64,000 nucleotides of DNA. Origin: a virus. The stretch lies in IMG/VR virus record IMGVR_UViG_3300024503_000015, positions 142,182 through 206,181 of that record; one strand, written 5' to 3'. Below the pieces are notes generated by a model. The model made no database searches, was not told the origin of the DNA, and worked only from the letters and a program-made list of their open reading frames with translations. How positions within the stretch are numbered: position 1 is the stretch's first letter; each line of letters starts with the position of its first letter. The position numbers and the translations under genes are program-made. Of the stretch, positions 1-64,000 are shown piece after piece.

Positions 1-1184
1 ATTTAGGCTATACCGTAGGCGACAGTAACGACCTGGCAGTATTCATTGAAACAGGTACAGAGCCAGTAATTCAAAATACTACAGGTCCCAGAGTTTATTT
101 TAGAGTTAGAGACGGTTCAGATGTTAAGAACCCATTAACAATTAATGCAACTAAACTTGAACCAGGTGTTGATAACACATTTAGTATCGGTACTAGTCTT
201 AAAAAATGGAAAGAAGTTTATGCTACAAACTTCTACGGTATTGCAGATAATGCAAATGCACTTCAAGTAGAAGCAGGAGTTTATCGTGTAGCCAGCACAA
301 GTGCAGGTGTTAATACTATTGCCGCTCGCGACAGCAGTGGTAATTTAACAGCAAATACATTTAATGGTAACGCTACTAGTGCTACTAAATTAGCAACTAT
401 TAGAACTATTAACGGTGTAAACTTTGATGGTACTACAAATATTATTATCGAAGACGATACAAAAGTTAGAATAGACGGTAGTACAATGACTGGCTATTTG
501 ACTTTAAATGGCGATCCAACATCATTAAATCATGCCGCTACAAAAAACTATGTTGATGCACAGTTTGGTGTAGGCGGTGTATTAAGTATTGCAAGAGGTG
601 GTTCTGGTGCAAGCACAGCCGCTAATGCTAGATCTAACTTAGACGTTCCAACACGCACAGGTGGAGACGCCAGTGGTACATGGAACATTAACATTTCTGG
701 ATCAGCCGCACAATTAAACGGATATGCAAGTTCAACATCTGCGACAGGCGATACTATTGCTAGACGAGATAGTAGTGGTAATTTAACTGCTAACGTGTTT
801 AGCGGTACTGCTACTTCAGCACGTTACGCTGACTTGGCAGAAAAGTATATTCCAGATAACAATTACGAAGTTGGAACAGTTGTAATGGTAGGCGGCGAAA
901 AAGAAGTCACTGCGTGTACATTTGGCTCACGTGCAATCGGCGCAATATCTGGTAACCCTGCTTATATGATGAACAGCGGCTTAGAAGGCGGCGTATATGT
1001 TGCACTAAAAGGTCGTGTTCCAGTTAAAGTAACTGGCCGTGTTAAGAAAGGTGATCGCATGATTGCTAGTGAAGGCGGTGTTGCTATAGCAGGTCAATTC
1101 CACTCAAACGCAGATGTATTTGCCATTGCGTTAGAATCAAACGATAATATAGATATTAAAATAGTGGAGTGTTTAATTCTTTAA
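1..1184 (+). CDS. tail-fibre-like structural protein, C-terminal part (5' truncated by window)
   Basis: The frame is open from base 3 to the stop at 1182-1184, so the gene starts before the window. The visible 393 residues are rich in Gly, Ser, Thr and Asn, as in phage fibre and baseplate-attached proteins, with the element ARDSSGNLTAN occurring twice in closely similar form. The last ~125 residues, starting at ATSARYADLAEKY, are a discrete domain that also ends the giant structural protein at the other end of the window. This is the main rightward gene here besides phoH; it converges on thyA with a 4-base overlap. A virion role is inferred from composition and from the shared domain. No receptor-binding module can be identified. 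Confidence 0.75.
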   Translation, partial: LGYTVGDSNDLAVFIETGTEPVIQNTTGPRVYFRVRDGSDVKNPLTINATKLEPGVDNTFSIGTSLKKWKEVYATNFYGIADNANALQVEAGVYRVASTSAGVNTIAARDSSGNLTANTFNGNATSATKLATIRTINGVNFDGTTNIIIEDDTKVRIDGSTMTGYLTLNGDPTSLNHAATKNYVDAQFGVGGVLSIARGGSGASTAANARSNLDVPTRTGGDASGTWNINISGSAAQLNGYASSTSATGDTIARRDSSGNLTANVFSGTATSARYADLAEKYIPDNNYEVGTVVMVGGEKEVTACTFGSRAIGAISGNPAYMMNSGLEGGVYVALKGRVPVKVTGRVKKGDRMIASEGGVAIAGQFHSNADVFAIALESNDNIDIKIVECLIL

Positions 1185-2026
1185 ACAGCCATATCTGCTT
1201 TAATAGCAGGATCTGGATTATAGTTTTCCAACATAAAATCGTCGACTACATAGTCGGCGATTTTTTTTCCTACTGTAATAAACAATGTTGGTAATTGCTT
1301 TGGGGTGCGGGCTAGTTGTTCATTGACTGCGTCAATATGATTATTGTAGATGTGACAGTCTCCCCCAGTCCATACAAAATCGCCTACTTTTAAATTACAC
1401 TCTCTAGCAATAATATGTGTAAGTAAACTGTAACTGGCAATGTTAAATGGTACACCTAAGAACATATCGCAACTACGTTGATATAGTTGACAACTTAGAT
1501 ACCCGTCAGTAACATTAAATTGACTTAATATATGACATGGCGGTAATGCCATTTGATCGAGCTCTCCGGGATTCCATGCAGTCATAATATGTCTACGACT
1601 ACCTGGATCTTTCTTAATCCCTTCGATTAAATTCTCAAGTTGATCGATGTCGGAGTTTAGAAAAGGTCGTTGCCAATGACGCCATTGTACTCCGTAAACC
1701 CGACCTAGATCGCCTTCGAACTTTGCTTTTGGTTTCCAGTAATCTGCTTCTGCATTAGCAGTCCAAATAGTATTTTTACTGGAGTCTCTTGTGCCATGTA
1801 GGATTTCTGCAAGACGGCGTTCGTCGCCGCTACCTTCTAAAAACCAAAGAAGTTCCGAAACTACTGCTCGCCAAGCGAGCTTCTTAGTAGTAACTGCGGG
1901 AAAACCTTCTTGCAGATTAAAACGCATTTGATAACCAAACACGCTACGAGTACCTACACCCGTCCTATCAGTCTTGTTCTTTCCGTTTTCTAGTATTTGT
2001 TTTAGTGCTTCGTGATATTGTTTCAT
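1181..2026 (-). CDS. td: thymidylate synthase (ThyA type)
   Basis: Makes dTMP from dUMP using methylene-tetrahydrofolate, supplying dNTPs for phage replication. 281 residues, near the usual length of the family. The catalytic cysteine lies in PPCHI (C164), the N-terminal folate/phosphate loop is TDRTGVGT, and GGDCHIYNNH is the dUMP-contacting segment. The gene follows dihydrofolate reductase and overlaps its end by 59 bases, an unusually long overlap for this window, so the two are probably co-translated. This pairing fits, since ThyA turns its cofactor into dihydrofolate that DHFR recycles. No internal stop or intron is seen, unlike the intron-bearing td of T4. Confidence 0.97.
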   Translation of the reverse strand: MKQYHEALKQILENGKNKTDRTGVGTRSVFGYQMRFNLQEGFPAVTTKKLAWRAVVSELLWFLEGSGDERRLAEILHGTRDSSKNTIWTANAEADYWKPKAKFEGDLGRVYGVQWRHWQRPFLNSDIDQLENLIEGIKKDPGSRRHIMTAWNPGELDQMALPPCHILSQFNVTDGYLSCQLYQRSCDMFLGVPFNIASYSLLTHIIARECNLKVGDFVWTGGDCHIYNNHIDAVNEQLARTPKQLPTLFITVGKKIADYVVDDFMLENYNPDPAIKADMAV

Positions 2027-2501
2027 TGTGATATTCTTCTACTATACAGGTTCCTAAGTTAACAGTTTGATGTAATTTCATACCATCTAAGAACTCTGTT
2101 AAATCTATACTAGTATCGTTTAAGTATTCGCCTTGTATTCTAGTTAAGTAAACTTTATCTAAAACTGGTTTGCTTTGTAATAGTAAATTTGGTCCACCGA
2201 TTACAAATATGTTTTTGCGTCTATTTGTCTGTTTTAAACTTTTTAATGCTTCGCAGGCATCGCCGCGAATTTGTTCTATATCTTCACGTTCTAAAAACTT
2301 GTTAGTAAAAAGAACATTTAATCGTCCAGGTAATGGGCTAGGCATATCGGGACTTTCCCAAGTCTTACGACCCATAACAACGACTTGATTTTGTGTAACG
2401 GATTTAAACCATTTCATATCGTCCTTGTTACTAGGCCACGGTAACGACCCTTTCCACCCCATACCACCTATATCATCTACTGCAAATAAAGCCGCTATCA
2501 T
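1968..2501 (-). CDS. frd: dihydrofolate reductase
   Basis: Reduces dihydrofolate to tetrahydrofolate with NADPH. Family signatures are visible in order: MIAALFAVDDIGGMGWKGSLPWP at the start (substrate loop), VVMGRKTWES (NADPH site), and FVIGGPNLL near residue 100. 177 residues, slightly longer than bacterial DHFR because of a basic tail (ISRSTKTNTRKRK) that lies in the 59-base overlap with td. The tail may therefore be constrained by the other reading frame. No clear SD site precedes the ATG. It lies 3 bases after the end of an unrecognised small gene, in the same leftward unit. Confidence 0.95.
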   Translation of the reverse strand: MIAALFAVDDIGGMGWKGSLPWPSNKDDMKWFKSVTQNQVVVMGRKTWESPDMPSPLPGRLNVLFTNKFLEREDIEQIRGDACEALKSLKQTNRRKNIFVIGGPNLLLQSKPVLDKVYLTRIQGEYLNDTSIDLTEFLDGMKLHQTVNLGTCIVEEYHNETISRSTKTNTRKRKEQD

Positions 2502-2504
2502 AAT

Positions 2505-2819
2505 TTATTTTTTTGGTTTTTTAAGAAAACTCTTTGTTTGTTTCATTACATCTTTCTTCACACGCTCAACGTCTAACCTGAAGTCTATATGTTCAATAGA
2601 ATCCTCATAGGTTGTGATTAGTTCAGAAAGATGTGCTTCAAGATCGTCTATGCTGTTTTTTCTAGCGTGATCGTCGATGTTAATATCCCATACCTTCCCA
2701 TCTTTGAAGATGATTCTCATCGAATACAAATATGGGATAGGTATTGCTTTTACATCTACATCGCTAAAAACCTCTGGCCATTGATCTACAACATCTTTTG
2801 GCAGAGATTTTTTCTTCAC
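2505..2819 (-). CDS. hypothetical protein, 104 aa
   Basis: Not recognised. Charged, soluble-looking protein with a Lys-rich C-terminus (KKDVMKQTKSFLKKPKK) and an acidic helical middle. The start is GTG; its GTGA overlaps the stop of the upstream gene, so translation is probably coupled. It lies between a small conserved phage gene and frd in a leftward run. No membrane segment, no metal motif. Confidence 0.75.
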   Translation of the reverse strand: MKKKSLPKDVVDQWPEVFSDVDVKAIPIPYLYSMRIIFKDGKVWDINIDDHARKNSIDDLEAHLSELITTYEDSIEHIDFRLDVERVKKDVMKQTKSFLKKPKK

Positions 2820-3433
2820 GCTTCAGCAGTAGCCTTCTTCTTAGTCGGTACCAGTGCTTCTGCTTGACGACGAAGTTCAGCGGCTTCTTTGCTCAAACGA
2901 TCTGCTTGGCTTCGATAAGACTTTGCTAGGTCCTCGTCAGATAAAGGTTGCTCATTAATTTTTGCAACTTGGCTTTCGGCTACAACATCTGTCTTAGTAG
3001 TTTCTGTAATGTCTTTTACAGTAGCAACTTCAGTGGCTTGGGATCCATTGCCCAGTGCTAAGTCATTAACACTAATGCCTCTTTGCTCTGCAATGATTTG
3101 ATTAAGTTGATCTAAACTAATAGTCGACTGCATCGTTGGAATCATTTCAATTTCAGATGTTTTAACTTTAAGCAATTTGCTATTAAAATGCAAATTGGCA
3201 AGCATGATACTACCGTCTGGGAAATTTGTACGAGCCATTGCTTCTGCAAATTCGTATGCACTTTGTCCTGCTGGGCTTTCGACTAATTTAATAAGAGAAT
3301 CATGTTGATCATCAGATAAACTAGCAGTATCGATAACTAGTGCGGCATCACTTTCACCGGGTAGTGTTCTATAAGCAACGATAACTTTACGTCCGTTTGC
3401 TTTAATGCGTCCTACGTGTTTTAAATTAACCAT
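2816..3433 (-). CDS. conserved T4-like phage protein, 205 aa
   Basis: Function unknown. From memory, proteins starting with a similar block (NLKHVGRIKANGRKVIVAYRTLPGE) are widespread in T4-like cyanophages; I cannot check this here. The N-terminal ~110 residues look globular. The C-terminus is a charged, Ala/Lys/Glu-rich segment likely to form a helix or coiled coil (SKEAAELRRQAEAL). The ATG at 3433 is chosen because it follows AAGGA and overlaps the upstream stop by 8 bases; an in-frame TTG at 3457 is possible. It forms a conserved-looking pair with the 77-residue gene before it. Confidence 0.8.
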   Translation of the reverse strand: MVNLKHVGRIKANGRKVIVAYRTLPGESDAALVIDTASLSDDQHDSLIKLVESPAGQSAYEFAEAMARTNFPDGSIMLANLHFNSKLLKVKTSEIEMIPTMQSTISLDQLNQIIAEQRGISVNDLALGNGSQATEVATVKDITETTKTDVVAESQVAKINEQPLSDEDLAKSYRSQADRLSKEAAELRRQAEALVPTKKKATAEA

Positions 3434-3659
3434 TTTGTTGTTGTCCTTGTTTAGCAACGCCCTCTAAAAATCCATTGAGTTTGTTATAAACTCCGCCCAC
3501 GGCCGCCATTTCGCCAGGTTTAAATGCACCACGCTGTGCCGCAAGGTCGATGATGCTTCTTAGTAGGTTTAAATCTTGAACATTTAAGTCTACTGATTGT
3601 TGCGCTTCTGCTGGCGCAGGTTGTTGTGCTACTTCTTGAGTTTCGGTTTTTTCGGTCAT
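3426..3659 (-). CDS. small conserved phage protein, 77 aa
   Basis: Unknown function. The N-terminal third is Gln/Ala/Pro-rich and probably disordered. The core (LNLLRSIIDLAAQRGAFKPGEM) resembles a small helical protein that I recall beside the downstream gene in T4-like cyanophages. Good SD (AAAGGAG, 8 bases before ATG). A TATAAT-like stretch lies in the leader, but I find no matching -35 element, so promoter status is unclear. Confidence 0.8.
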   Translation of the reverse strand: MTEKTETQEVAQQPAPAEAQQSVDLNVQDLNLLRSIIDLAAQRGAFKPGEMAAVGGVYNKLNGFLEGVAKQGQQQNG

Positions 3660-3691
3660 AATTATACTCCTTTGTATTATTATATATGCAG

Positions 3692-3976
3692 TTAATTATT
3701 TAGATACTTTAAATGTGAACACGCCAGTAAAAAGAAACTGGCTTCTTTTGGCTCTTCAAAACCAACTTTAATTTTGGTTTGATATTGATTATTTTCTAAC
3801 ACTAAACACTCGCCAATATAAAATCGGTGTTTAAGATTTTCGTAAATCCAATCCTTAACGGATGCTACAATATTATATTTTAGATCCAAATAGTAGTAAT
3901 GGAAATAGGGAGGCGGATCCTGCACCTCCCTACAGCCTAACACATTAAGTGGATTTATTTTAGCATTATTTGCCAT
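3692..3976 (-). CDS. hypothetical protein, 94 aa
   Basis: Not recognised. Aromatic-rich middle (PPPYFHYYYLDLKY), no membrane segment or metal motif. Its ATG shares one base with the TAA of the VWA/metallopeptidase gene upstream (TAATG), implying coupled translation. The position suggests it is co-expressed with that gene, but nothing in the sequence ties it to that function. Confidence 0.75.
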   Translation of the reverse strand: MANNAKINPLNVLGCREVQDPPPYFHYYYLDLKYNIVASVKDWIYENLKHRFYIGECLVLENNQYQTKIKVGFEEPKEASFFLLACSHLKYLNN

Positions 3977-5154
3977 TATTTCTTATCAGGAAACTCGTAG
4001 TATGCGTATGTACCAAATGGCGGAACAATAGTGTCGTTACCGTGAATAATAAAAATTGTATCACAGTAATCTTCATCACCCCAACTGTCCCAAGGATAAC
4101 CGTCTGTGAACATGATAAACTTCTTAGGGTTAATGTCATGTTCTTTCATGTATTCCCAGTTACAATCAAAGTCAGTGCCGCCACCGCCCATTAATTCATA
4201 CTCGCCAATTTCTTCAGAAGTATATCCGTTAAAGTCTTGTTCATTATATACCTTAGTGTCAAAGCACCAGATTTTAATGTTGAAGTCTTTAAACTCTTCC
4301 ATAATGCCTTTAATTTCGCCTAGGAAGTCTGAACCCATAGCATCAGTAATACTACCAGACATATCCAAAGATACACAAATATCGATGCTAGTATCAAAAT
4401 TACAACCAGGCAAAATTGCGCCAGTCATTTGACCTTTGCGACTTGGACGAGCCCAACTAAAGTCGTTTTTAATTGTGCTCTGGATTTGCTGACGTAACAG
4501 TTCACGCCAGTTCATCTTTGGTTCAGTCATTTCCTTAATCATACGAGCAATATCACCAGGCACATTACCTGCGCCTGCGGCCTGTGCGGCTTGAATCATT
4601 GCTTCTTTGATTTCGTCGCGAATCTTTTTCAATTCTTCTTTACTATATTTTGGACCTTTGCCGTCGCCGTCTTTATCCGGATCCAAATGTTCGTCCAACA
4701 GTTCGCCAAGTGCGGCTAATTGTTCATCGTCGTATTTGCTATAGATTTCGTCATACACTTGTTCCGCACTCCAACCGTCATACTTGCGGTCATAGAAAAA
4801 TTTAACTGGAGGATCGTCTCCGATACGTTCGCGTTTTAGCAAACCGTTTACGCAATAGTCAGCGGCAATATTCCAAACTTTCTTATCGCGACTTTCTACA
4901 CGCATCATATGGTCATAAACACAATGCAAAATTTCGTGTGCTACAACGAATTCAACTTGTCTAGGAGTCATCTTTTCGAAGAACTCTCTGTTAAAGTAAA
5001 AATTACGGAAGTCTGTTGCGGCAGTGGGCAACCAATCGCTTGCATCGACAAGTTTCATGCGAGTAGCCATATTGCCAAAAAATGGATGACGTAATAGCAA
5101 ACCAACTCGTGCTACAACAATCTTGTCGATAATTGGATCTAGTGAATGTGACAT
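3976..5154 (-). CDS. VWA-domain metallopeptidase-like protein, partner of the adjacent MoxR ATPase
   Basis: 392 residues. An N-terminal metallopeptidase-like domain carries HEILH (H73, E74, H77), the HExxH zinc-binding form. A C-terminal von Willebrand A domain carries the metal-adhesion motif DMSGS (D264, S266, S268). The linker contains an acidic DxDxDG loop (about 158-164) that could bind calcium. This architecture matches the VWA-like predicted metallopeptidase family usually found beside MoxR AAA+ ATPases, and a MoxR gene lies directly upstream. In cellular systems such pairs act as chaperones or remodel metal-dependent complexes; the phage role is unknown. It has its own near-consensus promoter, so its dose can be set separately from MoxR. 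SD GGAG lies before the ATG. Confidence 0.85.
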   Translation of the reverse strand: MSHSLDPIIDKIVVARVGLLLRHPFFGNMATRMKLVDASDWLPTAATDFRNFYFNREFFEKMTPRQVEFVVAHEILHCVYDHMMRVESRDKKVWNIAADYCVNGLLKRERIGDDPPVKFFYDRKYDGWSAEQVYDEIYSKYDDEQLAALGELLDEHLDPDKDGDGKGPKYSKEELKKIRDEIKEAMIQAAQAAGAGNVPGDIARMIKEMTEPKMNWRELLRQQIQSTIKNDFSWARPSRKGQMTGAILPGCNFDTSIDICVSLDMSGSITDAMGSDFLGEIKGIMEEFKDFNIKIWCFDTKVYNEQDFNGYTSEEIGEYELMGGGGTDFDCNWEYMKEHDINPKKFIMFTDGYPWDSWGDEDYCDTIFIIHGNDTIVPPFGTYAYYEFPDKK

Positions 5155-5184
5155 TTATGCTCCGTTTCTTTACTGTATGTTTAT

Positions 5185-5213
5185 ATTATACAGTCACTTC
5201 TATACTTTGTCAA
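5185..5213 (-). promoter_or_regulatory. sigma70-type promoter of the VWA gene
   Basis: Read on the minus strand: -35 TTGACA at 5213-5208, 17 bp spacer, -10 TATAAT at 5190-5185. Both hexamers are perfect consensus. The predicted RNA start lies near 5178, giving a ~25-base leader with GGAGC before the ATG at 5154. A 6-bp inverted repeat (CTGTAT/ATACAG) surrounds the -10. Confidence 0.9.
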
Positions 5214-5217
5214 GGTT

Positions 5218-5239
5218 AGAGGTGCATCTCTGCACCTCT
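5218..5239 (-). terminator. hairpin after the MoxR gene
   Basis: A 9-bp perfect stem AGAGGTGCA/TGCACCTCT with a GAGA (GNRA) tetraloop when read leftward. It sits just after the MoxR stop and just before the -35 of the next promoter. There is no U tract on the leftward strand, so it could be a weak terminator, an RNA 3'-end stabiliser, or a processing site. Confidence 0.6.
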
Positions 5240-5246
5240 ATTTTGG

Positions 5247-6347
5247 TTATCGCTTGTCCTGAGCGGCCGCGATGTACTTACCAAACTTTTCGTGGAACTC
5301 ATCGAAACACTCGATTTCGTCTGGATCTAACGGAAGTTGATATTGGGTAAGTGCAAGTTTGGTGCCCATAACAACCAATTCAGTTTCAAAATTATCCATC
5401 ATAAAACGGAAGAAGTTATTAACCTTCTCGTCAAATTTCTTGTCTTGCTTTTCGGTTGCATCTTTCAACTCGTAGCACATAGACACAGTCAAAGAATACA
5501 TAGCAGAAATTTCAATTTTGGAATCTAATTTCTTAACTTTACCGGCCAAAATATCTTCTGGCTTAGGCAGTTTGCTAGACACTTTTCGGTGTGCCATAAA
5601 CTTAAGAGCAAGACCTTCACCCACTGCACCGGAAATCAAATCCATCAGCGTTTCATCGTTTGTGTCATCTTCCTCTAAAAGCTCAGAAACGAAACTCCAA
5701 GAACGGGGTGTTGCAAATGCACGGCTTGAAGACTTAGGATCGAAGTCGTACAAGTCTTTCTTGGCAAAAGTAACGTAGCCGACAACATCTTTGTGTACAC
5801 GGTTGTTAGTAGCCCACAAAGACCAGTCATCAAAGTCTACACGCATTTCCAAGTGAACGAAACGATTAGCCAACGGTGCTGGCATACGATATGTAACACC
5901 TTTGTCTGCTTCGCGGTTACCAGCCGCAACAATCAAAACGTTATCTGGCAGTTTGTACTGTCCCACACGACGGTTCAAAATAAGTTGATAAGCGGCGGCT
6001 TGTACGCTAGGAGCCGCAGAGTTCATTTCGTCCAAGAACAAAATTACATTAGGGAATTTAGATGCAAGTTCTTCGGTGGGTAGTTCGCTTGGGCTACCCC
6101 AAACCATAGTGCCTGAATTGGTATCAAAATATGGAATACCTTTGATATCTGTAGGTTCCCAAAGGCTTAGGCGAATGTCAATGACATGGGCACCCATCTC
6201 TGCACCAATTTGGTGAATAATATCGGATTTACCAATGCCCGGAGGACCCCAAAGGAACAACGGACGCTGTTTCTTAAATGCCTTACGAATAGCGTTCTTT
6301 GCACCGTTCGGGCTAACTTGACGATTGACTACTTCTGCTTTTGCCAT
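5247..6347 (-). CDS. MoxR-family AAA+ ATPase
   Basis: 366 residues. Walker A is GPPGIGKS (34-41), Walker B is LFLDEMN (about 104-109), and a sensor-type segment VAAGNRE follows, all typical of MoxR/RavA-like ATPases. These work with VWA-domain partners, and such a partner is the next gene. The ATG at 6347 is chosen because AGGAG lies 6-8 bases upstream; an in-frame ATG 30 bases earlier has no SD. A consensus promoter lies 50 bases upstream. A hairpin and a second promoter separate it from its partner, so this is a two-promoter module rather than a simple operon. Confidence 0.9.
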   Translation of the reverse strand: MAKAEVVNRQVSPNGAKNAIRKAFKKQRPLFLWGPPGIGKSDIIHQIGAEMGAHVIDIRLSLWEPTDIKGIPYFDTNSGTMVWGSPSELPTEELASKFPNVILFLDEMNSAAPSVQAAAYQLILNRRVGQYKLPDNVLIVAAGNREADKGVTYRMPAPLANRFVHLEMRVDFDDWSLWATNNRVHKDVVGYVTFAKKDLYDFDPKSSSRAFATPRSWSFVSELLEEDDTNDETLMDLISGAVGEGLALKFMAHRKVSSKLPKPEDILAGKVKKLDSKIEISAMYSLTVSMCYELKDATEKQDKKFDEKVNNFFRFMMDNFETELVVMGTKLALTQYQLPLDPDEIECFDEFHEKFGKYIAAAQDKR

Positions 6348-6396
6348 TACATGCTCCTGTGTTAAAAATGATTGCAATTAATTTCGCAGTATCATT

Positions 6397-6425
6397 AGTA
6401 TAACGCCACTCCGCAGGAATGTCAA
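6397..6425 (-). promoter_or_regulatory. sigma70-type promoter of the MoxR gene
   Basis: Minus strand: TTGACA at 6425-6420, 17 bp, TATACT at 6402-6397. It fires leftward into the MoxR gene (ATG 6347, SD AGGAG). It overlaps nothing coding and lies in the short gap after the 133-residue gene. Confidence 0.85.
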
Positions 6426-6433
6426 CGTGATTT

Positions 6434-6835
6434 TTAAAAAGTTTTGTGGGTTTTTGGTAATTCGCGCTTCATAGCCTTAATCAAACCATATTTTCGAACA
6501 TCGCCCGAAAATAAGTGTAGTTCTATGGCTTTACGCTCGCTCAAAACTGTAATTGAGTCTTCTGTAAGATGATATGGACAGTCCAAAAATTTGTCCAAAT
6601 ATAATAGTACCTGTGGTTTTAAATCCAAATCAGGTGGAAACGGAACTTCGTAAACTTTGATATCCAAAACTTCAGTTATGTAACGCAGGCCTTCGTCTGT
6701 TAGTCTGAGACTTTCACGCTCTTTGGCTCTGTTGTTTTTCCACCACAATCTTGTTTTAATTTTAAGATTTTCTTCGCTCAAAGCCTCTCCAGATTCTTTA
6801 ATAAAAATCTTAGTATAGGCCTGCTTGGTGTTCAT
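6434..6835 (-). CDS. hypothetical protein, 133 aa
   Basis: Not recognised. Basic, soluble protein with no clear motif. The basic middle (WWKNNRAKERESLRLTDEGLRYI) could be a DNA- or RNA-contacting helix-turn-helix-like segment, but this is only a composition argument. Its ATGA overlaps the stop of the upstream gene. It is the last gene before the MoxR promoter. Confidence 0.75.
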   Translation of the reverse strand: MNTKQAYTKIFIKESGEALSEENLKIKTRLWWKNNRAKERESLRLTDEGLRYITEVLDIKVYEVPFPPDLDLKPQVLLYLDKFLDCPYHLTEDSITVLSERKAIELHLFSGDVRKYGLIKAMKRELPKTHKTF

Positions 6836-7116
6836 TTAAGTTCTTCGCCAGTGGTTAGTTTGTAAACAGCAAAGTCGGTTGAATTGAAAAGTGTATTAAG
6901 TTTCTTTGCCAAATTGTGTGCATGGCCAGGATTGCTAAAACTAACTTTTTTATATTTGCTTCCTGGATAACCGCTAAGACTATTTTGACTTTTTAAGTTA
7001 AAAGGTTTACCCTGATAGAATACCGCCCAAATTGCCTCGGCTTCTAAAATTTGGTCACTTTTAAATGTCTTCTTGTTAATTTTTTCCAATACAACTGTTG
7101 GCTTTGGGCGACTCAT
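6832..7116 (-). CDS. conserved phage protein, 94 aa
   Basis: Starts MSRPKPTVVLEKI; the block SGYPGSKYKKVSFSNPGHA resembles small hypothetical proteins I recall from T4-like cyanophages. Function unknown. The ATG at 7116 is preferred over one 39 bases upstream because GAGGAA lies just before it. The leader contains a GGATAAATAT sequence resembling the late-promoter motif. Confidence 0.8.
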   Translation of the reverse strand: MSRPKPTVVLEKINKKTFKSDQILEAEAIWAVFYQGKPFNLKSQNSLSGYPGSKYKKVSFSNPGHAHNLAKKLNTLFNSTDFAVYKLTTGEELK

Positions 7117-7143
7117 ATATACGTTCCTCAATAATATACGTAT

Positions 7144-7153
7144 ATATTTATCC
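7144..7153 (-). promoter_or_regulatory. possible late-type promoter motif
   Basis: GGATAAATAT on the minus strand, 28 bases before the ATG at 7116. It matches the motif found before structural genes here except for its last base. The downstream gene is not obviously structural, so this single site could be chance in AT-rich sequence. Confidence 0.4.
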
Positions 7154-7158
7154 AAAAA

Positions 7159-7404
7159 TTACATCTTTTGGTCCCAACTTCCTCCGTCCATTTCGACCTT
7201 AACTACAGTATCGTCCTTGCGAGATTCTTGTATTAGACCTTCATAGTTACCTGCTAGTCTAGTCATAACCATACCTAATGTATAGGCAAGATTTTTAGCA
7301 GTAGCCATGTCGAATCTAACTTCTCTTTGATTGCCTAAATCGGCACCCTTAATGGTTTGAAGCACCTGTTGTATTACCGCGGTATTGATTTTATTTTCTT
7401 GCAT
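7159..7404 (-). CDS. hypothetical protein, 81 aa
   Basis: Not recognised. Mostly helical, soluble, with a charged C-terminus. Overlaps the end of the upstream gene by 14 bases. No motif can be assigned. Confidence 0.7.
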   Translation of the reverse strand: MQENKINTAVIQQVLQTIKGADLGNQREVRFDMATAKNLAYTLGMVMTRLAGNYEGLIQESRKDDTVVKVEMDGGSWDQKM

Positions 7405-7933
7405 TTGATAACCTGTGTTTCATTTCTATTTCTGTTTTAAACGGTCCTTCATACGGATAACGTTCGATAGTAATTAGTTTAGGACAGAAACTACGCACCC
7501 AACCTTTATCAAATTTAATAATATAATATCCGGCGCAGTAAACACTTTTAGATTTATTACTCTTTGTAAACAACGGTAAATGACGTTTAACATCGAATAA
7601 CGGATTGTATGGAAGTGTGCTAGTTGGATAACCGTGTACTTCTAAATCTTCTTCGGACTTAACTTTCTTTTCTAAAGTTTTCTTTATAAAAAATTCAGGA
7701 CCAAATCGTTCTACAATTTTCTTTTTTGTATCGAATGTAGTAATAGCATTTTTAGAACTAAAGATATATTTCTTTTGTTCGGTGATTTTTAATACACCTA
7801 CTTTATTGCCATTTTCTTCTACTATCCAAAACTTACCATCGACTACGGGTTTGGCGTGTATCTCTGTCATATTAGGACTCCAACAATTTTCTGTTTTGTT
7901 TTCACAAGTATCTTCGTACTGGCAAATTTTCAT
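7391..7933 (-). CDS. conserved T4-like phage protein, up to 180 aa
   Basis: Function unknown. The C-terminal ~90 residues (GYPTSTLPYNPLFDVKRHLPLF, then YCAGYYIIKFDKGW) match a hypothetical protein I recall in cyanophages next to the RNase H gene. Two starts are possible. ATG 7933 overlaps the rnh stop as ATGA and adds a Cys-containing N-terminus (C4, C10, C17). ATG 7870 has a much better SD (TTGGAG, 7 bases away) and gives 159 residues like the homologues I remember. I cannot decide between them from sequence alone. Confidence 0.8.
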   Translation of the reverse strand: MKICQYEDTCENKTENCWSPNMTEIHAKPVVDGKFWIVEENGNKVGVLKITEQKKYIFSSKNAITTFDTKKKIVERFGPEFFIKKTLEKKVKSEEDLEVHGYPTSTLPYNPLFDVKRHLPLFTKSNKSKSVYCAGYYIIKFDKGWVRSFCPKLITIERYPYEGPFKTEIEMKHRLSNARK

Positions 7934-8898
7934 TTATGATATCTCGCATTGAGTGGTTCGGCATACTGCTGTGCTTGATCTGAAATCTTTTTAAGATCAT
8001 ATAATTGACAAAACTTAAGAAGACGTATACCGACCTGGCTTACATTCTTTTCTTTGTCGATATTATCTTTAATGGTACCGAAGATTTTTTCTTTAATATC
8101 GCTAGGTTGTGCCGCTAAATCTATTAACTGTCTATTACGTTCGTAGTCATCTTTAACACGATGTTCGACTCCGTTATGGTCTACCCAACGTTGCAACATG
8201 AGATTGTTCCAAGCGAATCCCTGTGCTTCTCTGTCTTTAAATGCTTCTTGTAGTTTGTTTACACGCACCTTAGGATATGCACTAAACACGTTATCGCTAC
8301 TATCTCCACGAATACATTTTTCAAACAATAACCACTTTGGATCAGGAATTGCCTTAGGTTCTTTAGTTTTGTTATCTATAACAAGTTTACCTTTCTTGTC
8401 AAAGATACCTTCGTGTGTAATATGATGTTCTTGAACACCGTTATACTGACTCACGTTGGGCGCAATTAACTGTACAAAATCGCTGTCTGTTGAGATAATC
8501 ACGTGCTTGTCTTCTGGATGACTCTGAATCCACCCAGCAATTAAGTCATCTGCTTCTAGTTCGCCGTGCTGTAGTACAGTACAGTTAGTTTTTTCAATAA
8601 TAAATTCTTTGAACTTATCAAAACTTTCCCAGAATAGTTGATCCTCTTCTTGTTCTTTGACAGTTAATGCCGCACGAGCATCGCTACGATTGCGTTTGTA
8701 CGGTTCGTAGTAATCTTTGCGCCATGAGCGACCTTCGAGGCAGAATACTACATGGCTACCGCCAAAGTCTTGCCAGGCCTTTTTGATACTGTTTAAAGTG
8801 ATGTGAAACGCCATGCCAAGTTTAATGTCAGCATCGCCCTTAATTACGTGTCTAGCACGAAAGAATGTGTTAGCAGTATCTACTAAAATATATGTCAT
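7930..8898 (-). CDS. rnh: RNase H / 5'-3' exonuclease (T4 rnh, FEN family)
   Basis: Removes RNA primers and flaps during lagging-strand synthesis. 322 residues, close to T4 RNase H (305). The metal-binding acids of the FEN family are in place: D7 in ILVDTAN, E115/D117/D118 in LEADD, D138/D140 in STDSD, and a GDSSDN block that is part of the helix-hairpin-helix/metal region. It lies in the leftward nucleotide-metabolism unit and overlaps both neighbours by 4 bases. Confidence 0.92.
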   Translation of the reverse strand: MTYILVDTANTFFRARHVIKGDADIKLGMAFHITLNSIKKAWQDFGGSHVVFCLEGRSWRKDYYEPYKRNRSDARAALTVKEQEEDQLFWESFDKFKEFIIEKTNCTVLQHGELEADDLIAGWIQSHPEDKHVIISTDSDFVQLIAPNVSQYNGVQEHHITHEGIFDKKGKLVIDNKTKEPKAIPDPKWLLFEKCIRGDSSDNVFSAYPKVRVNKLQEAFKDREAQGFAWNNLMLQRWVDHNGVEHRVKDDYERNRQLIDLAAQPSDIKEKIFGTIKDNIDKEKNVSQVGIRLLKFCQLYDLKKISDQAQQYAEPLNARYHK

Positions 8899-9347
8899 GA
8901 AACCTCAGACTTGCCTTCGGCAATCTTTTTAACATTAATAAATCCAGCACCTCTATCTGACATATCGATGCCCTCTTCGCTGGCTACATTTTTGCATAGT
9001 TCTCTAAACCAACGATCCACAATTTCTTCATCAGGATCGCCATCAAATCCATAACCCGCTTGTTTTAATTGTACTACAAATTCATCGTTCCAGTCAATCT
9101 CGAAGAAACCATTCTTTAAGTTATCTTTATTGACATGTGTCTCCAAAACAGCGACCCAAGGTTCTCCTTTGGCTGTAGCACGGTCTTTTGGAGTCATTTT
9201 AGCCAATTCTTCTTCGCGTTTGGCTACTGCTTCTTTGGCTGTTGCTTCTTCAGCACGGGCAAGTGCTTCTGCACGTTCTTTTTCTAGACGTTCTTTTTCT
9301 GCTTCTAATTTGTCTATGCCAAATAATTTTTTAATAATTGCTTTCAT
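8895..9347 (-). CDS. coiled-coil conserved phage protein, 150 aa
   Basis: Unknown function. Residues ~10-55 form a charged Glu/Lys/Ala coiled coil; the C-terminal domain is acidic and contains EEGIDMSDRGAGFINV. Similar proteins are in my memory of cyanophage genomes. The ATG at 9347 is chosen because GGGGGAAAC precedes it; the longer frame to 9437 would run inside the upstream oxygenase gene. It overlaps that gene by 17 bases and rnh by 4. Confidence 0.8.
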   Translation of the reverse strand: MKAIIKKLFGIDKLEAEKERLEKERAEALARAEEATAKEAVAKREEELAKMTPKDRATAKGEPWVAVLETHVNKDNLKNGFFEIDWNDEFVVQLKQAGYGFDGDPDEEIVDRWFRELCKNVASEEGIDMSDRGAGFINVKKIAEGKSEVS

Positions 9348-10014
9348 GTTTCCCCCATACCCGCGATTGCGGATAAAAAAATGCGTTTTCGTTTTGCCCC
9401 ATATCCCAAATAATACTGCCCATTGTATTTCTTTCATTTAGTGGCAACGATTGAATAAAAGTATTTGTACTATAACGAACACCTTTAGTTATTGGTTTAA
9501 CTTCGTGTACCCAAAGAGGATCTGCTGGAAAAATCATAGCATCTCCTTTATTCAATTTAACTTCGTATCTGCCATTCCAAAAAGTAAATTCGCCACCTTC
9601 ATAGTCGTCATTTAATGAAATAGTACAACTGGCGTGAATCATTTCCTCCCAATCCACATGAGGATGTATCCATTCGCCGACTTCGTATTTCATAAGTCGG
9701 TGCATGTGGGAAAATCTTAAAGATTTTTTTAATGCTGTAGTGTGAAACGCTTTAAACTCTTCTAGATATGTTATCCAATCTTCGATAATTTTATTTGTAT
9801 GATTATGTACTACTAAAAAGTTTTCTGTATCAGGAATTAACTCTACTCTTTTAAAAGTAGAAGTAGTCATTTTATTAGTTACGGCGTGTATGCAACTTTC
9901 TTGAACCGCACTGGCAGAACGCAATTCGTATTCGTCAATTAACGAATTGCATTGGTCTTCTGTTAATGCGTTTCTAACAACAAAAATTAAATCGGATAAC
10001 TTTATATCTTCCAT
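9331..10014 (-). CDS. 2-oxoglutarate/Fe(II)-dependent oxygenase (prolyl-4-hydroxylase type)
   Basis: 227 residues. Iron ligands H119 and D121 (HVD), distal H170 (WVHEV), and R180 for 2-oxoglutarate binding give the full HxD...H...R set of the double-stranded beta-helix fold. Such oxygenases are frequent in marine T4-like phages; the substrate is unknown (protein, nucleic acid or small molecule). It abuts queE, so a role in a base-modification pathway is possible but unproven. Confidence 0.88.
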   Translation of the reverse strand: MEDIKLSDLIFVVRNALTEDQCNSLIDEYELRSASAVQESCIHAVTNKMTTSTFKRVELIPDTENFLVVHNHTNKIIEDWITYLEEFKAFHTTALKKSLRFSHMHRLMKYEVGEWIHPHVDWEEMIHASCTISLNDDYEGGEFTFWNGRYEVKLNKGDAMIFPADPLWVHEVKPITKGVRYSTNTFIQSLPLNERNTMGSIIWDMGQNENAFFYPQSRVWGKHESNY

Positions 10015-10878
10015 TTATGTTCCCCACTCATTTTTAAAGAGTGGAACTTGTAATCTATCGCTGTAGCGTAAACCGTTTTTCATTGCTAGTTCCGCTACAC
10101 GCCTGTTGTTAAGAGTATAGACACTTTCAACGCCACCCACGGGCATAAGATATATAGGACCGGTAAAACCATTTTCTCTATAAATGTCAGCAGTTTCAAT
10201 TGCTTCCTCCGCATCTTCTTCTGTGGCCACTACAAATTTAAGATATGTATGACCGTATTCTTCGTATTCACAAACTACGTCTGGACGAATTGCTTCGTGA
10301 CGTTCTTCACCGGAGCAACTTAATTTAGCACTAACACTAAATGTAACTTCTCGCCAAAAATCTTTATCGCTGTGATATTTCCATGTGTGCAGATATTGCT
10401 TGAACTCGTCGGTGAGTTTTTGAGTACCATTCGTTTCAAATGTAATCTCTTTTAAGTTTGTCATTTTTGGATGGTCGAGCAAGTCTGGATACGCTCGTTG
10501 CCATCCAAGCAAAGGTTCCCCTCCGGTAATGACCAAGTGTTCGTCTCGCCATTCGTTGAAGGGTAGAATCTCTGCGATCCTGTCTGCGATGGCGTCTGAA
10601 GTGAGCATTGGACTAAGATCCTTAAAGCGAGGATCCCAACTAGCATAACTATCACAGCCCGTAGATACCAAAGGAAGTTCTTCATATTTTTTATATGGGG
10701 TTCGTTCATGTTGGATTGCAATATCTTCAACTTCTGTACTTAGTTCACCTTTTGGTAATCCAAAGCCAGCACATTTAAAGTTACAACCAAATGTTCTCAA
10801 GAAAACAGACGGTACACCCATGTAACGTCCTTCGCCTTGAATACTATAAAATAATTCTGCAATTTTTAATTTGCTCAT
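10015..10878 (-). CDS. queE: 7-carboxy-7-deazaguanine synthase (QueE), radical SAM
   Basis: Converts 6-carboxy-tetrahydropterin to 7-carboxy-7-deazaguanine (CDG) with a [4Fe-4S] cluster and SAM. 287 residues, longer than many bacterial QueE. The start FYSIQGEGRYMG is the family signature, and TGGEP (118-122) is the SAM-binding motif. Cluster cysteines appear as C32 and C36, with the next candidate at C75 (STGCDSY), so the usual compact CxxxCxxC pattern is broken by an insert. It overlaps its upstream neighbour by 4 bases and shares the region with folE, a queD homologue and a TGT-like gene. Confidence 0.9.
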   Translation of the reverse strand: MSKLKIAELFYSIQGEGRYMGVPSVFLRTFGCNFKCAGFGLPKGELSTEVEDIAIQHERTPYKKYEELPLVSTGCDSYASWDPRFKDLSPMLTSDAIADRIAEILPFNEWRDEHLVITGGEPLLGWQRAYPDLLDHPKMTNLKEITFETNGTQKLTDEFKQYLHTWKYHSDKDFWREVTFSVSAKLSCSGEERHEAIRPDVVCEYEEYGHTYLKFVVATEEDAEEAIETADIYRENGFTGPIYLMPVGGVESVYTLNNRRVAELAMKNGLRYSDRLQVPLFKNEWGT

Positions 10879-11339
10879 ATACAGTCACCTTGTTCTGCCA
10901 GTTTACTGGCGCTTGATTTTTCTTTACCTGCTTGTCTAAACAGTTTAACATCTTTAATTGCAGATTTCAATGTTTCGGCATAATTCAGTGCCTGTTGTTC
11001 AGTCATAGAAATAGTTGTTTCAACGGTCACTGCACCAGTTGTCCAAAGTTGCCAAGTTACTTTCAAACGAGTCCATAGCCCATTAATTAAATCTTTAACA
11101 AACCAATCAATCTCTTGTAGATACGGACTATCAATATCGTATCTTTTTTCAACTAGTTCAGACCAATAATCAGTTTTAGCAGTTGCGTAAATGTTTACAT
11201 TAATACCAGTCTCACTAGATTCAACTTCTACATTGTGATCGTGATACTCTTGCCCGCAACCGCAGACAATTTGATAAAACTTAGTGTCGCCAAAGTCACT
11301 GCGTTTTAGAATTCCTTCTGCTGGTTGCTCTAATTTCAT
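10875..11339 (-). CDS. conserved phage protein, 154 aa
   Basis: Function unknown. It contains an N-terminal VCGCGQEYHDH segment that could bind a metal, and a C-terminal amphipathic region (MTEQQALNYAETLKSAIKDVK). I recall related proteins in T4-like cyanophages. It is embedded in the folE-to-queE run with 4-base overlaps on both sides, so it is co-translated with the deazaguanine genes, but no function follows from that. Confidence 0.75.
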   Translation of the reverse strand: MKLEQPAEGILKRSDFGDTKFYQIVCGCGQEYHDHNVEVESSETGINVNIYATAKTDYWSELVEKRYDIDSPYLQEIDWFVKDLINGLWTRLKVTWQLWTTGAVTVETTISMTEQQALNYAETLKSAIKDVKLFRQAGKEKSSASKLAEQGDCI

Positions 11340-11656
11340 TGTTTGAACATCTCTAAGTTAATAATTTTAGCAACACGCTCGCCAATATCTTCTCCGTTAG
11401 GAATCACATAAGTTTGACTTTCGTGTCTATCTTTACGGTCATCGTAGTGTCTTACATTTAAAATTTTACCACCGACGGCGGTGCTTAATTCGAAAGTGAT
11501 TCGTCCTTCACCTTCTGCACGACCGCGTTCTATTGCTTGTGCTGTTCCGATTGCCAATTTATACTCTCTTTCTTTCATAGTTGCTTCTTCGTACTTGTGT
11601 CGATTATCCCACATATCGCGGACTTTTCCATACAACCATTTATCGACAAAATTCAT
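11336..11656 (-). CDS. hypothetical protein, 106 aa
   Basis: Not recognised. Charged N-terminus (MNFVDKWLYGKVRDMWDNRHKYEE) followed by a region likely to be mixed alpha/beta. Start at 11656 chosen because its ATGA overlaps the upstream stop and GGAG lies 8 bases before it. Confidence 0.72.
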   Translation of the reverse strand: MNFVDKWLYGKVRDMWDNRHKYEEATMKEREYKLAIGTAQAIERGRAEGEGRITFELSTAVGGKILNVRHYDDRKDRHESQTYVIPNGEDIGERVAKIINLEMFKQ

Positions 11657-11868
11657 TTGCATGTCTCCAACCATTTATCAAGAATATTTACAGCATCATT
11701 GAAATCGATACCATATACTTCTGCACTGATAACATTGTCTTTGATTTGTATATCAAACGGAACAGTTCCGTTAAATCGAAAATCTTCGGGAACATCTGTC
11801 TCTACAATATACTTGTGTAGATTTTTTGCTCTATTAATTAAATTAGTCGCCATGTCTACTGAATTCAT
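11653..11868 (-). CDS. hypothetical protein, 71 aa
   Basis: Not recognised; small acidic soluble protein. It sits directly after folE with an ATGA overlap, so it is translated from the folE transcript. Confidence 0.7.
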   Translation of the reverse strand: MNSVDMATNLINRAKNLHKYIVETDVPEDFRFNGTVPFDIQIKDNVISAEVYGIDFNDAVNILDKWLETCK

Positions 11869-12563
11869 CTTGGTGCAAACTCCTGTTGTAGTTTAATGTT
11901 ATCAAAGAACTCTTTCTTTGTACCAGCATCGTCTTTGAACGCACCTTTAAGTACAGTAGTTTGAGTTAATGAACTATGTGCCATAATGCCACGATTCTCA
12001 CAGCATCCATGAACTGCCTGAATATAAACGCCAATATCACTTGCGCCAGTGGCCTTTTCAATTTCTCTGGCTATGTCGTTACACAATTCTTCCTGTAAGG
12101 TACCACGACGAGCGCACCATTGCGCGATTCGTGTGTATTTTGACAGCCCAATGAGTTTTTGGGCGGCGATGATTCCGATGTAGGCAACACCAGAAACAGG
12201 CTGATGATGATGACTACACATACTACGAAGCTCACTCCTAACCACCAACATACCCTCATAACGATCTTCGCTATCGTTAGGAAACGCTGTTGCATCTGGT
12301 GCTGGTTCATATCTTCCTGCCATTATTTCGTTAAAGTACATTTTTGCTAATCGTTTCGCTGTACCGTGCGAGTTAGGATCTGTCTCTCTGTCAATAAGAA
12401 GTTTGTCTAAAACACTTTCAAATGCCTCAGTTGCTTCTTTGATTAGTTGTTCTTTGACTAGATCAGATTCGATGTATTCGCTGATGTTATCTCCTGCCCA
12501 GAATCTTTTTCCGTCTAGGACCATCTTTTCGCGAATCGCTTGTGCTAAATTTTTTTCTGACAT
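11865..12563 (-). CDS. folE: GTP cyclohydrolase I (FolE)
   Basis: Opens GTP to dihydroneopterin triphosphate, the first step to both folate and 7-deazaguanine. 232 residues. Zinc ligands fit the family: C116 and H119 in CSHHHQPV, and C187 in VHGCCENRGI; LIGLSKYTRI is the other hallmark block. It starts its own transcript from a near-consensus promoter 38-66 bases upstream, with CGGAG before the ATG and a 6-bp hairpin in the leader. Given queE, a queD homologue and a TGT-like gene nearby, deazaguanine synthesis is the more likely use than folate. Confidence 0.95.
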   Translation of the reverse strand: MSEKNLAQAIREKMVLDGKRFWAGDNISEYIESDLVKEQLIKEATEAFESVLDKLLIDRETDPNSHGTAKRLAKMYFNEIMAGRYEPAPDATAFPNDSEDRYEGMLVVRSELRSMCSHHHQPVSGVAYIGIIAAQKLIGLSKYTRIAQWCARRGTLQEELCNDIAREIEKATGASDIGVYIQAVHGCCENRGIMAHSSLTQTTVLKGAFKDDAGTKKEFFDNIKLQQEFAPR

Positions 12564-12577
12564 TATTTCTCCGAGTT

Positions 12578-12595
12578 ATAGACGAGGATGTCTAT
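12578..12595 (-). promoter_or_regulatory. small leader hairpin of folE
   Basis: ATAGAC, 6-base loop, GTCTAT between the promoter and the SD of folE. It could be an operator or an RNA stabiliser; no known riboswitch (such as a preQ1 or pterin fold) is recognisable. Confidence 0.35.
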
Positions 12596-12600
12596 GTAAT

Positions 12601-12629
12601 ATAATATAGTTTATTTAGGTTTTTGTCAA
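12601..12629 (-). promoter_or_regulatory. sigma70-type promoter of folE
   Basis: Minus strand: TTGACA at 12629-12624, 17 bp, TATTAT at 12606-12601 (an overlapping TATATT is also possible). It directs transcription into folE and probably on through queE, the oxygenase and rnh. Confidence 0.85.
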
Positions 12630-12842
12630 CTAAGTGCGTATACTTTTCTTATCAATATGTTGTTGTTCATATCGTAATCTACGGCATTCTTCCCTGACTG
12701 TATTAGGGATATCAGGATGCCATTCTGCCATCCCGCAATCATAGATGCGAGTTTGACTACCGTAATCGGTAAAAATAAGAATAAGCACAGCCGCTATTAA
12801 AGCGACTGCGGCTGTAATCTTTCCGATAATAGTATCCGACAT
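12630..12842 (-). CDS. small membrane-anchored protein, 70 aa
   Basis: One N-terminal transmembrane helix (about 9-24), then a short domain IYDCGMAEWHPDIPNTVREECRRLR. A similar YDC...EECRRLR motif recurs in small phage proteins I remember, without known function. AAGGA SD; overlaps the upstream gene by 46 bases. It is the last gene before the folE promoter. Confidence 0.78.
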   Translation of the reverse strand: MSDTIIGKITAAVALIAAVLILIFTDYGSQTRIYDCGMAEWHPDIPNTVREECRRLRYEQQHIDKKSIRT

Positions 12843-13030
12843 AAGTCAGCATCCTTTTTTGATTTGAATGTAAATTTCATGTAGTCGTGTTGTGGATGAC
12901 TTTCGTATCTTCCGCCAGGTAGGCCAAATACTTCGAGCACCATGGCGCAAGTTTCATTCCACCAAAAACCTGATTGCCCGTCCCAATGGACGTAGATATT
13001 ATTCTGATCTTCCACTGGTGCAACTATCAT
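12797..13030 (-). CDS. hypothetical protein, 77 aa
   Basis: Not recognised. Trp/Gly-rich N-terminal half (YVHWDGQSGFWWNETC). Overlaps its neighbours on both sides by 32-46 bases. Coding status rests on codon pattern and position. Confidence 0.7.
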   Translation of the reverse strand: MIVAPVEDQNNIYVHWDGQSGFWWNETCAMVLEVFGLPGGRYESHPQHDYMKFTFKSKKDADLCRILLSERLQPQSL

Positions 13031-13199
13031 TCCAAAGTTCTTGTGCTCTGCGCTTATAGTCTTCTAATTCCCACACGGCTAATTTTTCACGAAATACTTC
13101 TTCGCTTAATCCGTGCCAGCCGATACAGTCTCCTGTAGGACTACGACCACAACCGCAAGTTCCAATTTTCTTTCCTTCTTCAGGTACTCTTACTTGCAT
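12999..13199 (-). CDS. small Cys/His protein with a CDGSH-like motif, 66 aa
   Basis: The segment TCGCGRSPTGDCIGWHGL has C-x-C, then C-x-G-x-H, resembling the CDGSH iron-sulfur signature but with one residue fewer between the second and third cysteines and no CDGSH core. It may bind an Fe-S cluster or zinc. The ATG at 13199 is preferred over an in-frame start at 13262, which lies in the HIT gene. It overlaps the HIT gene by 20 bases. Confidence 0.75.
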   Translation of the reverse strand: MQVRVPEEGKKIGTCGCGRSPTGDCIGWHGLSEEVFREKLAVWELEDYKRRAQELWNDSCTSGRSE

Positions 13200-13563
13200 T
13201 TTTATAATTTCCTTTACTTGGTATAACGTGACGAACCCCGCCACGAGGGTCTTCCATATCACCCTTGCGTCTAGGGATCATGTGTATATGAGGATACATT
13301 ACTGTTTGGCCAGCAGTCTCGCCACAGTTTTGTCCGACATTAAAAGCGTCCCAACGTTCAGATTGGACACCATCGAACCCGAACTTGTATGCTCCTTTGA
13401 AACATTCGACGATGTTGGTAAAACGTTCATAGGTTGGCACAAAAAGCAAATGTCCTTCCGTAACTGGGTAGGCATCGTTGAAGACCCAATAGTCTTTTGT
13501 TCTGTACTCGATACTAGTCCATGGTGCTCTGCGTTCATCTAGTGCCCTTTCTAAATCAGTCAT
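13180..13563 (-). CDS. HIT-family (histidine triad) nucleotide hydrolase/transferase
   Basis: 127 residues. The C-terminal block GQNCGETAGQTV, then PHIHMIPRR (H92, H94), fits the HIT fold, with the first histidine of the usual triad replaced. HIT proteins act on nucleotide phosphoramidates or dinucleoside polyphosphates. The ATGA start overlaps the stop of the phosphoribosyltransferase gene. Substrate not predictable; a link to nucleotide turnover in this block is an inference. Confidence 0.85.
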   Translation of the reverse strand: MTDLERALDERRAPWTSIEYRTKDYWVFNDAYPVTEGHLLFVPTYERFTNIVECFKGAYKFGFDGVQSERWDAFNVGQNCGETAGQTVMYPHIHMIPRRKGDMEDPRGGVRHVIPSKGNYKNASKST

Positions 13564-14111
13564 AACCAAAATTCTTCCCAAGGATAAACAAGCCAACAAT
13601 CTTCTTGTCGCTTGTCTACGGTCCAAACATGATAGTCTGGATCTTTAAACTCACTGCCGTAATTATGTGTTAATACAGCAAAACGAACATTGTCTCCCCA
13701 TACTTGATTCCATGCTTCATCGTTAGGAAAACAACCACTGGGCCAATCTTTCTTAATCCAATTAAGAGTAGATCCTTGATCGTTAATATCGTCTACAATT
13801 AAGATTTTCTTTTTAAGACGTTCTAAATGTTTGTGATCGCCCCAAATGTGCCTTTCGTCATTGGGAACAACTCCCAAGGCATCTTCGGCCATCCAAAGAT
13901 TACTTTCGCAATCGTTTTTATTATCGCGAAGGCTGACATTAAGTGTGTGCATCTTAATGCCAGTATATTGACTTAGTAAGTTAGCCGGAACAAGACCACC
14001 GCGTGTAATACCTACAATATAGTCAGGCCTCCAATTATGTTCAGACATTTGGCGAGCAATTTCTAAACATGCGCCTTCAACTTGTGACCAACTGTAGTAT
14101 ACTTTCTTCAT
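13560..14111 (-). CDS. phosphoribosyltransferase (purine PRTase type I)
   Basis: 183 residues. The PRPP-binding motif ILIVDDINDQGST (about 103-115) and the N-terminal VGITRGGLVPA loop are typical of type I PRTases of the hypoxanthine/xanthine-guanine class. It would convert a free base and PRPP into a nucleotide. The start at 14111 overlaps the upstream stop as ATGA. Its place between queE/folE and the queD/TGT genes makes salvage of a purine or deazapurine base an attractive but unproven role. Confidence 0.88.
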   Translation of the reverse strand: MKKVYYSWSQVEGACLEIARQMSEHNWRPDYIVGITRGGLVPANLLSQYTGIKMHTLNVSLRDNKNDCESNLWMAEDALGVVPNDERHIWGDHKHLERLKKKILIVDDINDQGSTLNWIKKDWPSGCFPNDEAWNQVWGDNVRFAVLTHNYGSEFKDPDYHVWTVDKRQEDCWLVYPWEEFWL

Positions 14112-14338
14112 GCAGTTAACCCATAGGCCAATGATTGACATTCTTCTTTAGTCATAAAGAAATTATAAGTTTGTGTACCAACAACTTCACCGTCTTTAAG
14201 ACTTTCTTGAACCATATCGATACTAAACAAACCTTTAGGGCTTAGTACTTCGTGTTTCTTTAATGTTAGCCTAAAACCGGCGTGTTCTTTGACAACCATT
14301 TCTTTATAAGTATCTCTAACTGATTCATGTAGTTCCAT
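14108..14338 (-). CDS. hypothetical protein, 76 aa
   Basis: Not recognised. Of three consecutive ATGs the last (14338) has GGAG at ideal spacing. Small charged protein with a LTLKKHEVLSPKGLFSIDMV middle; no motif. Confidence 0.7.
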   Translation of the reverse strand: MELHESVRDTYKEMVVKEHAGFRLTLKKHEVLSPKGLFSIDMVQESLKDGEVVGTQTYNFFMTKEECQSLAYGLTA

Positions 14339-14777
14339 CATCATCTCCTTTAATTGCGTCCCACGTTCTATATTTGGCTAATGCCTTAATATAGTCATCA
14401 TACATCTTTTTTAACTTTGGATGCTTCTTTTCTAGTTTAACATCTCGCTCGGGAATTTGCAAGACTTTTTCAATTGTGTTTAACCTTTCTTCTAGGTCAA
14501 CACCATTTAATACCATTCGACCTTTAACTTCTAACTCCGGTGGATCGTTTTTGGCAACCATCACCGGATTGGTAGTAGGATTAGCCCAAGTTACATTTGT
14601 ACCTGTAGTATAAGTTAACGGCACAGATGTAGTGCCGGCTCCGGTTGAAATCGTATATCCACTGCCAGAGCCGCCTGTGCCGTTCGATACTAAAACACTA
14701 CCTGAACCGGCACCGGAACCTGCTATGCCGCCGGCTGTATTAAGTATTACGCTTCCGTGATTGTAAGTATAGCTCAT
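14325..14777 (-). CDS. Gly/Ser-rich protein with helical C-terminal domain, 150 aa
   Basis: Residues 1-70 are low-complexity Gly/Ser/Thr (fibre- or linker-like). Residues 78-150 (PPELEVKGRMVLNGVDLEERL onwards) form a charged helical domain that I recall at the ends of small proteins in marine phage contigs. Possibly a minor virion or accessory protein; function unknown. Overlaps the cupin gene by 38 bases. Confidence 0.75.
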   Translation of the reverse strand: MSYTYNHGSVILNTAGGIAGSGAGSGSVLVSNGTGGSGSGYTISTGAGTTSVPLTYTTGTNVTWANPTTNPVMVAKNDPPELEVKGRMVLNGVDLEERLNTIEKVLQIPERDVKLEKKHPKLKKMYDDYIKALAKYRTWDAIKGDDDGTT

Positions 14778-15195
14778 TTGGTATCCATTTATTATTAACG
14801 AGAAATCCCCATTCTCTCTTTTGCGGACCTGGCATAAAAAGTGTCCAACACTCTACGTTGGGATCAATTTCAATTCTATGAAAACTGTTGGCACTACAAA
14901 TTCTAAAGTGTCCAGGCTTTCTCCATTTGGCAATTTCACAGACCTTTACTCCCTGGCTGTTAAATTGAGGAATCCATTCCCAATAGCCACCTTTTAGAAT
15001 AAGTGTGGCATAAGGCCATGGGTGATCATGCACATCATCTGGATCACCTTTATGAAACTTGTGTAAGAATACATTAAATGGAAACCATTTACGATCCTTT
15101 AAAAATAGATAATAACGTGTAAGTAACGGCTCGTCACAGGTACGATCCATAATAATACGCTTGCGACCGAGACGTTCTAACAGTTTTAATATCAT
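14740..15195 (-). CDS. cupin-fold protein
   Basis: 151 residues. HDHPWPYATLILKGGYWE, and later SFHRIE, give the His/Glu pattern of the cupin metal site; the closing REWGF...W is typical of a phage-encoded cupin family I recall. Catalytic role unknown (oxygenase, isomerase or binding protein). It overlaps the glycosyltransferase gene by 4 bases; a sugar or base substrate is only a guess from context. Confidence 0.7.
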   Translation of the reverse strand: MILKLLERLGRKRIIMDRTCDEPLLTRYYLFLKDRKWFPFNVFLHKFHKGDPDDVHDHPWPYATLILKGGYWEWIPQFNSQGVKVCEIAKWRKPGHFRICSANSFHRIEIDPNVECWTLFMPGPQKREWGFLVNNKWIPNELYLQSRKRNT

Positions 15196-16265
15196 ACAAG
15201 TCTTTCTAAGAGTCCATTTGCAGAAAAGAAATTTTCAGTTAAGTCTTGAGTTTGTTTTCTAAGTTGTGGTAAAAACTTTTCATAGTTATCCATATACTGG
15301 ATAATCTTTGCACATATTTCTGGACGGTGTGCTTTATATGCTTCGAAACTTTCAGTCCATTCACTAGGATACTTAAAAGTATCATAGCCCATTTCACTGT
15401 AACTAAGTCTATCTGGCACCATAGGAATAGCATCTACAACAGCGCCTTCATACCAACTAATCCCTAATGTCTCTTGTAAGTTTGCAGAGAACACTAATTT
15501 CGATTCGCCTAACAAGTTATGATATTCATTTTTTGTTAGTTGTTGATCCTGACAGACTACGAACTCGTACTGTGGCAAGTGTTCTTTTAAATCTCTAAAA
15601 ATTTCAACTTGCTTCTCGGGTGCGATGCGATGAGGGAAAAGAATTAAATCACGTTTTTTCATCCCTTTATATGGAGTTAATGTATCTTCCATATACTCCA
15701 TTGGCCAACCTGTGCGTACAATTTTTCCTTTATCGATATATGATGCTTTTGCAGTATCGTAATCTATGTTTAAAAGATTATGACAAAACATTTCAATATG
15801 GAATGTTGTAGCAAAGTAGTTATGATCTATAGCATGAAAGAAACTCTTTTCAGCATTTCTGACCCAAGGAGCATCGCCAATTAGACGACCTAAAAAGTCC
15901 TGTGGATCGTAACTACCGGCATGCCATAGTGCGTGAATAGTTACAGGAATCTGTAACAGTTCACTCATATACTTTAGGTTGATGATACCAGGGTGCCAAG
16001 CATCAGTAAAGATGAAGTGATCATTAGGAGCCACTGATCCGGCGCAAAACAACCTACCCATTTGCTCAACTTGAGCAGACTTGTATATATTGGTGCCACC
16101 AAAATTAAGAAAAGCACCAGGAGTAGTGGCTGAAGGAATATCCGTAGGCCCAGATAAAACTTGAACATCGTGTCCTCTCTTTCTCAGGATAGCCGGTAGG
16201 TGGGTCTTCCACTGCGCTGTATAGCGTGTTTCTACCGGCTCAAGGTCTACTAAGTAGACGGTCAT
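15192..16265 (-). CDS. GT-B fold glycosyltransferase (GT4-like)
   Basis: 357 residues. The C-terminal half carries HRIAPEKQ (about 212-219) and the E-x7-E motif (E265...E273 in ETLGISWYE), which bind the nucleotide-sugar in GT4 enzymes; the N-terminal half is the acceptor domain. Sugar and acceptor are unknown. It is not close to the T4 alpha- or beta-glucosyltransferases by eye. Its place inside the deazaguanine/oxidoreductase block suggests a decorating role on DNA base, capsid or a small molecule. Confidence 0.82.
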   Translation of the reverse strand: MTVYLVDLEPVETRYTAQWKTHLPAILRKRGHDVQVLSGPTDIPSATTPGAFLNFGGTNIYKSAQVEQMGRLFCAGSVAPNDHFIFTDAWHPGIINLKYMSELLQIPVTIHALWHAGSYDPQDFLGRLIGDAPWVRNAEKSFFHAIDHNYFATTFHIEMFCHNLLNIDYDTAKASYIDKGKIVRTGWPMEYMEDTLTPYKGMKKRDLILFPHRIAPEKQVEIFRDLKEHLPQYEFVVCQDQQLTKNEYHNLLGESKLVFSANLQETLGISWYEGAVVDAIPMVPDRLSYSEMGYDTFKYPSEWTESFEAYKAHRPEICAKIIQYMDNYEKFLPQLRKQTQDLTENFFSANGLLERLV

Positions 16266-16495
16266 TGGCGACCATTCCTGTAGTTGTTATTGTACCCGTT
16301 GTTATTACGGGGACGATTTTCAAATCGTCTGTCGTTGTTATAACGACGAGGACGCTTAGACGCCTCGTAAGCCTGCCAAGTTTTACTTTGGCGGTTATAC
16401 AAGTCTGCCTCATTGTAAGGCAGAAGGTTGAATCTGCAAAAATCTAGCAGATTGTCAAGATCGTCAAAAATTTGAACGACTTCTTTTTTCATCAT
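16262..16495 (-). CDS. small Asn/Arg-rich-tailed protein, 77 aa
   Basis: N-terminal helix (VVQIFDDLDNLLDFCRF) and a disordered tail of Arg, Asn and Tyr that may contact nucleic acid. Similar small proteins occur in T4-like phages from memory. Overlaps the glycosyltransferase start by 4 bases. Confidence 0.75.
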   Translation of the reverse strand: MMKKEVVQIFDDLDNLLDFCRFNLLPYNEADLYNRQSKTWQAYEASKRPRRYNNDRRFENRPRNNNGYNNNYRNGRQ

Positions 16496-16503
16496 TGTTT
16501 CCT

Positions 16504-16899
16504 TTAGTATTTGATGAATGAACCATTTTCTCCGTCTTCGGAGACCTCAATCCAAATCTCGCGATTTGGATACTTCTTGCTAATGATGTCATGTAATTCG
16601 TCAGACATCATTTCACAACTCTTGTAGTCAAGGCTTATAGTGGCACCTTGACCATTATACAACGACTCGAGCCATCGTTTGAATTGGATGAATTCGATGT
16701 CCCTGTCATTGTGTTGCACACTGATCCACACCCTGAAATGAAAGATGTGGCGATGAGGGTGACCCAAAAACGATACGTCATATTCGTCTCCTGTTGCTAG
16801 ATTAGGATCTGTTAGTGCCGCAGGATACTTATGGATACCTTCTTTGCGGAAAGTTACCCAGATCATTTTGTTTGGTCTAATGTCTTGTTTGATAATCAT
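16504..16899 (-). CDS. queD: QueD / 6-pyruvoyl-tetrahydropterin synthase homologue
   Basis: 131 residues, the usual length of QueD (T-fold). A hand alignment to the family places the zinc histidines at H23, H49 and H51 (HRH, in place of HGH), the IEF..FK block (IDF..LK in QueD), the CE of the PTSE helix, and the closing IEVSEDGENGSFIKY. The usual catalytic Cys before the HGH motif is not visible, so activity may be altered. QueD would make 6-carboxy-tetrahydropterin for QueE. The start overlaps the upstream stop as ATGA. Confidence 0.7.
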   Translation of the reverse strand: MIIKQDIRPNKMIWVTFRKEGIHKYPAALTDPNLATGDEYDVSFLGHPHRHIFHFRVWISVQHNDRDIEFIQFKRWLESLYNGQGATISLDYKSCEMMSDELHDIISKKYPNREIWIEVSEDGENGSFIKY

Positions 16900-17435
16900 G
16901 TTGGTGTATCTTGAGTGTACAAATCCCAATGAGTATACTTGTCTTTAGTCATTAGGCTTTGTAAATGATGTGTCCACACACCTGGATTTGTAGCACCCCA
17001 AGTTCGGTCATCCAGTTTGAGTGTGGCATTGTAGTTGAGTTGATTAATGTAGGGTAACTTGACACTAATCATAGGTACAAACTTGGGATATTCGTTATAA
17101 GCAGACTCTAGTACGCCTTCGATGTGTTCAACACCAAAGTCTAGAGCTACCCAATAGCCTGCTTTTAGACAGCCTATAATAACTTCGTCCCATGCTTTGT
17201 ATTCTTCGTGTGAAATACTTTTAGGATTAAAACTTTGACTAGTGCCAAAGTAAATTTGTTTAATGCGTTTGTTTTCGTCTAAGTATGCTTGTGTGTCACC
17301 AGCAATACGTAGTATTTCTTCTAGCGGAGGAGTGCCTACTACAAATAGTGTATACATACCATAGCAAATAGTATGTTCGACTTCGTAGCCTGTAAAGTAG
17401 ACAATGTCTTGTCTTTCTTCAGTGTTTAATCCCAT
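16896..17435 (-). CDS. conserved phage protein, 179 aa
   Basis: Unknown function. Blocks FFTGYEVEHTICYGMYTLFV (approximate), IYFGTSQSFNP and ISVKLPYINQLNYNAT strongly recall a hypothetical protein found beside queD-like genes in T4-like phages. The alternation of beta and alpha segments would suit a TIM-barrel-like fold. It is inserted between the MDR dehydrogenase and queD-like genes with short overlaps. Confidence 0.75.
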   Translation of the reverse strand: MGLNTEERQDIVYFTGYEVEHTICYGMYTLFVVGTPPLEEILRIAGDTQAYLDENKRIKQIYFGTSQSFNPKSISHEEYKAWDEVIIGCLKAGYWVALDFGVEHIEGVLESAYNEYPKFVPMISVKLPYINQLNYNATLKLDDRTWGATNPGVWTHHLQSLMTKDKYTHWDLYTQDTPT

Positions 17436-18316
17436 TTAATATAACCTCTGCTATAACCATTTGGACGATCCACACCATCCGCAAATGCTTGTTGCCATTC
17501 TGTGTTACGATTATAACCTTTTGTCCAGAAAGAATCAACCTCTAGTTTACCGTTTTCAATCATCCAACGTGCTTCAAACATAGCACCAATAAATTCTTCT
17601 GTTCTTGGACTTGGTTTAACTGTAGTAACAGCCTTCCAAAGTTGTTGTTGTGCTTCTTCTTTACTTACTGCTTTACCAACAGCATCAATGATTACTGCAT
17701 TGTTATTTAGATTAATGTCGGTACCTAGTTGATATTTTCCAGATAAATCTACTATCAAATCGTAACTGTCGGTAGTACCTAACAGTAACGCATCTCCCCA
17801 AAGTTCCTGATTACTAGAACCTAGTACATCTACTTCAAGTTCTGGAAAATGATGTGCCAGGTTATTAAAAACTACCCATGCAAGGAAACCACTACCTAGG
17901 ATTAAGCATTTACCATTTTGTCTACGTTCAAAAAGAGTATACGCTTGTCTAATACAGTTAACACCACAGGCCACTGGTTCTAAAATGTAACGTGGATGTA
18001 GTTCTAAAACTGTTACAAACTCACCGTCACGACAGTTGTAATAATCTGCGTATGCTGGTTCGCCGCGGGTAGCAACATAATCGCCTACTTTAACACCTAA
18101 TACACTGGCACCGACTTTAGTTACGATTCCTAGACCTTCGTGACCTTGCATGTGTAGTGGTAAAGGTCCAAAGTTGCCCTGCATCATATCTATGTCACTG
18201 CGACATACACCAGTCATAACTGCTTTAACTTCAATTTCAGTTGACGTAGGTTCTGGCTTTGCATATTCTACTTCTTCAAAGTAACCTTGTCCAGTTGTTT
18301 GTAGACAGCGTGTCAT
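17426..18316 (-). CDS. zinc-type medium-chain dehydrogenase/reductase
   Basis: 296 residues. C38 (GVCRSD) and GHE (58-60) give the catalytic zinc site of the MDR family, and a Rossmann block (ILGSGFLAW) follows near the middle. Substrate unknown: an alcohol, aldehyde or sugar. The ATG at 18316 overlaps the Gfo/Idh/MocA stop as ATGA, so the two oxidoreductases are coupled and may catalyse successive steps. Confidence 0.87.
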   Translation of the reverse strand: MTRCLQTTGQGYFEEVEYAKPEPTSTEIEVKAVMTGVCRSDIDMMQGNFGPLPLHMQGHEGLGIVTKVGASVLGVKVGDYVATRGEPAYADYYNCRDGEFVTVLELHPRYILEPVACGVNCIRQAYTLFERRQNGKCLILGSGFLAWVVFNNLAHHFPELEVDVLGSSNQELWGDALLLGTTDSYDLIVDLSGKYQLGTDINLNNNAVIIDAVGKAVSKEEAQQQLWKAVTTVKPSPRTEEFIGAMFEARWMIENGKLEVDSFWTKGYNRNTEWQQAFADGVDRPNGYSRGYIKWD

Positions 18317-19191
18317 AGTTTTTCTATTCTTTCGTGTATCCAAAGGTCAATTTCTAACTGTACTTTCCAGTACTCGTCATTATTTAGGTTTTCTACAGCA
18401 TCTTTAATCATATTTAGGTACGCTTCTTCTGGACACCAGCCTAACTCAAATACATCTTTGGTATTATCTTGATTAATAAATGTAATAGCACTACGTTCAA
18501 CAGTCATACTGCGCCAGTTAGCACGGCAGTTCCATTTAGAACCAAATCCAATGTGACACTGGTCGTCTACATCATAAGTTCCATTTGGGTTTACAGTACC
18601 ATACTCTGTGCTTTCGATATCTTTTAACAGCCATGATTGTATAGATGATTCGCCGTTAACTTTTTCTATGCGCCAGTCTGGATGTAGTGCAATATACAAA
18701 CTTAATAAGTGTGGCATTAAGTCCCTACTAACTCCGCCAAATGCTAGTTTGCGTGTAGTAAACCAACTACCTGGGCTAGGAATACAGTTCTTTCTAATCC
18801 ATTCGATGTCTACATTCTTTGCTACTTTAGCCTTTTCCTGTAATTCTGCAATATTGTCACGCCACATATTATTTTTAACCATCATAAATCGTGTGCGTGG
18901 AAATCTTTTACATAATTTAGCCCATTCGTTTCTATTAATCAGTCCAGGCTTTTCAATAAAGACAATTTTACTGATAGGAGCCAGTTTAACGGCTAATTCT
19001 AAATGCGTAAAATTTGGTGTGCAAATATGTACGGTGTCAAAAGACCCGTGAAGTAATATGGCTGGTTCTATACTAGGGAAGTCGGCATTTTTATTAATGT
19101 CTGTATCGACAGTACAAACTTCATAACCTAATTGAGTTAGGACAGATTTATATAACTGTCCTATTCCCATTCCTACAACTAAACTTTTCAT
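18313..19191 (-). CDS. Gfo/Idh/MocA-family oxidoreductase
   Basis: 292 residues. The N-terminal dinucleotide fold GMGIG (7-11) and EKP motif (E80-K81-P82) identify the family, which oxidises or reduces sugars and cyclitols with NAD(P). With the glycosyltransferase and MDR genes nearby it may help make a sugar or sugar-like group. No structural evidence for the substrate. Confidence 0.87.
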   Translation of the reverse strand: MKSLVVGMGIGQLYKSVLTQLGYEVCTVDTDINKNADFPSIEPAILLHGSFDTVHICTPNFTHLELAVKLAPISKIVFIEKPGLINRNEWAKLCKRFPRTRFMMVKNNMWRDNIAELQEKAKVAKNVDIEWIRKNCIPSPGSWFTTRKLAFGGVSRDLMPHLLSLYIALHPDWRIEKVNGESSIQSWLLKDIESTEYGTVNPNGTYDVDDQCHIGFGSKWNCRANWRSMTVERSAITFINQDNTKDVFELGWCPEEAYLNMIKDAVENLNNDEYWKVQLEIDLWIHERIEKL

Positions 19192-19445
19192 CTATATGTT
19201 GGTAGTTCGTTAACACATTTAATAAGAGATCCGGATTGTTTGCCCGCTAATTGATGTAGCGCATAATCCGGAGAGGATACACAGGCTTCGTGCCCATTGA
19301 ATTTATCTGCTAGGGCAATGGTGTTGCCAGTTTCTGCAAATTTAATTACAAGATAGTAGTCGTTTGGACCCACGGCATCTGCCGTTTTATAAAACAAACC
19401 AAAACTTAATACTGCTAAAACACCAATGCCTAGTAGTTTTTTCAT
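19188..19445 (-). CDS. small exported protein, 85 aa
   Basis: Signal peptide (MKKLLGIGVLAVLSFGLFYKTADA) with a likely cleavage after ADA. The mature ~60 residues contain two cysteines (positions ~51 and 77) that may form a disulfide. Unknown function; being secreted, it acts in the periplasm, unusual between cytoplasmic enzymes. It overlaps the TGT-like gene by 4 bases. Confidence 0.78.
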   Translation of the reverse strand: MKKLLGIGVLAVLSFGLFYKTADAVGPNDYYLVIKFAETGNTIALADKFNGHEACVSSPDYALHQLAGKQSGSLIKCVNELPTYR

Positions 19446-20989
19446 TTTACGCCTTCTTCGAGTTCGTCAAGTTTAGCAATTTCATCATCGGTAAATTCTT
19501 CACCGTGCTCTAATTGTACACTCTCTTCCTCTACTTCGTCAAACAGTTTGGCAAATTGTGTACTTGCGTTTACAGTCTTCTTACCTACTGCTCCGCGAGT
19601 TCCAATAATACTTTGCCAAAATTTATTATACTCTTCAACGACTTTGTCTGCTTCTGCACGACTACTAGTAGCAAAAATGGCTTCTACTACATCTTTAAAG
19701 AATAGTCTATCAAACCGTTCTTCTACTAACATAGCAGGAACAATGCCCAAATCGTATTGACGATTGGCTTCTTGTACAGCATTAATGTGCATCCAAACAT
19801 TATGGCCCATTAAGATAGCGTAACTAAAACTATCCCACGAAGTTTTACCTTCCTTGCCAATCTTGTTTAGATCCCCGGGCCCGTAAATACAAACATCTTT
19901 AATTTGAACCCCGTCAATAATTGGACTATTGTCAAAGTTTTTAAAATGTCCGTCCTGTACTACTGCATCGCGGAATAGTCTAGTATCTTTACTATATTTT
20001 TTATTATCGATACTAGGTAACATTCTATATACCCACTTAGTTCTGTCTTGTGTTTCTGTTTGAACGTATACTTGTCCGTTTGCAGTTGCTAAGAATGGAC
20101 TAGCACAGTCGAAACTAATTGTAAAGTTAGGATTGTGATACTTGCGTACAGCACGTTGAATGTCTGTTAATAAACAAGCCCACTCTAATTTACTAGTACC
20201 TAAGAAGTGCATCCAGTCTTGTTTGCCCTGTTCAAGTAATCCGTCAAATCGTAATGCTACTAGGCGTTTTAATACCAAGTGTACATCACACATATTCTGA
20301 CCACCCATGGCCCAACCGTTAAATGCACGGTCACCGTAGACAGTAGGATCGCAGTACTTCTTCATTCGGTCATACCAATCGTCTGCATCGGTATGATTTT
20401 CACCTTGGAGAACGTTTAAGAATTTACAATTACCATTGCGATTGTTTACAAACCAATCGTTGTTAATGTAAGTACCTTGAACTGCTTCTGCGTATGTAGT
20501 AATGCCTGTGGCTTTTTGTCCAGCAGGGCTACGAGCTACCCAAGCAGGGATATCAAGACACATACCATAGTCCATTAGACTATCCATCCACTTAAGAACC
20601 TGTTCACGTTTCTTTTGTGCTTTAGGACAGTTGGGATTCTTCCAATCGCCTTCCCATACACCTTTACCAATTTGGAAACCACCGGAGTCGCCTAGTACCC
20701 AACTAGTACTGCGATCTCTATTACGAAACATATCTTCGCTGTGATCAACTTTGTTAAGGTCTAGATTAGCATGACCTGCACTATACAAGCAGTGGTCATA
20801 GTAGAACGCACCTTTTTCCGGTTCTAAGTAGTTTAGACTTTCTACTCCGTTTTTAAAACTAGCAGGAACTCTTGCCGGATCAACATAGTTTCCATATCTT
20901 TGTTTACCTATAAAGGTACTATAGAAACCGCTAGTTGCCGGCAAAAAGTATGCGTAGTCGTTTTGTGTTGCGGTTAAATTTTTATTCAT
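19442..20989 (-). CDS. TGT/DpdA-like (deaza)guanine transglycosylase
   Basis: 515 residues. DSGGFQ (101-106, D101 the general base of tRNA-guanine transglycosylases), NVLQGE (~192-197), FNGWAMGGQ (~223-231), HFLGTS and ISFDCASP (D294, where the nucleophilic Asp lies in TGT) follow the TGT order. The C-terminal Cys3-His zinc site of bacterial TGT is not visible, and an extra C-terminal ~170 residues follow. Together with folE, queE and a queD homologue in the same phage block, this favours a DpdA-type enzyme that exchanges guanine for a 7-deazaguanine in DNA. A tRNA substrate cannot be excluded. Confidence 0.8.
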   Translation of the reverse strand: MNKNLTATQNDYAYFLPATSGFYSTFIGKQRYGNYVDPARVPASFKNGVESLNYLEPEKGAFYYDHCLYSAGHANLDLNKVDHSEDMFRNRDRSTSWVLGDSGGFQIGKGVWEGDWKNPNCPKAQKKREQVLKWMDSLMDYGMCLDIPAWVARSPAGQKATGITTYAEAVQGTYINNDWFVNNRNGNCKFLNVLQGENHTDADDWYDRMKKYCDPTVYGDRAFNGWAMGGQNMCDVHLVLKRLVALRFDGLLEQGKQDWMHFLGTSKLEWACLLTDIQRAVRKYHNPNFTISFDCASPFLATANGQVYVQTETQDRTKWVYRMLPSIDNKKYSKDTRLFRDAVVQDGHFKNFDNSPIIDGVQIKDVCIYGPGDLNKIGKEGKTSWDSFSYAILMGHNVWMHINAVQEANRQYDLGIVPAMLVEERFDRLFFKDVVEAIFATSSRAEADKVVEEYNKFWQSIIGTRGAVGKKTVNASTQFAKLFDEVEEESVQLEHGEEFTDDEIAKLDELEEGVK

Positions 20990-21206
20990 TAAGTTGTATC
21001 CAAATTTCGTAGTAAGGGTCGTAAGCCCAGCCTAACGGAGGATCCAACGGATCATAATGCTCTGGATGCGTCAGGGGAGTTACTGAAATTTTATAACGCT
21101 TATTATAAGCCTCGTATATTTCTTTTCTAACAGACGCATTAGTATAATCGTGAGCCATTGGACCTTCAGTTATTGTTTCGTAACGATTCCAATTAAATAG
21201 TTTCAT
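20982..21206 (-). CDS. hypothetical protein, 74 aa
   Basis: Not recognised. Rich in Tyr, Pro and Asp (LTHPEHYDPLDPPLGWAYDP). The ATG at 21206 overlaps the upstream stop as ATGA. Overlaps the TGT-like gene by 8 bases. Confidence 0.72.
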   Translation of the reverse strand: MKLFNWNRYETITEGPMAHDYTNASVRKEIYEAYNKRYKISVTPLTHPEHYDPLDPPLGWAYDPYYEIWIQLNE

Positions 21207-21556
21207 TTTATTAAATGCTGTGCCAATACCATACAACTAATCCAAGTCCATACAGTATTAAACCCTACTAAAGTTGGCAAAAACTTTTTATTACTGGCCC
21301 AAATTAATGCTAGACTAGTAGCCAAAGTCAAAAAGTACAACCACCAAAGGCTAATGCCAAAGATTAATCCTGGCACAATAATCAATGCCTTAGCAAACCA
21401 ACTTACAAATTCTACAGTATTATAATTAGTCCAATACTCTTTTGTAAACCACATGCCGTAGCATTCTTTAACTTTTTGCCAACCTGTTCTATGATAAACG
21501 ATAACCAATAAAACTACGGCGGCAATGTTAGCGTATAGTAATTGTTCAATAGTCAT
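21203..21556 (-). CDS. predicted membrane protein, 117 aa
   Basis: About four hydrophobic stretches (residues ~5-20, 52-72, 73-88, 97-115), consistent with a small inner-membrane protein. Function unknown. Two bases after gp45, in the same transcript. Confidence 0.78.
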   Translation of the reverse strand: MTIEQLLYANIAAVVLLVIVYHRTGWQKVKECYGMWFTKEYWTNYNTVEFVSWFAKALIIVPGLIFGISLWWLYFLTLATSLALIWASNKKFLPTLVGFNTVWTWISCMVLAQHLIK

Positions 21557-21558
21557 GA

Positions 21559-22293
21559 TTATTTGCTCTGTGCTGGCAAGATGTAATCATATACAGCAAC
21601 ACCGCTGTCAACAGTAATCTGCATAGCACCTGCATCTGCAATCTTCATAGTAATATTACCATCGAGATTTAAAATGCTTTGTACTTGTGCAACAGGCCAT
21701 GACCATGTGTGCTTTAACTTGCCGCCAACATCGTGTTGGAATACAAAAGAACCTGCGTGTGTACTTGCATCACCGAAGAAGAATACAAGATTGTTATCTT
21801 CTGTACGAACTTGGAAAACAGTTTCTTCACTGTGTGCCGCACTTTGTAACTTCAAACGACCAATTGCCGCCATGCTTGGTTCAAACTCAACTTCCCATGT
21901 TGCACCTTTGAACTTAACAGATTTTAGTTTTTCGTTAATAAGTTCTGATGCCATGAAACGATAATCGTTTTGGAAGTCACCTGCTTGGTTTTCAAAGTGC
22001 AAACCTACTGGAACTGTGTTGCCGTTACGTTCCGCAGTAACTACATCGATCTTTGCGTTTTCTTTATACTCTGGATTCTTCAAGTGAAGATTTAACTTGT
22101 CCAAGTTTGGCATACCAAATGTGCCATCAAACTCTGATACTGGCTTGTGTGCAGTAGCAGTAACAATAACGCTACGATCCTCTGCCATTGATTCGATAGT
22201 TGTGCTATCTTTAGCACCTGTAATTTTTACCAAAGGCAAAAAGCCTAGGCTATGTGTATGTGCTACGATGTCGGTTAGAATATCTTTAATCAT
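21559..22293 (-). CDS. 45: DNA polymerase sliding clamp (T4 gp45)
   Basis: 244 residues, near T4 gp45 (228). The block FGMPNLDKLNLHLKNPEY is a gp45 hallmark, and the pattern of alternating beta strands suits a trimeric clamp. It tethers gp43 to DNA and in T4 also activates late transcription through gp33/gp55 (neither visible here). It has its own promoter and a good SD (AAGGAG). Polymerase lies immediately upstream and clamp-loader gp44 ~24 kb away in the window. Confidence 0.88.
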   Translation of the reverse strand: MIKDILTDIVAHTHSLGFLPLVKITGAKDSTTIESMAEDRSVIVTATAHKPVSEFDGTFGMPNLDKLNLHLKNPEYKENAKIDVVTAERNGNTVPVGLHFENQAGDFQNDYRFMASELINEKLKSVKFKGATWEVEFEPSMAAIGRLKLQSAAHSEETVFQVRTEDNNLVFFFGDASTHAGSFVFQHDVGGKLKHTWSWPVAQVQSILNLDGNITMKIADAGAMQITVDSGVAVYDYILPAQSK

Positions 22294-22314
22294 TTATAGT
22301 TCTCCTTAATGTTG

Positions 22315-22343
22315 ATTATATTTAGGTTTTTGGTCAAAGTCAA
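22315..22343 (-). promoter_or_regulatory. sigma70-type promoter of gp45
   Basis: Minus strand: TTGACT at 22343-22338, 17 bp, TATAAT at 22320-22315. A second TTGACC sits inside the spacer. It lies in the 54-base gap between gp43 and gp45 and may drive the long block from gp45 to the gene before folE, since no other promoter is evident in that ~10 kb. Confidence 0.85.
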
Positions 22344-22347
22344 GTCT

Positions 22348-25017
22348 TTAAAACTCAAACAGTTGATTAAATGTGTTCTTTTCTTCTGTGGATTTAATAT
22401 CCCAGTTAAGAACTCCAATTAAGTTTTCTAGTTTGTTATCTATAATAGTTTGTTCCATTTCTGCATCGTCGAATGGAAGTTCCATAAACCATTTAGGCAA
22501 ACGTAGTTCGTCTACAGGATATGCTACCGATGTGTACCCTAGCGGATTTGCTTTGAGTTTACATACAATAACTTTTTGGCCGTCTGTGACCTGCATACTA
22601 TACTTGTCCGAATTCATTCGACGCAGAGTATTCCAATTAATACTTGCACGAACGTGTCCAGGCATATTAGCCTTGCCCTGTTTCTTTTCTTTGGCTTCGT
22701 ACTCAGTAATGTTGTTGGCTCGCTTAGGAGAACCTTTCTCCCAACCAGGACGGGCCTTAAACTCTGTACGGAATTGAGTAATGTGATCTAATACTTGTTC
22801 TTCTGTAGCACCAGTTAGAACTTTCTCAAGTACATCACTTAAAAAGTCTTGAATAAATGCAGGAGTATCACTGCGCTTCAAGTCTAAGCCCATGGCCTTG
22901 ATCTTGCCTGGTTTACCATCTACGTCTGCACGTTTGCCTTCTTTATCATAGTAAAGTACAGCATAACGTTTCTTAGTAATAAACAATCCTTTACTAGCAA
23001 CAATTTCTCGACCTGCTCGAATAACATCACCACGACTTGGCGGGCAATGAAATGCCTGCTCCATAAACTTAACGAATGTACTGTTTACTTCCTCGCCAAT
23101 TTGGTCATAGAGTGCAGTAACGTTTTCCTTAGTCCAAGGAATAACTCCAGATTCGATGTCTTTCTTTAATGTAGTATATGCACTGAAATAACAAGAGTCT
23201 GTATCACCATAGATAACTGCCTTACCTACGTGATTGTATTCACCTGTGATAATTTCATTTACTTTACTAGCCATGTGTTTGGCAATTTGTCTACCGACTA
23301 GAGTAGTTGACTGTCCAATACGTTTATCGAAGAATCTACAACCTGGGTTAAGAATAGCACCATACAAACTGTTCAAGTTAATCTTTTTAACTAACTGACG
23401 TTTATCCCAATACTCTTCTTCGACCTTGTTACCTGCCTGAATACATTCTTTTAATTTGGCCTGCATTTCTTTACGTTCAGCATACCAACGCTTTAACAGT
23501 CCAGGAATAATACCTTCCTTTTCGTAGGTAAAGATTGTACCATTTGCCGAAAGCATCCAAGGCTGATGACTATCAAAAATAACTTTATATACTTCTGCAC
23601 CACTGTGTACAGTACTGTTGCCATCTTCCCAGTCTATGGTAATTTCCACATCTTTACGTTGTGCCATAACTGCTTCGTATTCGTCAGTTCCAAACTTGCC
23701 TTCCCAACTGCCTGCAAACGATTTCTTTTTAAGAGTCATTTGTTCATGGATAAATGCTTCTGTCATTGTAGGACGTAATTGACCTACAATAGTTTCCGGA
23801 CCCATGTTAAGCGCACGAATGGCGCTTGGATAAAGACTGTTAATATCCAGCGATCCAATCCAATCTTGCAGACCTTCTTTCGGATGTGCTACATAAGCAC
23901 CAGCAGCCGCAGTATTTTCATCGTCATCTCGTTTAGGACGATTAGGAACTTGGAAACCTCTACGATGCGCTTCGTTAATAATAGCCTGTTCGGTAACAGC
24001 CACAGCACCCATTGTAGTCTGTAATAATACAGTATTTTCATGTGCAATTTTATTAGCAAGGTCAATGAATTTAAGTTTTTCATCTAGTTTGTTTAATAGT
24101 GCAACGTCTTGTCTGTTATACACAATAAATCTTTTAAAGTCATTGTTGTATAGTTGATCAAGTGTGCCTTCGTAAACAGTTTTGTTCTCGCCAATTTCCA
24201 TTTCACCGATGGCATCTAATCGATAGGTGTGTCGTTCTTCGTAGGTAAACTTGCGATAAAGTTCTAGACTGTCTAAGTGTACACGACCAATTAAGTCATA
24301 TGTTTGTGCAGTCTTGCCATACTTTTCATATTCTCTACGTTTAGGAAATTGATTCCATAGACAGAAACGTCTTGTATCTTCTTTACTTAACACCTGTGTC
24401 ACACGGTTAACAGTATAAGGAATATCATAGCCTTCGCTGTTCCAACCTGTGATAATGTCTGCATCTTGAATTAAATCTAAGAATGTTTCCAACATATCTG
24501 CTTCATTAGTAAACAGATGTGTATCTGGAATATCGGCTACTAACGCTTCGGCTTCAGCAAAGGTTAATGTCTTTGGAGGAAGAGCCAGTGTAATTAATTT
24601 GTCTAACCATTTTAGGTGAACTGTGATAGCAGTAATTGGCATAAACGCATCTTCAGGAGTGCTATAGCCGCGTTCTGGATCGAAGTCCACCTCAATGTCG
24701 AAGAAGCAAATATTTAGATTAGGTGCATCTTGATTTAGATAGTTTTCGCTTAGATGTACAAAAATTGGATTGATGTCGCTTTCGTATAAGTCCTTACCAC
24801 TGTTAATGGCTAATTCTTTTCGAAAGTCTTTGGTGTTTTTACAAACTACCCTAGTCAGCGGATCGCCGTAAATGCTAGTAAACTTGCCTTTTTGATCCGG
24901 ATAGTAAAACGTGTAGCGTACAGGATGTTCTTTGAAAACCCGTTCGCCTTGGTCGTTTCGCTCTACGACCTTAATAATATCATTCTCTCTGTCAAAGAGA
25001 GCGTCAACGTAACTCAT
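22348..25017 (-). CDS. 43: family B DNA polymerase (T4 gp43)
   Basis: 889 residues, close to T4 gp43 (898). The 3'-5' exonuclease motifs are present: FFDIEVDFD (D107, E109), ITGWNSEGYD and YNRQDV. Polymerase motif A SLDINSLYPS (~387), motif B KKINLNSLYGAILN, and motif C IYGDTDS (~602) follow in order, so both activities look intact. The end of the protein (LNQLFEF) may be the clamp-binding tail, as in T4. AGGAG SD. It is the replicative polymerase of the phage. Confidence 0.97.
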   Translation of the reverse strand: MSYVDALFDRENDIIKVVERNDQGERVFKEHPVRYTFYYPDQKGKFTSIYGDPLTRVVCKNTKDFRKELAINSGKDLYESDINPIFVHLSENYLNQDAPNLNICFFDIEVDFDPERGYSTPEDAFMPITAITVHLKWLDKLITLALPPKTLTFAEAEALVADIPDTHLFTNEADMLETFLDLIQDADIITGWNSEGYDIPYTVNRVTQVLSKEDTRRFCLWNQFPKRREYEKYGKTAQTYDLIGRVHLDSLELYRKFTYEERHTYRLDAIGEMEIGENKTVYEGTLDQLYNNDFKRFIVYNRQDVALLNKLDEKLKFIDLANKIAHENTVLLQTTMGAVAVTEQAIINEAHRRGFQVPNRPKRDDDENTAAAGAYVAHPKEGLQDWIGSLDINSLYPSAIRALNMGPETIVGQLRPTMTEAFIHEQMTLKKKSFAGSWEGKFGTDEYEAVMAQRKDVEITIDWEDGNSTVHSGAEVYKVIFDSHQPWMLSANGTIFTYEKEGIIPGLLKRWYAERKEMQAKLKECIQAGNKVEEEYWDKRQLVKKINLNSLYGAILNPGCRFFDKRIGQSTTLVGRQIAKHMASKVNEIITGEYNHVGKAVIYGDTDSCYFSAYTTLKKDIESGVIPWTKENVTALYDQIGEEVNSTFVKFMEQAFHCPPSRGDVIRAGREIVASKGLFITKKRYAVLYYDKEGKRADVDGKPGKIKAMGLDLKRSDTPAFIQDFLSDVLEKVLTGATEEQVLDHITQFRTEFKARPGWEKGSPKRANNITEYEAKEKKQGKANMPGHVRASINWNTLRRMNSDKYSMQVTDGQKVIVCKLKANPLGYTSVAYPVDELRLPKWFMELPFDDAEMEQTIIDNKLENLIGVLNWDIKSTEEKNTFNQLFEF

Positions 25018-25097
25018 ATTTTAATTTTTCTCCTATGCCATTTAGGGCTGGCAAATACCAAACAAGTCATTTGTGGCTGACTAAACCTTTCTTTATA

Positions 25098-25391
25098 TTA
25101 GTTAATTAGCATTCTGATCAAGCCAACTGTGTCGATAGTGGTTAGCAAGATATAGTTGGCTAGCATACCAAATGATTTTCTAGTATAAGCGGCCCACGCA
25201 TACATCGCACAGCCGCTAATCCATACAGGATACAGAGCAAGCAATGGCGGATTAGGTACAGTAACGGCCATAGTAATACTACAGCCAATACTAACAGCCC
25301 AGGCAAGTAACTCAACAATAAATCGAAATGGATGACTATTCCAGTCATCCTTGATCCATTGTATAGTTGGCCCAAAAATAGCGTCTATCAT
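25098..25391 (-). CDS. predicted membrane protein, 97 aa
   Basis: Short polar N-terminus then about three hydrophobic segments (24-45, 48-65, 75-92). Recalls a small conserved T4-like phage membrane protein; unknown function. ATGA overlap with the DsbA-like gene. The 80 bases between this gene and gp43 hold no gene that I can see. Confidence 0.75.
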   Translation of the reverse strand: MIDAIFGPTIQWIKDDWNSHPFRFIVELLAWAVSIGCSITMAVTVPNPPLLALYPVWISGCAMYAWAAYTRKSFGMLANYILLTTIDTVGLIRMLIN

Positions 25392-25648
25392 TTGTCTTTG
25401 CCAACAGTAACGATAATTGTTTCTAAATCATCGAAATCACTGAATACATCGTTCCAGTTGCCTTTGTGTGCAATACTGATTGCTTTGTTAATTAGTGCAG
25501 GTTTGATTTCTAATTCTTCTGCTACTGCCTTAACTGTTTCTTTTAAGCCTTCTGTCAGACTTTCAATTTCATATTTGACTTGAACGCCTTCGTTAATTAG
25601 TCGCTCTAGTTTGGCCTTTTCTTCTGGTCCATAGGTTCTATTGCCCAT
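25388..25648 (-). CDS. dsbA: DsbA-like double-stranded DNA-binding protein
   Basis: 86 residues. The C-terminal two-thirds (KETVKAVAEELEIKPALINKAI..HKGNWNDVF) aligns by eye with T4 DsbA (IRIRAKDELGVDGKMFNRLL..HKDNRDVF). T4 DsbA binds dsDNA at late promoters and enhances late transcription. AGGAG SD and its own consensus promoter. The call rests on that hand alignment and similar size. Confidence 0.7.
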   Translation of the reverse strand: MGNRTYGPEEKAKLERLINEGVQVKYEIESLTEGLKETVKAVAEELEIKPALINKAISIAHKGNWNDVFSDFDDLETIIVTVGKDK

Positions 25649-25672
25649 GATATCTCCTTAGTAATAAGTTTA

Positions 25673-25701
25673 ATTATATATGTTTATTTGATCAGAGTCA
25701 A
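25673..25701 (-). promoter_or_regulatory. sigma70-type promoter of the DsbA-like gene
   Basis: Minus strand: TTGACT at 25701-25696, 17 bp, TATAAT at 25678-25673. Directly follows the terminator of the previous transcript, so it starts an independent unit that probably runs into gp43. Confidence 0.87.
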
Positions 25702-25721
25702 CGAATATTTTGTCAAAAGAC

Positions 25722-25747
25722 AAAAAAAGCGGCCGAAGCCGCTTTTT
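25722..25747. terminator. bidirectional intrinsic terminator (GCGGC stem, TTCG/CGAA loop)
   Basis: GCGGC / GCCGC stem with a UUCG tetraloop on the leftward strand, flanked by A7 and T5. This gives a U-rich tail in both directions, the same style as T4 terminators. It ends the transcript of the gene at 25761 leftward. Confidence 0.92.
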
Positions 25748-25760
25748 AAGTGTTAGTATT

Positions 25761-27539
25761 TTACTTTGCTGGAGCCGCAGGTGCTGCCGCAGGAGCCGCA
25801 GGTTGTTGTCCGCCTGCTGCCTTAGCCTTTTTAAGTTTGTCTAACTTGGAAATTACAACATCTAGACGTTTTTGGACATCTGCTGGTAAGCCTGCTTTGA
25901 TTGCAGGATCTTGTCCATATTGATCTAGAACTTTCAAATGCTTCTGTAGTTCTGCTAGATCTTTTGGATCCATTTCAATGTCACCGCCGCTAAATGCTTT
26001 CCATAGTGCGCCTAGTGCCAATGCCCCACCAACAGCGGCAGTTGCAATAGCCGCTTTTGGATTCTTTAGTACACCAAGTGCCTTTGATCCTGCGCCTTTG
26101 ACAAAGTCCATGGCACGTTGTCCCCAACTTGGTTTTGGAGTAATGTCTCTGAATGGAACATCGATGACGTTTGGATTAGCACCACCTGGTGTAGATAGTG
26201 CCGGTAGTTTGCCGCCAGGACCAGGTAGTGCTGGCACAGGTGCTTCACTTAGATAATCTCTTGTAATAGCAATTTGTTCTGCTTCGCTAAAGTATTTGAT
26301 ATTTTTCATAACAAACGCTCTTGCTTCGTTTTCAGTCATTGCTAATACATCTTCTTCAGTTACACTTTCAGAAATTTTGTACTTAGTAACGATTGCTTCG
26401 ATAGCAGTTAATGATTGTGTTAACTGACTACGTGCAACGATATTTTTACCGTCTGCCAATAGTGTAGATAGTTCAGGAGTAACTTTACCAGTTTCTGGTT
26501 TGCCTGCCATCTTTTCAAATGCTTTAATACCAGCAACAGTTTTAGGACCCATCTTACCATCGATTGGACCAGGGTCAACACCTAATGCTTTTAGTTGTTC
26601 TTGAATTTTCTGAATTGCAGGATCTGCACCAGCAGTCTTCTTATCTTGTGCAGTCTTATCTTGTGCAGTCTTGTCTTGAGATGCTTTAGTATCAGCGGCA
26701 ACTTTATCTGCTTCTGCACTTGCGGCATCTAAGTCTTTATCCATCTTTGCATCGTATTTTGCTTTTTCGGCTGCTTCAACATCTGCAACAGTTTTCTTAG
26801 CATCATCGATTGCTTTACGTACTTCTGGATCATCTCCTAAAGTTTCTAATTCGTCAATTAACGCATTAATTTGATCTGCCACTGCCTTGGCTTCTGGACT
26901 TAGTTGCTCTTGCATTGGTACATCACCAACTACGTCTTGGAATTCTCTCATCAATGATTCAAAGATACTTCCTTCACCAACTTTTAATCCACCAAGTTTT
27001 GGAGCATTAGCAGTCATGCCTGGCATCTTAAGTCCAGTTCCGCTACTTGCTGTTCCGGTATCTGATCCACCAGTAATAGATTGTAACTTTTTAACCAAGT
27101 CCGCTAATTGCGGAAGTTTTTCTGCTTTAATTTCGGCAGTCTGGCGATCTTTATTAACTTTGTCACTAGTACCTTTAACTGCGGTATCGTGTTCGCCTTT
27201 GTCGTCGCCACGGAACATACGTCCTAGTGCTGTAGATGTTTTTGCGTTTTGTGGAACTAAACCTAGATCTGCAAGTGTTTTATCTGCGCTTGATGTTGCA
27301 GTTGCGGCAATACTGTATTTGCCACCCATGCTGTTTGGCTGTCCTTGCTTGCCAACAAAGTAACCGCTAACAGGATCATACAAACCTGGTAGTTTGTGTT
27401 TCCATGCTAGGTCATTAAGGATCTCTGCACGTTCTTGCTCGTCTGATTTACCAGCAACTGCGGCTTCAACGTCTTTGATTGTGATAGCCTCTGCAAGTAC
27501 TACAGTATCCAATTTGTTTAGAATTGATCTAATATCCAT
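25761..27539 (-). CDS. large head- or virion-associated protein with a peptidoglycan-binding domain
   Basis: 592 residues. The N-terminal ~17 residues (MDIRSILNKLDTVVLAE) end in LAE before A18, matching the T4 prohead-protease site. Then a low-complexity Ala/Lys region with AQDKT repeats, a peptidoglycan-binding domain (~316-362: LKALGVDPGPIDGKMGPKT), a hydrophobic segment (~503-518) and an Ala/Pro-rich tail. Peptidoglycan binding suggests a role at the host wall, perhaps during entry or lysis. Preceded by a late-type motif and followed by a terminator, so it is a late monocistronic unit. Confidence 0.8.
   Translation of the reverse strand: MDIRSILNKLDTVVLAEAITIKDVEAAVAGKSDEQERAEILNDLAWKHKLPGLYDPVSGYFVGKQGQPNSMGGKYSIAATATSSADKTLADLGLVPQNAKTSTALGRMFRGDDKGEHDTAVKGTSDKVNKDRQTAEIKAEKLPQLADLVKKLQSITGGSDTGTASSGTGLKMPGMTANAPKLGGLKVGEGSIFESLMREFQDVVGDVPMQEQLSPEAKAVADQINALIDELETLGDDPEVRKAIDDAKKTVADVEAAEKAKYDAKMDKDLDAASAEADKVAADTKASQDKTAQDKTAQDKKTAGADPAIQKIQEQLKALGVDPGPIDGKMGPKTVAGIKAFEKMAGKPETGKVTPELSTLLADGKNIVARSQLTQSLTAIEAIVTKYKISESVTEEDVLAMTENEARAFVMKNIKYFSEAEQIAITRDYLSEAPVPALPGPGGKLPALSTPGGANPNVIDVPFRDITPKPSWGQRAMDFVKGAGSKALGVLKNPKAAIATAAVGGALALGALWKAFSGGDIEMDPKDLAELQKHLKVLDQYGQDPAIKAGLPADVQKRLDVVISKLDKLKKAKAAGGQQPAAPAAAPAAPAK
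26641..26690 (-). repeat. short tandem repeat encoding AQDKT
   Basis: A 15-base unit, read on the plus strand as cttatcttgtgcagt with one variant, repeats about three times in the gene. It encodes AQDKT AQDKT AQDK in the low-complexity linker. Likely a length-variable linker rather than a functional site. Confidence 0.6.
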
Positions 27540-27564
27540 TTGTTTGTCCCCAAAATCTTATTAA

Positions 27565-27574
27565 GTATTTATCA
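27565..27574 (-). promoter_or_regulatory. late-type promoter motif TGATAAATAC
   Basis: Minus strand, 26 bases upstream of the ATG at 27539. It is one of five near-identical GATAAATA[CT] sites found before the structural-type genes and is the counterpart of T4 TATAAATA. Confidence 0.75.
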
Positions 27575-27661
27575 GTGCTCACTTTAAATCGTCAGGGTAG
27601 CGAATCCGTTGATTAGCCCAGCAGCCGGGCACATAACCCCAAACGGTCCTAGGGTATGTTC

Positions 27662-27760
27662 TTACAATTCATAAGGAATTCCGGCTAATCCGCATCCAAA
27701 GCGAGCTAACCCTTCTACAATGTCATTAAACAGGGCTGTAAGGGTTTCTCGGACGGTCAT
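27662..27760 (-). CDS. possible 32-aa micro-ORF
   Basis: Reads MTVRETLTALFNDIVEGL then ARFGCGLAGIPYEL, with GAGGAA 7 bases before the ATG. An in-frame ATG 6 bases earlier would give 34 residues. It lies in the 260-base gap between the Dps-like gene and the next gene and overlaps another micro-ORF in a different frame. Very short, so coding is uncertain; it may instead be part of a structured RNA. Confidence 0.35.
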   Translation of the reverse strand: MTVRETLTALFNDIVEGLARFGCGLAGIPYEL

Positions 27761-27800
27761 AGCCATCTTCCTCTGGGTAAACTGGATATTCGTTTTCCAT
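27726..27800 (-). CDS. possible 24-aa micro-ORF coupled to the Dps-like gene
   Basis: MENEYPVYPEEDGYDRPRNP and 4 more residues; its ATG overlaps the Dps-like stop as TAATG, the coupling style used elsewhere here. Acidic, Tyr/Pro-rich. The same frame reopens later (to 27579) with another Pro/Tyr-rich stretch, so this may be a remnant of one larger gene. Low confidence. Confidence 0.35.
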   Translation of the reverse strand: MENEYPVYPEEDGYDRPRNPYSPV

Positions 27801-28234
27801 TATTTTAGAGTTGCTCGCAACATCCATGAATGTTTGCGATGAGCATCTTGACGATCTGCTAGGAAATTAGCAAGACCAAATTCATTGTTTGTTTCTGCAA
27901 TTTTGTACACTAGGCCAAATAAGTTAGCCATTTTATCAGAGTCTTCTAATAAAATTTGTGTCATAGATAGTGCATCTGGAATCTCTGTTTCATCATCAAT
28001 TTTAGTAAGCATAGTGAAACGTTCAAAACTACCAGGAGTGTAACTACCACTCTTGCGAATATTTTCTGCAAAAGTATCTATACTTCCATATACTTCTTCG
28101 TAGATGTTACCAAATAGTTCATGAAATTCTGCAAAATCAGGTCCTTCTACGTTCCAGTGAAAGTAGTGTGCCTTTAGATAAAAACTAAATTCTGATGCGA
28201 ATACTATTTTAAGTGCTTTTGCTAATTCTTCCAT
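27800..28234 (-). CDS. Dps-like ferritin
   Basis: 144 residues, four-helix ferritin-like. Dps ferroxidase ligands are conserved: H26 (HWNVEG), H38, D53 and E57 in the FHELFGNIYEEVYGSIDTF helix. Dps stores iron as ferrihydrite and uses peroxide, protecting DNA; some also bind DNA. In a phage this could protect genome DNA or sequester host iron. It lies among genes whose products look packaged; whether this one is packaged is unknown. It shares one base with a micro-ORF after its stop. Confidence 0.85.
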   Translation of the reverse strand: MEELAKALKIVFASEFSFYLKAHYFHWNVEGPDFAEFHELFGNIYEEVYGSIDTFAENIRKSGSYTPGSFERFTMLTKIDDETEIPDALSMTQILLEDSDKMANLFGLVYKIAETNNEFGLANFLADRQDAHRKHSWMLRATLK

Positions 28235-28468
28235 TTATGCCACCTGTGCTACTGCGTATACGGCTGTGACTAACATAGTTTTTAAATTTATGTCGTCTGC
28301 CTCTTCTTCTAATTTATCTGTTCTGACTAGGTCTAGCATTAATTCTCTAAACTCGTCTTCGCCTATTTGTCCTTGCTGACGTGCTTCACATATCTGCAAT
28401 GCCACTGCGGCACGTTCAGCCGCCCATGGGCGACCACATTGTGTTAACATCTGCAACTGTTCTATCAT
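28235..28468 (-). CDS. conserved small phage protein, 77 aa
   Basis: Unknown. WAAERAAVALQICEARQQGQI and the downstream helix recall a cyanophage hypothetical protein. Acidic, helical. It abuts the Dps-like gene and shares one base with the lipoprotein gene. Confidence 0.78.
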   Translation of the reverse strand: MIEQLQMLTQCGRPWAAERAAVALQICEARQQGQIGEDEFRELMLDLVRTDKLEEEADDINLKTMLVTAVYAVAQVA

Positions 28469-28854
28469 TAGAATCTCCCAAGAACTGCACTAGCGGCTTT
28501 ATCCGCTTGTGTAGCCATTAATTTCTTTTTAATTTCGCAGTAAGTTTCGCTACCCTGCTTTTCTGTACTGCGTTTATAAAAGTCATCTACAGTTTCCTGC
28601 ATAGGTTTAACTAACTTAAGAACGTCCTGTTGACGCCAACCTTTGCTTTCACTATAAAGTTGAAACCATTCTAAATTATCTTTGATAATTTTAACCTGTG
28701 GTGCGTGTGCTTGTTTACAATCTAATTGTGCTACACTTTGACGCACGTCTATAATACGTGCTGATTGATTAGGATCGCTGAAACTAGGAATCCAACTCTT
28801 AACAGTAGCGCAACCTGTTAATGATATTGCTAATGCTAAGACAAGGGCTCTCAT
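28468..28854 (-). CDS. predicted lipoprotein, 128 aa
   Basis: Lipobox LTGC with the lipidated Cys at C15 (MRALVLALAISLTGC), so it should be anchored in the outer or inner membrane. The mature protein is soluble and helical with two cysteines. Unknown function. It is not an obvious spanin, since it lies away from the lysis genes. ATGA overlap with the gene upstream. Confidence 0.82.
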   Translation of the reverse strand: MRALVLALAISLTGCATVKSWIPSFSDPNQSARIIDVRQSVAQLDCKQAHAPQVKIIKDNLEWFQLYSESKGWRQQDVLKLVKPMQETVDDFYKRSTEKQGSETYCEIKKKLMATQADKAASAVLGRF

Positions 28855-29726
28855 TTTCCATCCTTGACACAGTTATCAACAGTCTTACCGCCTTTCTGTT
28901 TGGTACCCATACGTTTGTAACCATCCCAGCAAGCCTTACCATCGACACCTTTTTGCTTTTCTTCTGCTAATGTAAGGTAGTCTAAGAAAGATTTTTTAGT
29001 TTCCATAGTTGCTGGTTGTTGCTGTTGTACTACGTGTGTGGCAGCACCGTCAGGAACAGATGCTGTATTAGTTACATTCTTGTTAGCATCTTGTTGACGT
29101 CTAACTTTTGCAACACCTAAATCGTATTCGGCATCACTGGCACCTGTTTCCTTGCCAGTTTTGTCATAGGTCTTAACAACATTTAATGGACCGTTCATAT
29201 ACTTTACAGTAATATTGCCAGTGACTAAATCGTGTTCCTGACTATAGCCGTTAAACATTGGACTAGAATATTTGATTGCTTTACCTGCTTTGTCGTAGGT
29301 AAATGAACCAAACCCGCTATCGTGTACTCTAGTACCGTCTTGCTTTACTGTAAGTTTCTCACCGCCTTCTAAATCGTAACGACCTGGTTTAGAAAAATCG
29401 CCCTGTGGAAATGCAGGAGCATTTGGAATTTGTAGATTGGGTTTAAAACCCGGCTCCCCAGGTCTGCCTGCTTCTTCTAGATCGCTGTCTTCTTTTTTAT
29501 TTGCAGTTTTAATATTATACATCTTAGCCACTGCTTTTTCATCATACGGTCTAAAGTCGCTGAGTTTTTCTTTTGCGGCATCAGCGGCAGACGCAACTTT
29601 GTCAGCAACTGTTTTTAATGTATTGTTTTCCTGCACAATAGACACGAAACGGCGCATGTCATTTGCGCCTTCTACTCTACGACTAGATGCTTTATCTAGT
29701 GCTTGTAAAATTTGTTTCATGTCCAT
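28851..29726 (-). CDS. charged virion-type protein with a CWDGY...NCVK ending, 291 aa
   Basis: N-terminus MDMKQILQALDKASSRRVEG resembles the other leader-bearing proteins of this cluster (site RVE before G20 is imperfect). The middle is Gly/Lys-rich and partly repetitive. The C-terminus CWDGYKRMGTKQKGGKTVDN and CVK is an ending I recall from structural proteins of T4-like cyanophages. A head-internal role is inferred. Confidence 0.7.
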   Translation of the reverse strand: MDMKQILQALDKASSRRVEGANDMRRFVSIVQENNTLKTVADKVASAADAAKEKLSDFRPYDEKAVAKMYNIKTANKKEDSDLEEAGRPGEPGFKPNLQIPNAPAFPQGDFSKPGRYDLEGGEKLTVKQDGTRVHDSGFGSFTYDKAGKAIKYSSPMFNGYSQEHDLVTGNITVKYMNGPLNVVKTYDKTGKETGASDAEYDLGVAKVRRQQDANKNVTNTASVPDGAATHVVQQQQPATMETKKSFLDYLTLAEEKQKGVDGKACWDGYKRMGTKQKGGKTVDNCVKDGK

Positions 29727-29730
29727 GATA

Positions 29731-31146
29731 TTATAGGCCTGATAAGAATTTCAAACGAGATAAGTCAGTAGATTCTTTAACTGTTTCTTTTTTCTTATCT
29801 GCTTTGCCGCCCATTTCGTCTTTGCCTAAACGACCAGCAACTACATCACCTTTGGTTACTTTGTCATATGGTTTAGCATTGTTGGCTAAGTTACCATCGC
29901 CCTTTTTCTTTTCAGCAACAACTTTTCTAACAATAGACTTAACTAGGTTAGATTCTTGTACTGCTGGCGTAGGAGCAGTTGTACCACCTTCGGCTTCTAA
30001 TTTCTTTCTAAGAGCACTAATAGTTCTTGCTAAGTTTGTCTTATCGGCACCTGTAGCAGTTTTGTATTGTTCTTCGTATTTTGCGAGTGCTTTTGCAGTT
30101 GGGCTATCTGCTTCAGCACCTTCTTTAAATGCTGGATTTGTAGGACCAGGAGTCTTTTCGCTCCACTCTTTACCCTTGTTTGGACCAGAAGTTACTTTTG
30201 GATACTTGCCAGTCTTTGGATCTTTCTTAGGAGCGGCTGTAGCACCATCTGGTGGGCTCATTACTTGACCTTCGTCAGTTTTCTTTTTCTTTTCTGGAAG
30301 ACCTTTATGCTTTGTACTAGCAAAGTCTTTGGCATCTTTGTCTTTCATGCCTTTAGCAACTTTAGCAACTTCCTTACTGGCTGGCTTTTCGCCTTTCTTT
30401 GCGGCGTGTACCATGCCCATAAATTTTTGTTGTGCTTTGCTTACAGCCTTTTCGACTACTTGTGTAAGGGCTTCCTTAATCATCTTGTCTTTTTCTTTCT
30501 TGTTCTTGGCGTCTTTTTCAGCCTTGGCAATTTTTTCTGCGGCTTCGTCGATTTCATCCTTAACACGGATGCTGGCCACAGTCCAACCTGGATTGTCGCG
30601 TTTCATACGATCACGTACTTCGCCTTGGCTTTCGCCTTCGTCGGCAACAGTAGTAACACCACGAGTTTTGTTATCTTTTTCAAGTTTAACAAAGTATTGT
30701 TTCTTTTCTGATTTATCAACTTGACCTTTCTTTTTGTCAGTTGCACGTACACCAGACGCTTCTTTAACAGCACCTTCTAACAAGGATGCTAATTTTTGTT
30801 CATATGTAGTCATTTCGTCAATTTTCCTTTCTTCGTCATCCATGTCAGACACTGGCTCTTCGCTTGGTAGCTCTTGTTCAGCATCACCTGTAATGTCGTC
30901 GATGTTGGATGCGTTGCTGCCATCGCCGAACTTAACTTGGTACTCCATATAGTGATATACACTATCTAAGTAATCTGCAGATTTAGTAATTTTAGCCTGT
31001 ACCCAACCTTCTAAATCTTGTCCGTCTTGAATCATTTGGAACAATTTCATAGAGTACTTTGCGGCTCTATATAGTTCTGAACGTGCCATAGCCCCTTCGT
31101 GGTCGTCCACTGGTCCTGGCATAACTGGTCTCATCTGGTCGTGCAT
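29731..31146 (-). CDS. large Lys-rich protein with a DUF3008-like segment
   Basis: 471 residues, strongly charged and likely partly disordered. The N-terminal ~70 residues (ELYRAAKYSMKLFQMIQDGQ) are a helical domain known to me from T4-like phages. A segment KAQQKFMGMVHAAKKGE...DFASTKHKGLPE matches DUF3008-type proteins. Internal LLE/G and VKE/S sites could be prohead-protease cut points. A late-type motif 21 bases before the start supports a virion role. Confidence 0.75.
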   Translation of the reverse strand: MHDQMRPVMPGPVDDHEGAMARSELYRAAKYSMKLFQMIQDGQDLEGWVQAKITKSADYLDSVYHYMEYQVKFGDGSNASNIDDITGDAEQELPSEEPVSDMDDEERKIDEMTTYEQKLASLLEGAVKEASGVRATDKKKGQVDKSEKKQYFVKLEKDNKTRGVTTVADEGESQGEVRDRMKRDNPGWTVASIRVKDEIDEAAEKIAKAEKDAKNKKEKDKMIKEALTQVVEKAVSKAQQKFMGMVHAAKKGEKPASKEVAKVAKGMKDKDAKDFASTKHKGLPEKKKKTDEGQVMSPPDGATAAPKKDPKTGKYPKVTSGPNKGKEWSEKTPGPTNPAFKEGAEADSPTAKALAKYEEQYKTATGADKTNLARTISALRKKLEAEGGTTAPTPAVQESNLVKSIVRKVVAEKKKGDGNLANNAKPYDKVTKGDVVAGRLGKDEMGGKADKKKETVKESTDLSRLKFLSGL

Positions 31147-31166
31147 GGTTAAAATCTCCTGGTGTT

Positions 31167-31176
31167 GTATTTATCG
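31167..31176 (-). promoter_or_regulatory. late-type promoter motif CGATAAATAC
   Basis: Minus strand, 21 bases before the ATG at 31146, overlapping the end of the upstream gene. Confidence 0.75.
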
Positions 31177-31830
31177 TTTTGCTATACTGCCGCCTGTTAA
31201 CAGATTAGCCTTCATATCTAGGGCATTTTTAGCAGTACCGTCTTTATTTTTAGGTGTTTTTCCGGCTTTATTTTTGTATACAGGACCCACACTAACCATA
31301 CCTGCACTAGTGCCTCCCGGTGTTGCAGTTTCGTCAAACTTATCGATTCCACGACTCTGCATTCCGCCCTTCTTACGTTTAGCGGCTAATTCTTCTAAAC
31401 CGTGACGTACTTGCTCTAAATTCTGTTCTAAACCCATGAACATGCCGCCTTTGGCTAACTTAGTAATTTGATGCCAAGTTGCTAGGTCATCGCTTTCTGC
31501 CATACGTGCTAATTCTTGTAACTGTTTACGTGTTTGCAAAATGCGTCCTTTTAACGTCATAGGATTTGCTTTATTGTGACTGTGAATCATAGGATCCATA
31601 GGATCATCTGTAGCGGCAATAGGTGCTTCTAAGGTAAGTTGATCTGCAACAGTTTCGCTCATCTGTGCCATTTGTACAGCCTGCGCGGCCAATCTTGCAG
31701 GAATACCTTCTTTAACAAGTTTATCCTGTGCTTGTTGTTCGCTTAGTCCTTGTGCTAATAATGCCTTGGCACGTTTAGCCAAAGCCATCATATCAATAAC
31801 ACCTTCGTTTATAATGTCTATCAATCTCAT
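31171..31830 (-). CDS. head-leader protein, 219 aa
   Basis: N-terminus MRLIDIINEGVID has INE before G10, a perfect match to the T4 prohead-protease consensus. Then a helical Ala/Gln-rich region and a Lys/Gly-rich C-terminus. Function unknown; packaging is an inference from the leader. Overlaps the HAD gene by 4 bases. Confidence 0.72.
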   Translation of the reverse strand: MRLIDIINEGVIDMMALAKRAKALLAQGLSEQQAQDKLVKEGIPARLAAQAVQMAQMSETVADQLTLEAPIAATDDPMDPMIHSHNKANPMTLKGRILQTRKQLQELARMAESDDLATWHQITKLAKGGMFMGLEQNLEQVRHGLEELAAKRKKGGMQSRGIDKFDETATPGGTSAGMVSVGPVYKNKAGKTPKNKDGTAKNALDMKANLLTGGSIAKR

Positions 31831-33572
31831 TTCTTTTTTCCTTGACGCATATTAATTTGCCAGTGTGCTAATTGTTTTTTACGTGGACTAGCAGAATCGC
31901 TACTGCGTATCTTTTTTAACTGTGCTATGCTCATGCCTTTAGTGATGCCGTGACGTTTACTATCACCTTTATCTTGTGGATTTTTTCCATCGGCAAAGTT
32001 TTCATCTACATTAAATGTCGGATCAACTTTTTGACGCGGCATATTCTTAGGCCGCTTTGGATCAACCGGGTCAATGTCTGTGGTATCAAGGCCCAACTTT
32101 TTCAAAGCCGCAATATATTTGTGCTCTTCTTCTTCACTGCCAAAAGATACAATAGTACTAGGAGGCCCTTTACCAAAATCTTTATTTGATAAATTTTTTA
32201 AGTTGGCAATATTCTTACCTAACTTGTACCAATCATACACATCACTTACATCAACTCTAACAGTGCCTCTAGGCATTGTAGGTTTAATTTCAGGACCTCT
32301 TGGTTTTTCATTAGGGTGCTGGTCTTCTTCTGCGTGTTTAAAATATTGTACTTGACGTTCACGTTTCTCTGCACCGGCGCGAGTTGGATACTTACCTAAG
32401 TTCTTATTACCATGTTTGCTTTTTAATTCGTAACCGCCTTTAACTTTAACAATATGTTCGTTAAACTGTTCTGGATTCATTTTACCCCAGTAACGTAGCA
32501 ATACTCCAGCAAGAGCATTGGCTTCGTTTTCGTCTGGACTGCCAGTTGCACCATCTAATTCTCTTGCTTCGTTTTGTTTGCGATGCACTAATTCGTGTGC
32601 TAGTGTTCGCATAATATCCATTTGATGTCTATCTTTAACAGATACAACTATGTCTTGTGTTTCAGGATCAAAGTATCCAAGTGCAGTAGTCTTTGTATCA
32701 CCTACTAATTTAATACGTGGTGCTTGTTCTATTTCTAAAAGTTTGATAGCCCATAATGCAAAGTCTTTGATACGTTGCTTTTTATCTGGAGTCCATGCTT
32801 CCATCAATCCGCCGCCGTCACCGCCGTCTCCCGCAGGCACACTACCTACACCACTGTAGCCTGCATCGGTACCATATAGTCCGTAAGGACCTGGTCCATA
32901 TAACGCACCGTATTTGTTTCTGCGTTTTTTCTTACGACCTTCGTCTACATCTTTGTCACCACTAGTGGCAATTAATTTTCCTTGACTTCTATCTAGACTT
33001 TTTAACTGCTGTGGTTCGTGTTCTTCTTCACCTTGTCCCACACGTTTAGCACGTTTAAGTCCATCTAATATTACTTGTAAACTATCTTCGTCTGCTTGAT
33101 ATTTGATACCAATACCGCCAGCGGCTTCCCAAGCACTGATATTACTACCTCTGTCGTCAATTAATACGTTAGGCATTCCGCTAGGATTTCTAGCGTACTT
33201 GGCTTTGTTTGAAACAATGTAAATGTTGTCTGGCAGTTGATTTAAGTGTTCATCGATCCAAATACGTTTGTATTTTTCACTGCCTTCGTGGTCGCCGCGT
33301 AATGGGCTAGAACAAATATTGTAGCCACCGGCCACATCAACTACAATATCAATTAGTTTGTCTGCTGTAGGAAACTTTGGTAGACGTGCAAAAAAGTCTG
33401 TTCCTACCATTTTGTTTAATGTAGGATCAGTCTTCGCTGGTGGAATGTCTCTGTAGTTTCCGCTTTTAATGCCAGCAAGTTTAGCATACTCTGTGAAAAA
33501 GTCTGCAAGAACTCCGTCCATGTCTACATAGACTTCCATGCCTTGGGGTAATTCTAAATCGCTTGCTCTCAT
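31827..33572 (-). CDS. HAD-type nucleotidase fused to a metallopeptidase-like domain
   Basis: 581 residues. Residues 14-160 are a HAD domain of the 5'-nucleotidase type: DMDGV (D17, D19), SNKAK, and LIDDRGSN. A Gly/Tyr-rich linker follows (~221-258). Residues ~320-352 carry HELVH (H326, H330) with a later Glu (E348/E350), a zinc-metallopeptidase pattern. A charged C-terminus ends in GDSKRHGI...HWQINMRQGKKK, seen in phage virion proteins I recall. The two enzyme domains in one chain are unusual. Substrates unknown. ATGA overlap with its upstream neighbour. Confidence 0.8.
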   Translation of the reverse strand: MRASDLELPQGMEVYVDMDGVLADFFTEYAKLAGIKSGNYRDIPPAKTDPTLNKMVGTDFFARLPKFPTADKLIDIVVDVAGGYNICSSPLRGDHEGSEKYKRIWIDEHLNQLPDNIYIVSNKAKYARNPSGMPNVLIDDRGSNISAWEAAGGIGIKYQADEDSLQVILDGLKRAKRVGQGEEEHEPQQLKSLDRSQGKLIATSGDKDVDEGRKKKRRNKYGALYGPGPYGLYGTDAGYSGVGSVPAGDGGDGGGLMEAWTPDKKQRIKDFALWAIKLLEIEQAPRIKLVGDTKTTALGYFDPETQDIVVSVKDRHQMDIMRTLAHELVHRKQNEARELDGATGSPDENEANALAGVLLRYWGKMNPEQFNEHIVKVKGGYELKSKHGNKNLGKYPTRAGAEKRERQVQYFKHAEEDQHPNEKPRGPEIKPTMPRGTVRVDVSDVYDWYKLGKNIANLKNLSNKDFGKGPPSTIVSFGSEEEEHKYIAALKKLGLDTTDIDPVDPKRPKNMPRQKVDPTFNVDENFADGKNPQDKGDSKRHGITKGMSIAQLKKIRSSDSASPRKKQLAHWQINMRQGKKK

Positions 33573-33856
33573 TTTTTATTTACCGGTTTTTCGCCTGTCA
33601 TGTAAGGTAAACTAAACCATAACTGAAACCACTCAGGTGTTCCAGGTTTAATGTTTTGTTCTCTCTGTATTCTGCCTTTATCACTGCCAGTAACACTGAT
33701 GTTACTGCCCTGATACTCGTGTAGTCTTGCGGCATGACCTAAGCCTGCAAGATACTGCATAGATTTAATTTCGTATATAGGATCAGAAGGATCAAGTAAG
33801 CAGTCGTCTGGACTGTCTTGATTTAAATTTTCTGTACTGATTCTATATTGTTTCAT
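33569..33856 (-). CDS. conserved phage protein, 95 aa
   Basis: Unknown function. The central DPSDPIYEIKSMQYLAGLG recalls a motif of T4-like phage proteins that link to or precede virion enzymes. Three bases after the NMNAT-like gene and overlapping the HAD gene by 4 bases. Confidence 0.75.
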   Translation of the reverse strand: MKQYRISTENLNQDSPDDCLLDPSDPIYEIKSMQYLAGLGHAARLHEYQGSNISVTGSDKGRIQREQNIKPGTPEWFQLWFSLPYMTGEKPVNKK

Positions 33857-33859
33857 TTA

Positions 33860-34831
33860 TTATGAAACCTTAACAACAGTAAATCCTGCTTTTACGTAGT
33901 GATCGTGAGCATAATTCTTTGCGTGTTCGCGACCTTTAGTAGTAGTTACACGGGGTGTTCTTTCAACTTCATTTCCGTCCTTGTCAATAAGAGTAAAACG
34001 GAATGAATACTCTTCTGGATCCGGTCCATTAACATATTCATCATCTTCGCGTTCACGACGTCCAAAGCCTGTGCGACTAGAATCGTAATCGCGTTGATAC
34101 GCATCGTAACTACCGTAACGGCCTTCTTCTAATTCTGACATTTTCATAGCATCTTTTTCCTTCTTAGGTTCTTTTTCTTTTTTAGGCTCTTCTTTTTTCT
34201 TAGGTTCTTCTTTTTTCTTAGAATCTTTTTTCTTTGCTTTTTCCTTCGCCTTTTCTTCATAGGGCATCAAGTACTCGGCAACTAAGTCAAAGAATGGTTT
34301 ACCCATAACAGGTGTTTCTGAACTTACGCCAGCGGCATCGCTAAATGCTTGTCTGTCGCCTTTGGCTACTGCTTCACGTAAACTTGTAGCAGAGCTCTTA
34401 CGTAATTCTAATTTTGCTTCTTCTATACTGTCGTGGAACAGTCTAATTTCTGGAAAATTGTATTCGCCGTGCGGACCAGACTTTCCATTATAATCTTGTA
34501 CAGTAGGAACTACCCATGCTTCGTCAGTAACGATGATTAATTTTACTGCACCGTGTTTCTGATATACATAACTGGCTAATGTTAACCAACTTGTTTCGGC
34601 AACAATATGTCCTGTAACATCAGGCCAAATAACTTTCATACATTCTGTTTTTACATTGTATGGCAGTGGGTCTTTTGGTCCTACAGTACTTTCATTAGTA
34701 CCAACGTACCATACATCTTTAGTAGCGGCAGTTTCCCAAGCGGCTTTATGTCCTTTGTGCGGAGGATTGAATCGACCAAATATAATGGCTACTTCACTTG
34801 TTTTATTTTCAAATAAATTTCTTAATCTCAT
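33860..34831 (-). CDS. cytidylyltransferase/NMNAT-like nucleotidyltransferase with a Lys-rich tail
   Basis: 323 residues. After a short leader (MRLRNLFE before N9) comes GRFNPPHKGH with the HxGH motif (H25-x-G-H28) and SATSLR (~150) in place of the ISTxxR motif, typical of NMN adenylyltransferase-type enzymes. Then a long Lys/Glu repeat (KKEEP units) and a compact C-terminal domain. It may make NAD or activate another nucleotide. The head-leader suggests it may enter the cell with the DNA. Confidence 0.78.
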   Translation of the reverse strand: MRLRNLFENKTSEVAIIFGRFNPPHKGHKAAWETAATKDVWYVGTNESTVGPKDPLPYNVKTECMKVIWPDVTGHIVAETSWLTLASYVYQKHGAVKLIIVTDEAWVVPTVQDYNGKSGPHGEYNFPEIRLFHDSIEEAKLELRKSSATSLREAVAKGDRQAFSDAAGVSSETPVMGKPFFDLVAEYLMPYEEKAKEKAKKKDSKKKEEPKKKEEPKKEKEPKKEKDAMKMSELEEGRYGSYDAYQRDYDSSRTGFGRREREDDEYVNGPDPEEYSFRFTLIDKDGNEVERTPRVTTTKGREHAKNYAHDHYVKAGFTVVKVS

Positions 34832-34832
34832 A

Positions 34833-35981
34833 TTATTCCCCAGGAGTCCACTGGTCTCTGTTTACTAACTTTACATTACCGAATTTCTTTTCAGGGCCAG
34901 CATAGCGTACACGACCTTCTCCGTTTGTGTCCCAGATATCTCCTTGCTCGCCTTCAACCTGTGCAAGTATTTGGTTTTTCATTGATTGTATTTGTTTAAC
35001 TAGAGAAAATATAGCATCTACAGCGTTAGGATGGGCTTCTATTTTAGCCTGTATTTTTTCTTGTTTTCCTGCACTAACTTTTGACTTTTCCAACCATGCG
35101 TTAAAATTCTGTAAACCTAAACTGCTTAACTGTTTAGCTCTTGCTGTTTGATTTACATAGGTGTAGAATATATTCTTAAGGTCACTTAACCCAGCAGTAT
35201 CGGACAAGAATCCTTCGATTTGTTCTGCGTGTTGTTGTGCATAACCTTCAATGTTATCAATCATCTTAGTATCGATACTAACAGATTTTTTATTGTATAT
35301 CGGACCTTGTACAATTAATTTAGGATTAGCATTAAATTGATCAAAATCGTCTAACGGTTCTTGTTCACTGTCATCCATTCCAAATTGTGGGAAATAAGCA
35401 TGACCGACAACCATTACATCTGCATAAGCAATACGCTTACCTAAATCACTGTCGCCTCTGACATGATAACAAGTTTGTGATTTAGGATTTGGACAGAATG
35501 TGTATACTCCGTCTTTTAAATCGGGCCTGTTTAAAAATAATGCGTCAGCATAGACAAAGCCTACAAAATCTTTTGGAGTTGCCGCATCAAATGCTGGATA
35601 TAAATTTGCAAACTTGGCGGCAAATTCTTCACGTTGTTTACGCTCTTCTTCTGTCTTAGGTGTACCGCTCTTGTTAGCAATAAAATCTTTTACTGCTTCT
35701 GGATTATCTGTCTTAGCACCACGTGCCCAACCGTTGTGTCCTGCTAGAATTAATGGTCCATTCTTTGTTTCACGACCCCAATAGATTTGAGGATTACCGT
35801 CCCATTTCATGCGAATGCTTTCAGAACCTTCTTGTGTAGCGATTTCTTTAACGTGGTCTAATGCTTCGATGGTACCGTCGATGCCGTAGAAGAAAACTAG
35901 ATCTTCGAGATGGTTGAATGCACGGCCCAGTTTCTTTTTAACTGTTTCTGTGGATTCAACAAATAGTTCTCTTAATCTCAT
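34833..35981 (-). CDS. ligase-superfamily-like nucleotidyltransferase (KxDG)
   Basis: 382 residues. The segment IRMKWDGNPQIYWGRE holds the KxDG lysine of the DNA/RNA ligase and capping-enzyme superfamily, and GFVYADALF could be motif III. The region before it (HLEDLVFFYGIDGTIEALDHV) resembles cyanophage proteins with KWDGAP. A head-leader MRLRELFVE precedes S10. Function unknown; a polynucleotide ligase or adenylylating enzyme is possible. Overlaps the Pol-beta-like gene by 4 bases. Confidence 0.65.
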   Translation of the reverse strand: MRLRELFVESTETVKKKLGRAFNHLEDLVFFYGIDGTIEALDHVKEIATQEGSESIRMKWDGNPQIYWGRETKNGPLILAGHNGWARGAKTDNPEAVKDFIANKSGTPKTEEERKQREEFAAKFANLYPAFDAATPKDFVGFVYADALFLNRPDLKDGVYTFCPNPKSQTCYHVRGDSDLGKRIAYADVMVVGHAYFPQFGMDDSEQEPLDDFDQFNANPKLIVQGPIYNKKSVSIDTKMIDNIEGYAQQHAEQIEGFLSDTAGLSDLKNIFYTYVNQTARAKQLSSLGLQNFNAWLEKSKVSAGKQEKIQAKIEAHPNAVDAIFSLVKQIQSMKNQILAQVEGEQGDIWDTNGEGRVRYAGPEKKFGNVKLVNRDQWTPGE

Positions 35982-36832
35982 TCTTCGCCCCTTGACTGCT
36001 TGGGACCTTTACGTTGTTTCCATTTTTTATCTGTACTGCACCAGTAACGTCCATAAGTACCTTCTACTACGCCTTGCATCCATGAGAACCATTCGGCAGA
36101 ACCTTCTTTAACATCTTCAGGCTTTTTGCCTTCGTTGCCAGGCCAGTTCTCATCGGCTAGTGCGTGTTGAATTTTTGGATTTTGTTCTTTACCTGGTAGT
36201 GCGGCAATAATTCTTTCTACATTACCTAAGTCAGCGGCAGTAGCATGAGCACCGATTAAAATTTTAGCAACTTCGTCTGCATTGTGAGAAACAAAGTCTG
36301 CCTTCTTTCCATTTTCATCTCGGGCAAACAGCCCTTGGAATCCGCTCCACATTAGTCCGTAAGGATATCTTTGGTTACGAGTTTCTTTAGCAATACTGGA
36401 AAGTAGTATGTGCTTATGTAAACCTTTGAATGGAGTATTTTCAATGCTATAATCGTGTTGATGAAATTTACTAACAGAGCCAGCATCTTTAACAAACATA
36501 ATATCTGCTTGTGCAAACTTATCGCCGTTAGGAACTTTAATGTGTACATTGATGCCAGTTAGTGCAGATTCGGTGCCTCTATCTTGAAAGTATGTTTTTA
36601 ATTTTTGTCTTGCTTCTTTGGCTGTCTTAACTTTAAAAAAGTCTAACATGGACTGCTCGTCGACCATTAAGTCCATGTCTCCAGAACTGGCTTTATGGCC
36701 GGCACTGCCAACAGGAATTAAATCAATGCCCTGCGGCATCATTGATTGCGCCTTGGCTAGTACTTCCTTGGCTTCATCCTTGCCAAATGGTTCTACATCA
36801 GGAAATACATTTCCACCTTCTAATAGGATCAT
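35978..36832 (-). CDS. Pol-beta-type nucleotidyltransferase
   Basis: 284 residues. The VGSAGHKASSGDMDLMV segment gives GS followed by DxD, and a third acid lies in QADIMFV, the pattern of the Pol-beta superfamily (tRNA CCA, poly(A), repair or protein-modifying enzymes). The N-terminus MILLE before G6 could be a prohead-protease site. It is coupled to the ligase-like gene, suggesting joint action on DNA or RNA ends, or toxin-like nucleotidyl transfer. No HEPN partner is seen. Confidence 0.72.
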   Translation of the reverse strand: MILLEGGNVFPDVEPFGKDEAKEVLAKAQSMMPQGIDLIPVGSAGHKASSGDMDLMVDEQSMLDFFKVKTAKEARQKLKTYFQDRGTESALTGINVHIKVPNGDKFAQADIMFVKDAGSVSKFHQHDYSIENTPFKGLHKHILLSSIAKETRNQRYPYGLMWSGFQGLFARDENGKKADFVSHNADEVAKILIGAHATAADLGNVERIIAALPGKEQNPKIQHALADENWPGNEGKKPEDVKEGSAEWFSWMQGVVEGTYGRYWCSTDKKWKQRKGPKQSRGEE

Positions 36833-37173
36833 TCATCTCTCCCATCATAAACACCGTTTTCGATGTTATGTTTTTCTTCGTGGAACATTTTAACAGCCAA
36901 GTCCTGTACTTCTTCGGGATCGAATAATACTTTTGGGTTTTGGGTGATTTTGAATTTATTGCAATAAACTGGTATGGCTTTATCGATGCAGGGCATAAAT
37001 GACATTTCGTTGCACTTGCCGCCGGATTTCAACTTGCCTTTTAATTCAGCGATTACAGGATAAACTACCTTACGATAAAAACGTGGGTCGTTGTGCATAA
37101 AAAACTTTAAATCATCGACGAAATCGACGTCTTTAAACTGTTCTGCTTGCTTATCTACATCATTTATTTTCAT
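36829..37173 (-). CDS. conserved phage protein, 114 aa
   Basis: Unknown. DFVDDLKFFMHNDPRFYRKVVYPVI is a block I recall from T4-like phages. The start at 37173 is chosen because the longer frame begins only 8 bases after the late-type motif, so that start would be leaderless. It contains C84/C98-type cysteines that may bind metal. Confidence 0.75.
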   Translation of the reverse strand: MKINDVDKQAEQFKDVDFVDDLKFFMHNDPRFYRKVVYPVIAELKGKLKSGGKCNEMSFMPCIDKAIPVYCNKFKITQNPKVLFDPEEVQDLAVKMFHEEKHNIENGVYDGRDE

Positions 37174-37225
37174 ATAATCACCATGTTCTGCATAGAGCCG
37201 CGGATATACATACTCCACTAATAGA

Positions 37226-37235
37226 GTATTTATGC
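37226..37235 (-). promoter_or_regulatory. late-type promoter motif GCATAAATAC
   Basis: Minus strand, 53 bases before the ATG at 37173. It differs from the others at one base. It probably starts the transcript for the Pol-beta/ligase/NMNAT/HAD run. Confidence 0.65.
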
Positions 37236-37250
37236 TATTTTACAACTGTA

Positions 37251-37895
37251 TTAAATTTCGCTGATTAGGTACATTTCGTCCACTCTGCGTATCTTATTGC
37301 CCAGGAATAGTCTGCACATTCCTAGGGTCTTTTCATTTGCGGCGTAAAAGTAGCCTTCGGAGTGGTATGTACGCTTTAGCAGTTTAATGCTGGGAATCTG
37401 CTCTGCCCATGCGTGGAAACTTTCGCTAGAATCACGTAGAGGATTTACAGTTACTCTATACTTGTGCGTATACTTTTTAGATATAATACAGTTAGGGTTA
37501 GTTAATAGAAACTTCCTAACTTTATCGTCTGCAGGTTTAGTTACTTCTTTAACATGTCCTAATAGTTGAACAGCATCTAATAAAGAATCACTGTTGGTGT
37601 AAATGCTTAATGTGTCGCTTTCTACACGCAACAAAAAATCAGTTTCTTTATTAAGTAAATCTACAAGTTTGTTTATGTAGATTACATCACTGACTGTAGC
37701 ATATTTCTTACGCCAGGATCTAAGTTGTACTCTACCATCCGGGACGGCTTCAATTTGATCACTAAGAATCTTGATTGAAGCCATTGCCCGAGCGATAGTT
37801 CTGCTACGAAACTCCGAAGCAAAAACATTTATTACACTAATCTTGTTGACATATTTGTCAAAAAACAATTTAGATGTTTGCTTGTACAGTTTCAT
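37251..37895 (-). CDS. conserved phage protein, 214 aa
   Basis: Unknown function. Mixed alpha/beta, basic. A similar protein following ClpA or in T4-like phages is a vague memory only. The ATG at 37895 has no good SD and overlaps clpA by 26 bases. The last gene of the dnaJ-pdf-clpA unit. Confidence 0.72.
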   Translation of the reverse strand: MKLYKQTSKLFFDKYVNKISVINVFASEFRSRTIARAMASIKILSDQIEAVPDGRVQLRSWRKKYATVSDVIYINKLVDLLNKETDFLLRVESDTLSIYTNSDSLLDAVQLLGHVKEVTKPADDKVRKFLLTNPNCIISKKYTHKYRVTVNPLRDSSESFHAWAEQIPSIKLLKRTYHSEGYFYAANEKTLGMCRLFLGNKIRRVDEMYLISEI

Positions 37896-40110
37896 TCTGT
37901 AATTCGAGTTTAATTTCATCGTCTTCAACATTGATGTTTACTGCTCCACCCTGTTTCAGACCACCAAACAACATAAGTTTGGATAATGGACGCTTAATAT
38001 CCTTATCGATTACACGTTGCAATGGGCGAGCACCCATCTTCTTATCAAAGCCCTTATCTACCAAGTAGTCAATTGCTTCGTTGCTGATTGTAATCTTAAT
38101 GCCCTTATCCTTGACCTGTGTTTTTAACTCAACTAAGAACTTGCCAACAATTTTAATCATTGTTTCTTTGCTTAGTTTACCAAATGTAACAACACCATCT
38201 AAACGATTGCGGAACTCTGGAGCGAAGAATTTCTTAAGTTCTTTATCTTCGTAGTCATTATCTTGACTACCAAAACCAATAACGTTCTTTTCAGCATCTT
38301 GTGCGCCAAGGTTAGTAGTCATAATCAAAATAATGTTACGAGCATCTGCTACTTTACCATTAGATCCTGTTACAAAACCATTGTCCATAATCTGTAATAG
38401 GATAGTTGCTACATCTGGATGTGACTTTTCAATTTCGTCTAACAATAGAACACAATGTGGATTCTCTTGTAGTTTAGTAATCAACAAGCCAGCGTTTTCT
38501 TCAAAGCCAACATATCCAGGAGGGCTACCAATCAACTTAGATACGCTGTGTTTTTCTTGATACTCCGACATGTCAAAGCGAATAAGTGGAACACCTAACT
38601 GTTTACTAAGTTGTTTTGCGGCTTCAGTCTTACCAACACCAGTTGGCCCCATGAATACAAAACTACCCACTGGTTTATTATCAGATTTAAGTCCTGCTTG
38701 TGCTACAAGAATCTTATCAACGATTTCGTCAATGGCTTCATCTTGCCCATAAACTTCACCTTTAAGGTTCTTTTCAAGGTTAACAAGATTTTCGTTTTCT
38801 TTTTCCTTGACTGTGTCTTCGGGAAGTTTAACCATTTTTGCTAATTCGTATTGAATCTCAGGAACATCGACAATCTTATGTTCTGCGTTCTTAATATTGA
38901 AACGACTACAAGCCACATCAATTAGATCAATTGCTTTATCTGGTAATTTCTTATCTGTCATATATTTTACAGATAATTTAACTGCTGTTTCAATAGCCGC
39001 ATCTGTAATTTCAGCACCGTGATGTTTTTCGTAATACTTCTTAATACCTTTAAGAATATCTACTGCTACTTCTGGAGTAGGCTCGTCAACAGTGATGCGT
39101 TGGAAACGGCGCATTAACGCACGATCCTTTTCAAAGTACTTACGATATTCTTCCCAAGTAGTAGATGCAACTACTTTAATGTTGCCTTTGCTTAGAGCAG
39201 GCTTCATCATATTAGCCAAGTCATTGGCATTACCTTGTCCACCTGCGCCTGCGCCACTAATCATGTGTGCTTCATCGATGAACAATACAGTTTTGCCTTT
39301 GCCTGTTAGTGCCTTAAGTACTAATTTAAAACGTTCTTCAAAGTCACCGCGATATTTACTACCAGCAAGCATAGCACTAATGTCTAAGTTATAGACTGTA
39401 TATTCTTTTAAGAAGTCAGGAACAGCACCATTAATAATATTATGTGCTAGGCCTTCTGCGATAGCAGTCTTACCTACACCAGGGTCGCCTACTAACAATA
39501 CATTATTTTTAGTTCTGCGACCGAGCCCTAGCGCAATTTGTTCTAGTTCTTCAGTTCTACCGATAACTGGATCGATTTTATTTTTCTTGACTTGGTCATT
39601 GAGGTTAGTAGTAAATGCTTTCAGTGCTTTTTCACTTTGTGCATCTGTGACCTGTTCTTCTTCGTCTTCATCGATTTCGCTGTTAATAAAATCAGCAAAC
39701 TTTTCACGATCCACGCCGCCCTTATTAATATAGAATACAGCGTAACTGCGCTTTTCGCTAAGTGCGCTCATAAACACATCTACAAGCTCAATGCTTTGAC
39801 GTCCGCTGAAAAGGACTTGTGTGAATGCACGATTAAGAACACGCTCAACAGTTTGAGTCTTCTTAGGTTTAAATCCTTTGGGAATTGGATCTATTTTAAT
39901 TTCGTCTAATTGATTTTTAAGATAGTGTTCGAGATTCTTTTTAATGTAATCCCCGTCACCACCGAAGTTTACAAGAAGTTCGTAGAACTTTTCTTCGCAG
40001 AGCATAGCAAAAATAAGATGCTCTAGCGTGACATATTCGTGTCCTAATTTTTTACAGTCTGCAACAGCCTTTTCAAAAACTACTTGCAGTTGATCACTTG
40101 GTTCTACCAT
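37870..40110 (-). CDS. clpA: ClpA-like AAA+ unfoldase
   Basis: 746 residues, the length of bacterial ClpA. Two AAA+ modules: Walker A GDPGVGKT (208-215) and GPTGVGKT (488-495), each with Walker B and Arg-finger regions (FIDEAH, LLLDEIE), plus the Clp N-terminal repeat domain. The loop before the second Arg-finger reads KNVIGFGSQDN with I611-G612-F613, the tripeptide by which ClpA/ClpX dock on ClpP. No clpP is present in the window, so it probably redirects the host ClpP or acts alone as an unfoldase. It overlaps the deformylase by 17 bases and the next gene by 26. Confidence 0.95.
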   Translation of the reverse strand: MVEPSDQLQVVFEKAVADCKKLGHEYVTLEHLIFAMLCEEKFYELLVNFGGDGDYIKKNLEHYLKNQLDEIKIDPIPKGFKPKKTQTVERVLNRAFTQVLFSGRQSIELVDVFMSALSEKRSYAVFYINKGGVDREKFADFINSEIDEDEEEQVTDAQSEKALKAFTTNLNDQVKKNKIDPVIGRTEELEQIALGLGRRTKNNVLLVGDPGVGKTAIAEGLAHNIINGAVPDFLKEYTVYNLDISAMLAGSKYRGDFEERFKLVLKALTGKGKTVLFIDEAHMISGAGAGGQGNANDLANMMKPALSKGNIKVVASTTWEEYRKYFEKDRALMRRFQRITVDEPTPEVAVDILKGIKKYYEKHHGAEITDAAIETAVKLSVKYMTDKKLPDKAIDLIDVACSRFNIKNAEHKIVDVPEIQYELAKMVKLPEDTVKEKENENLVNLEKNLKGEVYGQDEAIDEIVDKILVAQAGLKSDNKPVGSFVFMGPTGVGKTEAAKQLSKQLGVPLIRFDMSEYQEKHSVSKLIGSPPGYVGFEENAGLLITKLQENPHCVLLLDEIEKSHPDVATILLQIMDNGFVTGSNGKVADARNIILIMTTNLGAQDAEKNVIGFGSQDNDYEDKELKKFFAPEFRNRLDGVVTFGKLSKETMIKIVGKFLVELKTQVKDKGIKITISNEAIDYLVDKGFDKKMGARPLQRVIDKDIKRPLSKLMLFGGLKQGGAVNINVEDDEIKLELQNETVQANI

Positions 40111-40621
40111 TTAATTTCCTCTGTTTTTTCAGTGCTAAATCTAACTTTAACTTACTTACTCTTTTGGTAAAAGTAATGCCGTCTAAGTGGTCAATTTCAT
40201 GTTGAATACACTTGGCGTCATAACCACTTAATGTAATTGTACATTCTTTTGCTGTCTTGTCAAGATATTTTATTGTAATATTATTAAATCTGTTAATCTT
40301 TATGAACAAATTTGGAAAACTCAAACAGCCTTCCTCGTCTATACACTCGTCGGATCCGCTGACAATTTCGGGATTAAACATGGCAAATGGTTCTTGCCCA
40401 CTAGGTTTGACTACAACAACTCTGCGATCAAATCCAACTTGATTAGCGGCAATGCCGATGCCACGGCCGCCTAGCATTATCTCGACCATGGCTTGTTCTA
40501 TTTGGTTAGGATCGATGCCGCAATTAAAATCAAAGGGCTCTAATTTTGTATAGAGTATTGGGTCTGGATCTGTTCTAAGATAAAAATCTTTAGGTTCTGT
40601 AACGGTCTGAAAGTTGCTCAA
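40094..40621 (-). CDS. def: peptide deformylase
   Basis: Removes the formyl group from new proteins. All three metal/active motifs are present: [16 protein letters not shown] and QHEIDHLDG. Start uncertain: a GTG at 40732 would overlap dnaJ by 143 bases; the TTG at 40621 gives 175 residues, the usual size, and an overlap of 32 bases. Neither has a clear SD, and I chose the TTG. Deformylases are frequent in T4-like phages of marine and freshwater bacteria. Confidence 0.88.
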
Positions 40622-41414
40622 TTTGAATCTTATCTTCCGTGAATAGTATTTTGGGAATTGTAATTTGTACTTGTATAAACAAATTTCCTCTTTGATGATT
40701 GTGTGGACCGACTGGAAGTCCGTAACTATCACACTTAATCATTTGACTAGGTTGTATGCCTGCCGGAACTTTGATTTCTAATTCTTTGTCTTCTAATGTT
40801 TTAAAGCGGATTGTTTTTCCTAACATAGCATCAAACGCAGAAATTTCTACTTCTGCATATAAGTTCCTGCCATCACGTTTGAATCTTGGATGTGGAAGTT
40901 CAATAATTTGTGCTATTACATCGCCCCTAGGCATATTAGGAATGCTGTCGTCTCCTAATCCTCTAAAACGAATTGAGTCACCGTTTTGTACACCTGCAGG
41001 AATACTTAATTGTAGTGCCTGTTCTTTTCCACTAGGTAATCTGATACTGCCAGTAACTTCTTTGCCGACAAGTATTTCTTCTAAAGTCATTTCGACACGG
41101 ATATTGATATTCCTGTTCTTTCTGGACTGCTGTCTAAAGCCAGCACCAAAGGGATTAGCACCAAACATGGCACCAAACAAATCATTCATGTCGTTCATAT
41201 TGCCAGTATGAAAACTATACTGTGGCATTGGGTTGTCGTATTGAGCTCGTTTTTGGTCATCACTAAGGGTGCGATATGCTTCTTCAATTTGTTGAAATTT
41301 AGAAGTATCGCCGCCTCTGTCAGGATGGTGCTTTGAAGCCAATTTACGATATGCTTTTTTGATATCGTCTTGGCTAGCAGATTTTGAAACTCCTAGTATT
41401 GAATAATAATCCAT
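40590..41414 (-). CDS. dnaJ: DnaJ/CbpA-type co-chaperone
   Basis: 274 residues. J domain with the HPD tripeptide (30-32), a Gly/Phe-rich linker, and two C-terminal substrate-binding beta domains, without the zinc-finger region (class B, as CbpA). It would drive host DnaK. Directly downstream of a perfect consensus promoter with a 12-bp inverted repeat; co-transcribed with peptide deformylase and clpA. Confidence 0.92.
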
Positions 41415-41428
41415 AGTGTATGATGAAA

Positions 41429-41459
41429 AAAGGTATAGTAGTAATTATACTATACCTTT
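41429..41459. promoter_or_regulatory. 12-bp inverted repeat overlapping the dnaJ promoter
   Basis: AAAGGTATAGTA / TACTATACCTTT (12-bp perfect arms, 7-base gap) spans the -10 and the presumed RNA start of dnaJ. Read leftward it is followed by T6. It could serve as an operator for a repressor, or as a terminator for RNAs arriving from 41477. Confidence 0.6.
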
Positions 41460-41472
41460 CTTAGGATGTCAA
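41444..41472 (-). promoter_or_regulatory. consensus sigma70-type promoter of dnaJ-def-clpA
   Basis: Minus strand: TTGACA at 41472-41467, 17 bp, TATAAT at 41449-41444. Both hexamers perfect. Confidence 0.92.
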
Positions 41473-41476
41473 GAAT

Positions 41477-41689
41477 TTATTTCTTAGTCGCTGTATCTGG
41501 CTTAGTACCTTCTACTTTGGTACCTTCGTGCTTTTTGTGTACTTTGACTGTTTTACAAACTTCTTTTTCCTTACCAGTTTTTGCGTCCTTTTGAGTTACG
41601 CAAGCCTTTTTAGTTTTTGGTGCTTCTTCAGCAGCCATTGTTGGCATTGCAAATGCCGCTGTTAATAATAATGCTAAGAATGTTTTCAT
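41477..41689 (-). CDS. small exported Lys-rich protein, 70 aa
   Basis: Signal peptide (MKTFLALLLTAAFAMPTMA) then a basic mature chain with C30 and C45 (KKACVTQKDAKTGKEKEVCK) and a KVHKKHEGTKVEG tail. It resembles small periplasmic proteins of beta-proteobacteria in my memory, so it may have come from the host. AGGAG SD. Function unknown. Confidence 0.8.
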   Translation of the reverse strand: MKTFLALLLTAAFAMPTMAAEEAPKTKKACVTQKDAKTGKEKEVCKTVKVHKKHEGTKVEGTKPDTATKK

Positions 41690-41701
41690 TTGTCTCTCCT
41701 T

Positions 41702-42223
41702 TTAGAGTTCTGGTTGTTCTGGTTGTACAGGCATTGGTTTGCCACTGCTTGAGAATCCTACTGCTGGCGCTGGAGTTGCCTTAGGTGTGCTTCCAAACCC
41801 GCCTCCGCCAAAGCCACTTGGTGCTGGTGCTGGGCTTGGTGTTGCAGAACCGAAAGTCCCAGGTGCGGCACCAAATCCTGTTGAAGGTGCGCTAGGTGCT
41901 GTAAAGCCGCTTGGTGCTGTGGTTGGTGCTCCGCCATTGTTTGCTCCTGCTAATTTTTCTTGTGTGCGACCCATTGCCGCGATACCTAGAACAGCACCCA
42001 TTGCGATGTGGAATAATCCAGCACCTTGTAATGTCAATGGTTGCCATTGTGTAATTTGTGATACGTGCATAATTGCTTGTAACATTGACCATAGGATTGG
42101 AAATAGAACGAAGTCAAATGCACAAACGCCCATGTATAACCAGCCCATCATTGGACGCCATTTACTGTTCATCCAATCTTCTTTTTTCTTTTCTGAATCA
42201 CTCATATCTTTATACTCGCTCAT
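41702..42223 (-). CDS. holin-like membrane protein (GTA_holin_3TM type)
   Basis: 173 residues. The first ~85 residues (NSKWRPMMGWLYMGVCAFDF, WQPLTLQGAGLFHIAMGAVLGI) match the 3-TM holin family first known in gene-transfer agents, with two or three membrane helices. The last ~85 residues are a Pro/Gly/Ala-rich tail. It lies in the lysis cassette with spanin-like genes and an endolysin, so a role in releasing endolysin is likely. Confidence 0.75.
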   Translation of the reverse strand: MSEYKDMSDSEKKKEDWMNSKWRPMMGWLYMGVCAFDFVLFPILWSMLQAIMHVSQITQWQPLTLQGAGLFHIAMGAVLGIAAMGRTQEKLAGANNGGAPTTAPSGFTAPSAPSTGFGAAPGTFGSATPSPAPAPSGFGGGGFGSTPKATPAPAVGFSSSGKPMPVQPEQPEL

Positions 42224-42241
42224 ATTCGCTCCTTTTAATTT

Positions 42242-42805
42242 TTAGAACCAGAGGAATAAACCGTTTAGGCTTAATACTAGTCCGATACCTGCTACTACAA
42301 AACTGCTCCAAAACATTGCCATACTAACTGCAAGAATACTTGCTGATAGAACAACAATGGCTAACTGATATGCTGTACTAGCATAACCAATCCATGGACT
42401 AGATTTTTTAGCGTGTTCACGCTCTGCTTCCATCTTACGTGCATTTACAGCAATTTCTTTCTTATCACTGTCCATGCGTTCTGCTTCTGCTTTAAACTCT
42501 GCACGTAGTTTAGGATCGCTAGTAGTCTTACTAGCAATTTCGTAACTAACTAAACGATTGTTTTTCGCTTGATATTGTGCCCAAGCATTGTTAGCACCTA
42601 GTGTATTGTTTAAAACTGTACTAGACAATTTACCACCGTACCAACTGTTTACTGCTAGGAATAATGCAAATACAGAAATAACCATACCTGCTTTATCTTT
42701 AATCTTTGCTTCACGCTCACTGCGAGAACCGGGTGCTGGCTTTGGTGCGCTTTCGTCCTTAGGTTCTTTATTGATTAGTTTTAAAATTGAATCATGTAAT
42801 GCCAC
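42242..42805 (-). CDS. DUF4337-like membrane protein
   Basis: 187 residues. Three hydrophobic stretches (~42-55, ~148-162, ~164-186) and the block FALFLAVNSWYGGKLS, NNAWAQYQAK, which fits DUF4337. Starts with GTG (AAGGAG 7 bases upstream). Biochemical role unknown; its place between holin-like and spanin-like genes suggests it assists lysis or membrane disturbance. Confidence 0.75.
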   Translation of the reverse strand: MALHDSILKLINKEPKDESAPKPAPGSRSEREAKIKDKAGMVISVFALFLAVNSWYGGKLSSTVLNNTLGANNAWAQYQAKNNRLVSYEIASKTTSDPKLRAEFKAEAERMDSDKKEIAVNARKMEAEREHAKKSSPWIGYASTAYQLAIVVLSASILAVSMAMFWSSFVVAGIGLVLSLNGLFLWF

Positions 42806-42830
42806 TTCTCGGCTCCTTTATAATATACTA

Positions 42831-43091
42831 TTATTTAACACTATCTCTGATTTTTTTCTGCCCGTTGTACCATTCGATCCAATCGTCAACTTTAGCCTTA
42901 CAGTCGTAGTATTGTTTGTAGTTATCTGCTACAGTATCTACAATAGTGCTTAATTTGTCGTTTTGTGGATCTACAGTTTTTAAGTCTGGGCAAGCCTCCA
43001 GCAATTCTTTAGGAACTTCAGGAAATGGTGGAATTGTTGTTAAACAACCAGTTAACAATACTGCGGGAATCAATAGGAGTAATCTTTTCAT
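42831..43091 (-). CDS. Rz1-like outer-membrane spanin lipoprotein
   Basis: 86 residues with a lipobox (LLTGC, C16). The mature part DPQNDKLSTIVDTVADNYKQYY is helical. It overlaps the Rz-like gene by 4 bases. Outer-membrane spanin subunits of this size fuse with the inner-membrane partner to break the outer membrane. Confidence 0.8.
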   Translation of the reverse strand: MKRLLLLIPAVLLTGCLTTIPPFPEVPKELLEACPDLKTVDPQNDKLSTIVDTVADNYKQYYDCKAKVDDWIEWYNGQKKIRDSVK

Positions 43092-43549
43092 TTTGCCTCC
43101 GGATTCTTAGCGGCTTTGTTAATTAGATCATTGACTTTAGGATCTAACTTACAATCTGCGTTAATTTGTTTTTCAACTTCTTTAATTTCAGTTTTAACGG
43201 TGTTGTAATATTCAACACGAACTTTTTGTTTTTTCTTTCGTTCGTCTTCTAACTTTTTATTAAGTTCTGTGGACTGGTCGTTCATTTTAGCAACTTGAAG
43301 TTCTAGTTCTGCAACTTTAGCTCTCCAACTTGCTTCTGTGTCGTATCCACCTTTGAAATAAACACCGCCTACTAATAAAGTCACGCTGACTATTTGAATT
43401 AATAAGTGATATGGTGCTAATGCTGGAAACCAGCGAACAATTCTATGTAATAAAAAGAAACTTAGAACTGTTCCTACAATACCTGCCAGAAGAACTGTAT
43501 GAATAATCCACAGTAAAAAACTATCTGGTACCCACGCAAGTAGCCACAT
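43088..43549 (-). CDS. Rz-like inner-membrane spanin
   Basis: 153 residues with membrane helices near the N-terminus (~12-35 and 45-64), then a periplasmic coiled coil (KVAELELQVAKMNDQSTELN). Adjacent to the Rz1-like gene, as expected. Two membrane segments instead of one is unusual for Rz. AGGAG SD. Confidence 0.75.
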   Translation of the reverse strand: MWLLAWVPDSFLLWIIHTVLLAGIVGTVLSFFLLHRIVRWFPALAPYHLLIQIVSVTLLVGGVYFKGGYDTEASWRAKVAELELQVAKMNDQSTELNKKLEDERKKKQKVRVEYYNTVKTEIKEVEKQINADCKLDPKVNDLINKAAKNPEAK

Positions 43550-43550
43550 A

Positions 43551-44177
43551 TTATGCTCCTAATACGTGTAGTGCGTGATTGTAATGCTTGATACGGTCTT
43601 CTAAACCAATTGTTCCGCCGTTAATGCGTTTTGTTAATGTAAGGATGTCGCCCTTGTCTGCCCATTGGTTTAGGTTATTTGTTTCCCAGAACCAGCAGGC
43701 ACTTTGTACAGCACCTTCAAATGTTTCTAGGTATTCTGATGCTTCTTCAACTGGGATTTCAAGGCTAGCGGCAAACCAACTGTAATTGTCTTTTCCGGTA
43801 AGTTGGATAAGACCTCTGCCACAGTAGCGGAAACCATCTCCGGACTCTTCTGGTCCGTTACCCATGCGGTTGCCATAAATTCTGTTAGCGATTTTCTCTG
43901 GTTTCTTTTCATATGCTTGTGCTAATTCATCTGTTGGAAAATACTTAGGAAATACTTTGCGTAAACTTGCGGCTTTGTAATTTAAATTTTCTTTTAAGAA
44001 TTTGAACCCACCACTTTCATGAGCGCATTGTGCTAGGAAAGCCGCTACACGTTCTGGAGTATTAATATCATACTCTGGAAGTATTTCGCATAACGCATGA
44101 TACCAGTGATCCACATAAGGATTGCCATGAATAATATCTGCTAAATGCTCTTTCTTAAAATCAAACGTAAAACTCAT
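43551..44177 (-). CDS. GH19 endolysin (chitinase/lysozyme type)
   Basis: 208 residues, a single GH19 catalytic domain. AHESGGFKFLKENLNY holds the two acids (E54 and E63), and FRYCGRGLIQLTGKDNY is a GH19 hallmark. It hydrolyses peptidoglycan at the end of infection. No signal peptide, so it needs the holin. Confidence 0.92.
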   Translation of the reverse strand: MSFTFDFKKEHLADIIHGNPYVDHWYHALCEILPEYDINTPERVAAFLAQCAHESGGFKFLKENLNYKAASLRKVFPKYFPTDELAQAYEKKPEKIANRIYGNRMGNGPEESGDGFRYCGRGLIQLTGKDNYSWFAASLEIPVEEASEYLETFEGAVQSACWFWETNNLNQWADKGDILTLTKRINGGTIGLEDRIKHYNHALHVLGA

Positions 44178-44920
44178 TATAGTTTCTCCAAAATAACTGC
44201 ACGGCCTTTGTTTTCAAACATGAACTTGTTGCCCAGTTTGGTAATGTTGTAGTTGCCAATGTACTTGGTTAAAAACATAACTTCGGCCATGTCGTTGTAT
44301 GAGACAGCAATCCTGTCTTCGACACTTTCTAATACTTCTCTTGTACCGCCGGAAACTAGATATTTGAACTTTAATGGCTCAGCGTACACCTTTTTAAATT
44401 CAATAATGTCGCCGTGCATACGAACACTTTCTAACATACTATTGTTGAAGAACTGTTCGTAACTATTTAGTTCCTGTTCCTGCATACGTTGTTTGTACAA
44501 CATAGGATTAGTAGGAATAATTTCATCTAGTTTTTCTTGATTAGCCTCTAGGCTATCAAAACTCTTATGATATCTAAAAGCAAACTTGTCAATGCCTGCT
44601 AGTTTAGAAATACCATATAACATATCGCTGATTTGTTCTGTAACTTTACTTGTTCTTTGTAATTCTACAAACACACGATATTTTCCATCTTCTAATTCAC
44701 CGGGACTCATGTCAGCATCTAGAACAAAGTCGTAACCTTTTTCTACAAAACTAACTAAGTCTTCTGCCGGACTGCGACTTTCCACAGTAAAACTTAAAAC
44801 AACGACATCTTCGTCGTCGCCCATTTTAGATTTATAATTGTCTACTTCGAATACACGATTTACTAGATTAACTAGATCGTTGGCTAGTAAACTTGTTTCA
44901 TTAAGCGGCTGGTGGGGCAC
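44177..44920 (-). CDS. conserved T4-like phage protein, 247 aa
   Basis: The core MGDDEDVVVLSFTVESRSP...DFVLDADMSPGE and the C-terminal TKYIGNYNITKLGNKFMFEN recall an unassigned cyanophage protein. I set the start at GTG 44920 because GGAGGAG lies 6-8 bases upstream inside the previous gene. A longer reading starting 45019 would be a frame-shifted version of that gene's Pro/Ala tail. It overlaps that gene by 20 bases. A structural role is plausible but unproven. Confidence 0.75.
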   Translation of the reverse strand: MPHQPLNETSLLANDLVNLVNRVFEVDNYKSKMGDDEDVVVLSFTVESRSPAEDLVSFVEKGYDFVLDADMSPGELEDGKYRVFVELQRTSKVTEQISDMLYGISKLAGIDKFAFRYHKSFDSLEANQEKLDEIIPTNPMLYKQRMQEQELNSYEQFFNNSMLESVRMHGDIIEFKKVYAEPLKFKYLVSGGTREVLESVEDRIAVSYNDMAEVMFLTKYIGNYNITKLGNKFMFENKGRAVILEKL

Positions 44921-45467
44921 TTGCTTCTCCTCCTGGTGCTGGAGCGGCTGCGGCCGCTGGTGGTGCGCCTGCTGTGGCTTCACCTGCTGGTGGAGGTGTA
45001 AGCTCTGGCGCCTTTTCATTATTTGCTGGCTCTAGTTCGTCCATTAATTGGTTATGATATCCACGGAAAATTTCTAACATTAACTTCTTAGGCATCTGTA
45101 CTTCTACAATCCAAATTGGATGCTCGTCTAGTTTACCAAGTTTTGTACCTGGACGAATGTCGTCAGGTTCTTTAATTTCTCTAGGCTTGACTAATGTATC
45201 TTTTTTGTAAATTACTCGACAGCCGTATTCCATCAAACGCTTTGCGGCCTGCGGGTTAGGCATTTGTTTGTGAGGCCACATAAAACTAGCACTGACCCAA
45301 TGACGGTCAACGACAGGTCCTTTGATAAGTTCTCCATCGCGCCAGTTTTCAAATACATACATATCCAACTCGTCAAATACACGCTCGAAATCCTTAAGGA
45401 TTGCAAGGCTACTATTGTTGTTATATATGGTGTTGATGTTTTCTATAATATCTAAAATATCGTGCAT
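44901..45467 (-). CDS. conserved T4-like phage protein, 188 aa
   Basis: Unknown. The block HWVSASFMWPHKQMPNPQAA, then VKPREIKEPDDIRPGTKLGK, recalls a T4-like phage protein of unassigned function. The last ~45 residues are a Pro/Ala/Gly linker whose DNA also serves as the SD of the next gene. A late-type motif 23 bases upstream suggests late (virion or morphogenesis) expression. Confidence 0.75.
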   Translation of the reverse strand: MHDILDIIENINTIYNNNSSLAILKDFERVFDELDMYVFENWRDGELIKGPVVDRHWVSASFMWPHKQMPNPQAAKRLMEYGCRVIYKKDTLVKPREIKEPDDIRPGTKLGKLDEHPIWIVEVQMPKKLMLEIFRGYHNQLMDELEPANNEKAPELTPPPAGEATAGAPPAAAAAPAPGGEASAPPAA

Positions 45468-45489
45468 TTTTCAGTCATCCCTCGATGAA

Positions 45490-45499
45490 GTATTTATCT
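45490..45499 (-). promoter_or_regulatory. late-type promoter motif AGATAAATAC
   Basis: Minus strand, 23 bases before the ATG at 45467, in the divergent gap with phoH. Confidence 0.75.
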
Positions 45500-45552
45500 A
45501 GACGATTTTGATATAGTATCAGTTCTATTTTTCTTCTAGATGTTAAATATTT

Positions 45553-45579
45553 TTGTAGGACCTCTCAGTTGTCCTACAA
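45553..45579 (+). promoter_or_regulatory. hairpin in the phoH leader
   Basis: TTGTAGGAC / GTCCTACAA, 9-bp perfect arms with a 9-base loop, 47 bases before the phoH ATG. No U tract follows in either direction, so a terminator is unlikely; operator or leader RNA element is more plausible. A GTTAAATAT stretch just before it (45542) may be a variant late motif. Confidence 0.55.
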
Positions 45580-45625
45580 GAAGTGTGACAATATGACGTC
45601 CTACGCCTCAAAAGGAGAGCAGTTA

Positions 45626-46381
45626 ATGACGACAAAAAGAGCCAAAAAACGTTTTGCCAACGAGGGCTATAATAATCCTCGAGCAAATGTTATTGAGTTT
45701 CAACCATTTCAACACACACTTCCTCAAAGTCTTCCACAGAAGAAAAAGAGCGTACACGTAATTCCGCGCAACCGTAATCAGGAAGAATATCTATTTAAAC
45801 TATTAGACCCATCAAAAAACATAGTTTTTGCTCTGGGCCCCGCTGGCACGGGCAAGACGCTGATAGCGTGTCAAGTCGGTATTAAACTCTTTAAAGAAGG
45901 GTTGGTAGATAAAATCGTGGTAACACGCCCTGCTGTTTCTGTAGACGAAGATCATGGATTCCTTCCTGGTACCCTAGAGCAAAAAATGGCTCCCTGGACT
46001 AGACCCATCTTTGATGTGCTAGCCGAGTACTATTACGCTCGCGATATCGAGAATATGATCCGAGAAGGTGTTATTGAAATTAGCCCGTTAGCATATATGA
46101 GAGGTCGAACCTTCAAGAAGGCATACATTATTGCAGATGAAATGCAAAATGCTACGCCAAATCAAATGAAGATGTTGCTAACGAGATTGGGAGAAGGCTC
46201 TAAGATGGTCGTAACCGGTGATTTAAGACAAGCCGATAGATTAGAAGATAACGGTTTAATTGATTTCACGGAGCGATTGGCAAATAAACAACTAGATTTG
46301 TTAAGCGTCGTGCAATTTGGTATGAAAGATATCGAAAGACACGAAGCAGTAAAGGAGGTGTTGTCTATTTACGGTGATTAA
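45626..46381 (+). CDS. phoH: PhoH-like ATPase
   Basis: 251 residues. Walker A GPAGTGKT (71-78) and Walker B IIADEMQN fit PhoH-type P-loop ATPases, widespread in marine phages; function is not established (RNA-helicase-like or phosphate-starvation linked). The start at 45626 is chosen because AAAGGAGAG precedes it; an earlier ATG at 45569 lies on the leader hairpin. It is the only complete rightward gene among leftward genes. No host-like pho box is recognisable in the leader. Confidence 0.92.
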   Translation: MTTKRAKKRFANEGYNNPRANVIEFQPFQHTLPQSLPQKKKSVHVIPRNRNQEEYLFKLLDPSKNIVFALGPAGTGKTLIACQVGIKLFKEGLVDKIVVTRPAVSVDEDHGFLPGTLEQKMAPWTRPIFDVLAEYYYARDIENMIREGVIEISPLAYMRGRTFKKAYIIADEMQNATPNQMKMLLTRLGEGSKMVVTGDLRQADRLEDNGLIDFTERLANKQLDLLSVVQFGMKDIERHEAVKEVLSIYGD

Positions 46382-46386
46382 ACCTA

Positions 46387-46406
46387 GGAGGGGTTAATCC
46401 CCCTCC
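46387..46406. terminator. hairpin terminator between phoH and cd
   Basis: GGAGGGG / CCCCTCC, 7-bp stem with 6-base loop, lying right after the phoH stop. It is followed on the + strand by TTGTTTT. The stop codon of the converging dCMP deaminase gene lies in the loop, so it can serve both. Confidence 0.75.
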
Positions 46407-46843
46407 ACTTGTTTTACTTCGATGCCCGATGCTTTGAGAAACTTGACCCCCGAGTCATCTCTATAGTTTTCACCATAGTAAACACGATTAATGCCAGACT
46501 GATAGATAAGTTTGGCGCAATCGAGGCAAGGAGCATGAGTAATAAAAATATTAGCACCAAGCCCAGACTCATTACTACGGGCCAATTTAGCAATGGCGTT
46601 TGTTTCGGCATGTAGTACCTCCGGTTTAGTTTTTAAAACTGTTTCAGGTTCATCGTCGCCGTTATCTTCCCAAATCTCATATTCGCAGTTATTATCCCAA
46701 CCTGCTGGCATACCATTGTAGCCAATACTAATAATTCTATCGTCTTTAACTACAATGGCACCTACGTGTAATCGACGAGCATGACTGAGTTCTGCGAATG
46801 TTTCCGCAGTTTTCATGTATGCTTTTACTAACTTAGGCTTCAT
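46394..46843 (-). CDS. cd: dCMP deaminase
   Basis: Converts dCMP to dUMP, the substrate of ThyA. 149 residues. HAETNA (zinc His and catalytic Glu) and PCLDC (zinc cysteines) are the ComEB/dCMP deaminase signature. Overlaps gp44 by 11 bases. Its presence with td and frd makes a complete dUMP-to-dTMP route. Confidence 0.93.
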   Translation of the reverse strand: MKPKLVKAYMKTAETFAELSHARRLHVGAIVVKDDRIISIGYNGMPAGWDNNCEYEIWEDNGDDEPETVLKTKPEVLHAETNAIAKLARSNESGLGANIFITHAPCLDCAKLIYQSGINRVYYGENYRDDSGVKFLKASGIEVKQVEGD

Positions 46844-47759
46844 TGAGTCTTGCTAATCTAATCAGCGTGGCCGCTAGATTAATTTCAGGATCTGCCATAG
46901 ATACGTGATCCACTAATCCTTGTTTAATTACCAGCACAGCATTGTCTTGTGTATGCTCGTCCTTGCCAAACAGAGTAATGTTGTTGTACATCCAAGTGTA
47001 GATTTCTTCCATTTCTTCTGGACGGGCTTGACTACATAACAGTTTACGTGCTTCTTGAATACGGCCTTTCTTAAACAGTTCAACCATTTCAACTCTGTAA
47101 TCTGCACTACCTTCTACAGCATCTGGCAGTATTAATTTACCAGCCAAACTGTTCATTTGAACGTTGTTAATACACTTACGCAAATCTGGATATGTACCTT
47201 TGACATAAGTGTCCAGTGTATCCAAGTCAAATTCGATATTTTCTTCTACAAGAATAGTTGCTACACGAGCAGTAAACTCTGTAATGTCTGTGCGTTCAAT
47301 TTTAATTTCTTGGCAACGACTTTTAACTGGAGTAATAATTCTGTGTGGATAGTTACAAGTAAAAATAAAGCGAACGCTGTTACTGTAATCTTCCATTAAG
47401 TTACGTAGTGCTGGTTGAACAGAATCTTTGTTCATATAATCTGCTTCGTCGATCAGCACAACTTTATAGTCGCCAAACGGCATAGTTTGACAAAAACCGA
47501 TTAGTTTATCAATCCATTCAATTTTACGACCTTCCTTACTGCCGTTAGCAATAAGAATGTCTGTGTCTTCGACACCGATTTCATTTAACAATACTTTAGC
47601 CAGTGTAGTTTTGCCTGTACCAGCATTGCCGCTAAACAGCAAGTGCGGAATAGCCTTCTGACTAATCCATTTTTCAATTTGCTGTTTTAGTGTTTCATCC
47701 TTAAACACATAACCATCTACAGTTTTAGGACGATACTTTTCTACCCATAATTCTTTCAT
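46833..47759 (-). CDS. 44: clamp-loader AAA+ subunit (T4 gp44)
   Basis: 308 residues (T4 gp44: 319). Walker A GNAGTGKTT (~44-52), Walker B VVLIDEADY and the SRC sensor/Arg-finger motif (VKSRCQE) show an RFC-like ATPase. Loads gp45 onto primer ends, normally with gp62. No gp62 is recognisable within the window. Overlaps a small gene by 4 bases. Confidence 0.93.
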   Translation of the reverse strand: MKELWVEKYRPKTVDGYVFKDETLKQQIEKWISQKAIPHLLFSGNAGTGKTTLAKVLLNEIGVEDTDILIANGSKEGRKIEWIDKLIGFCQTMPFGDYKVVLIDEADYMNKDSVQPALRNLMEDYSNSVRFIFTCNYPHRIITPVKSRCQEIKIERTDITEFTARVATILVEENIEFDLDTLDTYVKGTYPDLRKCINNVQMNSLAGKLILPDAVEGSADYRVEMVELFKKGRIQEARKLLCSQARPEEMEEIYTWMYNNITLFGKDEHTQDNAVLVIKQGLVDHVSMADPEINLAATLIRLARLNEA

Positions 47760-47977
47760 TGTAACGATGCCTTTTGAAAAGTTTTAACTTGATCTCTGCT
47801 TTCACTAATATTATCCACCATAGTGTCATATTCTTCTGGACTTAGCGCAGATTTATAAATGGTCAGTGCCTGTGCAATCATAATAGCCGCTACAGGCAAT
47901 GGCCCGTATTCTCCAGCCATGGTATCTGTGAATGACAGATACGTTCCGTATAATTCTTCTAATCGTTCGTCTGTCAA
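47756..47977 (-). CDS. conserved small phage protein, 73 aa
   Basis: Unknown. YGPLPVAAIMIAQALTIYKSAL recalls a cyanophage hypothetical protein next to gp44. The start is TTG at 47977, preceded by an excellent GGAGG SD. The 4-base overlap with gp44 suggests coupling. It is too short and unlike gp62. Confidence 0.75.
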   Translation of the reverse strand: MTDERLEELYGTYLSFTDTMAGEYGPLPVAAIMIAQALTIYKSALSPEEYDTMVDNISESRDQVKTFQKASLQ

Positions 47978-48222
47978 AATAATTCCTCCGCAATTCCTAA
48001 TACTTCAGCAATAATAATAAACACTCCTGCTCCAATTAAATCGCCTTGGATTAATCTATAACCTGCGGCAAATCTCATTCCGCTTTTAACGATGCTGATT
48101 CTAAAATGCCACTTACTTGTATCTTTAGATTGAATATCTATCATTGGTTTGTGGTGCGGACACCTTCCTTGTTTGTAGTCGCAATCTGGACTATATTCTT
48201 TTTTACAAATATCACAGTTCAT
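47974..48222 (-). CDS. small zinc-ribbon-like membrane-associated protein, 82 aa
   Basis: N-terminus MNCDICKKEYSPDC...GRCPHH has CxxC...C...CxHH, likely a zinc finger or ribbon; a hydrophobic C-terminal stretch (~60-78) could be a membrane helix. Start ATG 48222 lies only 6 bases after a consensus -10, so the mRNA is probably leaderless, with no SD. An upstream extended frame exists but overlaps the promoter and terminator. Confidence 0.72.
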   Translation of the reverse strand: MNCDICKKEYSPDCDYKQGRCPHHKPMIDIQSKDTSKWHFRISIVKSGMRFAAGYRLIQGDLIGAGVFIIIAEVLGIAEELF

Positions 48223-48228
48223 TTTTTT

Positions 48229-48257
48229 ATTATACAGAATAAAAAAGGGTCCGTCAA
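48229..48257 (-). promoter_or_regulatory. sigma70-type promoter, leaderless
   Basis: Minus strand: TTGACG at 48257-48252, 17 bp, TATAAT at 48234-48229. The -35 lies in the loop of the preceding terminator. The expected RNA start coincides with the ATG at 48222. Confidence 0.8.
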
Positions 48258-48265
48258 GACCCTTT
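48241..48265 (-). terminator. intrinsic terminator of the groES/mazG unit, with embedded -35
   Basis: AAAGGGTC / GACCCTTT stem (8 bp), 6-base loop, followed by T6 leftward, starting 4 bases after the MazG stop. Confidence 0.88.
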
Positions 48266-48269
48266 GGTG

Positions 48270-48641
48270 TTATTTTTTGGTAACAAATGGTTCTAATACT
48301 GGAGGAGTCCAACCGAGCGGTTTAAGTACTTTTCCGTCTTCACGCTTGCGAACCTTGCCAGTTTCTTTGTCGATCTTGGCAAAGTTAGTTTTCATAACTT
48401 CTTTCCAAGCACCTTCGGCATCTGCTCCCATACTATGTATAGCACCGATGGTAACAACCAAAATATCAATTAAGGCATCCAATTGTTCAACATCATCATT
48501 GGCGGCAACTGCAAGTTGAAGTTCTTTATATTCTTCTTCAATTAATTTTAAGTACATGTCATATTGTGAAAAGTCGTAATCATCTACGCTTTGGTCACAA
48601 GCAACCATGAATTTTTCTTGATCTCGAAATGGGTTTGTCAT
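48270..48641 (-). CDS. mazG: MazG-like nucleotide pyrophosphohydrolase
   Basis: 123 residues. EEEYKEL and ALIDILVVTIGA give the helical MazG/phosphoribosyl-ATP-pyrophosphatase pattern; the ending TNFAKIDKETGKVRKREDGK and PLGWTPP matches phage MazG-like proteins. It may hydrolyse dNTPs or lower the alarmone response during infection. It overlaps the groES-like gene by 4 bases. Confidence 0.85.
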   Translation of the reverse strand: MTNPFRDQEKFMVACDQSVDDYDFSQYDMYLKLIEEEYKELQLAVAANDDVEQLDALIDILVVTIGAIHSMGADAEGAWKEVMKTNFAKIDKETGKVRKREDGKVLKPLGWTPPVLEPFVTKK

Positions 48642-48982
48642 AGGTGTCCAATAATCATGTCTTTAGGTTCTTCGTCGTCCCACATCATAACTGCTTCGTT
48701 ATCAATCATACGAATAGTAATTTCTTCACCGCTTTCATTTTCGTACTTGATACCTCTAGTCCATCGTCCGTGTTCAACTAATATCCAATCACCGACTCCG
48801 TATTCTTCATCGTGTTCTGGACCAACAGCAAATACCTTAGCCCATCTTGGATGGATGCCGCGATCCTTGCCGTCATCGCTTTGAATGATGATACCGCTTT
48901 GCGTTTTAGTATCACCGAAATCCATATCTGTTACAATGACTTTGTCATGTAACGGTCTAATGGTTCCTTTAACTACCGCCAT
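48638..48982 (-). CDS. 31: GroES-like co-chaperonin (T4 gp31 role)
   Basis: 114 residues. IRPLHDKVIVTDMDFG, the mobile loop TKTQSGIII (about 25-33) and the WAKVFAVGPEHDEEYGVGDWI roof region fit the GroES fold. T4 gp31 replaces GroES to fold the major capsid protein in host GroEL. Good SD (AAAGGA). Same transcript as mazG. Confidence 0.85.
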   Translation of the reverse strand: MAVVKGTIRPLHDKVIVTDMDFGDTKTQSGIIIQSDDGKDRGIHPRWAKVFAVGPEHDEEYGVGDWILVEHGRWTRGIKYENESGEEITIRMIDNEAVMMWDDEEPKDMIIGHL

Positions 48983-48985
48983 TTA

Positions 48986-49210
48986 TTATTCCTTTTCTTG
49001 TGGTAATTCGGATTGTTCGTAAAAGTCTTTTAGAATATCTTCACGTTTGCGAAGAATTTGACCACCAGGTCCTAGTTCGTCTCCGCGGGCATTAACACGA
49101 GCATTACCTACTGCTGGAGTTAATTCGTTGCGTTGACGCAATAGATCCATATCTACAGTTCTACCGTTGGCTGTACGATAAACTTTCTTTGGTGCTGGTT
49201 TCATGGGCAT
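48986..49210 (-). CDS. conserved phage protein, 74 aa
   Basis: Unknown. RTANGRTVDMDLLRQRNELTP and ARGDELGPGGQI match a small T4-like phage protein adjacent to the co-chaperonin, from memory. Basic N-terminus. SD GGAGG. Confidence 0.78.
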   Translation of the reverse strand: MPMKPAPKKVYRTANGRTVDMDLLRQRNELTPAVGNARVNARGDELGPGGQILRKREDILKDFYEQSELPQEKE

Positions 49211-49232
49211 TTTAATGTCCTCCTTAATATAT

Positions 49233-49242
49233 GTACTTATCT
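49233..49242 (-). promoter_or_regulatory. possible late-type motif AGATAAGTAC
   Basis: Minus strand, one base different from AGATAAATAC; 23 bases before the ATG at 49210. Weak because the genes downstream are early-type. Confidence 0.4.
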
Positions 49243-49743
49243 CAGGAATTCGCGCCAGTCTAAATTATATTTCAAACTGTCAATTTTATGTACACCAATT
49301 AAGTATAGTACATAACTGGCTACGCTACTTCCTCTTCCTACACCCCAAACTATACCTTCCTTACGACAAGTATCTACAAAGTATTTTAGCCAGCGTAGTA
49401 GATCCAGCATATTTCTTTCTCTATACTCTTGTAATTCTTCTATTAGTCTTTGGTAGTTTTCTTTAGGACATTCGTTAACAAGGAACCCTTCAATGTCCAT
49501 TTGTTTGTATTCCTCAGGCATATTCCAATTACTCTGCATTAAGGAATCAAACTCTGTTTTAGAAAGTTGTGGTTCTTGATATTCTCGTATTTTTACAGAT
49601 TCAGTATGTAGATTAAACTGCTTAACGTCTGTATCGTCAGGCTCTGCCAAAATATTAGGCAAGACATCCAATTTACCTTGGTAAATTAAATCAAAGATGT
49701 CTTTGGCTGAATATACTGGAATACCTAAATTATCAATCCTCAT
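49237..49743 (-). CDS. DnaE-palm-fragment-like protein, 168 aa
   Basis: The last ~35 residues (GVGRGSSVASYVLYLIGVHK then IDSLKYNLDWREFLR) match the start of the DnaE (Pol III alpha) palm, GRGSS at 136-140, and stop just before the catalytic PDxDxD block. The front (residues 1-130) is unrecognised and predicted helical. It is conserved in T4-like cyanophages in my memory. It cannot be a polymerase by itself; perhaps it interferes with or binds the host replicase. Starts on a possible leaderless mRNA. Confidence 0.75.
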   Translation of the reverse strand: MRIDNLGIPVYSAKDIFDLIYQGKLDVLPNILAEPDDTDVKQFNLHTESVKIREYQEPQLSKTEFDSLMQSNWNMPEEYKQMDIEGFLVNECPKENYQRLIEELQEYRERNMLDLLRWLKYFVDTCRKEGIVWGVGRGSSVASYVLYLIGVHKIDSLKYNLDWREFLR

Positions 49744-49749
49744 GCAAGT

Positions 49750-49778
49750 ATTTTAACTTACATTAATGAGGCTGTCAA
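49750..49778 (-). promoter_or_regulatory. sigma70-type promoter, leaderless, before the DnaE-like gene
   Basis: Minus strand: TTGACA at 49778-49773, 17 bp, TAAAAT at 49755-49750, overlapping the end of the upstream gene. The -10 to ATG distance is again 6 bases. Confidence 0.65.
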
Positions 49779-49986
49779 GATCTGTGTCTCGTTTTTGGTA
49801 TTGTTCTTCCCAGAGTTTTTGTCTGCGAATGTTTAGTTCTGCTTTATACATGTCCAACAACATAATAATCTGCTGTTGAACTCCAGAGTTACTAGCGGCC
49901 ATGAAATATCTTCTACTAAGATCTTGGATCTTAGTTTCAAGTTCCACATCCTTTAGTTTGGAAAAATCTTCTGCTAGTGGGTGCAT
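49753..49986 (-). CDS. conserved small phage protein, 77 aa
   Basis: Unknown. Helical; HPLAEDFSKLKDVELETKIQDL recalls a T4-like cyanophage protein. TAATG overlap with the structural gene upstream, though it is likely co-transcribed with late genes. Confidence 0.75.
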   Translation of the reverse strand: MHPLAEDFSKLKDVELETKIQDLSRRYFMAASNSGVQQQIIMLLDMYKAELNIRRQKLWEEQYQKRDTDLDSLINVS

Positions 49987-50567
49987 TATAGTGCTGTAAA
50001 GTTACCTAAGTATCTTCCAAATACGTTTACGCCACCATCGTAAGTCCAGAATTCAAAAATCTTTGGACTTGTCGAACTAGTAACGCTTTGTGTACCGGGC
50101 CATCCTGATTCTACATAGAAGTCACCAATGGATTCTGTGTTAAAGGAAAAGAATTGTTCTGTACCATTTCCATATAAATGAACTCTAATAACAGCCAATG
50201 TTCCGCTTGCTGGTAAGTCAGAGAATGTAAGTTCTAAAGGACTTCCTGCGTCAGGATCTGTTGCAGCCAATGTGTACACATGATATGCTCCGCTGGTAAA
50301 ACTTACGTTTTGACTAGCAACAATGTTGCCACCTGCATTAAATTCGAAACTGGCACCTTTTAGGTTTGCATTAGCAATGGTGTTTCCGCTAAGATCTGTT
50401 TCTGGACTAGAAATGTCTAGTCTAGATGCTTGTAAATCTTGAATGTCAGACTTGGCCTGAATTAGCGTATCTTTAATTGCTGAGAAGTTATCACGGAAGC
50501 CTTGGCTTTCGTTGTCTACGCCCGCTACTGGGAACGCTTCATCTATTTGGGTCTCGCGGTATGTCAT
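49986..50567 (-). CDS. structural protein, 193 aa
   Basis: N-terminus MTYRETQIDEAFPVAGVDNES and GFRDNFSAIKDTL recall the start of fibre-associated structural proteins, similar to the N-terminus of the 193-residue protein at 55010. The rest is beta-rich. A late-type motif lies 23 bases upstream. It probably belongs to the tail or fibre. Confidence 0.7.
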   Translation of the reverse strand: MTYRETQIDEAFPVAGVDNESQGFRDNFSAIKDTLIQAKSDIQDLQASRLDISSPETDLSGNTIANANLKGASFEFNAGGNIVASQNVSFTSGAYHVYTLAATDPDAGSPLELTFSDLPASGTLAVIRVHLYGNGTEQFFSFNTESIGDFYVESGWPGTQSVTSSTSPKIFEFWTYDGGVNVFGRYLGNFTAL

Positions 50568-50589
50568 TTTACTGGGTATCCTTTATTTG

Positions 50590-50599
50590 ATATTTATCA
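50590..50599 (-). promoter_or_regulatory. late-type promoter motif TGATAAATAT
   Basis: Minus strand, 23 bases before the ATG at 50567. Confidence 0.7.
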
Positions 50600-53500
50600 T
50601 ATGTTATAACGTGCATCGGAGAATTTTAGGTATTTTTCCTGCACATCGTTGATGTCAGAATCTATGATAAATCTGTCAATTTCAAAATCTAACTGATTAA
50701 AATCAAAGTTTCTGTTAATAATGTTGTCTAAAATATACTGTCCCTCGCCAGGTTTACAGTAGCATAGAGGTACTGCTTTAACAAATCCTGTAGCCGCAGT
50801 TCTAGCATCCTGTGGAGTAGTCATCCAAAGTGGCAGGAATTCATTTTCAGTTAATCCTACTTCTGAGATATTTGCTCTAACATTTTTAATACTGCTAGGG
50901 TAAACATATTCTGTATCATTGCCACTGACCATAACATTTGCTGTATCGATAGTCACAGGTGTCGACATAGGACTAAATCTGTCAAATGCTTGTTCATTTA
51001 GTTTGCCATTAATGTATGTACTTCCGTAGGTAACAGTTCCGTTACCGTCAACAGTTCCTAGGGAACCGTCCACTGGATTACGTCTTGCTTGATTAATTTT
51101 TGTTGGGCTGTTTACACCTCTGTCCAACTTAATTCTGCTGGCCGCAGATTTATTAGCAATTTCATAATCATCTAATATTTCAAGATAAATCACTTCATAG
51201 ACAATGTCGTTAGTGCCCTGTACTTTAGCAATGGCCTTTTTAAGATTACCAATTCTGTAACGTTTACGTCGAATGTTCTTTGATATGGCAGCAATATATT
51301 CTGGCATTGCTTTACTCTCAATTCCAGCATAGATTAACATTTTTAATTCTGTCTGTAATCCGTAATTAGGATCGCCTAAGCGATAAATTTTTTCTGGAGT
51401 AAACACAGTTGTGTCATTGATAAAGTTATAAAACAATTCTCTCTTTGATTGTTTAGGCAAAGGTTTGGTATAGATATTACTATACAGAGTTAGTGTACCT
51501 TCGCTGATTGTAATTATAAATTCTTTACTTACTGAACTATATCTAAATTGATCCTGTGCATTAACAACAAATCTATAAGAACGATCTACGGTTAATAAGT
51601 CACCGTCGAATGTGGTATCGCCACCGTCGAATAATGTAAATCCTGAAATGCTGTTAGCACGGAACTGATTAATTTTTCCTTCAATAATACCAGATGATTT
51701 TAATGTAAGTCCTTCAGGCAATCTTCCGTCTACTAATGTGTATCTTAATTTAGCATTAGGCACGGTTGTAGTTGCTTCCACATAAAAGTTACTTGGGAAA
51801 CTTGGTTTAATTGATCCTAGTATTCTATCTGTTGTAAATTGAATTACAGAATCTACTTCGCCTAAGATAGCAATAGTAAATGTCTTCGGAGCAATCTGTG
51901 TTGAAAACTCACTAACTGATTGGTTATATGTTTTTCTAATAATTAATCCGTCTGTTACATTAGTTAATAATGCATCGGATAGTTTAAGTGTAGCCATTGT
52001 TCCGCCTAGCACAGTATTACTAATATATTCAGTCATAGTATAGATACTAGGACCAATACGGATAACGTCTCCTATTAGTAAGCCAACATCTTCTTCTGGT
52101 AAAGGCAGTATCTTTAAGAAAGTTTGACCAATAGGTGCATCGTCTGCTACTACAATAGCGACTTCAACTTCTGTTAAATTTTCTTTGTCGTACTTAATGG
52201 CATTAACTGTAAATTTAAACTCTTTAGTAATTGCTGGCTGATACGGTGCAAATCCAAATACTTCAGCAGTATCGGAATCAATATATAAGCCGTCAGGCAA
52301 TACGCTTGGAGTCAAATCGTCATTGAGTGCGGCTAATTCATATCTTACAGGACCAACTTCTGGATTAGGATCGAAAACATCCAATAAAATAGTTACATAA
52401 TTGTTGGCTCTTCTTAGGCCAAGGTTGGCGGCACTTAACCATATTGGTGCTCTTAAGTATGTAGAGTCTGCCGTGTAAGCACCGTTACCAACTTGTAAAA
52501 GTGTATTGTCGGTTCTTAAGAAGTCATCGCCTACTACATAAATTCTAAATCTTCTTCTAGCAACAGATTCACCATCGCTGACTGTAACAATAAATTCGTA
52601 ATTTCGATTTAGTTTTCTAGGAGTAACAACATTTAAATAATCTTCTTCTCCTATGTTAGGACGCTTACCAAAGTCATAGGCATAGGCATCATACAAGTTT
52701 GTATCATAGAATCCTGTACGTGCTGTTACGTCTAGGGCAAGGATAGGATCGATAATACCAGTAATTCTTCCTGTGCTACTCATAGACAGACCTGGGGGAA
52801 GTTCTCCATCGCCGTCACCGATAAAATATTCCAAAGTATCTGTTGATGACAAATCTGTATCTGTTGCTTCTAATTGAAAATCTACAGGTGTATTATCTAA
52901 CACAAATGTTAACGGATCTTTAATTAATGTAACAGTACCAGAAACAGTTTGTGAACCTAGGTCGCCACCAAGTTTATTAAAGGTAATTGTAGTAGAAATT
53001 CTTGTTAGATATTCTTCGTACTGTTCTCCGTCTAAAGGCAATGGTTGTAGCACTTCTACATTGGCAGCGTTGAATGCCGCAACGTTGGTAGCAATAGTTA
53101 CAATATTTCCAAATACAAAGTTGTGAGCGGATGCAGTAGTTATAGTAACAAGGTTACTTTGACGTTTGGCGCTAACAACTGCCGACACCCTAGTTGTGAC
53201 TGGACCGACTGGTAGTAATCCGGTATCTTCTGTGAAAACTTGATAATATGTACTGTTTGGAGGAGTCACTCCTGAAACAGTAGTTGTAGTTCTGTATAGT
53301 GTACTTTCGTTAGACACAGTATGTCTAATAACAGTATCTGGGATATAAGTTGCTTCTGGATCAAAATCGTAGATTTGAATGTCTGGATTTGGACCAGGAG
53401 TGATCCATACAGGTGCGTCTGGACCTGCAATGGTCATTGTAAATGTTCTGTCGGAAATTTCTGTACCGTTAGATGCACGGATTACAAATGTAGATGTTGT

Positions 53501-53719
53501 GTTAGTAGAAACTTCTAAAGGAGAGCCCTTGATAACCCAAGTGCTTAAATTTGTATCGTAGGCGACTCGTAGCCCGCTGGGCAAATTGCCTGCGATAACT
53601 GAAAATGTTACTCCGGTTAAGTCTGCGCTTGGAATTATAGGCAGAGGTATAGTCTGGGTCTGTCGTTCGTTGTAAGTATTAAAACTGTATCCAGACGGTT
53701 GATTCCATATATTAAGCAT
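50597..53719 (-). CDS. large structural protein with He_PIG-type Ig repeats
   Basis: 1040 residues. At least four copies of a He_PIG/Ig-like core can be seen: GNLPSGLRV (~47), GELPPGLSMSSTGRITG (~306), VLPDGLYIDSDTAEVFG, and GRLPEGLTLKSSGIIEG. The N-terminus MLNIWNQPSGYSF recalls a T4-like cyanophage structural protein. Likely tail- or baseplate-associated, possibly binding host surface sugars. Late-type motif upstream. Confidence 0.8.
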   Translation of the reverse strand: MLNIWNQPSGYSFNTYNERQTQTIPLPIIPSADLTGVTFSVIAGNLPSGLRVAYDTNLSTWVIKGSPLEVSTNTTSTFVIRASNGTEISDRTFTMTIAGPDAPVWITPGPNPDIQIYDFDPEATYIPDTVIRHTVSNESTLYRTTTTVSGVTPPNSTYYQVFTEDTGLLPVGPVTTRVSAVVSAKRQSNLVTITTASAHNFVFGNIVTIATNVAAFNAANVEVLQPLPLDGEQYEEYLTRISTTITFNKLGGDLGSQTVSGTVTLIKDPLTFVLDNTPVDFQLEATDTDLSSTDTLEYFIGDGDGELPPGLSMSSTGRITGIIDPILALDVTARTGFYDTNLYDAYAYDFGKRPNIGEEDYLNVVTPRKLNRNYEFIVTVSDGESVARRRFRIYVVGDDFLRTDNTLLQVGNGAYTADSTYLRAPIWLSAANLGLRRANNYVTILLDVFDPNPEVGPVRYELAALNDDLTPSVLPDGLYIDSDTAEVFGFAPYQPAITKEFKFTVNAIKYDKENLTEVEVAIVVADDAPIGQTFLKILPLPEEDVGLLIGDVIRIGPSIYTMTEYISNTVLGGTMATLKLSDALLTNVTDGLIIRKTYNQSVSEFSTQIAPKTFTIAILGEVDSVIQFTTDRILGSIKPSFPSNFYVEATTTVPNAKLRYTLVDGRLPEGLTLKSSGIIEGKINQFRANSISGFTLFDGGDTTFDGDLLTVDRSYRFVVNAQDQFRYSSVSKEFIITISEGTLTLYSNIYTKPLPKQSKRELFYNFINDTTVFTPEKIYRLGDPNYGLQTELKMLIYAGIESKAMPEYIAAISKNIRRKRYRIGNLKKAIAKVQGTNDIVYEVIYLEILDDYEIANKSAASRIKLDRGVNSPTKINQARRNPVDGSLGTVDGNGTVTYGSTYINGKLNEQAFDRFSPMSTPVTIDTANVMVSGNDTEYVYPSSIKNVRANISEVGLTENEFLPLWMTTPQDARTAATGFVKAVPLCYCKPGEGQYILDNIINRNFDFNQLDFEIDRFIIDSDINDVQEKYLKFSDARYNI

Positions 53720-53737
53720 TGTTTAATCCCCGATACT

Positions 53738-53747
53738 GTATTTATCG
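53738..53747 (-). promoter_or_regulatory. late-type promoter motif CGATAAATAC
   Basis: Minus strand, 19 bases before the ATG at 53719. Same 10 bases as the motif at 31167. Confidence 0.75.
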
Positions 53748-53767
53748 GTACCGGGAAATTAAATTTA

Positions 53768-54997
53768 TTACCAAGTACCGCCAGTAAATGCTACTCTGAC
53801 CCAAATATCGGCTGCGCCGGTTGTATAATCTGCAATACAGCGATAAATGTACGAATTTGTAATAATAACAGTTCCGGCAGCATCTCCAGATGCGCCCTTA
53901 GATGAAGTAGGTGCAGTGGCTGTACTTAATATTAAAGAATCGTTAAGTACAAAATTTCCGCTTACTAGTACACCGTCTCCGTCAAAACTTAGGGGAATTA
54001 GGTCATATGAGCTGGTTCCAGTATTGTAAACTTTAAAGTTTAAACCAGGACTTAGTGCAGGAATTAAGTTGGACTGTGTATATGCTTCTAACTTAACTAA
54101 CTGCTCAGTTGTTGTACCGTTGTTTACTTTAAACTCCATAGCAGAGCCAGATCCTAGCAAATCTAATGCGCGACCATTAATTTCTAATGCTATAGGACGA
54201 GCGCCTGAAGTTGAAGTATCAGTAACCTTTAATAATGTAGGGCTACCAGCAGTTGCATTAAACGTACCGACGCCAGTAACTGTTACATTTCCAAATGTAG
54301 AAGCACCTGTTACATCGATACCGTTTGAAAAATTAGTGTTAGGAGTTACAGTTAAATCCCCAGAAGTAGTAGTAATGGAACTTGTAACAACACCACCAGT
54401 AAAACTAGAACCAGTAATAGCGCCGCTAACAGCAAGACTAGTCAGCGTACCAACGCTGGTAATGTTTGTCTGTGCGGCAGTTAATACTGTTCCTGTTAAA
54501 TTGCCTGATACATTACCAGTTACATTGCCTGATACATTACCAGTTACATTGCCTGTAAACGTACCTTTAACAACTTCTGCTGGAATTCTTCCGTTACCCG
54601 AATCAACAAGGAGAGTTGAGTCGCTTGCAAATACATTACCTTCAAGCCACCCATTAAAACCATTAGCATTAACTAGACCAGTAACATTCACGTTACCAAC
54701 ATAAGGAGTAGATGTTAAGTTAACAGCGGCACTAAAACTACCAATATTGTTGCCATCGTCAACATATGAAAAGTTTATATTTGTGTGTGTACCTGTTGCA
54801 AATACTGCCGCAACTGCATCTCTTGCGTTTTCGTCTGAAAACGCAGTTACTGATTTGCCACCGGCTGTTCCGTCGATGCCGTTGGTACTGTCGCCTACAT
54901 ACACTTGCTGAAGTGTTGTATCATAAATTAGTTCGCCTTCGAGGAATTTTCTTGCGGTTCTCTCAGCGGTTGTTCCTCTACGGATTTGTAATGCCAT
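53768..54997 (-). CDS. fibre-like structural protein, 409 aa
   Basis: N-terminus MALQIRRGTTAERTARKFLE then GELIYDTTLQQVYVGD, the common beginning of phage fibre and tropism proteins. The middle is a run of GNVx tetrapeptides and Gly/Thr/Ser-rich beta-helical sequence. The C-terminus (YIYRCIADYTTGAADIWVR) is a small head domain. Probably a receptor-contact fibre. Confidence 0.78.
   Translation of the reverse strand: MALQIRRGTTAERTARKFLEGELIYDTTLQQVYVGDSTNGIDGTAGGKSVTAFSDENARDAVAAVFATGTHTNINFSYVDDGNNIGSFSAAVNLTSTPYVGNVNVTGLVNANGFNGWLEGNVFASDSTLLVDSGNGRIPAEVVKGTFTGNVTGNVSGNVTGNVSGNLTGTVLTAAQTNITSVGTLTSLAVSGAITGSSFTGGVVTSSITTTSGDLTVTPNTNFSNGIDVTGASTFGNVTVTGVGTFNATAGSPTLLKVTDTSTSGARPIALEINGRALDLLGSGSAMEFKVNNGTTTEQLVKLEAYTQSNLIPALSPGLNFKVYNTGTSSYDLIPLSFDGDGVLVSGNFVLNDSLILSTATAPTSSKGASGDAAGTVIITNSYIYRCIADYTTGAADIWVRVAFTGGTW
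54501..54556 (-). repeat. 24-bp tandem repeat encoding GNVTGNVS
   Basis: Two perfect copies of a 24-base unit (54501-54524, 54525-54548) plus a 9-base partial, coding GNVTGNVSGNVTGNVS. Such a repeat can change copy number and thus fibre length. Confidence 0.8.
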
Positions 54998-55009
54998 TCT
55001 ATTCTCTCC

Positions 55010-55591
55010 TTATGCTATGGGTCCAGCGTCTATACTTATAGGGCTCGGGTCGGTAAACGTGCCCATGTCCGTTCCAATTTCATTTAACAAATAAGTAATT
55101 GGATCGTAGTACGTAGGTGCAATGGGTCCATAGTCAAATGTATTTACCTGTCTATCTAAAAGTGTTACATCAACAAACGGGTTTTGAGTTGCAGTTCCGC
55201 CGTTTCTAATTAAACCTACAACATTTCCAGTTAAAGTGCCAGAAAATGTAGTGGCTGTAACAGTACTAATGTTATTAATAGCCTGCCCATTAAAGTCAAC
55301 TGTAGCCGTTGGATGTAAATCTAACTGCAACACATCTCCTACTAATTGTAATCTTAGTGGTCCTAGCGCATCTAGTTTTCTAAGTTCTAGATTGCTGTCT
55401 GCGTTCTTTTGTTTAAAAACACCTAGTCCTGAAGTGCCTATATTTTCAGCACTAACTGGAGCATAACCGTTGTTGTACAGATATTCAAAGTTAGTTTTAA
55501 CTTTTTCAAAGGCTGTACGCAGGTCGTCCCCAGTACCGTCGTTGACGACATTTCCTAGGTTAATCTCTTGTAAATCATCATATAATGCCAT
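55010..55591 (-). CDS. structural protein, 193 aa
   Basis: Start at 55591 (AAGGAAAATAAC before ATG). The N-terminus MALYDDLQEINLGNVVNDGT and GDDLRTAFEKVKTNF shares the family pattern of the 49986 gene. Gly/Thr/Asn-rich, beta-helical in the middle (FSGTLTGNVVGLI). Probably connects fibres to the baseplate. Confidence 0.75.
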   Translation of the reverse strand: MALYDDLQEINLGNVVNDGTGDDLRTAFEKVKTNFEYLYNNGYAPVSAENIGTSGLGVFKQKNADSNLELRKLDALGPLRLQLVGDVLQLDLHPTATVDFNGQAINNISTVTATTFSGTLTGNVVGLIRNGGTATQNPFVDVTLLDRQVNTFDYGPIAPTYYDPITYLLNEIGTDMGTFTDPSPISIDAGPIA

Positions 55592-55601
55592 GTTATTTTC
55601 C

Positions 55602-58600
55602 TTAGAATCTACCAACAACAATCTCAACTAGGCCTTCGCCTAAATCGTCTTTGTTCTCTAAACTCTTACCAATAATAGTTCCTACAGATGGAGTATTATT
55701 AACTATTGCGTAACCTTTCTTAGCCGCAGTAACTAGAATATCACCTTTCTTAACCTTACCAAGTACTTTACATGGCAAGCGTCCTGTTAGGCCTACTGCT
55801 AGTGGATGTTTTCCTGCTAAATCAGAGTTCATCAAATGCGCTGGTTTTTCAGAAATAACACCAGCAACTCTAGTATCGTTATGTTTGTCAGTGACTGTAA
55901 TTTCTTCATCACCACCAAATACTACAACAGTACCAGTTTCATATTCTGCATCTGACAAGTATTTTTCAGCCAAGTCAGCGTAACGAGCACTTGTAGCAGT
56001 ACCATTGAATAATGTTGCGTATAGTGTGTCGGTAAATGGATTACAATAAATGCCGCCTGTGCCATATACACTATTACCGCTACCCCATAACATTTGATAT
56101 GTGCTGTTACTATCGTTGTTATAGTTAATTGTAACTGTACTTGCATTACCTGCAATGTTCATTGACTGTCCGCTAATGAACGAAGCAACTTTTGCGGCTG
56201 TAGCAGAGCGATAGTAGTTATCGCCAAACTTAGCCATTATGTATGTAATGGTGCCACCACTTACATCGTCGCTACTGTTAAAGTAACTGCTGTTAATATA
56301 ACGTCCGTTGAAGTCACCGTTAACGTCACGTGCAACTAATGTGCTTCCTGTGGCCGCACTTGTTGCGTTAGTTTGGATTGTACGTGTTGTACTACCATCG
56401 TAACTTGAACCAGCAGTGAAACTTAGGTATGTGCTTAGACCCAGTGTACCAGCCAATGTACCAGTAACAGCACCGTAGATAGTTCCACCAACACGTAGGT
56501 CGCCACTGATACCTGCACCGCCTGTAACCTGTAATGTACCAGTACCGTTGGCAGCACCTGTTACTGCTTGGTTAGCAGTTAAGGTTACTGTATCGTTAGC
56601 AGACAACAATTTAAAATAACCATTACCTCGAGTAGTTGCACCAATGTTTACGTTGTTTATTGATCCGACACTGGCCGGAGCAATAGTTACAGTACCGGTA
56701 CCACTTGGACTTAGTGTTACGTTAGCATTAGCAGGACTAAATGTTGTAGTGCTTGCTGATGTTATTGCGTTTGCACTTAAAGTACCAACTGTGGTAATAG
56801 TTGTGCCTGCTGAAGTAGTTCCAACTGCTGTTAAGAAGTCTACAGCACCGGGTGTAGTCATAGTCAGTGTAGTTCCGCTGACGCTTAAGGTCTTATAACT
56901 ACTTGAAGTTAAGTCTAACTGTGCTACAGCAACACGGCCGCTACCATCAGATTGTATCAATGAACTAGCCTGAGCACTTGTACTAATGTTTGTTGTACTG
57001 TAAGCGTTTGGACCAATAGCAGTTAAAATCATTGCACGACCATTGCTACCTACTGATCCTGGAGCAAATGACGCATTCTTAATACCATCGCCGTTGGTAA
57101 CAATCTGTCCAGATGTTACTTGACGAGGATATGTAGCACTGCCTGTATTATTACCTAAATAAGTGTCGTTGGCAATATACTGTAATTTAGTTTGTAATAC
57201 ACCTGTAGTTGTTGAACTGGATGTTTGCAACTCAATCCAACCGTTAGTTGCAGTAAATTCTGTACTCTTGAAACTTGCTAGACCCAAATCTGCCTGTGCA
57301 ATACTTGTAGCATTTGCACGAGTAGTTGCTTTATTCATGTCTAACTTACTTTGTGCAATAGCCGCACTAGAATTAACGTCTGCGTTAATAATTACATTAG
57401 ACTTGATGTTTAAAGCAAGATTTTTAGTTCCAGGAGTCAATGAAGTTTGAATATCGCCTGTGCTAACTGTTTCAGCGTTGATCCATTTAACTCCGTTATA
57501 AACTAATAAATCATTTAAACTTCTTGCTGGACTTGTTGAAGTATCAACTCTGTCATCGCTTAGTTCTTGATTTCTAACATATAACTTGTTAGCCGCATCT
57601 GTATCAGCAGTAGGACTACCTAAGTTAGCAATAACAAATCCGCCCATGTCCATTGGATCTGGACCAGTAAATGTTAACAAACCAGCACGATCCATGTAGC
57701 CTGGACCAATTAGTGCAGTTGGATCTAGAACGTTATTTGTACGATCCATTCCAAGACGTCTGTCAATGTAACCTTGTGTTGCCGCTTCAGTTGGTAGCGC
57801 ATCGTTAGCACCGTCAGTAAATCTATCATCGTTTGAGAATTCACTAACTGTAACACCACGCTTAAATCCTAGACCGTCTAAGTTTGACAACGCAATAGAT
57901 GCCGCAAACGTTACACGACCAGTACCTTGGTCAACTGTAAAGAATCGACCTACACGGAAAATACCGTCTTGGTCTGTGGTTACATAGAAACAACGTCCTC
58001 TTGTACGTTCTGTAACTTCACGTGCTTGGTTAGGTTCTTTTGGAGCACCGTAAATCTTGCTTGGGAAGTTAGTATCGTTATAGCCTCCAGTACCAATGTC
58101 TAAGAAGTCATGTCCTGTAACACGGCAAGTACTAATACGTACAATAACTTCTGCTGGCTCTGTGCTAGATAAACCTGCACGTAATGTTGGAGGTTCAGAA
58201 ATATCCAAGTTAAAGTCTGGATCAACTGGTGTATTAATACCGCTAGCAGATGTTCCTGCTAGACACTTATCAGCGACATCTTCTATTTCAACATAAGCGT
58301 AACCGGCTAATAACCCCATGTCAGTGTAACTTAAAATTTTATGAATCTTGCCATCCCAGGCAGTAATCATATCTCCGGTATTAAGTCTGCTTTCAATGTC
58401 AGTTTCGTTTACACGGTCGATGGCAATCTTAGTATCACCAGCAGTCGACCCCATAGTCTGTCCAACATTATCTGGATCAGCGTTAGATACATTTTCTGCA
58501 TTGACTAGTAATTTTACATAATCGTAAGTTGTATCGAAGCCTAGAATACTTTCGTCTACCGCAAGGTCTTCATTTAATGGACCTTTGTTACCGTATGCTA

Positions 58601-61600
58601 ACACACGATAAACAATAGCACCTGCATCGGGATCACCGACGAATGTCAATGCAGTACTTGGACGAACCGGGTTAGTGTCATCGACTTCGTAGAACTTAAA
58701 GTTTTGGTTACTGCGAATAATAATTGGTTGGTCATGTGACAATGCTACGGCCAAGCCGTTTGTAGCAGTATCATTATTACCGCCAGTGTTGATGTTTAGA
58801 CGTAGAACGTTGCCTAGGCCCCATAGGCTAGCCAAACCGCCTGCCCATGTTCCAGGATTGGTACTGTACTCTAGTGTAACACTAGATGTTGTACTAGCGG
58901 TAGCAGTATATACACCGTTAAACCCAGAAGTTGTTGATCCACTAACTGTGTAAGGTACACCAATTCTTGGTGTATATGGTTCAGCAGTGAACGAATATGT
59001 TACGTAATATTTTCCGCCTGTTGGCCCAGTCTTAAGTGGTGTTCCAGAAACAGACTGTGCCAAGGTACTTGAAACATCAGTTACACCTGCAACTTCGTAA
59101 CGAGCAATACCGTTACCAATAATAGTTTTAACAGTGATAAAGAAGCCCGAACCTGTTCCGCCTACGTTTGTATTACTGCAACTTAAAATATCACCTTCGC
59201 TGTATCTAATACCTGCGGCAACTAAACCTACAGTAGTTACTACACCTCCTGACACAACAATGTTAGCAGTGATACCACTACCAGTTCCGCCTGTTAACGG
59301 AACATTAATATATGTGCCGTTGGTATAACCACTACCACCGATTAAACTAGTTGCGTCTAGTTCTGTAACAACGCCAGCGCCGTGGTTAATTTCAACTTCA
59401 GATACGTTGTATGGTGAGTAATCATGTTGGTAGAAAAATACCTGTAAATCACCAACATCGTTGTCTGTGCTATAAATTCCTTGTTTGTAAACACGAGCAA
59501 CCTGCATCATGTTGTCTGACAAGTTACACTTATCTGGAACTTCTAATGGATCACTACCTTCAGAAATAATACCATACTCGCCGTGTGCGTTAGAACCGTT
59601 CAATGAACGAATCTGTCCACCGTTGTTGGCATAATAAGCAGTCCAGCAATAGTAACTGAACACAGAAACTGTTTCAATCAAACCAATGTTTGTAGCAACC
59701 AGTCCATAACCTAAGTCGTTAATCTGTGTAAAGTCATTTGAACACATACTGGTGTTACCAGCACTTAGTAGCATAAAGTCTTTTACATACTCTATGGTAG
59801 TAGTGCCAGTGCCAAATGCACCCGGGTCACTTGGATAACGTAGTGTCATCGAAGTTAGTGTAGATGCTACACACTCTACAGCATCATTGTTATAGTTAGA
59901 GTTGCTGTTGCCAAACACTCTATAACGTGTTTTAGTTCTAGGAGCAGTAGTTCCAACGGGCGTAACAATGCTGAATACTACATCGTAAGATCCATCCCCG
60001 ACGCCCGAGTCTGCCTTGCTAGTGAAGGTAGAAATAGTATATTCTAAGTCGTTAGTTACAGGAGTAGTTGTAGAAAGAACTAATCTGTATGTTGGGTAAA
60101 CGATAGGTTTGGCACCAGTTAATACTGTTGAAACATCTACTTCCGGGTCTGTAATAACTTCGTTTAATAAATCAAACAACTGTCCTGCTCGTGTAACAAA
60201 TGCAGAGCCGTCGTAGTCAGAACTGAATACCTGTGATACTCTATTCTCTACAGCAACATCGTTAATAACTTGATAATTTAATGTTGGTGGAACTTGATTC
60301 AATACAGCCTGTGCAACTTCCTTGGCATAGGCAAATGAATCTAATGTTTGTGATAATTGATTTTCTAATACAACACGGCTACTAGCAGTACCTACATAGT
60401 AACGCTGTGCGGCACGAATTGTTAAGTATGTTCCGCCATATAACAAGTCTGCTGAAACTGCGGCAACAATAAAGCCAACGTCTCGTGAACAAATTTCTTC
60501 ATTGTAAACTAATGTGTTTGTATAATTAGCATCGATATAATTTGTTACAGCAGTTTGTAAAGTTGACTTAGCACTTTGTAGTGCAGAATTTGCACCAGTT
60601 AAGCCAGCACTTACCCAAGCAGTACTTGGAGTAATTGTTGAAGGAACAGAACCGAGCCCAAGGTCGATAATTGTTAAAATTTCTCCAATACGCTGTCCAG
60701 CAGTAGCACTGGCAGAACTGTTACCTGGAGTACCGCGAACCTGCGCAACACCACCTTGTAATGCAGTAATAGGTAAGTCTAATGCAATGTCTTCAACTAG
60801 ACTTTGTAGATAACCATATGCGGCCAATGTTGCTGGTTTCTCAGGAGCCGCAACTTGTAGAGTTGTGTAAGAATAATAAGCCTTACCAGCAATCAATGTT
60901 TGAATGTTACCACCGTAGGTTAGGTCGTGATATAGTGCATCTAAAATGTATTCTGTATCACGTAAGCATACAGCAGGGTCATAACTTAATCCAACATAGT
61001 TGTTAGAAATATATTGAATTACTTCTGCTTTAATAAATTCTCTGTTAGATTCAATCAGTGTTCTAGCACGATTATAATTTACATCGTAGCCTGTTGGATC
61101 AGGAGTTACGATTGCAGGTTCTTGAGTTAGTCCGTTAGTAATAACATCTAAGAACATATTCATGTTGGTAGTTACACTAGTAACTGCGGTAGCACTTGCA
61201 CTAACAACAGATAATATTTCATCTCTTAAGAAAGTAAATGCGTCAATAGTTGCGGCTTTTTGTACGCCAACAGCCACAGCGGCTGAAGCTCTGTAATAAG
61301 ATCTTGCCGCTGTAATTGTCTGGAAGTTGCCGCCAAACATTAAGTCGTAACCAATAGCATCAATTACATAACCCACGTCACGTTGACATGTAGCAGAATC
61401 ATAGGTAAATCCTACATATTTGTTGTTAATGTAGTTAATAACTTCTGCTTTGATAAAATCTTTATTATCGACTAACAATGCACGAGCACCACGAGCACTT
61501 GGCGGATTTTCTAAAATGCCAATGAACTCGTCAAACAAATCTTGAATAGTTGCTTCTGCTAAGCCGCCATCGGTAATATCGGTATCGATATACTGTAGAA

Positions 61601-64000
61601 CAGATTGTTGATATCGTACTGTTGGATCTTCGTTATTAATAACATTTAATATCAATGTTTCAATGTAGTTAATAGCCGCAAGTGTGTTGGCCAACTGCTG
61701 GTCAATAACAATCTTAGAACTAGCACTAGCATTGAAGTATGCTAGAGCTGCCTGAACTGTTTTTAAATTACCGCTATAATAAATGTCGTGTGCAATAGCA
61801 TCGCAGATGTATCCAGTGTCACGAGCACAAGTATCTTGGTTGTAACTATATCTTTGTTGTAGATAAACTAATGTGTCAGACTTGATACTTTCTTTGTTGT
61901 TTAACAATAATGTTCTGCTGTCTGTTAACGAACCAGACACACTATAGAAAGTTGGATATTCAATAGTAGGAGCCGCTTCACGTCCGCTTAAAATAATAGT
62001 ATTAATGTAGCCCATTAACACACCTACTCTAGCAGATTCAGTTGCGCTACCTGGATTAACTAAATCAAATACCTGTGTTACAGCACTTTGTTTAGGGAAC
62101 GGAACAGGAGTATTAGTAACAACTAACTGTGCAACACCACTGGCATAGGCCAATGCTTCTGTGGTTTGCAATGTTTGTCCAGGAATTTGCAAACTTCCGT
62201 TACCATCGTAATATTGATATCCGGCTTCTACAGTTGCCGAGTTACCTTCATATAGTAAGTCGTAAACAATAGAATTTAAAATGTATGCCGCATCTCGACG
62301 ACACTTGTCTTCGTCGTAGACAAAGTCTGGATATTCTTCAGCAATCCAGGCAATAATTTCTTCTTTAATAAATTCAATGTTATCTAAAATAAGATTTTTT
62401 GCATTTACTCTTGAAGTAGGAGCACCTGACGGATCTGACCATGTAATTGTATCTGATGAAATAATACCGTTAGCAATGATATCTGTTATCTCATCAAAAC
62501 TTGCTTCTGCTCTTAGACGTGCAACAGAGTTACCGGCTAATACATCAGAAATTAATGTTCTTGTATAGATTAACGCATCTAAGTATTCATCTTTTTGGTC
62601 TGGAAGAATACTGTATTGTGTGCCGCGATAGTATGATTGTCCAGCACGTACAGCATTAAAGTTTGTACCTAGTGCTAGATCGTAACCTAGTGCATCAACA
62701 ATCAATCCAACGTCACGAGCACATTTGGTTTCGTTGAATGTAAATGGTGGACTTAGTTCTGTATTAATATAACCAATAACTTCTGCTTTGATAAAGTCGA
62801 TGTTTCGACGAATTAATTTTCTAGCATTTCCATAGCCGTTGCCGTCATCAGTGTATGCTTCAACTTTAAAAGTTCTTCCGTCAATAACAAATGAGCAAGG
62901 AGTTGTTGGAGCACGTTCACTGCCTGTTACTAGGAATTCTGTGTCGCTGATTTTTTCTTGAATCTTAAGAGGAACGTTACCAGCAAAGCCGTCAACATAC
63001 TGTCCACCAGCAAAACGTTGTTTGTTTAGTGATCCTGCAAAAGAACCGGACTGTTGAATATATGCAGACTTGGTTAAAATTTGACCTTCTGGGTCAAGTA
63101 CCATCATAAAGCCGCCGTGGCCTTGACAGGTAATCTGACGAATAATAACAGCATCGTTACATAAGAATACGTCAAGGTCTCTGTTGTTCTTTGGTTCACT
63201 TAAAATATCAGACGGGTCTGTTAGATAGTGATAACCGTATTCTGTGCTGGTTAAAGTTAATCCGTCAAATGTTTTATCTCTACGGAACCAAACGTCAACC
63301 CATGGACTGCGACTTGGGCGGTCCGCTGGACGAACAATACATCTACGCAATTCGTCACCAACGATAGCAACGTTTGGCGGGACACGAATTGGATAGTCTT
63401 CAAAATAGATACCAGATTCAACAACAATACTAATTTGGATATTTTTAACTGCTTGGTCAAACTCTAGGTTTTCGCCAGGCACAAAATCACCAATAACATC
63501 CTGCAAGTCAAAATAGTCTTCGCCGATACTTGAACTACCATCGGAGCCATAGTATTGATAAATGAAACCCTGTGCGCCGCTGGTACGTCCAACAACAATC
63601 TTACCGGAGACAATATCTGGTTTTGGTAATTGACCTTGGTCAACACGAGAACCACCGTTGTTAGTAAAGTAAACACGAGTAGTACCAGATGCACCAGATT
63701 CAATTCTTGTAACTTCAGAGAACGCTTCACCGCCACCGTAGGCAATTAACTGACGATAAGGACCAGTTTCCCATGGTGCATCATTTACTAATTGTTCTGC
63801 TTTTTGACAGGCTTTGTTAATACTTGCATAAGCATAAGAACGATCGCGTCCTTCTTTTCCACGCGGTGTACGTGCCTGTGTGTCGTCACCGCCTGTGGTA
63901 ACGTACAAGTTAAATCTGCTTGAATAACTTGAATTATCTACATAATATTTTGTAGCGGCTTGTAAGTCATCTTCTCCGTTAGGCGTACCAGCACCTGCAA
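55602..64000 (-). CDS. giant structural/fibre protein (N-terminus beyond window)
   Basis: Over 2,798 residues, open past the right edge; the visible part has no start codon that must be used. The N-terminal side has parallel-beta-helix character (VESGIYFEDYPIRVPPNVAIVG). Six repeats of a ~65-residue helical unit follow (60.4-62.8 kb), then disulfide-poor beta repeats. The C-terminus is the ATSARYADLAEKY domain shared with the gene at 1-1184. Likely a long tail-fibre or baseplate structure. Confidence 0.85.
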   Translation of the reverse strand, partial: AGAGTPNGEDDLQAATKYYVDNSSYSSRFNLYVTTGGDDTQARTPRGKEGRDRSYAYASINKACQKAEQLVNDAPWETGPYRQLIAYGGGEAFSEVTRIESGASGTTRVYFTNNGGSRVDQGQLPKPDIVSGKIVVGRTSGAQGFIYQYYGSDGSSSIGEDYFDLQDVIGDFVPGENLEFDQAVKNIQISIVVESGIYFEDYPIRVPPNVAIVGDELRRCIVRPADRPSRSPWVDVWFRRDKTFDGLTLTSTEYGYHYLTDPSDILSEPKNNRDLDVFLCNDAVIIRQITCQGHGGFMMVLDPEGQILTKSAYIQQSGSFAGSLNKQRFAGGQYVDGFAGNVPLKIQEKISDTEFLVTGSERAPTTPCSFVIDGRTFKVEAYTDDGNGYGNARKLIRRNIDFIKAEVIGYINTELSPPFTFNETKCARDVGLIVDALGYDLALGTNFNAVRAGQSYYRGTQYSILPDQKDEYLDALIYTRTLISDVLAGNSVARLRAEASFDEITDIIANGIISSDTITWSDPSGAPTSRVNAKNLILDNIEFIKEEIIAWIAEEYPDFVYDEDKCRRDAAYILNSIVYDLLYEGNSATVEAGYQYYDGNGSLQIPGQTLQTTEALAYASGVAQLVVTNTPVPFPKQSAVTQVFDLVNPGSATESARVGVLMGYINTIILSGREAAPTIEYPTFYSVSGSLTDSRTLLLNNKESIKSDTLVYLQQRYSYNQDTCARDTGYICDAIAHDIYYSGNLKTVQAALAYFNASASSKIVIDQQLANTLAAINYIETLILNVINNEDPTVRYQQSVLQYIDTDITDGGLAEATIQDLFDEFIGILENPPSARGARALLVDNKDFIKAEVINYINNKYVGFTYDSATCQRDVGYVIDAIGYDLMFGGNFQTITAARSYYRASAAVAVGVQKAATIDAFTFLRDEILSVVSASATAVTSVTTNMNMFLDVITNGLTQEPAIVTPDPTGYDVNYNRARTLIESNREFIKAEVIQYISNNYVGLSYDPAVCLRDTEYILDALYHDLTYGGNIQTLIAGKAYYSYTTLQVAAPEKPATLAAYGYLQSLVEDIALDLPITALQGGVAQVRGTPGNSSASATAGQRIGEILTIIDLGLGSVPSTITPSTAWVSAGLTGANSALQSAKSTLQTAVTNYIDANYTNTLVYNEEICSRDVGFIVAAVSADLLYGGTYLTIRAAQRYYVGTASSRVVLENQLSQTLDSFAYAKEVAQAVLNQVPPTLNYQVINDVAVENRVSQVFSSDYDGSAFVTRAGQLFDLLNEVITDPEVDVSTVLTGAKPIVYPTYRLVLSTTTPVTNDLEYTISTFTSKADSGVGDGSYDVVFSIVTPVGTTAPRTKTRYRVFGNSNSNYNNDAVECVASTLTSMTLRYPSDPGAFGTGTTTIEYVKDFMLLSAGNTSMCSNDFTQINDLGYGLVATNIGLIETVSVFSYYCWTAYYANNGGQIRSLNGSNAHGEYGIISEGSDPLEVPDKCNLSDNMMQVARVYKQGIYSTDNDVGDLQVFFYQHDYSPYNVSEVEINHGAGVVTELDATSLIGGSGYTNGTYINVPLTGGTGSGITANIVVSGGVVTTVGLVAAGIRYSEGDILSCSNTNVGGTGSGFFITVKTIIGNGIARYEVAGVTDVSSTLAQSVSGTPLKTGPTGGKYYVTYSFTAEPYTPRIGVPYTVSGSTTSGFNGVYTATASTTSSVTLEYSTNPGTWAGGLASLWGLGNVLRLNINTGGNNDTATNGLAVALSHDQPIIIRSNQNFKFYEVDDTNPVRPSTALTFVGDPDAGAIVYRVLAYGNKGPLNEDLAVDESILGFDTTYDYVKLLVNAENVSNADPDNVGQTMGSTAGDTKIAIDRVNETDIESRLNTGDMITAWDGKIHKILSYTDMGLLAGYAYVEIEDVADKCLAGTSASGINTPVDPDFNLDISEPPTLRAGLSSTEPAEVIVRISTCRVTGHDFLDIGTGGYNDTNFPSKIYGAPKEPNQAREVTERTRGRCFYVTTDQDGIFRVGRFFTVDQGTGRVTFAASIALSNLDGLGFKRGVTVSEFSNDDRFTDGANDALPTEAATQGYIDRRLGMDRTNNVLDPTALIGPGYMDRAGLLTFTGPDPMDMGGFVIANLGSPTADTDAANKLYVRNQELSDDRVDTSTSPARSLNDLLVYNGVKWINAETVSTGDIQTSLTPGTKNLALNIKSNVIINADVNSSAAIAQSKLDMNKATTRANATSIAQADLGLASFKSTEFTATNGWIELQTSSSTTTGVLQTKLQYIANDTYLGNNTGSATYPRQVTSGQIVTNGDGIKNASFAPGSVGSNGRAMILTAIGPNAYSTTNISTSAQASSLIQSDGSGRVAVAQLDLTSSSYKTLSVSGTTLTMTTPGAVDFLTAVGTTSAGTTITTVGTLSANAITSASTTTFSPANANVTLSPSGTGTVTIAPASVGSINNVNIGATTRGNGYFKLLSANDTVTLTANQAVTGAANGTGTLQVTGGAGISGDLRVGGTIYGAVTGTLAGTLGLSTYLSFTAGSSYDGSTTRTIQTNATSAATGSTLVARDVNGDFNGRYINSSYFNSSDDVSGGTITYIMAKFGDNYYRSATAAKVASFISGQSMNIAGNASTVTINYNNDSNSTYQMLWGSGNSVYGTGGIYCNPFTDTLYATLFNGTATSARYADLAEKYLSDAEYETGTVVVFGGDEEITVTDKHNDTRVAGVISEKPAHLMNSDLAGKHPLAVGLTGRLPCKVLGKVKKGDILVTAAKKGYAIVNNTPSVGTIIGKSLENKDDLGEGLVEIVVGRF
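60400..62840 (-). repeat. six-fold internal protein repeat in the giant structural gene
   Basis: Units share the pattern: hydrophobic IKAEVI.Y.....YV.F.YD...C.RD.GYI.DAI.YDL.YGGN..T..A...YY. Copies lie near 62.7, 62.3, 61.8, 61.4, 61.0 and 60.5 kb, spaced ~420-490 bases. All have the Cys-x-Arg-Asp element. DNA identity between copies is low, so this is old duplication. Confidence 0.8.

Follow-up and report, generated by a model that had tools for sequence, protein, structure and literature searches.

The modified bases of phage DNA determine which restriction and CRISPR systems act on a phage. The closest described relatives of the locus studied here are the DpdA systems of phages 9g, CAjan and nt-1, in which FolE, QueD, QueE and a protein of the TGT superfamily are encoded in a cluster (Hutinet et al., 2019; PMC6884629). 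The DNA of nt-1 contains 7-deazaguanines, and dpdA is essential for DNA modification in CAjan (PMC6884629). A deazaguanine synthesis and incorporation system has also been predicted in the jumbo phage PA5oct (PMC7824862); the accessible part of that paper does not discuss the glycosyltransferase, the QueD paralogue or the end product.

We have analysed a stretch of 64 kb (the window) of a 270-kb virus record, which represents a large freshwater phage. The record is an IMG/VR contig that is possibly incomplete, and gene absences apply to that contig. The first-pass annotation had placed FolE, QueE, a homologue of QueD and a TGT-like enzyme in one overlapping block, and indeed all four ORFs are present at the given coordinates on the minus strand. 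They belong to a tightly packed array in which adjacent genes share 4 to 67 bases and only one gap, of 8 bases, occurs (Table 1). As in 9g, dpdA is located near DNA polymerase and clamp genes. Unlike the 9g, CAjan and nt-1 systems, the locus contains a QueD paralogue and a GT4-type glycosyltransferase (GT), and no full-length QueC or QueF. PA5oct shares with the window homologous DpdA, QueD paralogue, GT and QueE proteins. In all loci with sufficient flanking sequence (130/130), the core genes lie on the same strand, which excludes a chance arrangement. The lineage can be called common because the three broadest viral-contig scans gave at least 599 matches each. Patterns derived from single proteins (the DpdA of X1, PA5oct and 2.275.O) matched no viral contigs.

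Table 1. Genes of the block and its surroundings (window coordinates, except for the true QueD).
Feature	Position	Strand	Basis or remark
QueE, CDG synthase (radical SAM)	10015..10878	-	phrog_2076 'QueE-like', E 2e-54
FolE, GTP cyclohydrolase I	11865..12563	-	PF01227 (GTP_cyclohydroI), 132.6 bits, E 1.4e-38
Purine (xanthine/guanine-type) phosphoribosyltransferase	13560..14141	-	PF00156, E 2e-13
Small cupin-like protein, PHROGs name 'cysteine dioxygenase'	14740..15195	-	phrog_4786, E 5e-35
Glycosyltransferase of GT4 type (GT-B, retaining), which may decorate 7-deazaguanine	15192..16265	-	motifs, linkage
QueD paralogue (phrog_17812), probable DpdL-type 7-carboxy-7-deazaguanine decarboxylase	16504..16899	-	fold, residues, gene company
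DUF179 (name used here), conserved, 179 aa, function unassigned	16896..17435	-	constant block member
Zinc alcohol dehydrogenase-like oxidoreductase (ADH), accessory partner of the Gfo protein	17426..18328	-	PF08240, E 5e-12
Gfo/Idh/MocA-type oxidoreductase (Gfo), accessory	18313..19191	-	PF01408, E 1.9e-5; 31/130 loci
DpdA-type DNA guanine transglycosylase, diverged family	19442..20989	-	515 aa; D101 (DSGGFQ), D294 (ISFDC)
Sliding-clamp-like protein, context only	21559..22293	-	phrog_12062; upstream of dpdA
True QueD	G000:C1:209577-210104		3.4 kb beyond the window, same record

We are highly confident that the block is a phage DNA 7-deazaguanine modification system, i.e., a variant of those known in phages, with a diverged transglycosylase family that goes unrecognised by standard annotation libraries. 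From the computed fold, motifs, pathway genes and gene linkage we infer the following route to a DNA carrying 7-deazaguanine, possibly glycosylated, introduced after replication. FolE, the QueD encoded outside the window and QueE would make 7-carboxy-7-deazaguanine (CDG), which the QueD paralogue would remove from the branch leading through QueC to preQ0, most likely by a zinc-dependent decarboxylation to 7-deazaguanine. On replicated DNA, DpdA would swap guanine for 7-deazaguanine by the TGT mechanism, with Asp294 as nucleophile and Asp101 as acid/base, and the GT would then possibly attach a sugar to the new base or to a group close to it. The modified base would protect the phage DNA against restriction.

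The glycosyltransferase and a possible decoration of the base

The putative GT has no Pfam family match of its own and matches GT4 enzymes of the PDB weakly (E 0.04); its homologue in X1 matches Glycos_transf_1 (PF00534) with E 8e-12. The residues R213, E217-K218 and E273 are conserved in 28/28 sequences and E265 in 27/28, corresponding to the EX7E and R...EK motifs of GT-B enzymes. The gene is found in 130/130 DpdA loci and in 20/20 whole records, linkage counts that overstate independence since GT-bearing phages are often related jumbo phages. It is also found in ACP17, X1, BUCT-ZZ01, PA5oct and Phosso; in the first three it accompanies DpdA2, and in PhiXhv-12 it adjoins Gat-QueC. The constant presence of a GT4-type glycosyltransferase in the block (130/130) is new here, had escaped the first-pass annotation and nominates this enzyme as the constant partner of the deazaguanine genes.

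The idea of a phage glycosyltransferase working on modified DNA is shared with T4, whose alpha-GT and beta-GT glucosylate hydroxymethylcytosine (PMC13216743). Unlike T4, no dCMP hydroxymethylase is evident in the record, and the GT has no Pfam match to the T4 enzymes. A hydroxymethyl-pyrimidine was considered as substrate and is not evident, because the only protein of the thymidylate-synthase family (PF00303) in the record is a true thymidylate synthase; ACP17, X1 and BUCT-ZZ01 contain no PF00303 protein.

For the GT acting on modified DNA, the chances appear slightly short of even. The boldest reading, to which we assign a probability of roughly 0.4, is that jumbo phages of a widespread freshwater lineage carry glycosylated 7-deazaguanine, i.e., a sugar placed by the GT4 enzyme on DNA-borne 7-deazaguanine or CDG and, in some lineages, further tailored by the Gfo and ADH oxidoreductases. 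The ADH gene occurs in 31/130 loci, the same count as the Gfo gene, whose product possibly acts on the sugar. If true, the phages would have a kind of DNA hypermodification of which no example is known to us, produced via a DpdA family that is absent from PHROGs. We know of no precedent for a glycosylated 7-deazaguanine base in DNA, nor is a glycosyltransferase known to us from the DpdL dDG/dCDG systems, and a literature search on glycosylated deazaguanine and on DpdL found nothing relevant among the papers listed. The cultured relatives PA5oct, MIJ3 and ACP17 make the prediction directly testable; the paper on MIJ3 contains no DNA modification data.

The strongest competitor, a serious possibility though one we would not bet on, concerns the glycosyltransferase step only: the base would be plain 7-deazaguanine or CDG, and GT, Gfo and ADH would serve the host surface or some other molecule. 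7-Deazaguanine offers no hydroxyl to an ordinary O-glycosyltransferase and CDG has a carboxylate, and thus the loss of the carboxylate is hard to reconcile with a sugar at that same position. The phages phiST, RHph_I1_18 and MA9V-3 carry the QueD paralogue and no GT in its vicinity, and glycosyltransferases for surface sugars are frequent in phages (PMC7824862). Against such an unrelated role, the GT gene lies inside the block, overlapping its neighbours, in 130/130 loci, and it also tracks DpdA2 and Gat-QueC in the phages named above.

The QueD paralogue and the identity of the base

The 16504-16899 product had been annotated at first as a QueD homologue, which holds for the fold: its predicted structure is a T-fold with E. 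coli QueD as top PDB match (Foldseek). It does not hold for the function, since the family alignment lacks both the catalytic Cys before HGH and the Asp-His pair. The window protein has no Pfam QueD/PTPS match. The zinc-binding His residues (H23, H49 and H51) and a substrate-type Glu (E121) are all invariant. The pathway enzyme is instead the true QueD outside the window, which keeps the catalytic Cys and the Asp-His pair.

The QueD paralogue is present in 130/130 of such DpdA loci. It also occurs together with DpdA in 11 cultured phages, which represent three transglycosylase groups and none of which has a full-length QueC, and it is absent from four QueC phages; the paralogue and full-length QueC are thus mutually exclusive among the phages examined (11 vs 4). 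Because its catalysis has been lost, its presence is constant and full-length QueC excludes it, the paralogue probably diverts CDG away from the QueC branch. The gene company and the absence of full-length QueC suggest that it replaces QueC in many phages, a point that the first-pass annotation had missed, and the block supports a QueC-free route to 7-deazaguanine DNA in the 11 cultured phages.

DpdL is reportedly a 7-carboxy-7-deazaguanine decarboxylase of dDG/dCDG phages that are said to be without QueC and to show a gene company like that of the 16504-16899 family. This family is probably DpdL-like, and by this analogy the diversion of CDG would most likely be a decarboxylation to 7-deazaguanine. 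It is quite likely that the final base lies off the QueC branch, being 7-deazaguanine or CDG. Taken jointly with DNA 7-deazaguanine modification, and leaving the GT step aside, this placement is still likely, and a decarboxylated base is somewhat favoured.

As first annotated, QueC is absent from the 64-kb window. The sole QueC-like protein in the 270-kb record is a 199-aa PP-loop protein encoded outside the window, whose C-terminal part scores 18.7 bits with PF06508 (cut-off 22) and 21 bits with TIGR00364 (cut-off 150), and it was rejected as a full-length QueC. The search of the whole record, which the first-pass annotation had proposed for queC and queF, yielded this sub-cut-off match and no QueF. 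It is unlikely that the pathway nevertheless ends in preQ0 or one of its derivatives, the host or the PP-loop protein supplying the QueC activity. The PP-loop protein does match phrog_1550 'QueC-like' (E 1e-18), a DpdA of the same family is coupled to QueC and QueF in 2.275.O, and many hosts produce preQ0. These points are opposed by the low scores of the PP-loop protein and its absence from most relatives, by the mutual exclusion described above and by the lack of QueF in the record. The first-pass annotation had suggested an end product other than preQ0 as a possibility, and this is supported.

The transglycosylase and its neighbours

The dpdA product carries DSGGFQ and ISFDCASP, and it has no match in Pfam, PHROGs or NCBIfam. 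No protein of the 270-kb record scores above the cut-off of PF01702, and no Pfam model links DpdA to TGT. Sequence profile searches of the PDB with alignments of DpdA, the QueD paralogue and DUF179 gave nothing useful (no match for DUF179), and therefore the structures of DpdA and the QueD paralogue were predicted. The AlphaFold model of DpdA (pLDDT 82.7) has the TGT TIM-barrel fold, 10/10 Foldseek matches against the PDB at E<=1e-3 being tRNA-guanine transglycosylases, and its structural matches include nt-1 DpdA2 (E 2e-9) and the Motura TGT. By hhalign, with the catalytic motifs aligned, the family reaches DpdA2 with E 1.4e-5 (the best of 40 shuffled controls gave E 0.019) vs TGT with E 5.7e-4. 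No profile similarity to DpdA1 was found (9g DpdA, E 0.15), which sets the window protein apart from the 9g enzyme.

The best profile match is DpdA2 (nt-1, KVP40, ACP17 and X1), with a fold match to nt-1, and the DpdA2 phages ACP17 and X1 have the QueD paralogue and the GT in common with the window. Unlike DpdA2, the window protein is longer and forms its own family, from which tblastn does not reach nt-1 YP_008125322. A DpdA2 search in PhiXhv-12, run without positive control, gave no match, which is uninformative. D101, D146 and D294 are invariant in 58/58 relatives, and D101 and D294, in their DSGGFQ and FDC contexts, align with the motifs of the catalytic D89 and D264 of E. coli TGT.

By profile the protein stands closer to phage DpdA2 than to TGT, and it belongs to a diverged family of DpdA type. 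The earlier proposal of a DpdA-type DNA modification is well supported by the TGT fold, the catalytic Asp residues, the pathway genes and their linkage, the last of these pointing to an exchange of 7-deazaguanine into DNA.

The phosphoribosyltransferase, which matches the xanthine PRT model with 47 bits, below its cut-off, is present in 73/94 complete blocks and also adjoins QueE in BUCT-ZZ01. These occurrences would fit a route in which the enzyme makes a nucleotide that reaches the polymerase as dNTP, with a minor role for DpdA. We consider such a precursor route very improbable: the phosphoribosyltransferase is absent from about 1/5 of the complete blocks, DpdA is in all of them, and the CAjan modification requires dpdA (PMC6884629). 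Guanine released by DpdA needs recycling, and therefore a guanine-type enzyme is equally well explained as one that may recycle it. Least probable of all is a tRNA-modifying role of the TGT-like protein, with the genes raising host queuosine, since, despite the fold shared with tRNA-TGT, the zinc motif CxCxxC is found in 0/58 members of the family vs 11/11 TGTs, the profile is nearer to DpdA2, a clamp-like gene adjoins in 124/130 loci, resembling dpdA near polymerase and clamp in 9g, and the record is without QueF.

The remaining genes differ in their constancy. A 2OG oxygenase (9331-10014) was discarded as core member, having no relative in the neighbourhood table. QueE has an insertion that lengthens the CX3CX2C motif, and the three Cys of the motif (C32, C36 and C75) are kept in 32/32 sequences. 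DUF179 is present in 129/130 loci, its ACP17 counterpart being gp122 by alignment, and the cupin-like gene is frequent (77/94 complete blocks). The clamp-like gene adjoins the DNA polymerase gene (22348-25017), and a Phosso gene annotated as sliding clamp matches the profile of its product. In Vibrio phage 2.275.O, the dpdA gene of the same family adjoins QueF, QueC, FolE and QueE.

Setting and layout of the block

The window (bases 142182-206181 of a 270,181-base IMG/VR virus record) has a GC content of 39% and contains no tRNA genes. Its DNA polymerase, clamp-like gene, DpdA and exonuclease match their counterparts in PA5oct-like Pseudomonas jumbo phages at 33-52%. The four genes on which the first-pass annotation based a probable DNA hypermodification by 7-deazaguanine are all where it placed them, and the FolE and QueE assignments are clear from Pfam and PHROGs matches. 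The tight packing was likewise confirmed, since the genes from 20989 to 13180 share a strand, overlap by 4-67 bases and leave a single 8-base gap. A deazaguanine system had already been predicted in PA5oct (PMC7824862), and thus, this kind of system is not new. The block departs from the known kind in three respects: its DpdA family is diverged, a QueD paralogue stands in for QueC, and a glycosyltransferase (GT) is constant.

Features of the block and of related loci (window positions unless a whole record, G000, or a locus, L, is named)
Feature	Position	Match
2OG-Fe(II) oxygenase	9331-10014	phrog_61
QueE	10015-10878	
FolE	11865-12563	
Phosphoribosyltransferase (PRT)	13560-14141	
Cupin-like protein	14740-15195	
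GT	15192-16265	
QueD paralogue	16504-16899	phrog_17812
179-residue protein	16896-17435	
Oxidoreductase ADH	17426-18328	
Oxidoreductase Gfo	18313-19191	
TGT-like protein	19442-20989	
Genuine QueD	G000:C1:209577-210104	PF01242, 93.9 bits
PP-loop protein, 199 residues	L082:1069-1668 (about G000:36.8-37.4 kb)	QueC model, 18.7 bits
BUCT-ZZ01 second GT-like gene	L103:7388-8731	Glyco_trans_1_4, 24.6 bits, below cut-off
PhiXhv-12 gene run	L353:3328-11755	
Bakedbeans longer paralogue protein	L374:7212-8363	
MA9V-3 longer paralogue protein	L377:7464-8345	

QueE carries a stretched cluster motif, C32-x3-C36-x38-C75 instead of CX3CX2C, with the third cysteine displaced. All three cysteines are kept in 32/32 aligned sequences, and the stretched motif also occurs in BUCT-ZZ01 and 2.275.O. 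The oxygenase gene directly follows QueE in the window phage; none adjoins the block in the relatives examined.

A diverged DpdA family

The TGT-like protein found no match in Pfam, PHROGs or NCBIfam, nor did PF01702 match anywhere in the record. Its AlphaFold2 model, built from 41 window-lineage sequences (pLDDT 82.7, pTM 0.81), gave ten Foldseek matches in the PDB at E<=1e-3, all of them tRNA-guanine transglycosylases (best E 7e-7), and matched nt-1 DpdA2 (E 2e-9) and Motura TGT (E 2.6e-10) in a viral structure library, upholding the identity proposed at first pass. Profile-profile comparison related the family to DpdA2 (E 1.4e-5) and bacterial TGT (E 5.7e-4), against best values of 0.019 and 0.056, respectively, for 40 column-shuffled control profiles; similarity to 9g DpdA1 was not detectable. 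The DSGGFQ, LQG, GG, FLG and FDC motifs all pair with those of E. coli TGT, and D101, D146 and D294 are invariant across 58 family sequences, down to ~30% identity. None of the 58 has CxCxxC, the tRNA-TGT zinc motif, which 11/11 TGTs carry. Vibrio phage 2.275.O encodes the same family with QueF, QueC, FolE, QueE and a PF02592-type transporter. Fold, profile, invariant aspartates and gene company together indicate that the protein is a guanine transglycosylase, for which DNA would be the substrate. Low levels of dPreQ0, dADG and dG+ have been reported in nt-1 DNA (PMC6884629).

The QueD paralogue and QueC

The supposed QueD homologue of the block does have the QueD fold (top structural match E. 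coli QueD, E 4e-4, TM 0.61), but it is not the pathway QueD, which is encoded outside the window and found in 19/22 related or comparison records. The paralogue retains QueD's three zinc-binding His and the Glu gripping the pterin/guanine edge, and lacks QueD's catalytic Cys and Asp-His pair. It is present in 130/130 loci with >6 kb downstream of dpdA. Among cultured phages it accompanies three kinds of transglycosylase: the window type (PA5oct, Phosso), DpdA2 (ACP17, X1, BUCT-ZZ01), and a short TGT-like kind for which phiST was the first example (phiST, RHph_I1_18, MA9V-3, D479, Ahp1, weakly Bakedbeans). The last, whose profile has no significant similarity to TGT, we label DpdA3 as a guess. 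Two phages, Vibrio phage Bakedbeans and Chryseobacterium phage MA9V-3, encode the paralogue as the C-terminal portion of a longer protein. The N-terminal portion of the MA9V-3 protein matched no family; on our reading it resembles an HNH-type endonuclease.

When whole records were searched, full-length QueC (171-191 bits) turned up in four phages that lack the paralogue, 9g, nt-1, 2.275.O and PhiXhv-12. The eleven paralogue phages yielded no full-length match, though D479 (32.8 bits) and X1 (16.2 bits) gave partial ones; we attach no probability to this exclusion because the phages were not sampled at random. A similar partial match occurs in the related contig G010 (23.3 bits) and in the window's own record, whose PP-loop protein, far from the block, carries SGGLDS and CGRCDTC and is a QueC/TilS relative. 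Most simply, the paralogue would act on 7-carboxy-7-deazaguanine (CDG), taking QueC's place. Decarboxylation is the best candidate reaction, given DpdL, a CDG decarboxylase reportedly described by Cui et al. in 2023. The DNA modification first proposed is well supported. Fold, motifs, linkage and the paralogue's exclusion from full-length QueC are observed, the last within the set of phages searched; DNA as substrate, decarboxylation, glycosylation and protection from restriction are inferred.

Glycosyltransferase and accessory genes

The GT has GT4 hallmarks, R213 and E217-K218 (28/28) and EX7E as E265 (27/28) and E273 (28/28). The window protein itself matched no Pfam model, and its X1 homologue meets Glycos_transf_1 (E 8e-12). 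The GT occurs in 130/130 of the dpdA loci counted above and in 20/20 whole records tested, every one picked for DpdA or paralogue. The paralogue is present in 16 of the 20 phage records with GT by tblastn (PA5oct-like 11, ACP17 2, Phosso, X1, BUCT-ZZ01); the other four are PhiXhv/Erwinia Ep032 phages. In Xanthomonas phage PhiXhv-12 the GT is flanked by Gat-QueC and a PIG-L deacetylase and by a Gfo/Idh/MocA oxidoreductase, with an acetyltransferase near, and therefore GT keeps company with two different 7-deazaguanine routes. Together, the genes of this single run resemble an archaeosine-type pathway with sugar decoration. BUCT-ZZ01 has a second GT-like gene between FolE and DpdA2.

The sole PF00303 protein of the record is thymidylate synthase, which leaves no evident hydroxymethylcytosine substrate of the T4 kind. 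Having no hydroxyl, 7-deazaguanine poses a chemical difficulty for glycosylation; either CDG in DNA would offer its carboxylate as acceptor, or a C-/N-glycoside would form, or GT would act elsewhere.

The 179-residue protein, which matched no known family, occurs in 129/130 loci and in ACP17, and is possibly a missing pathway enzyme. Gfo and ADH are each found in 31/130 loci. Of the 94 blocks that are complete as far as QueE, 77 have the cupin-like protein and 73 the PRT, which, if of the guanine type, could recycle guanine freed by DpdA.
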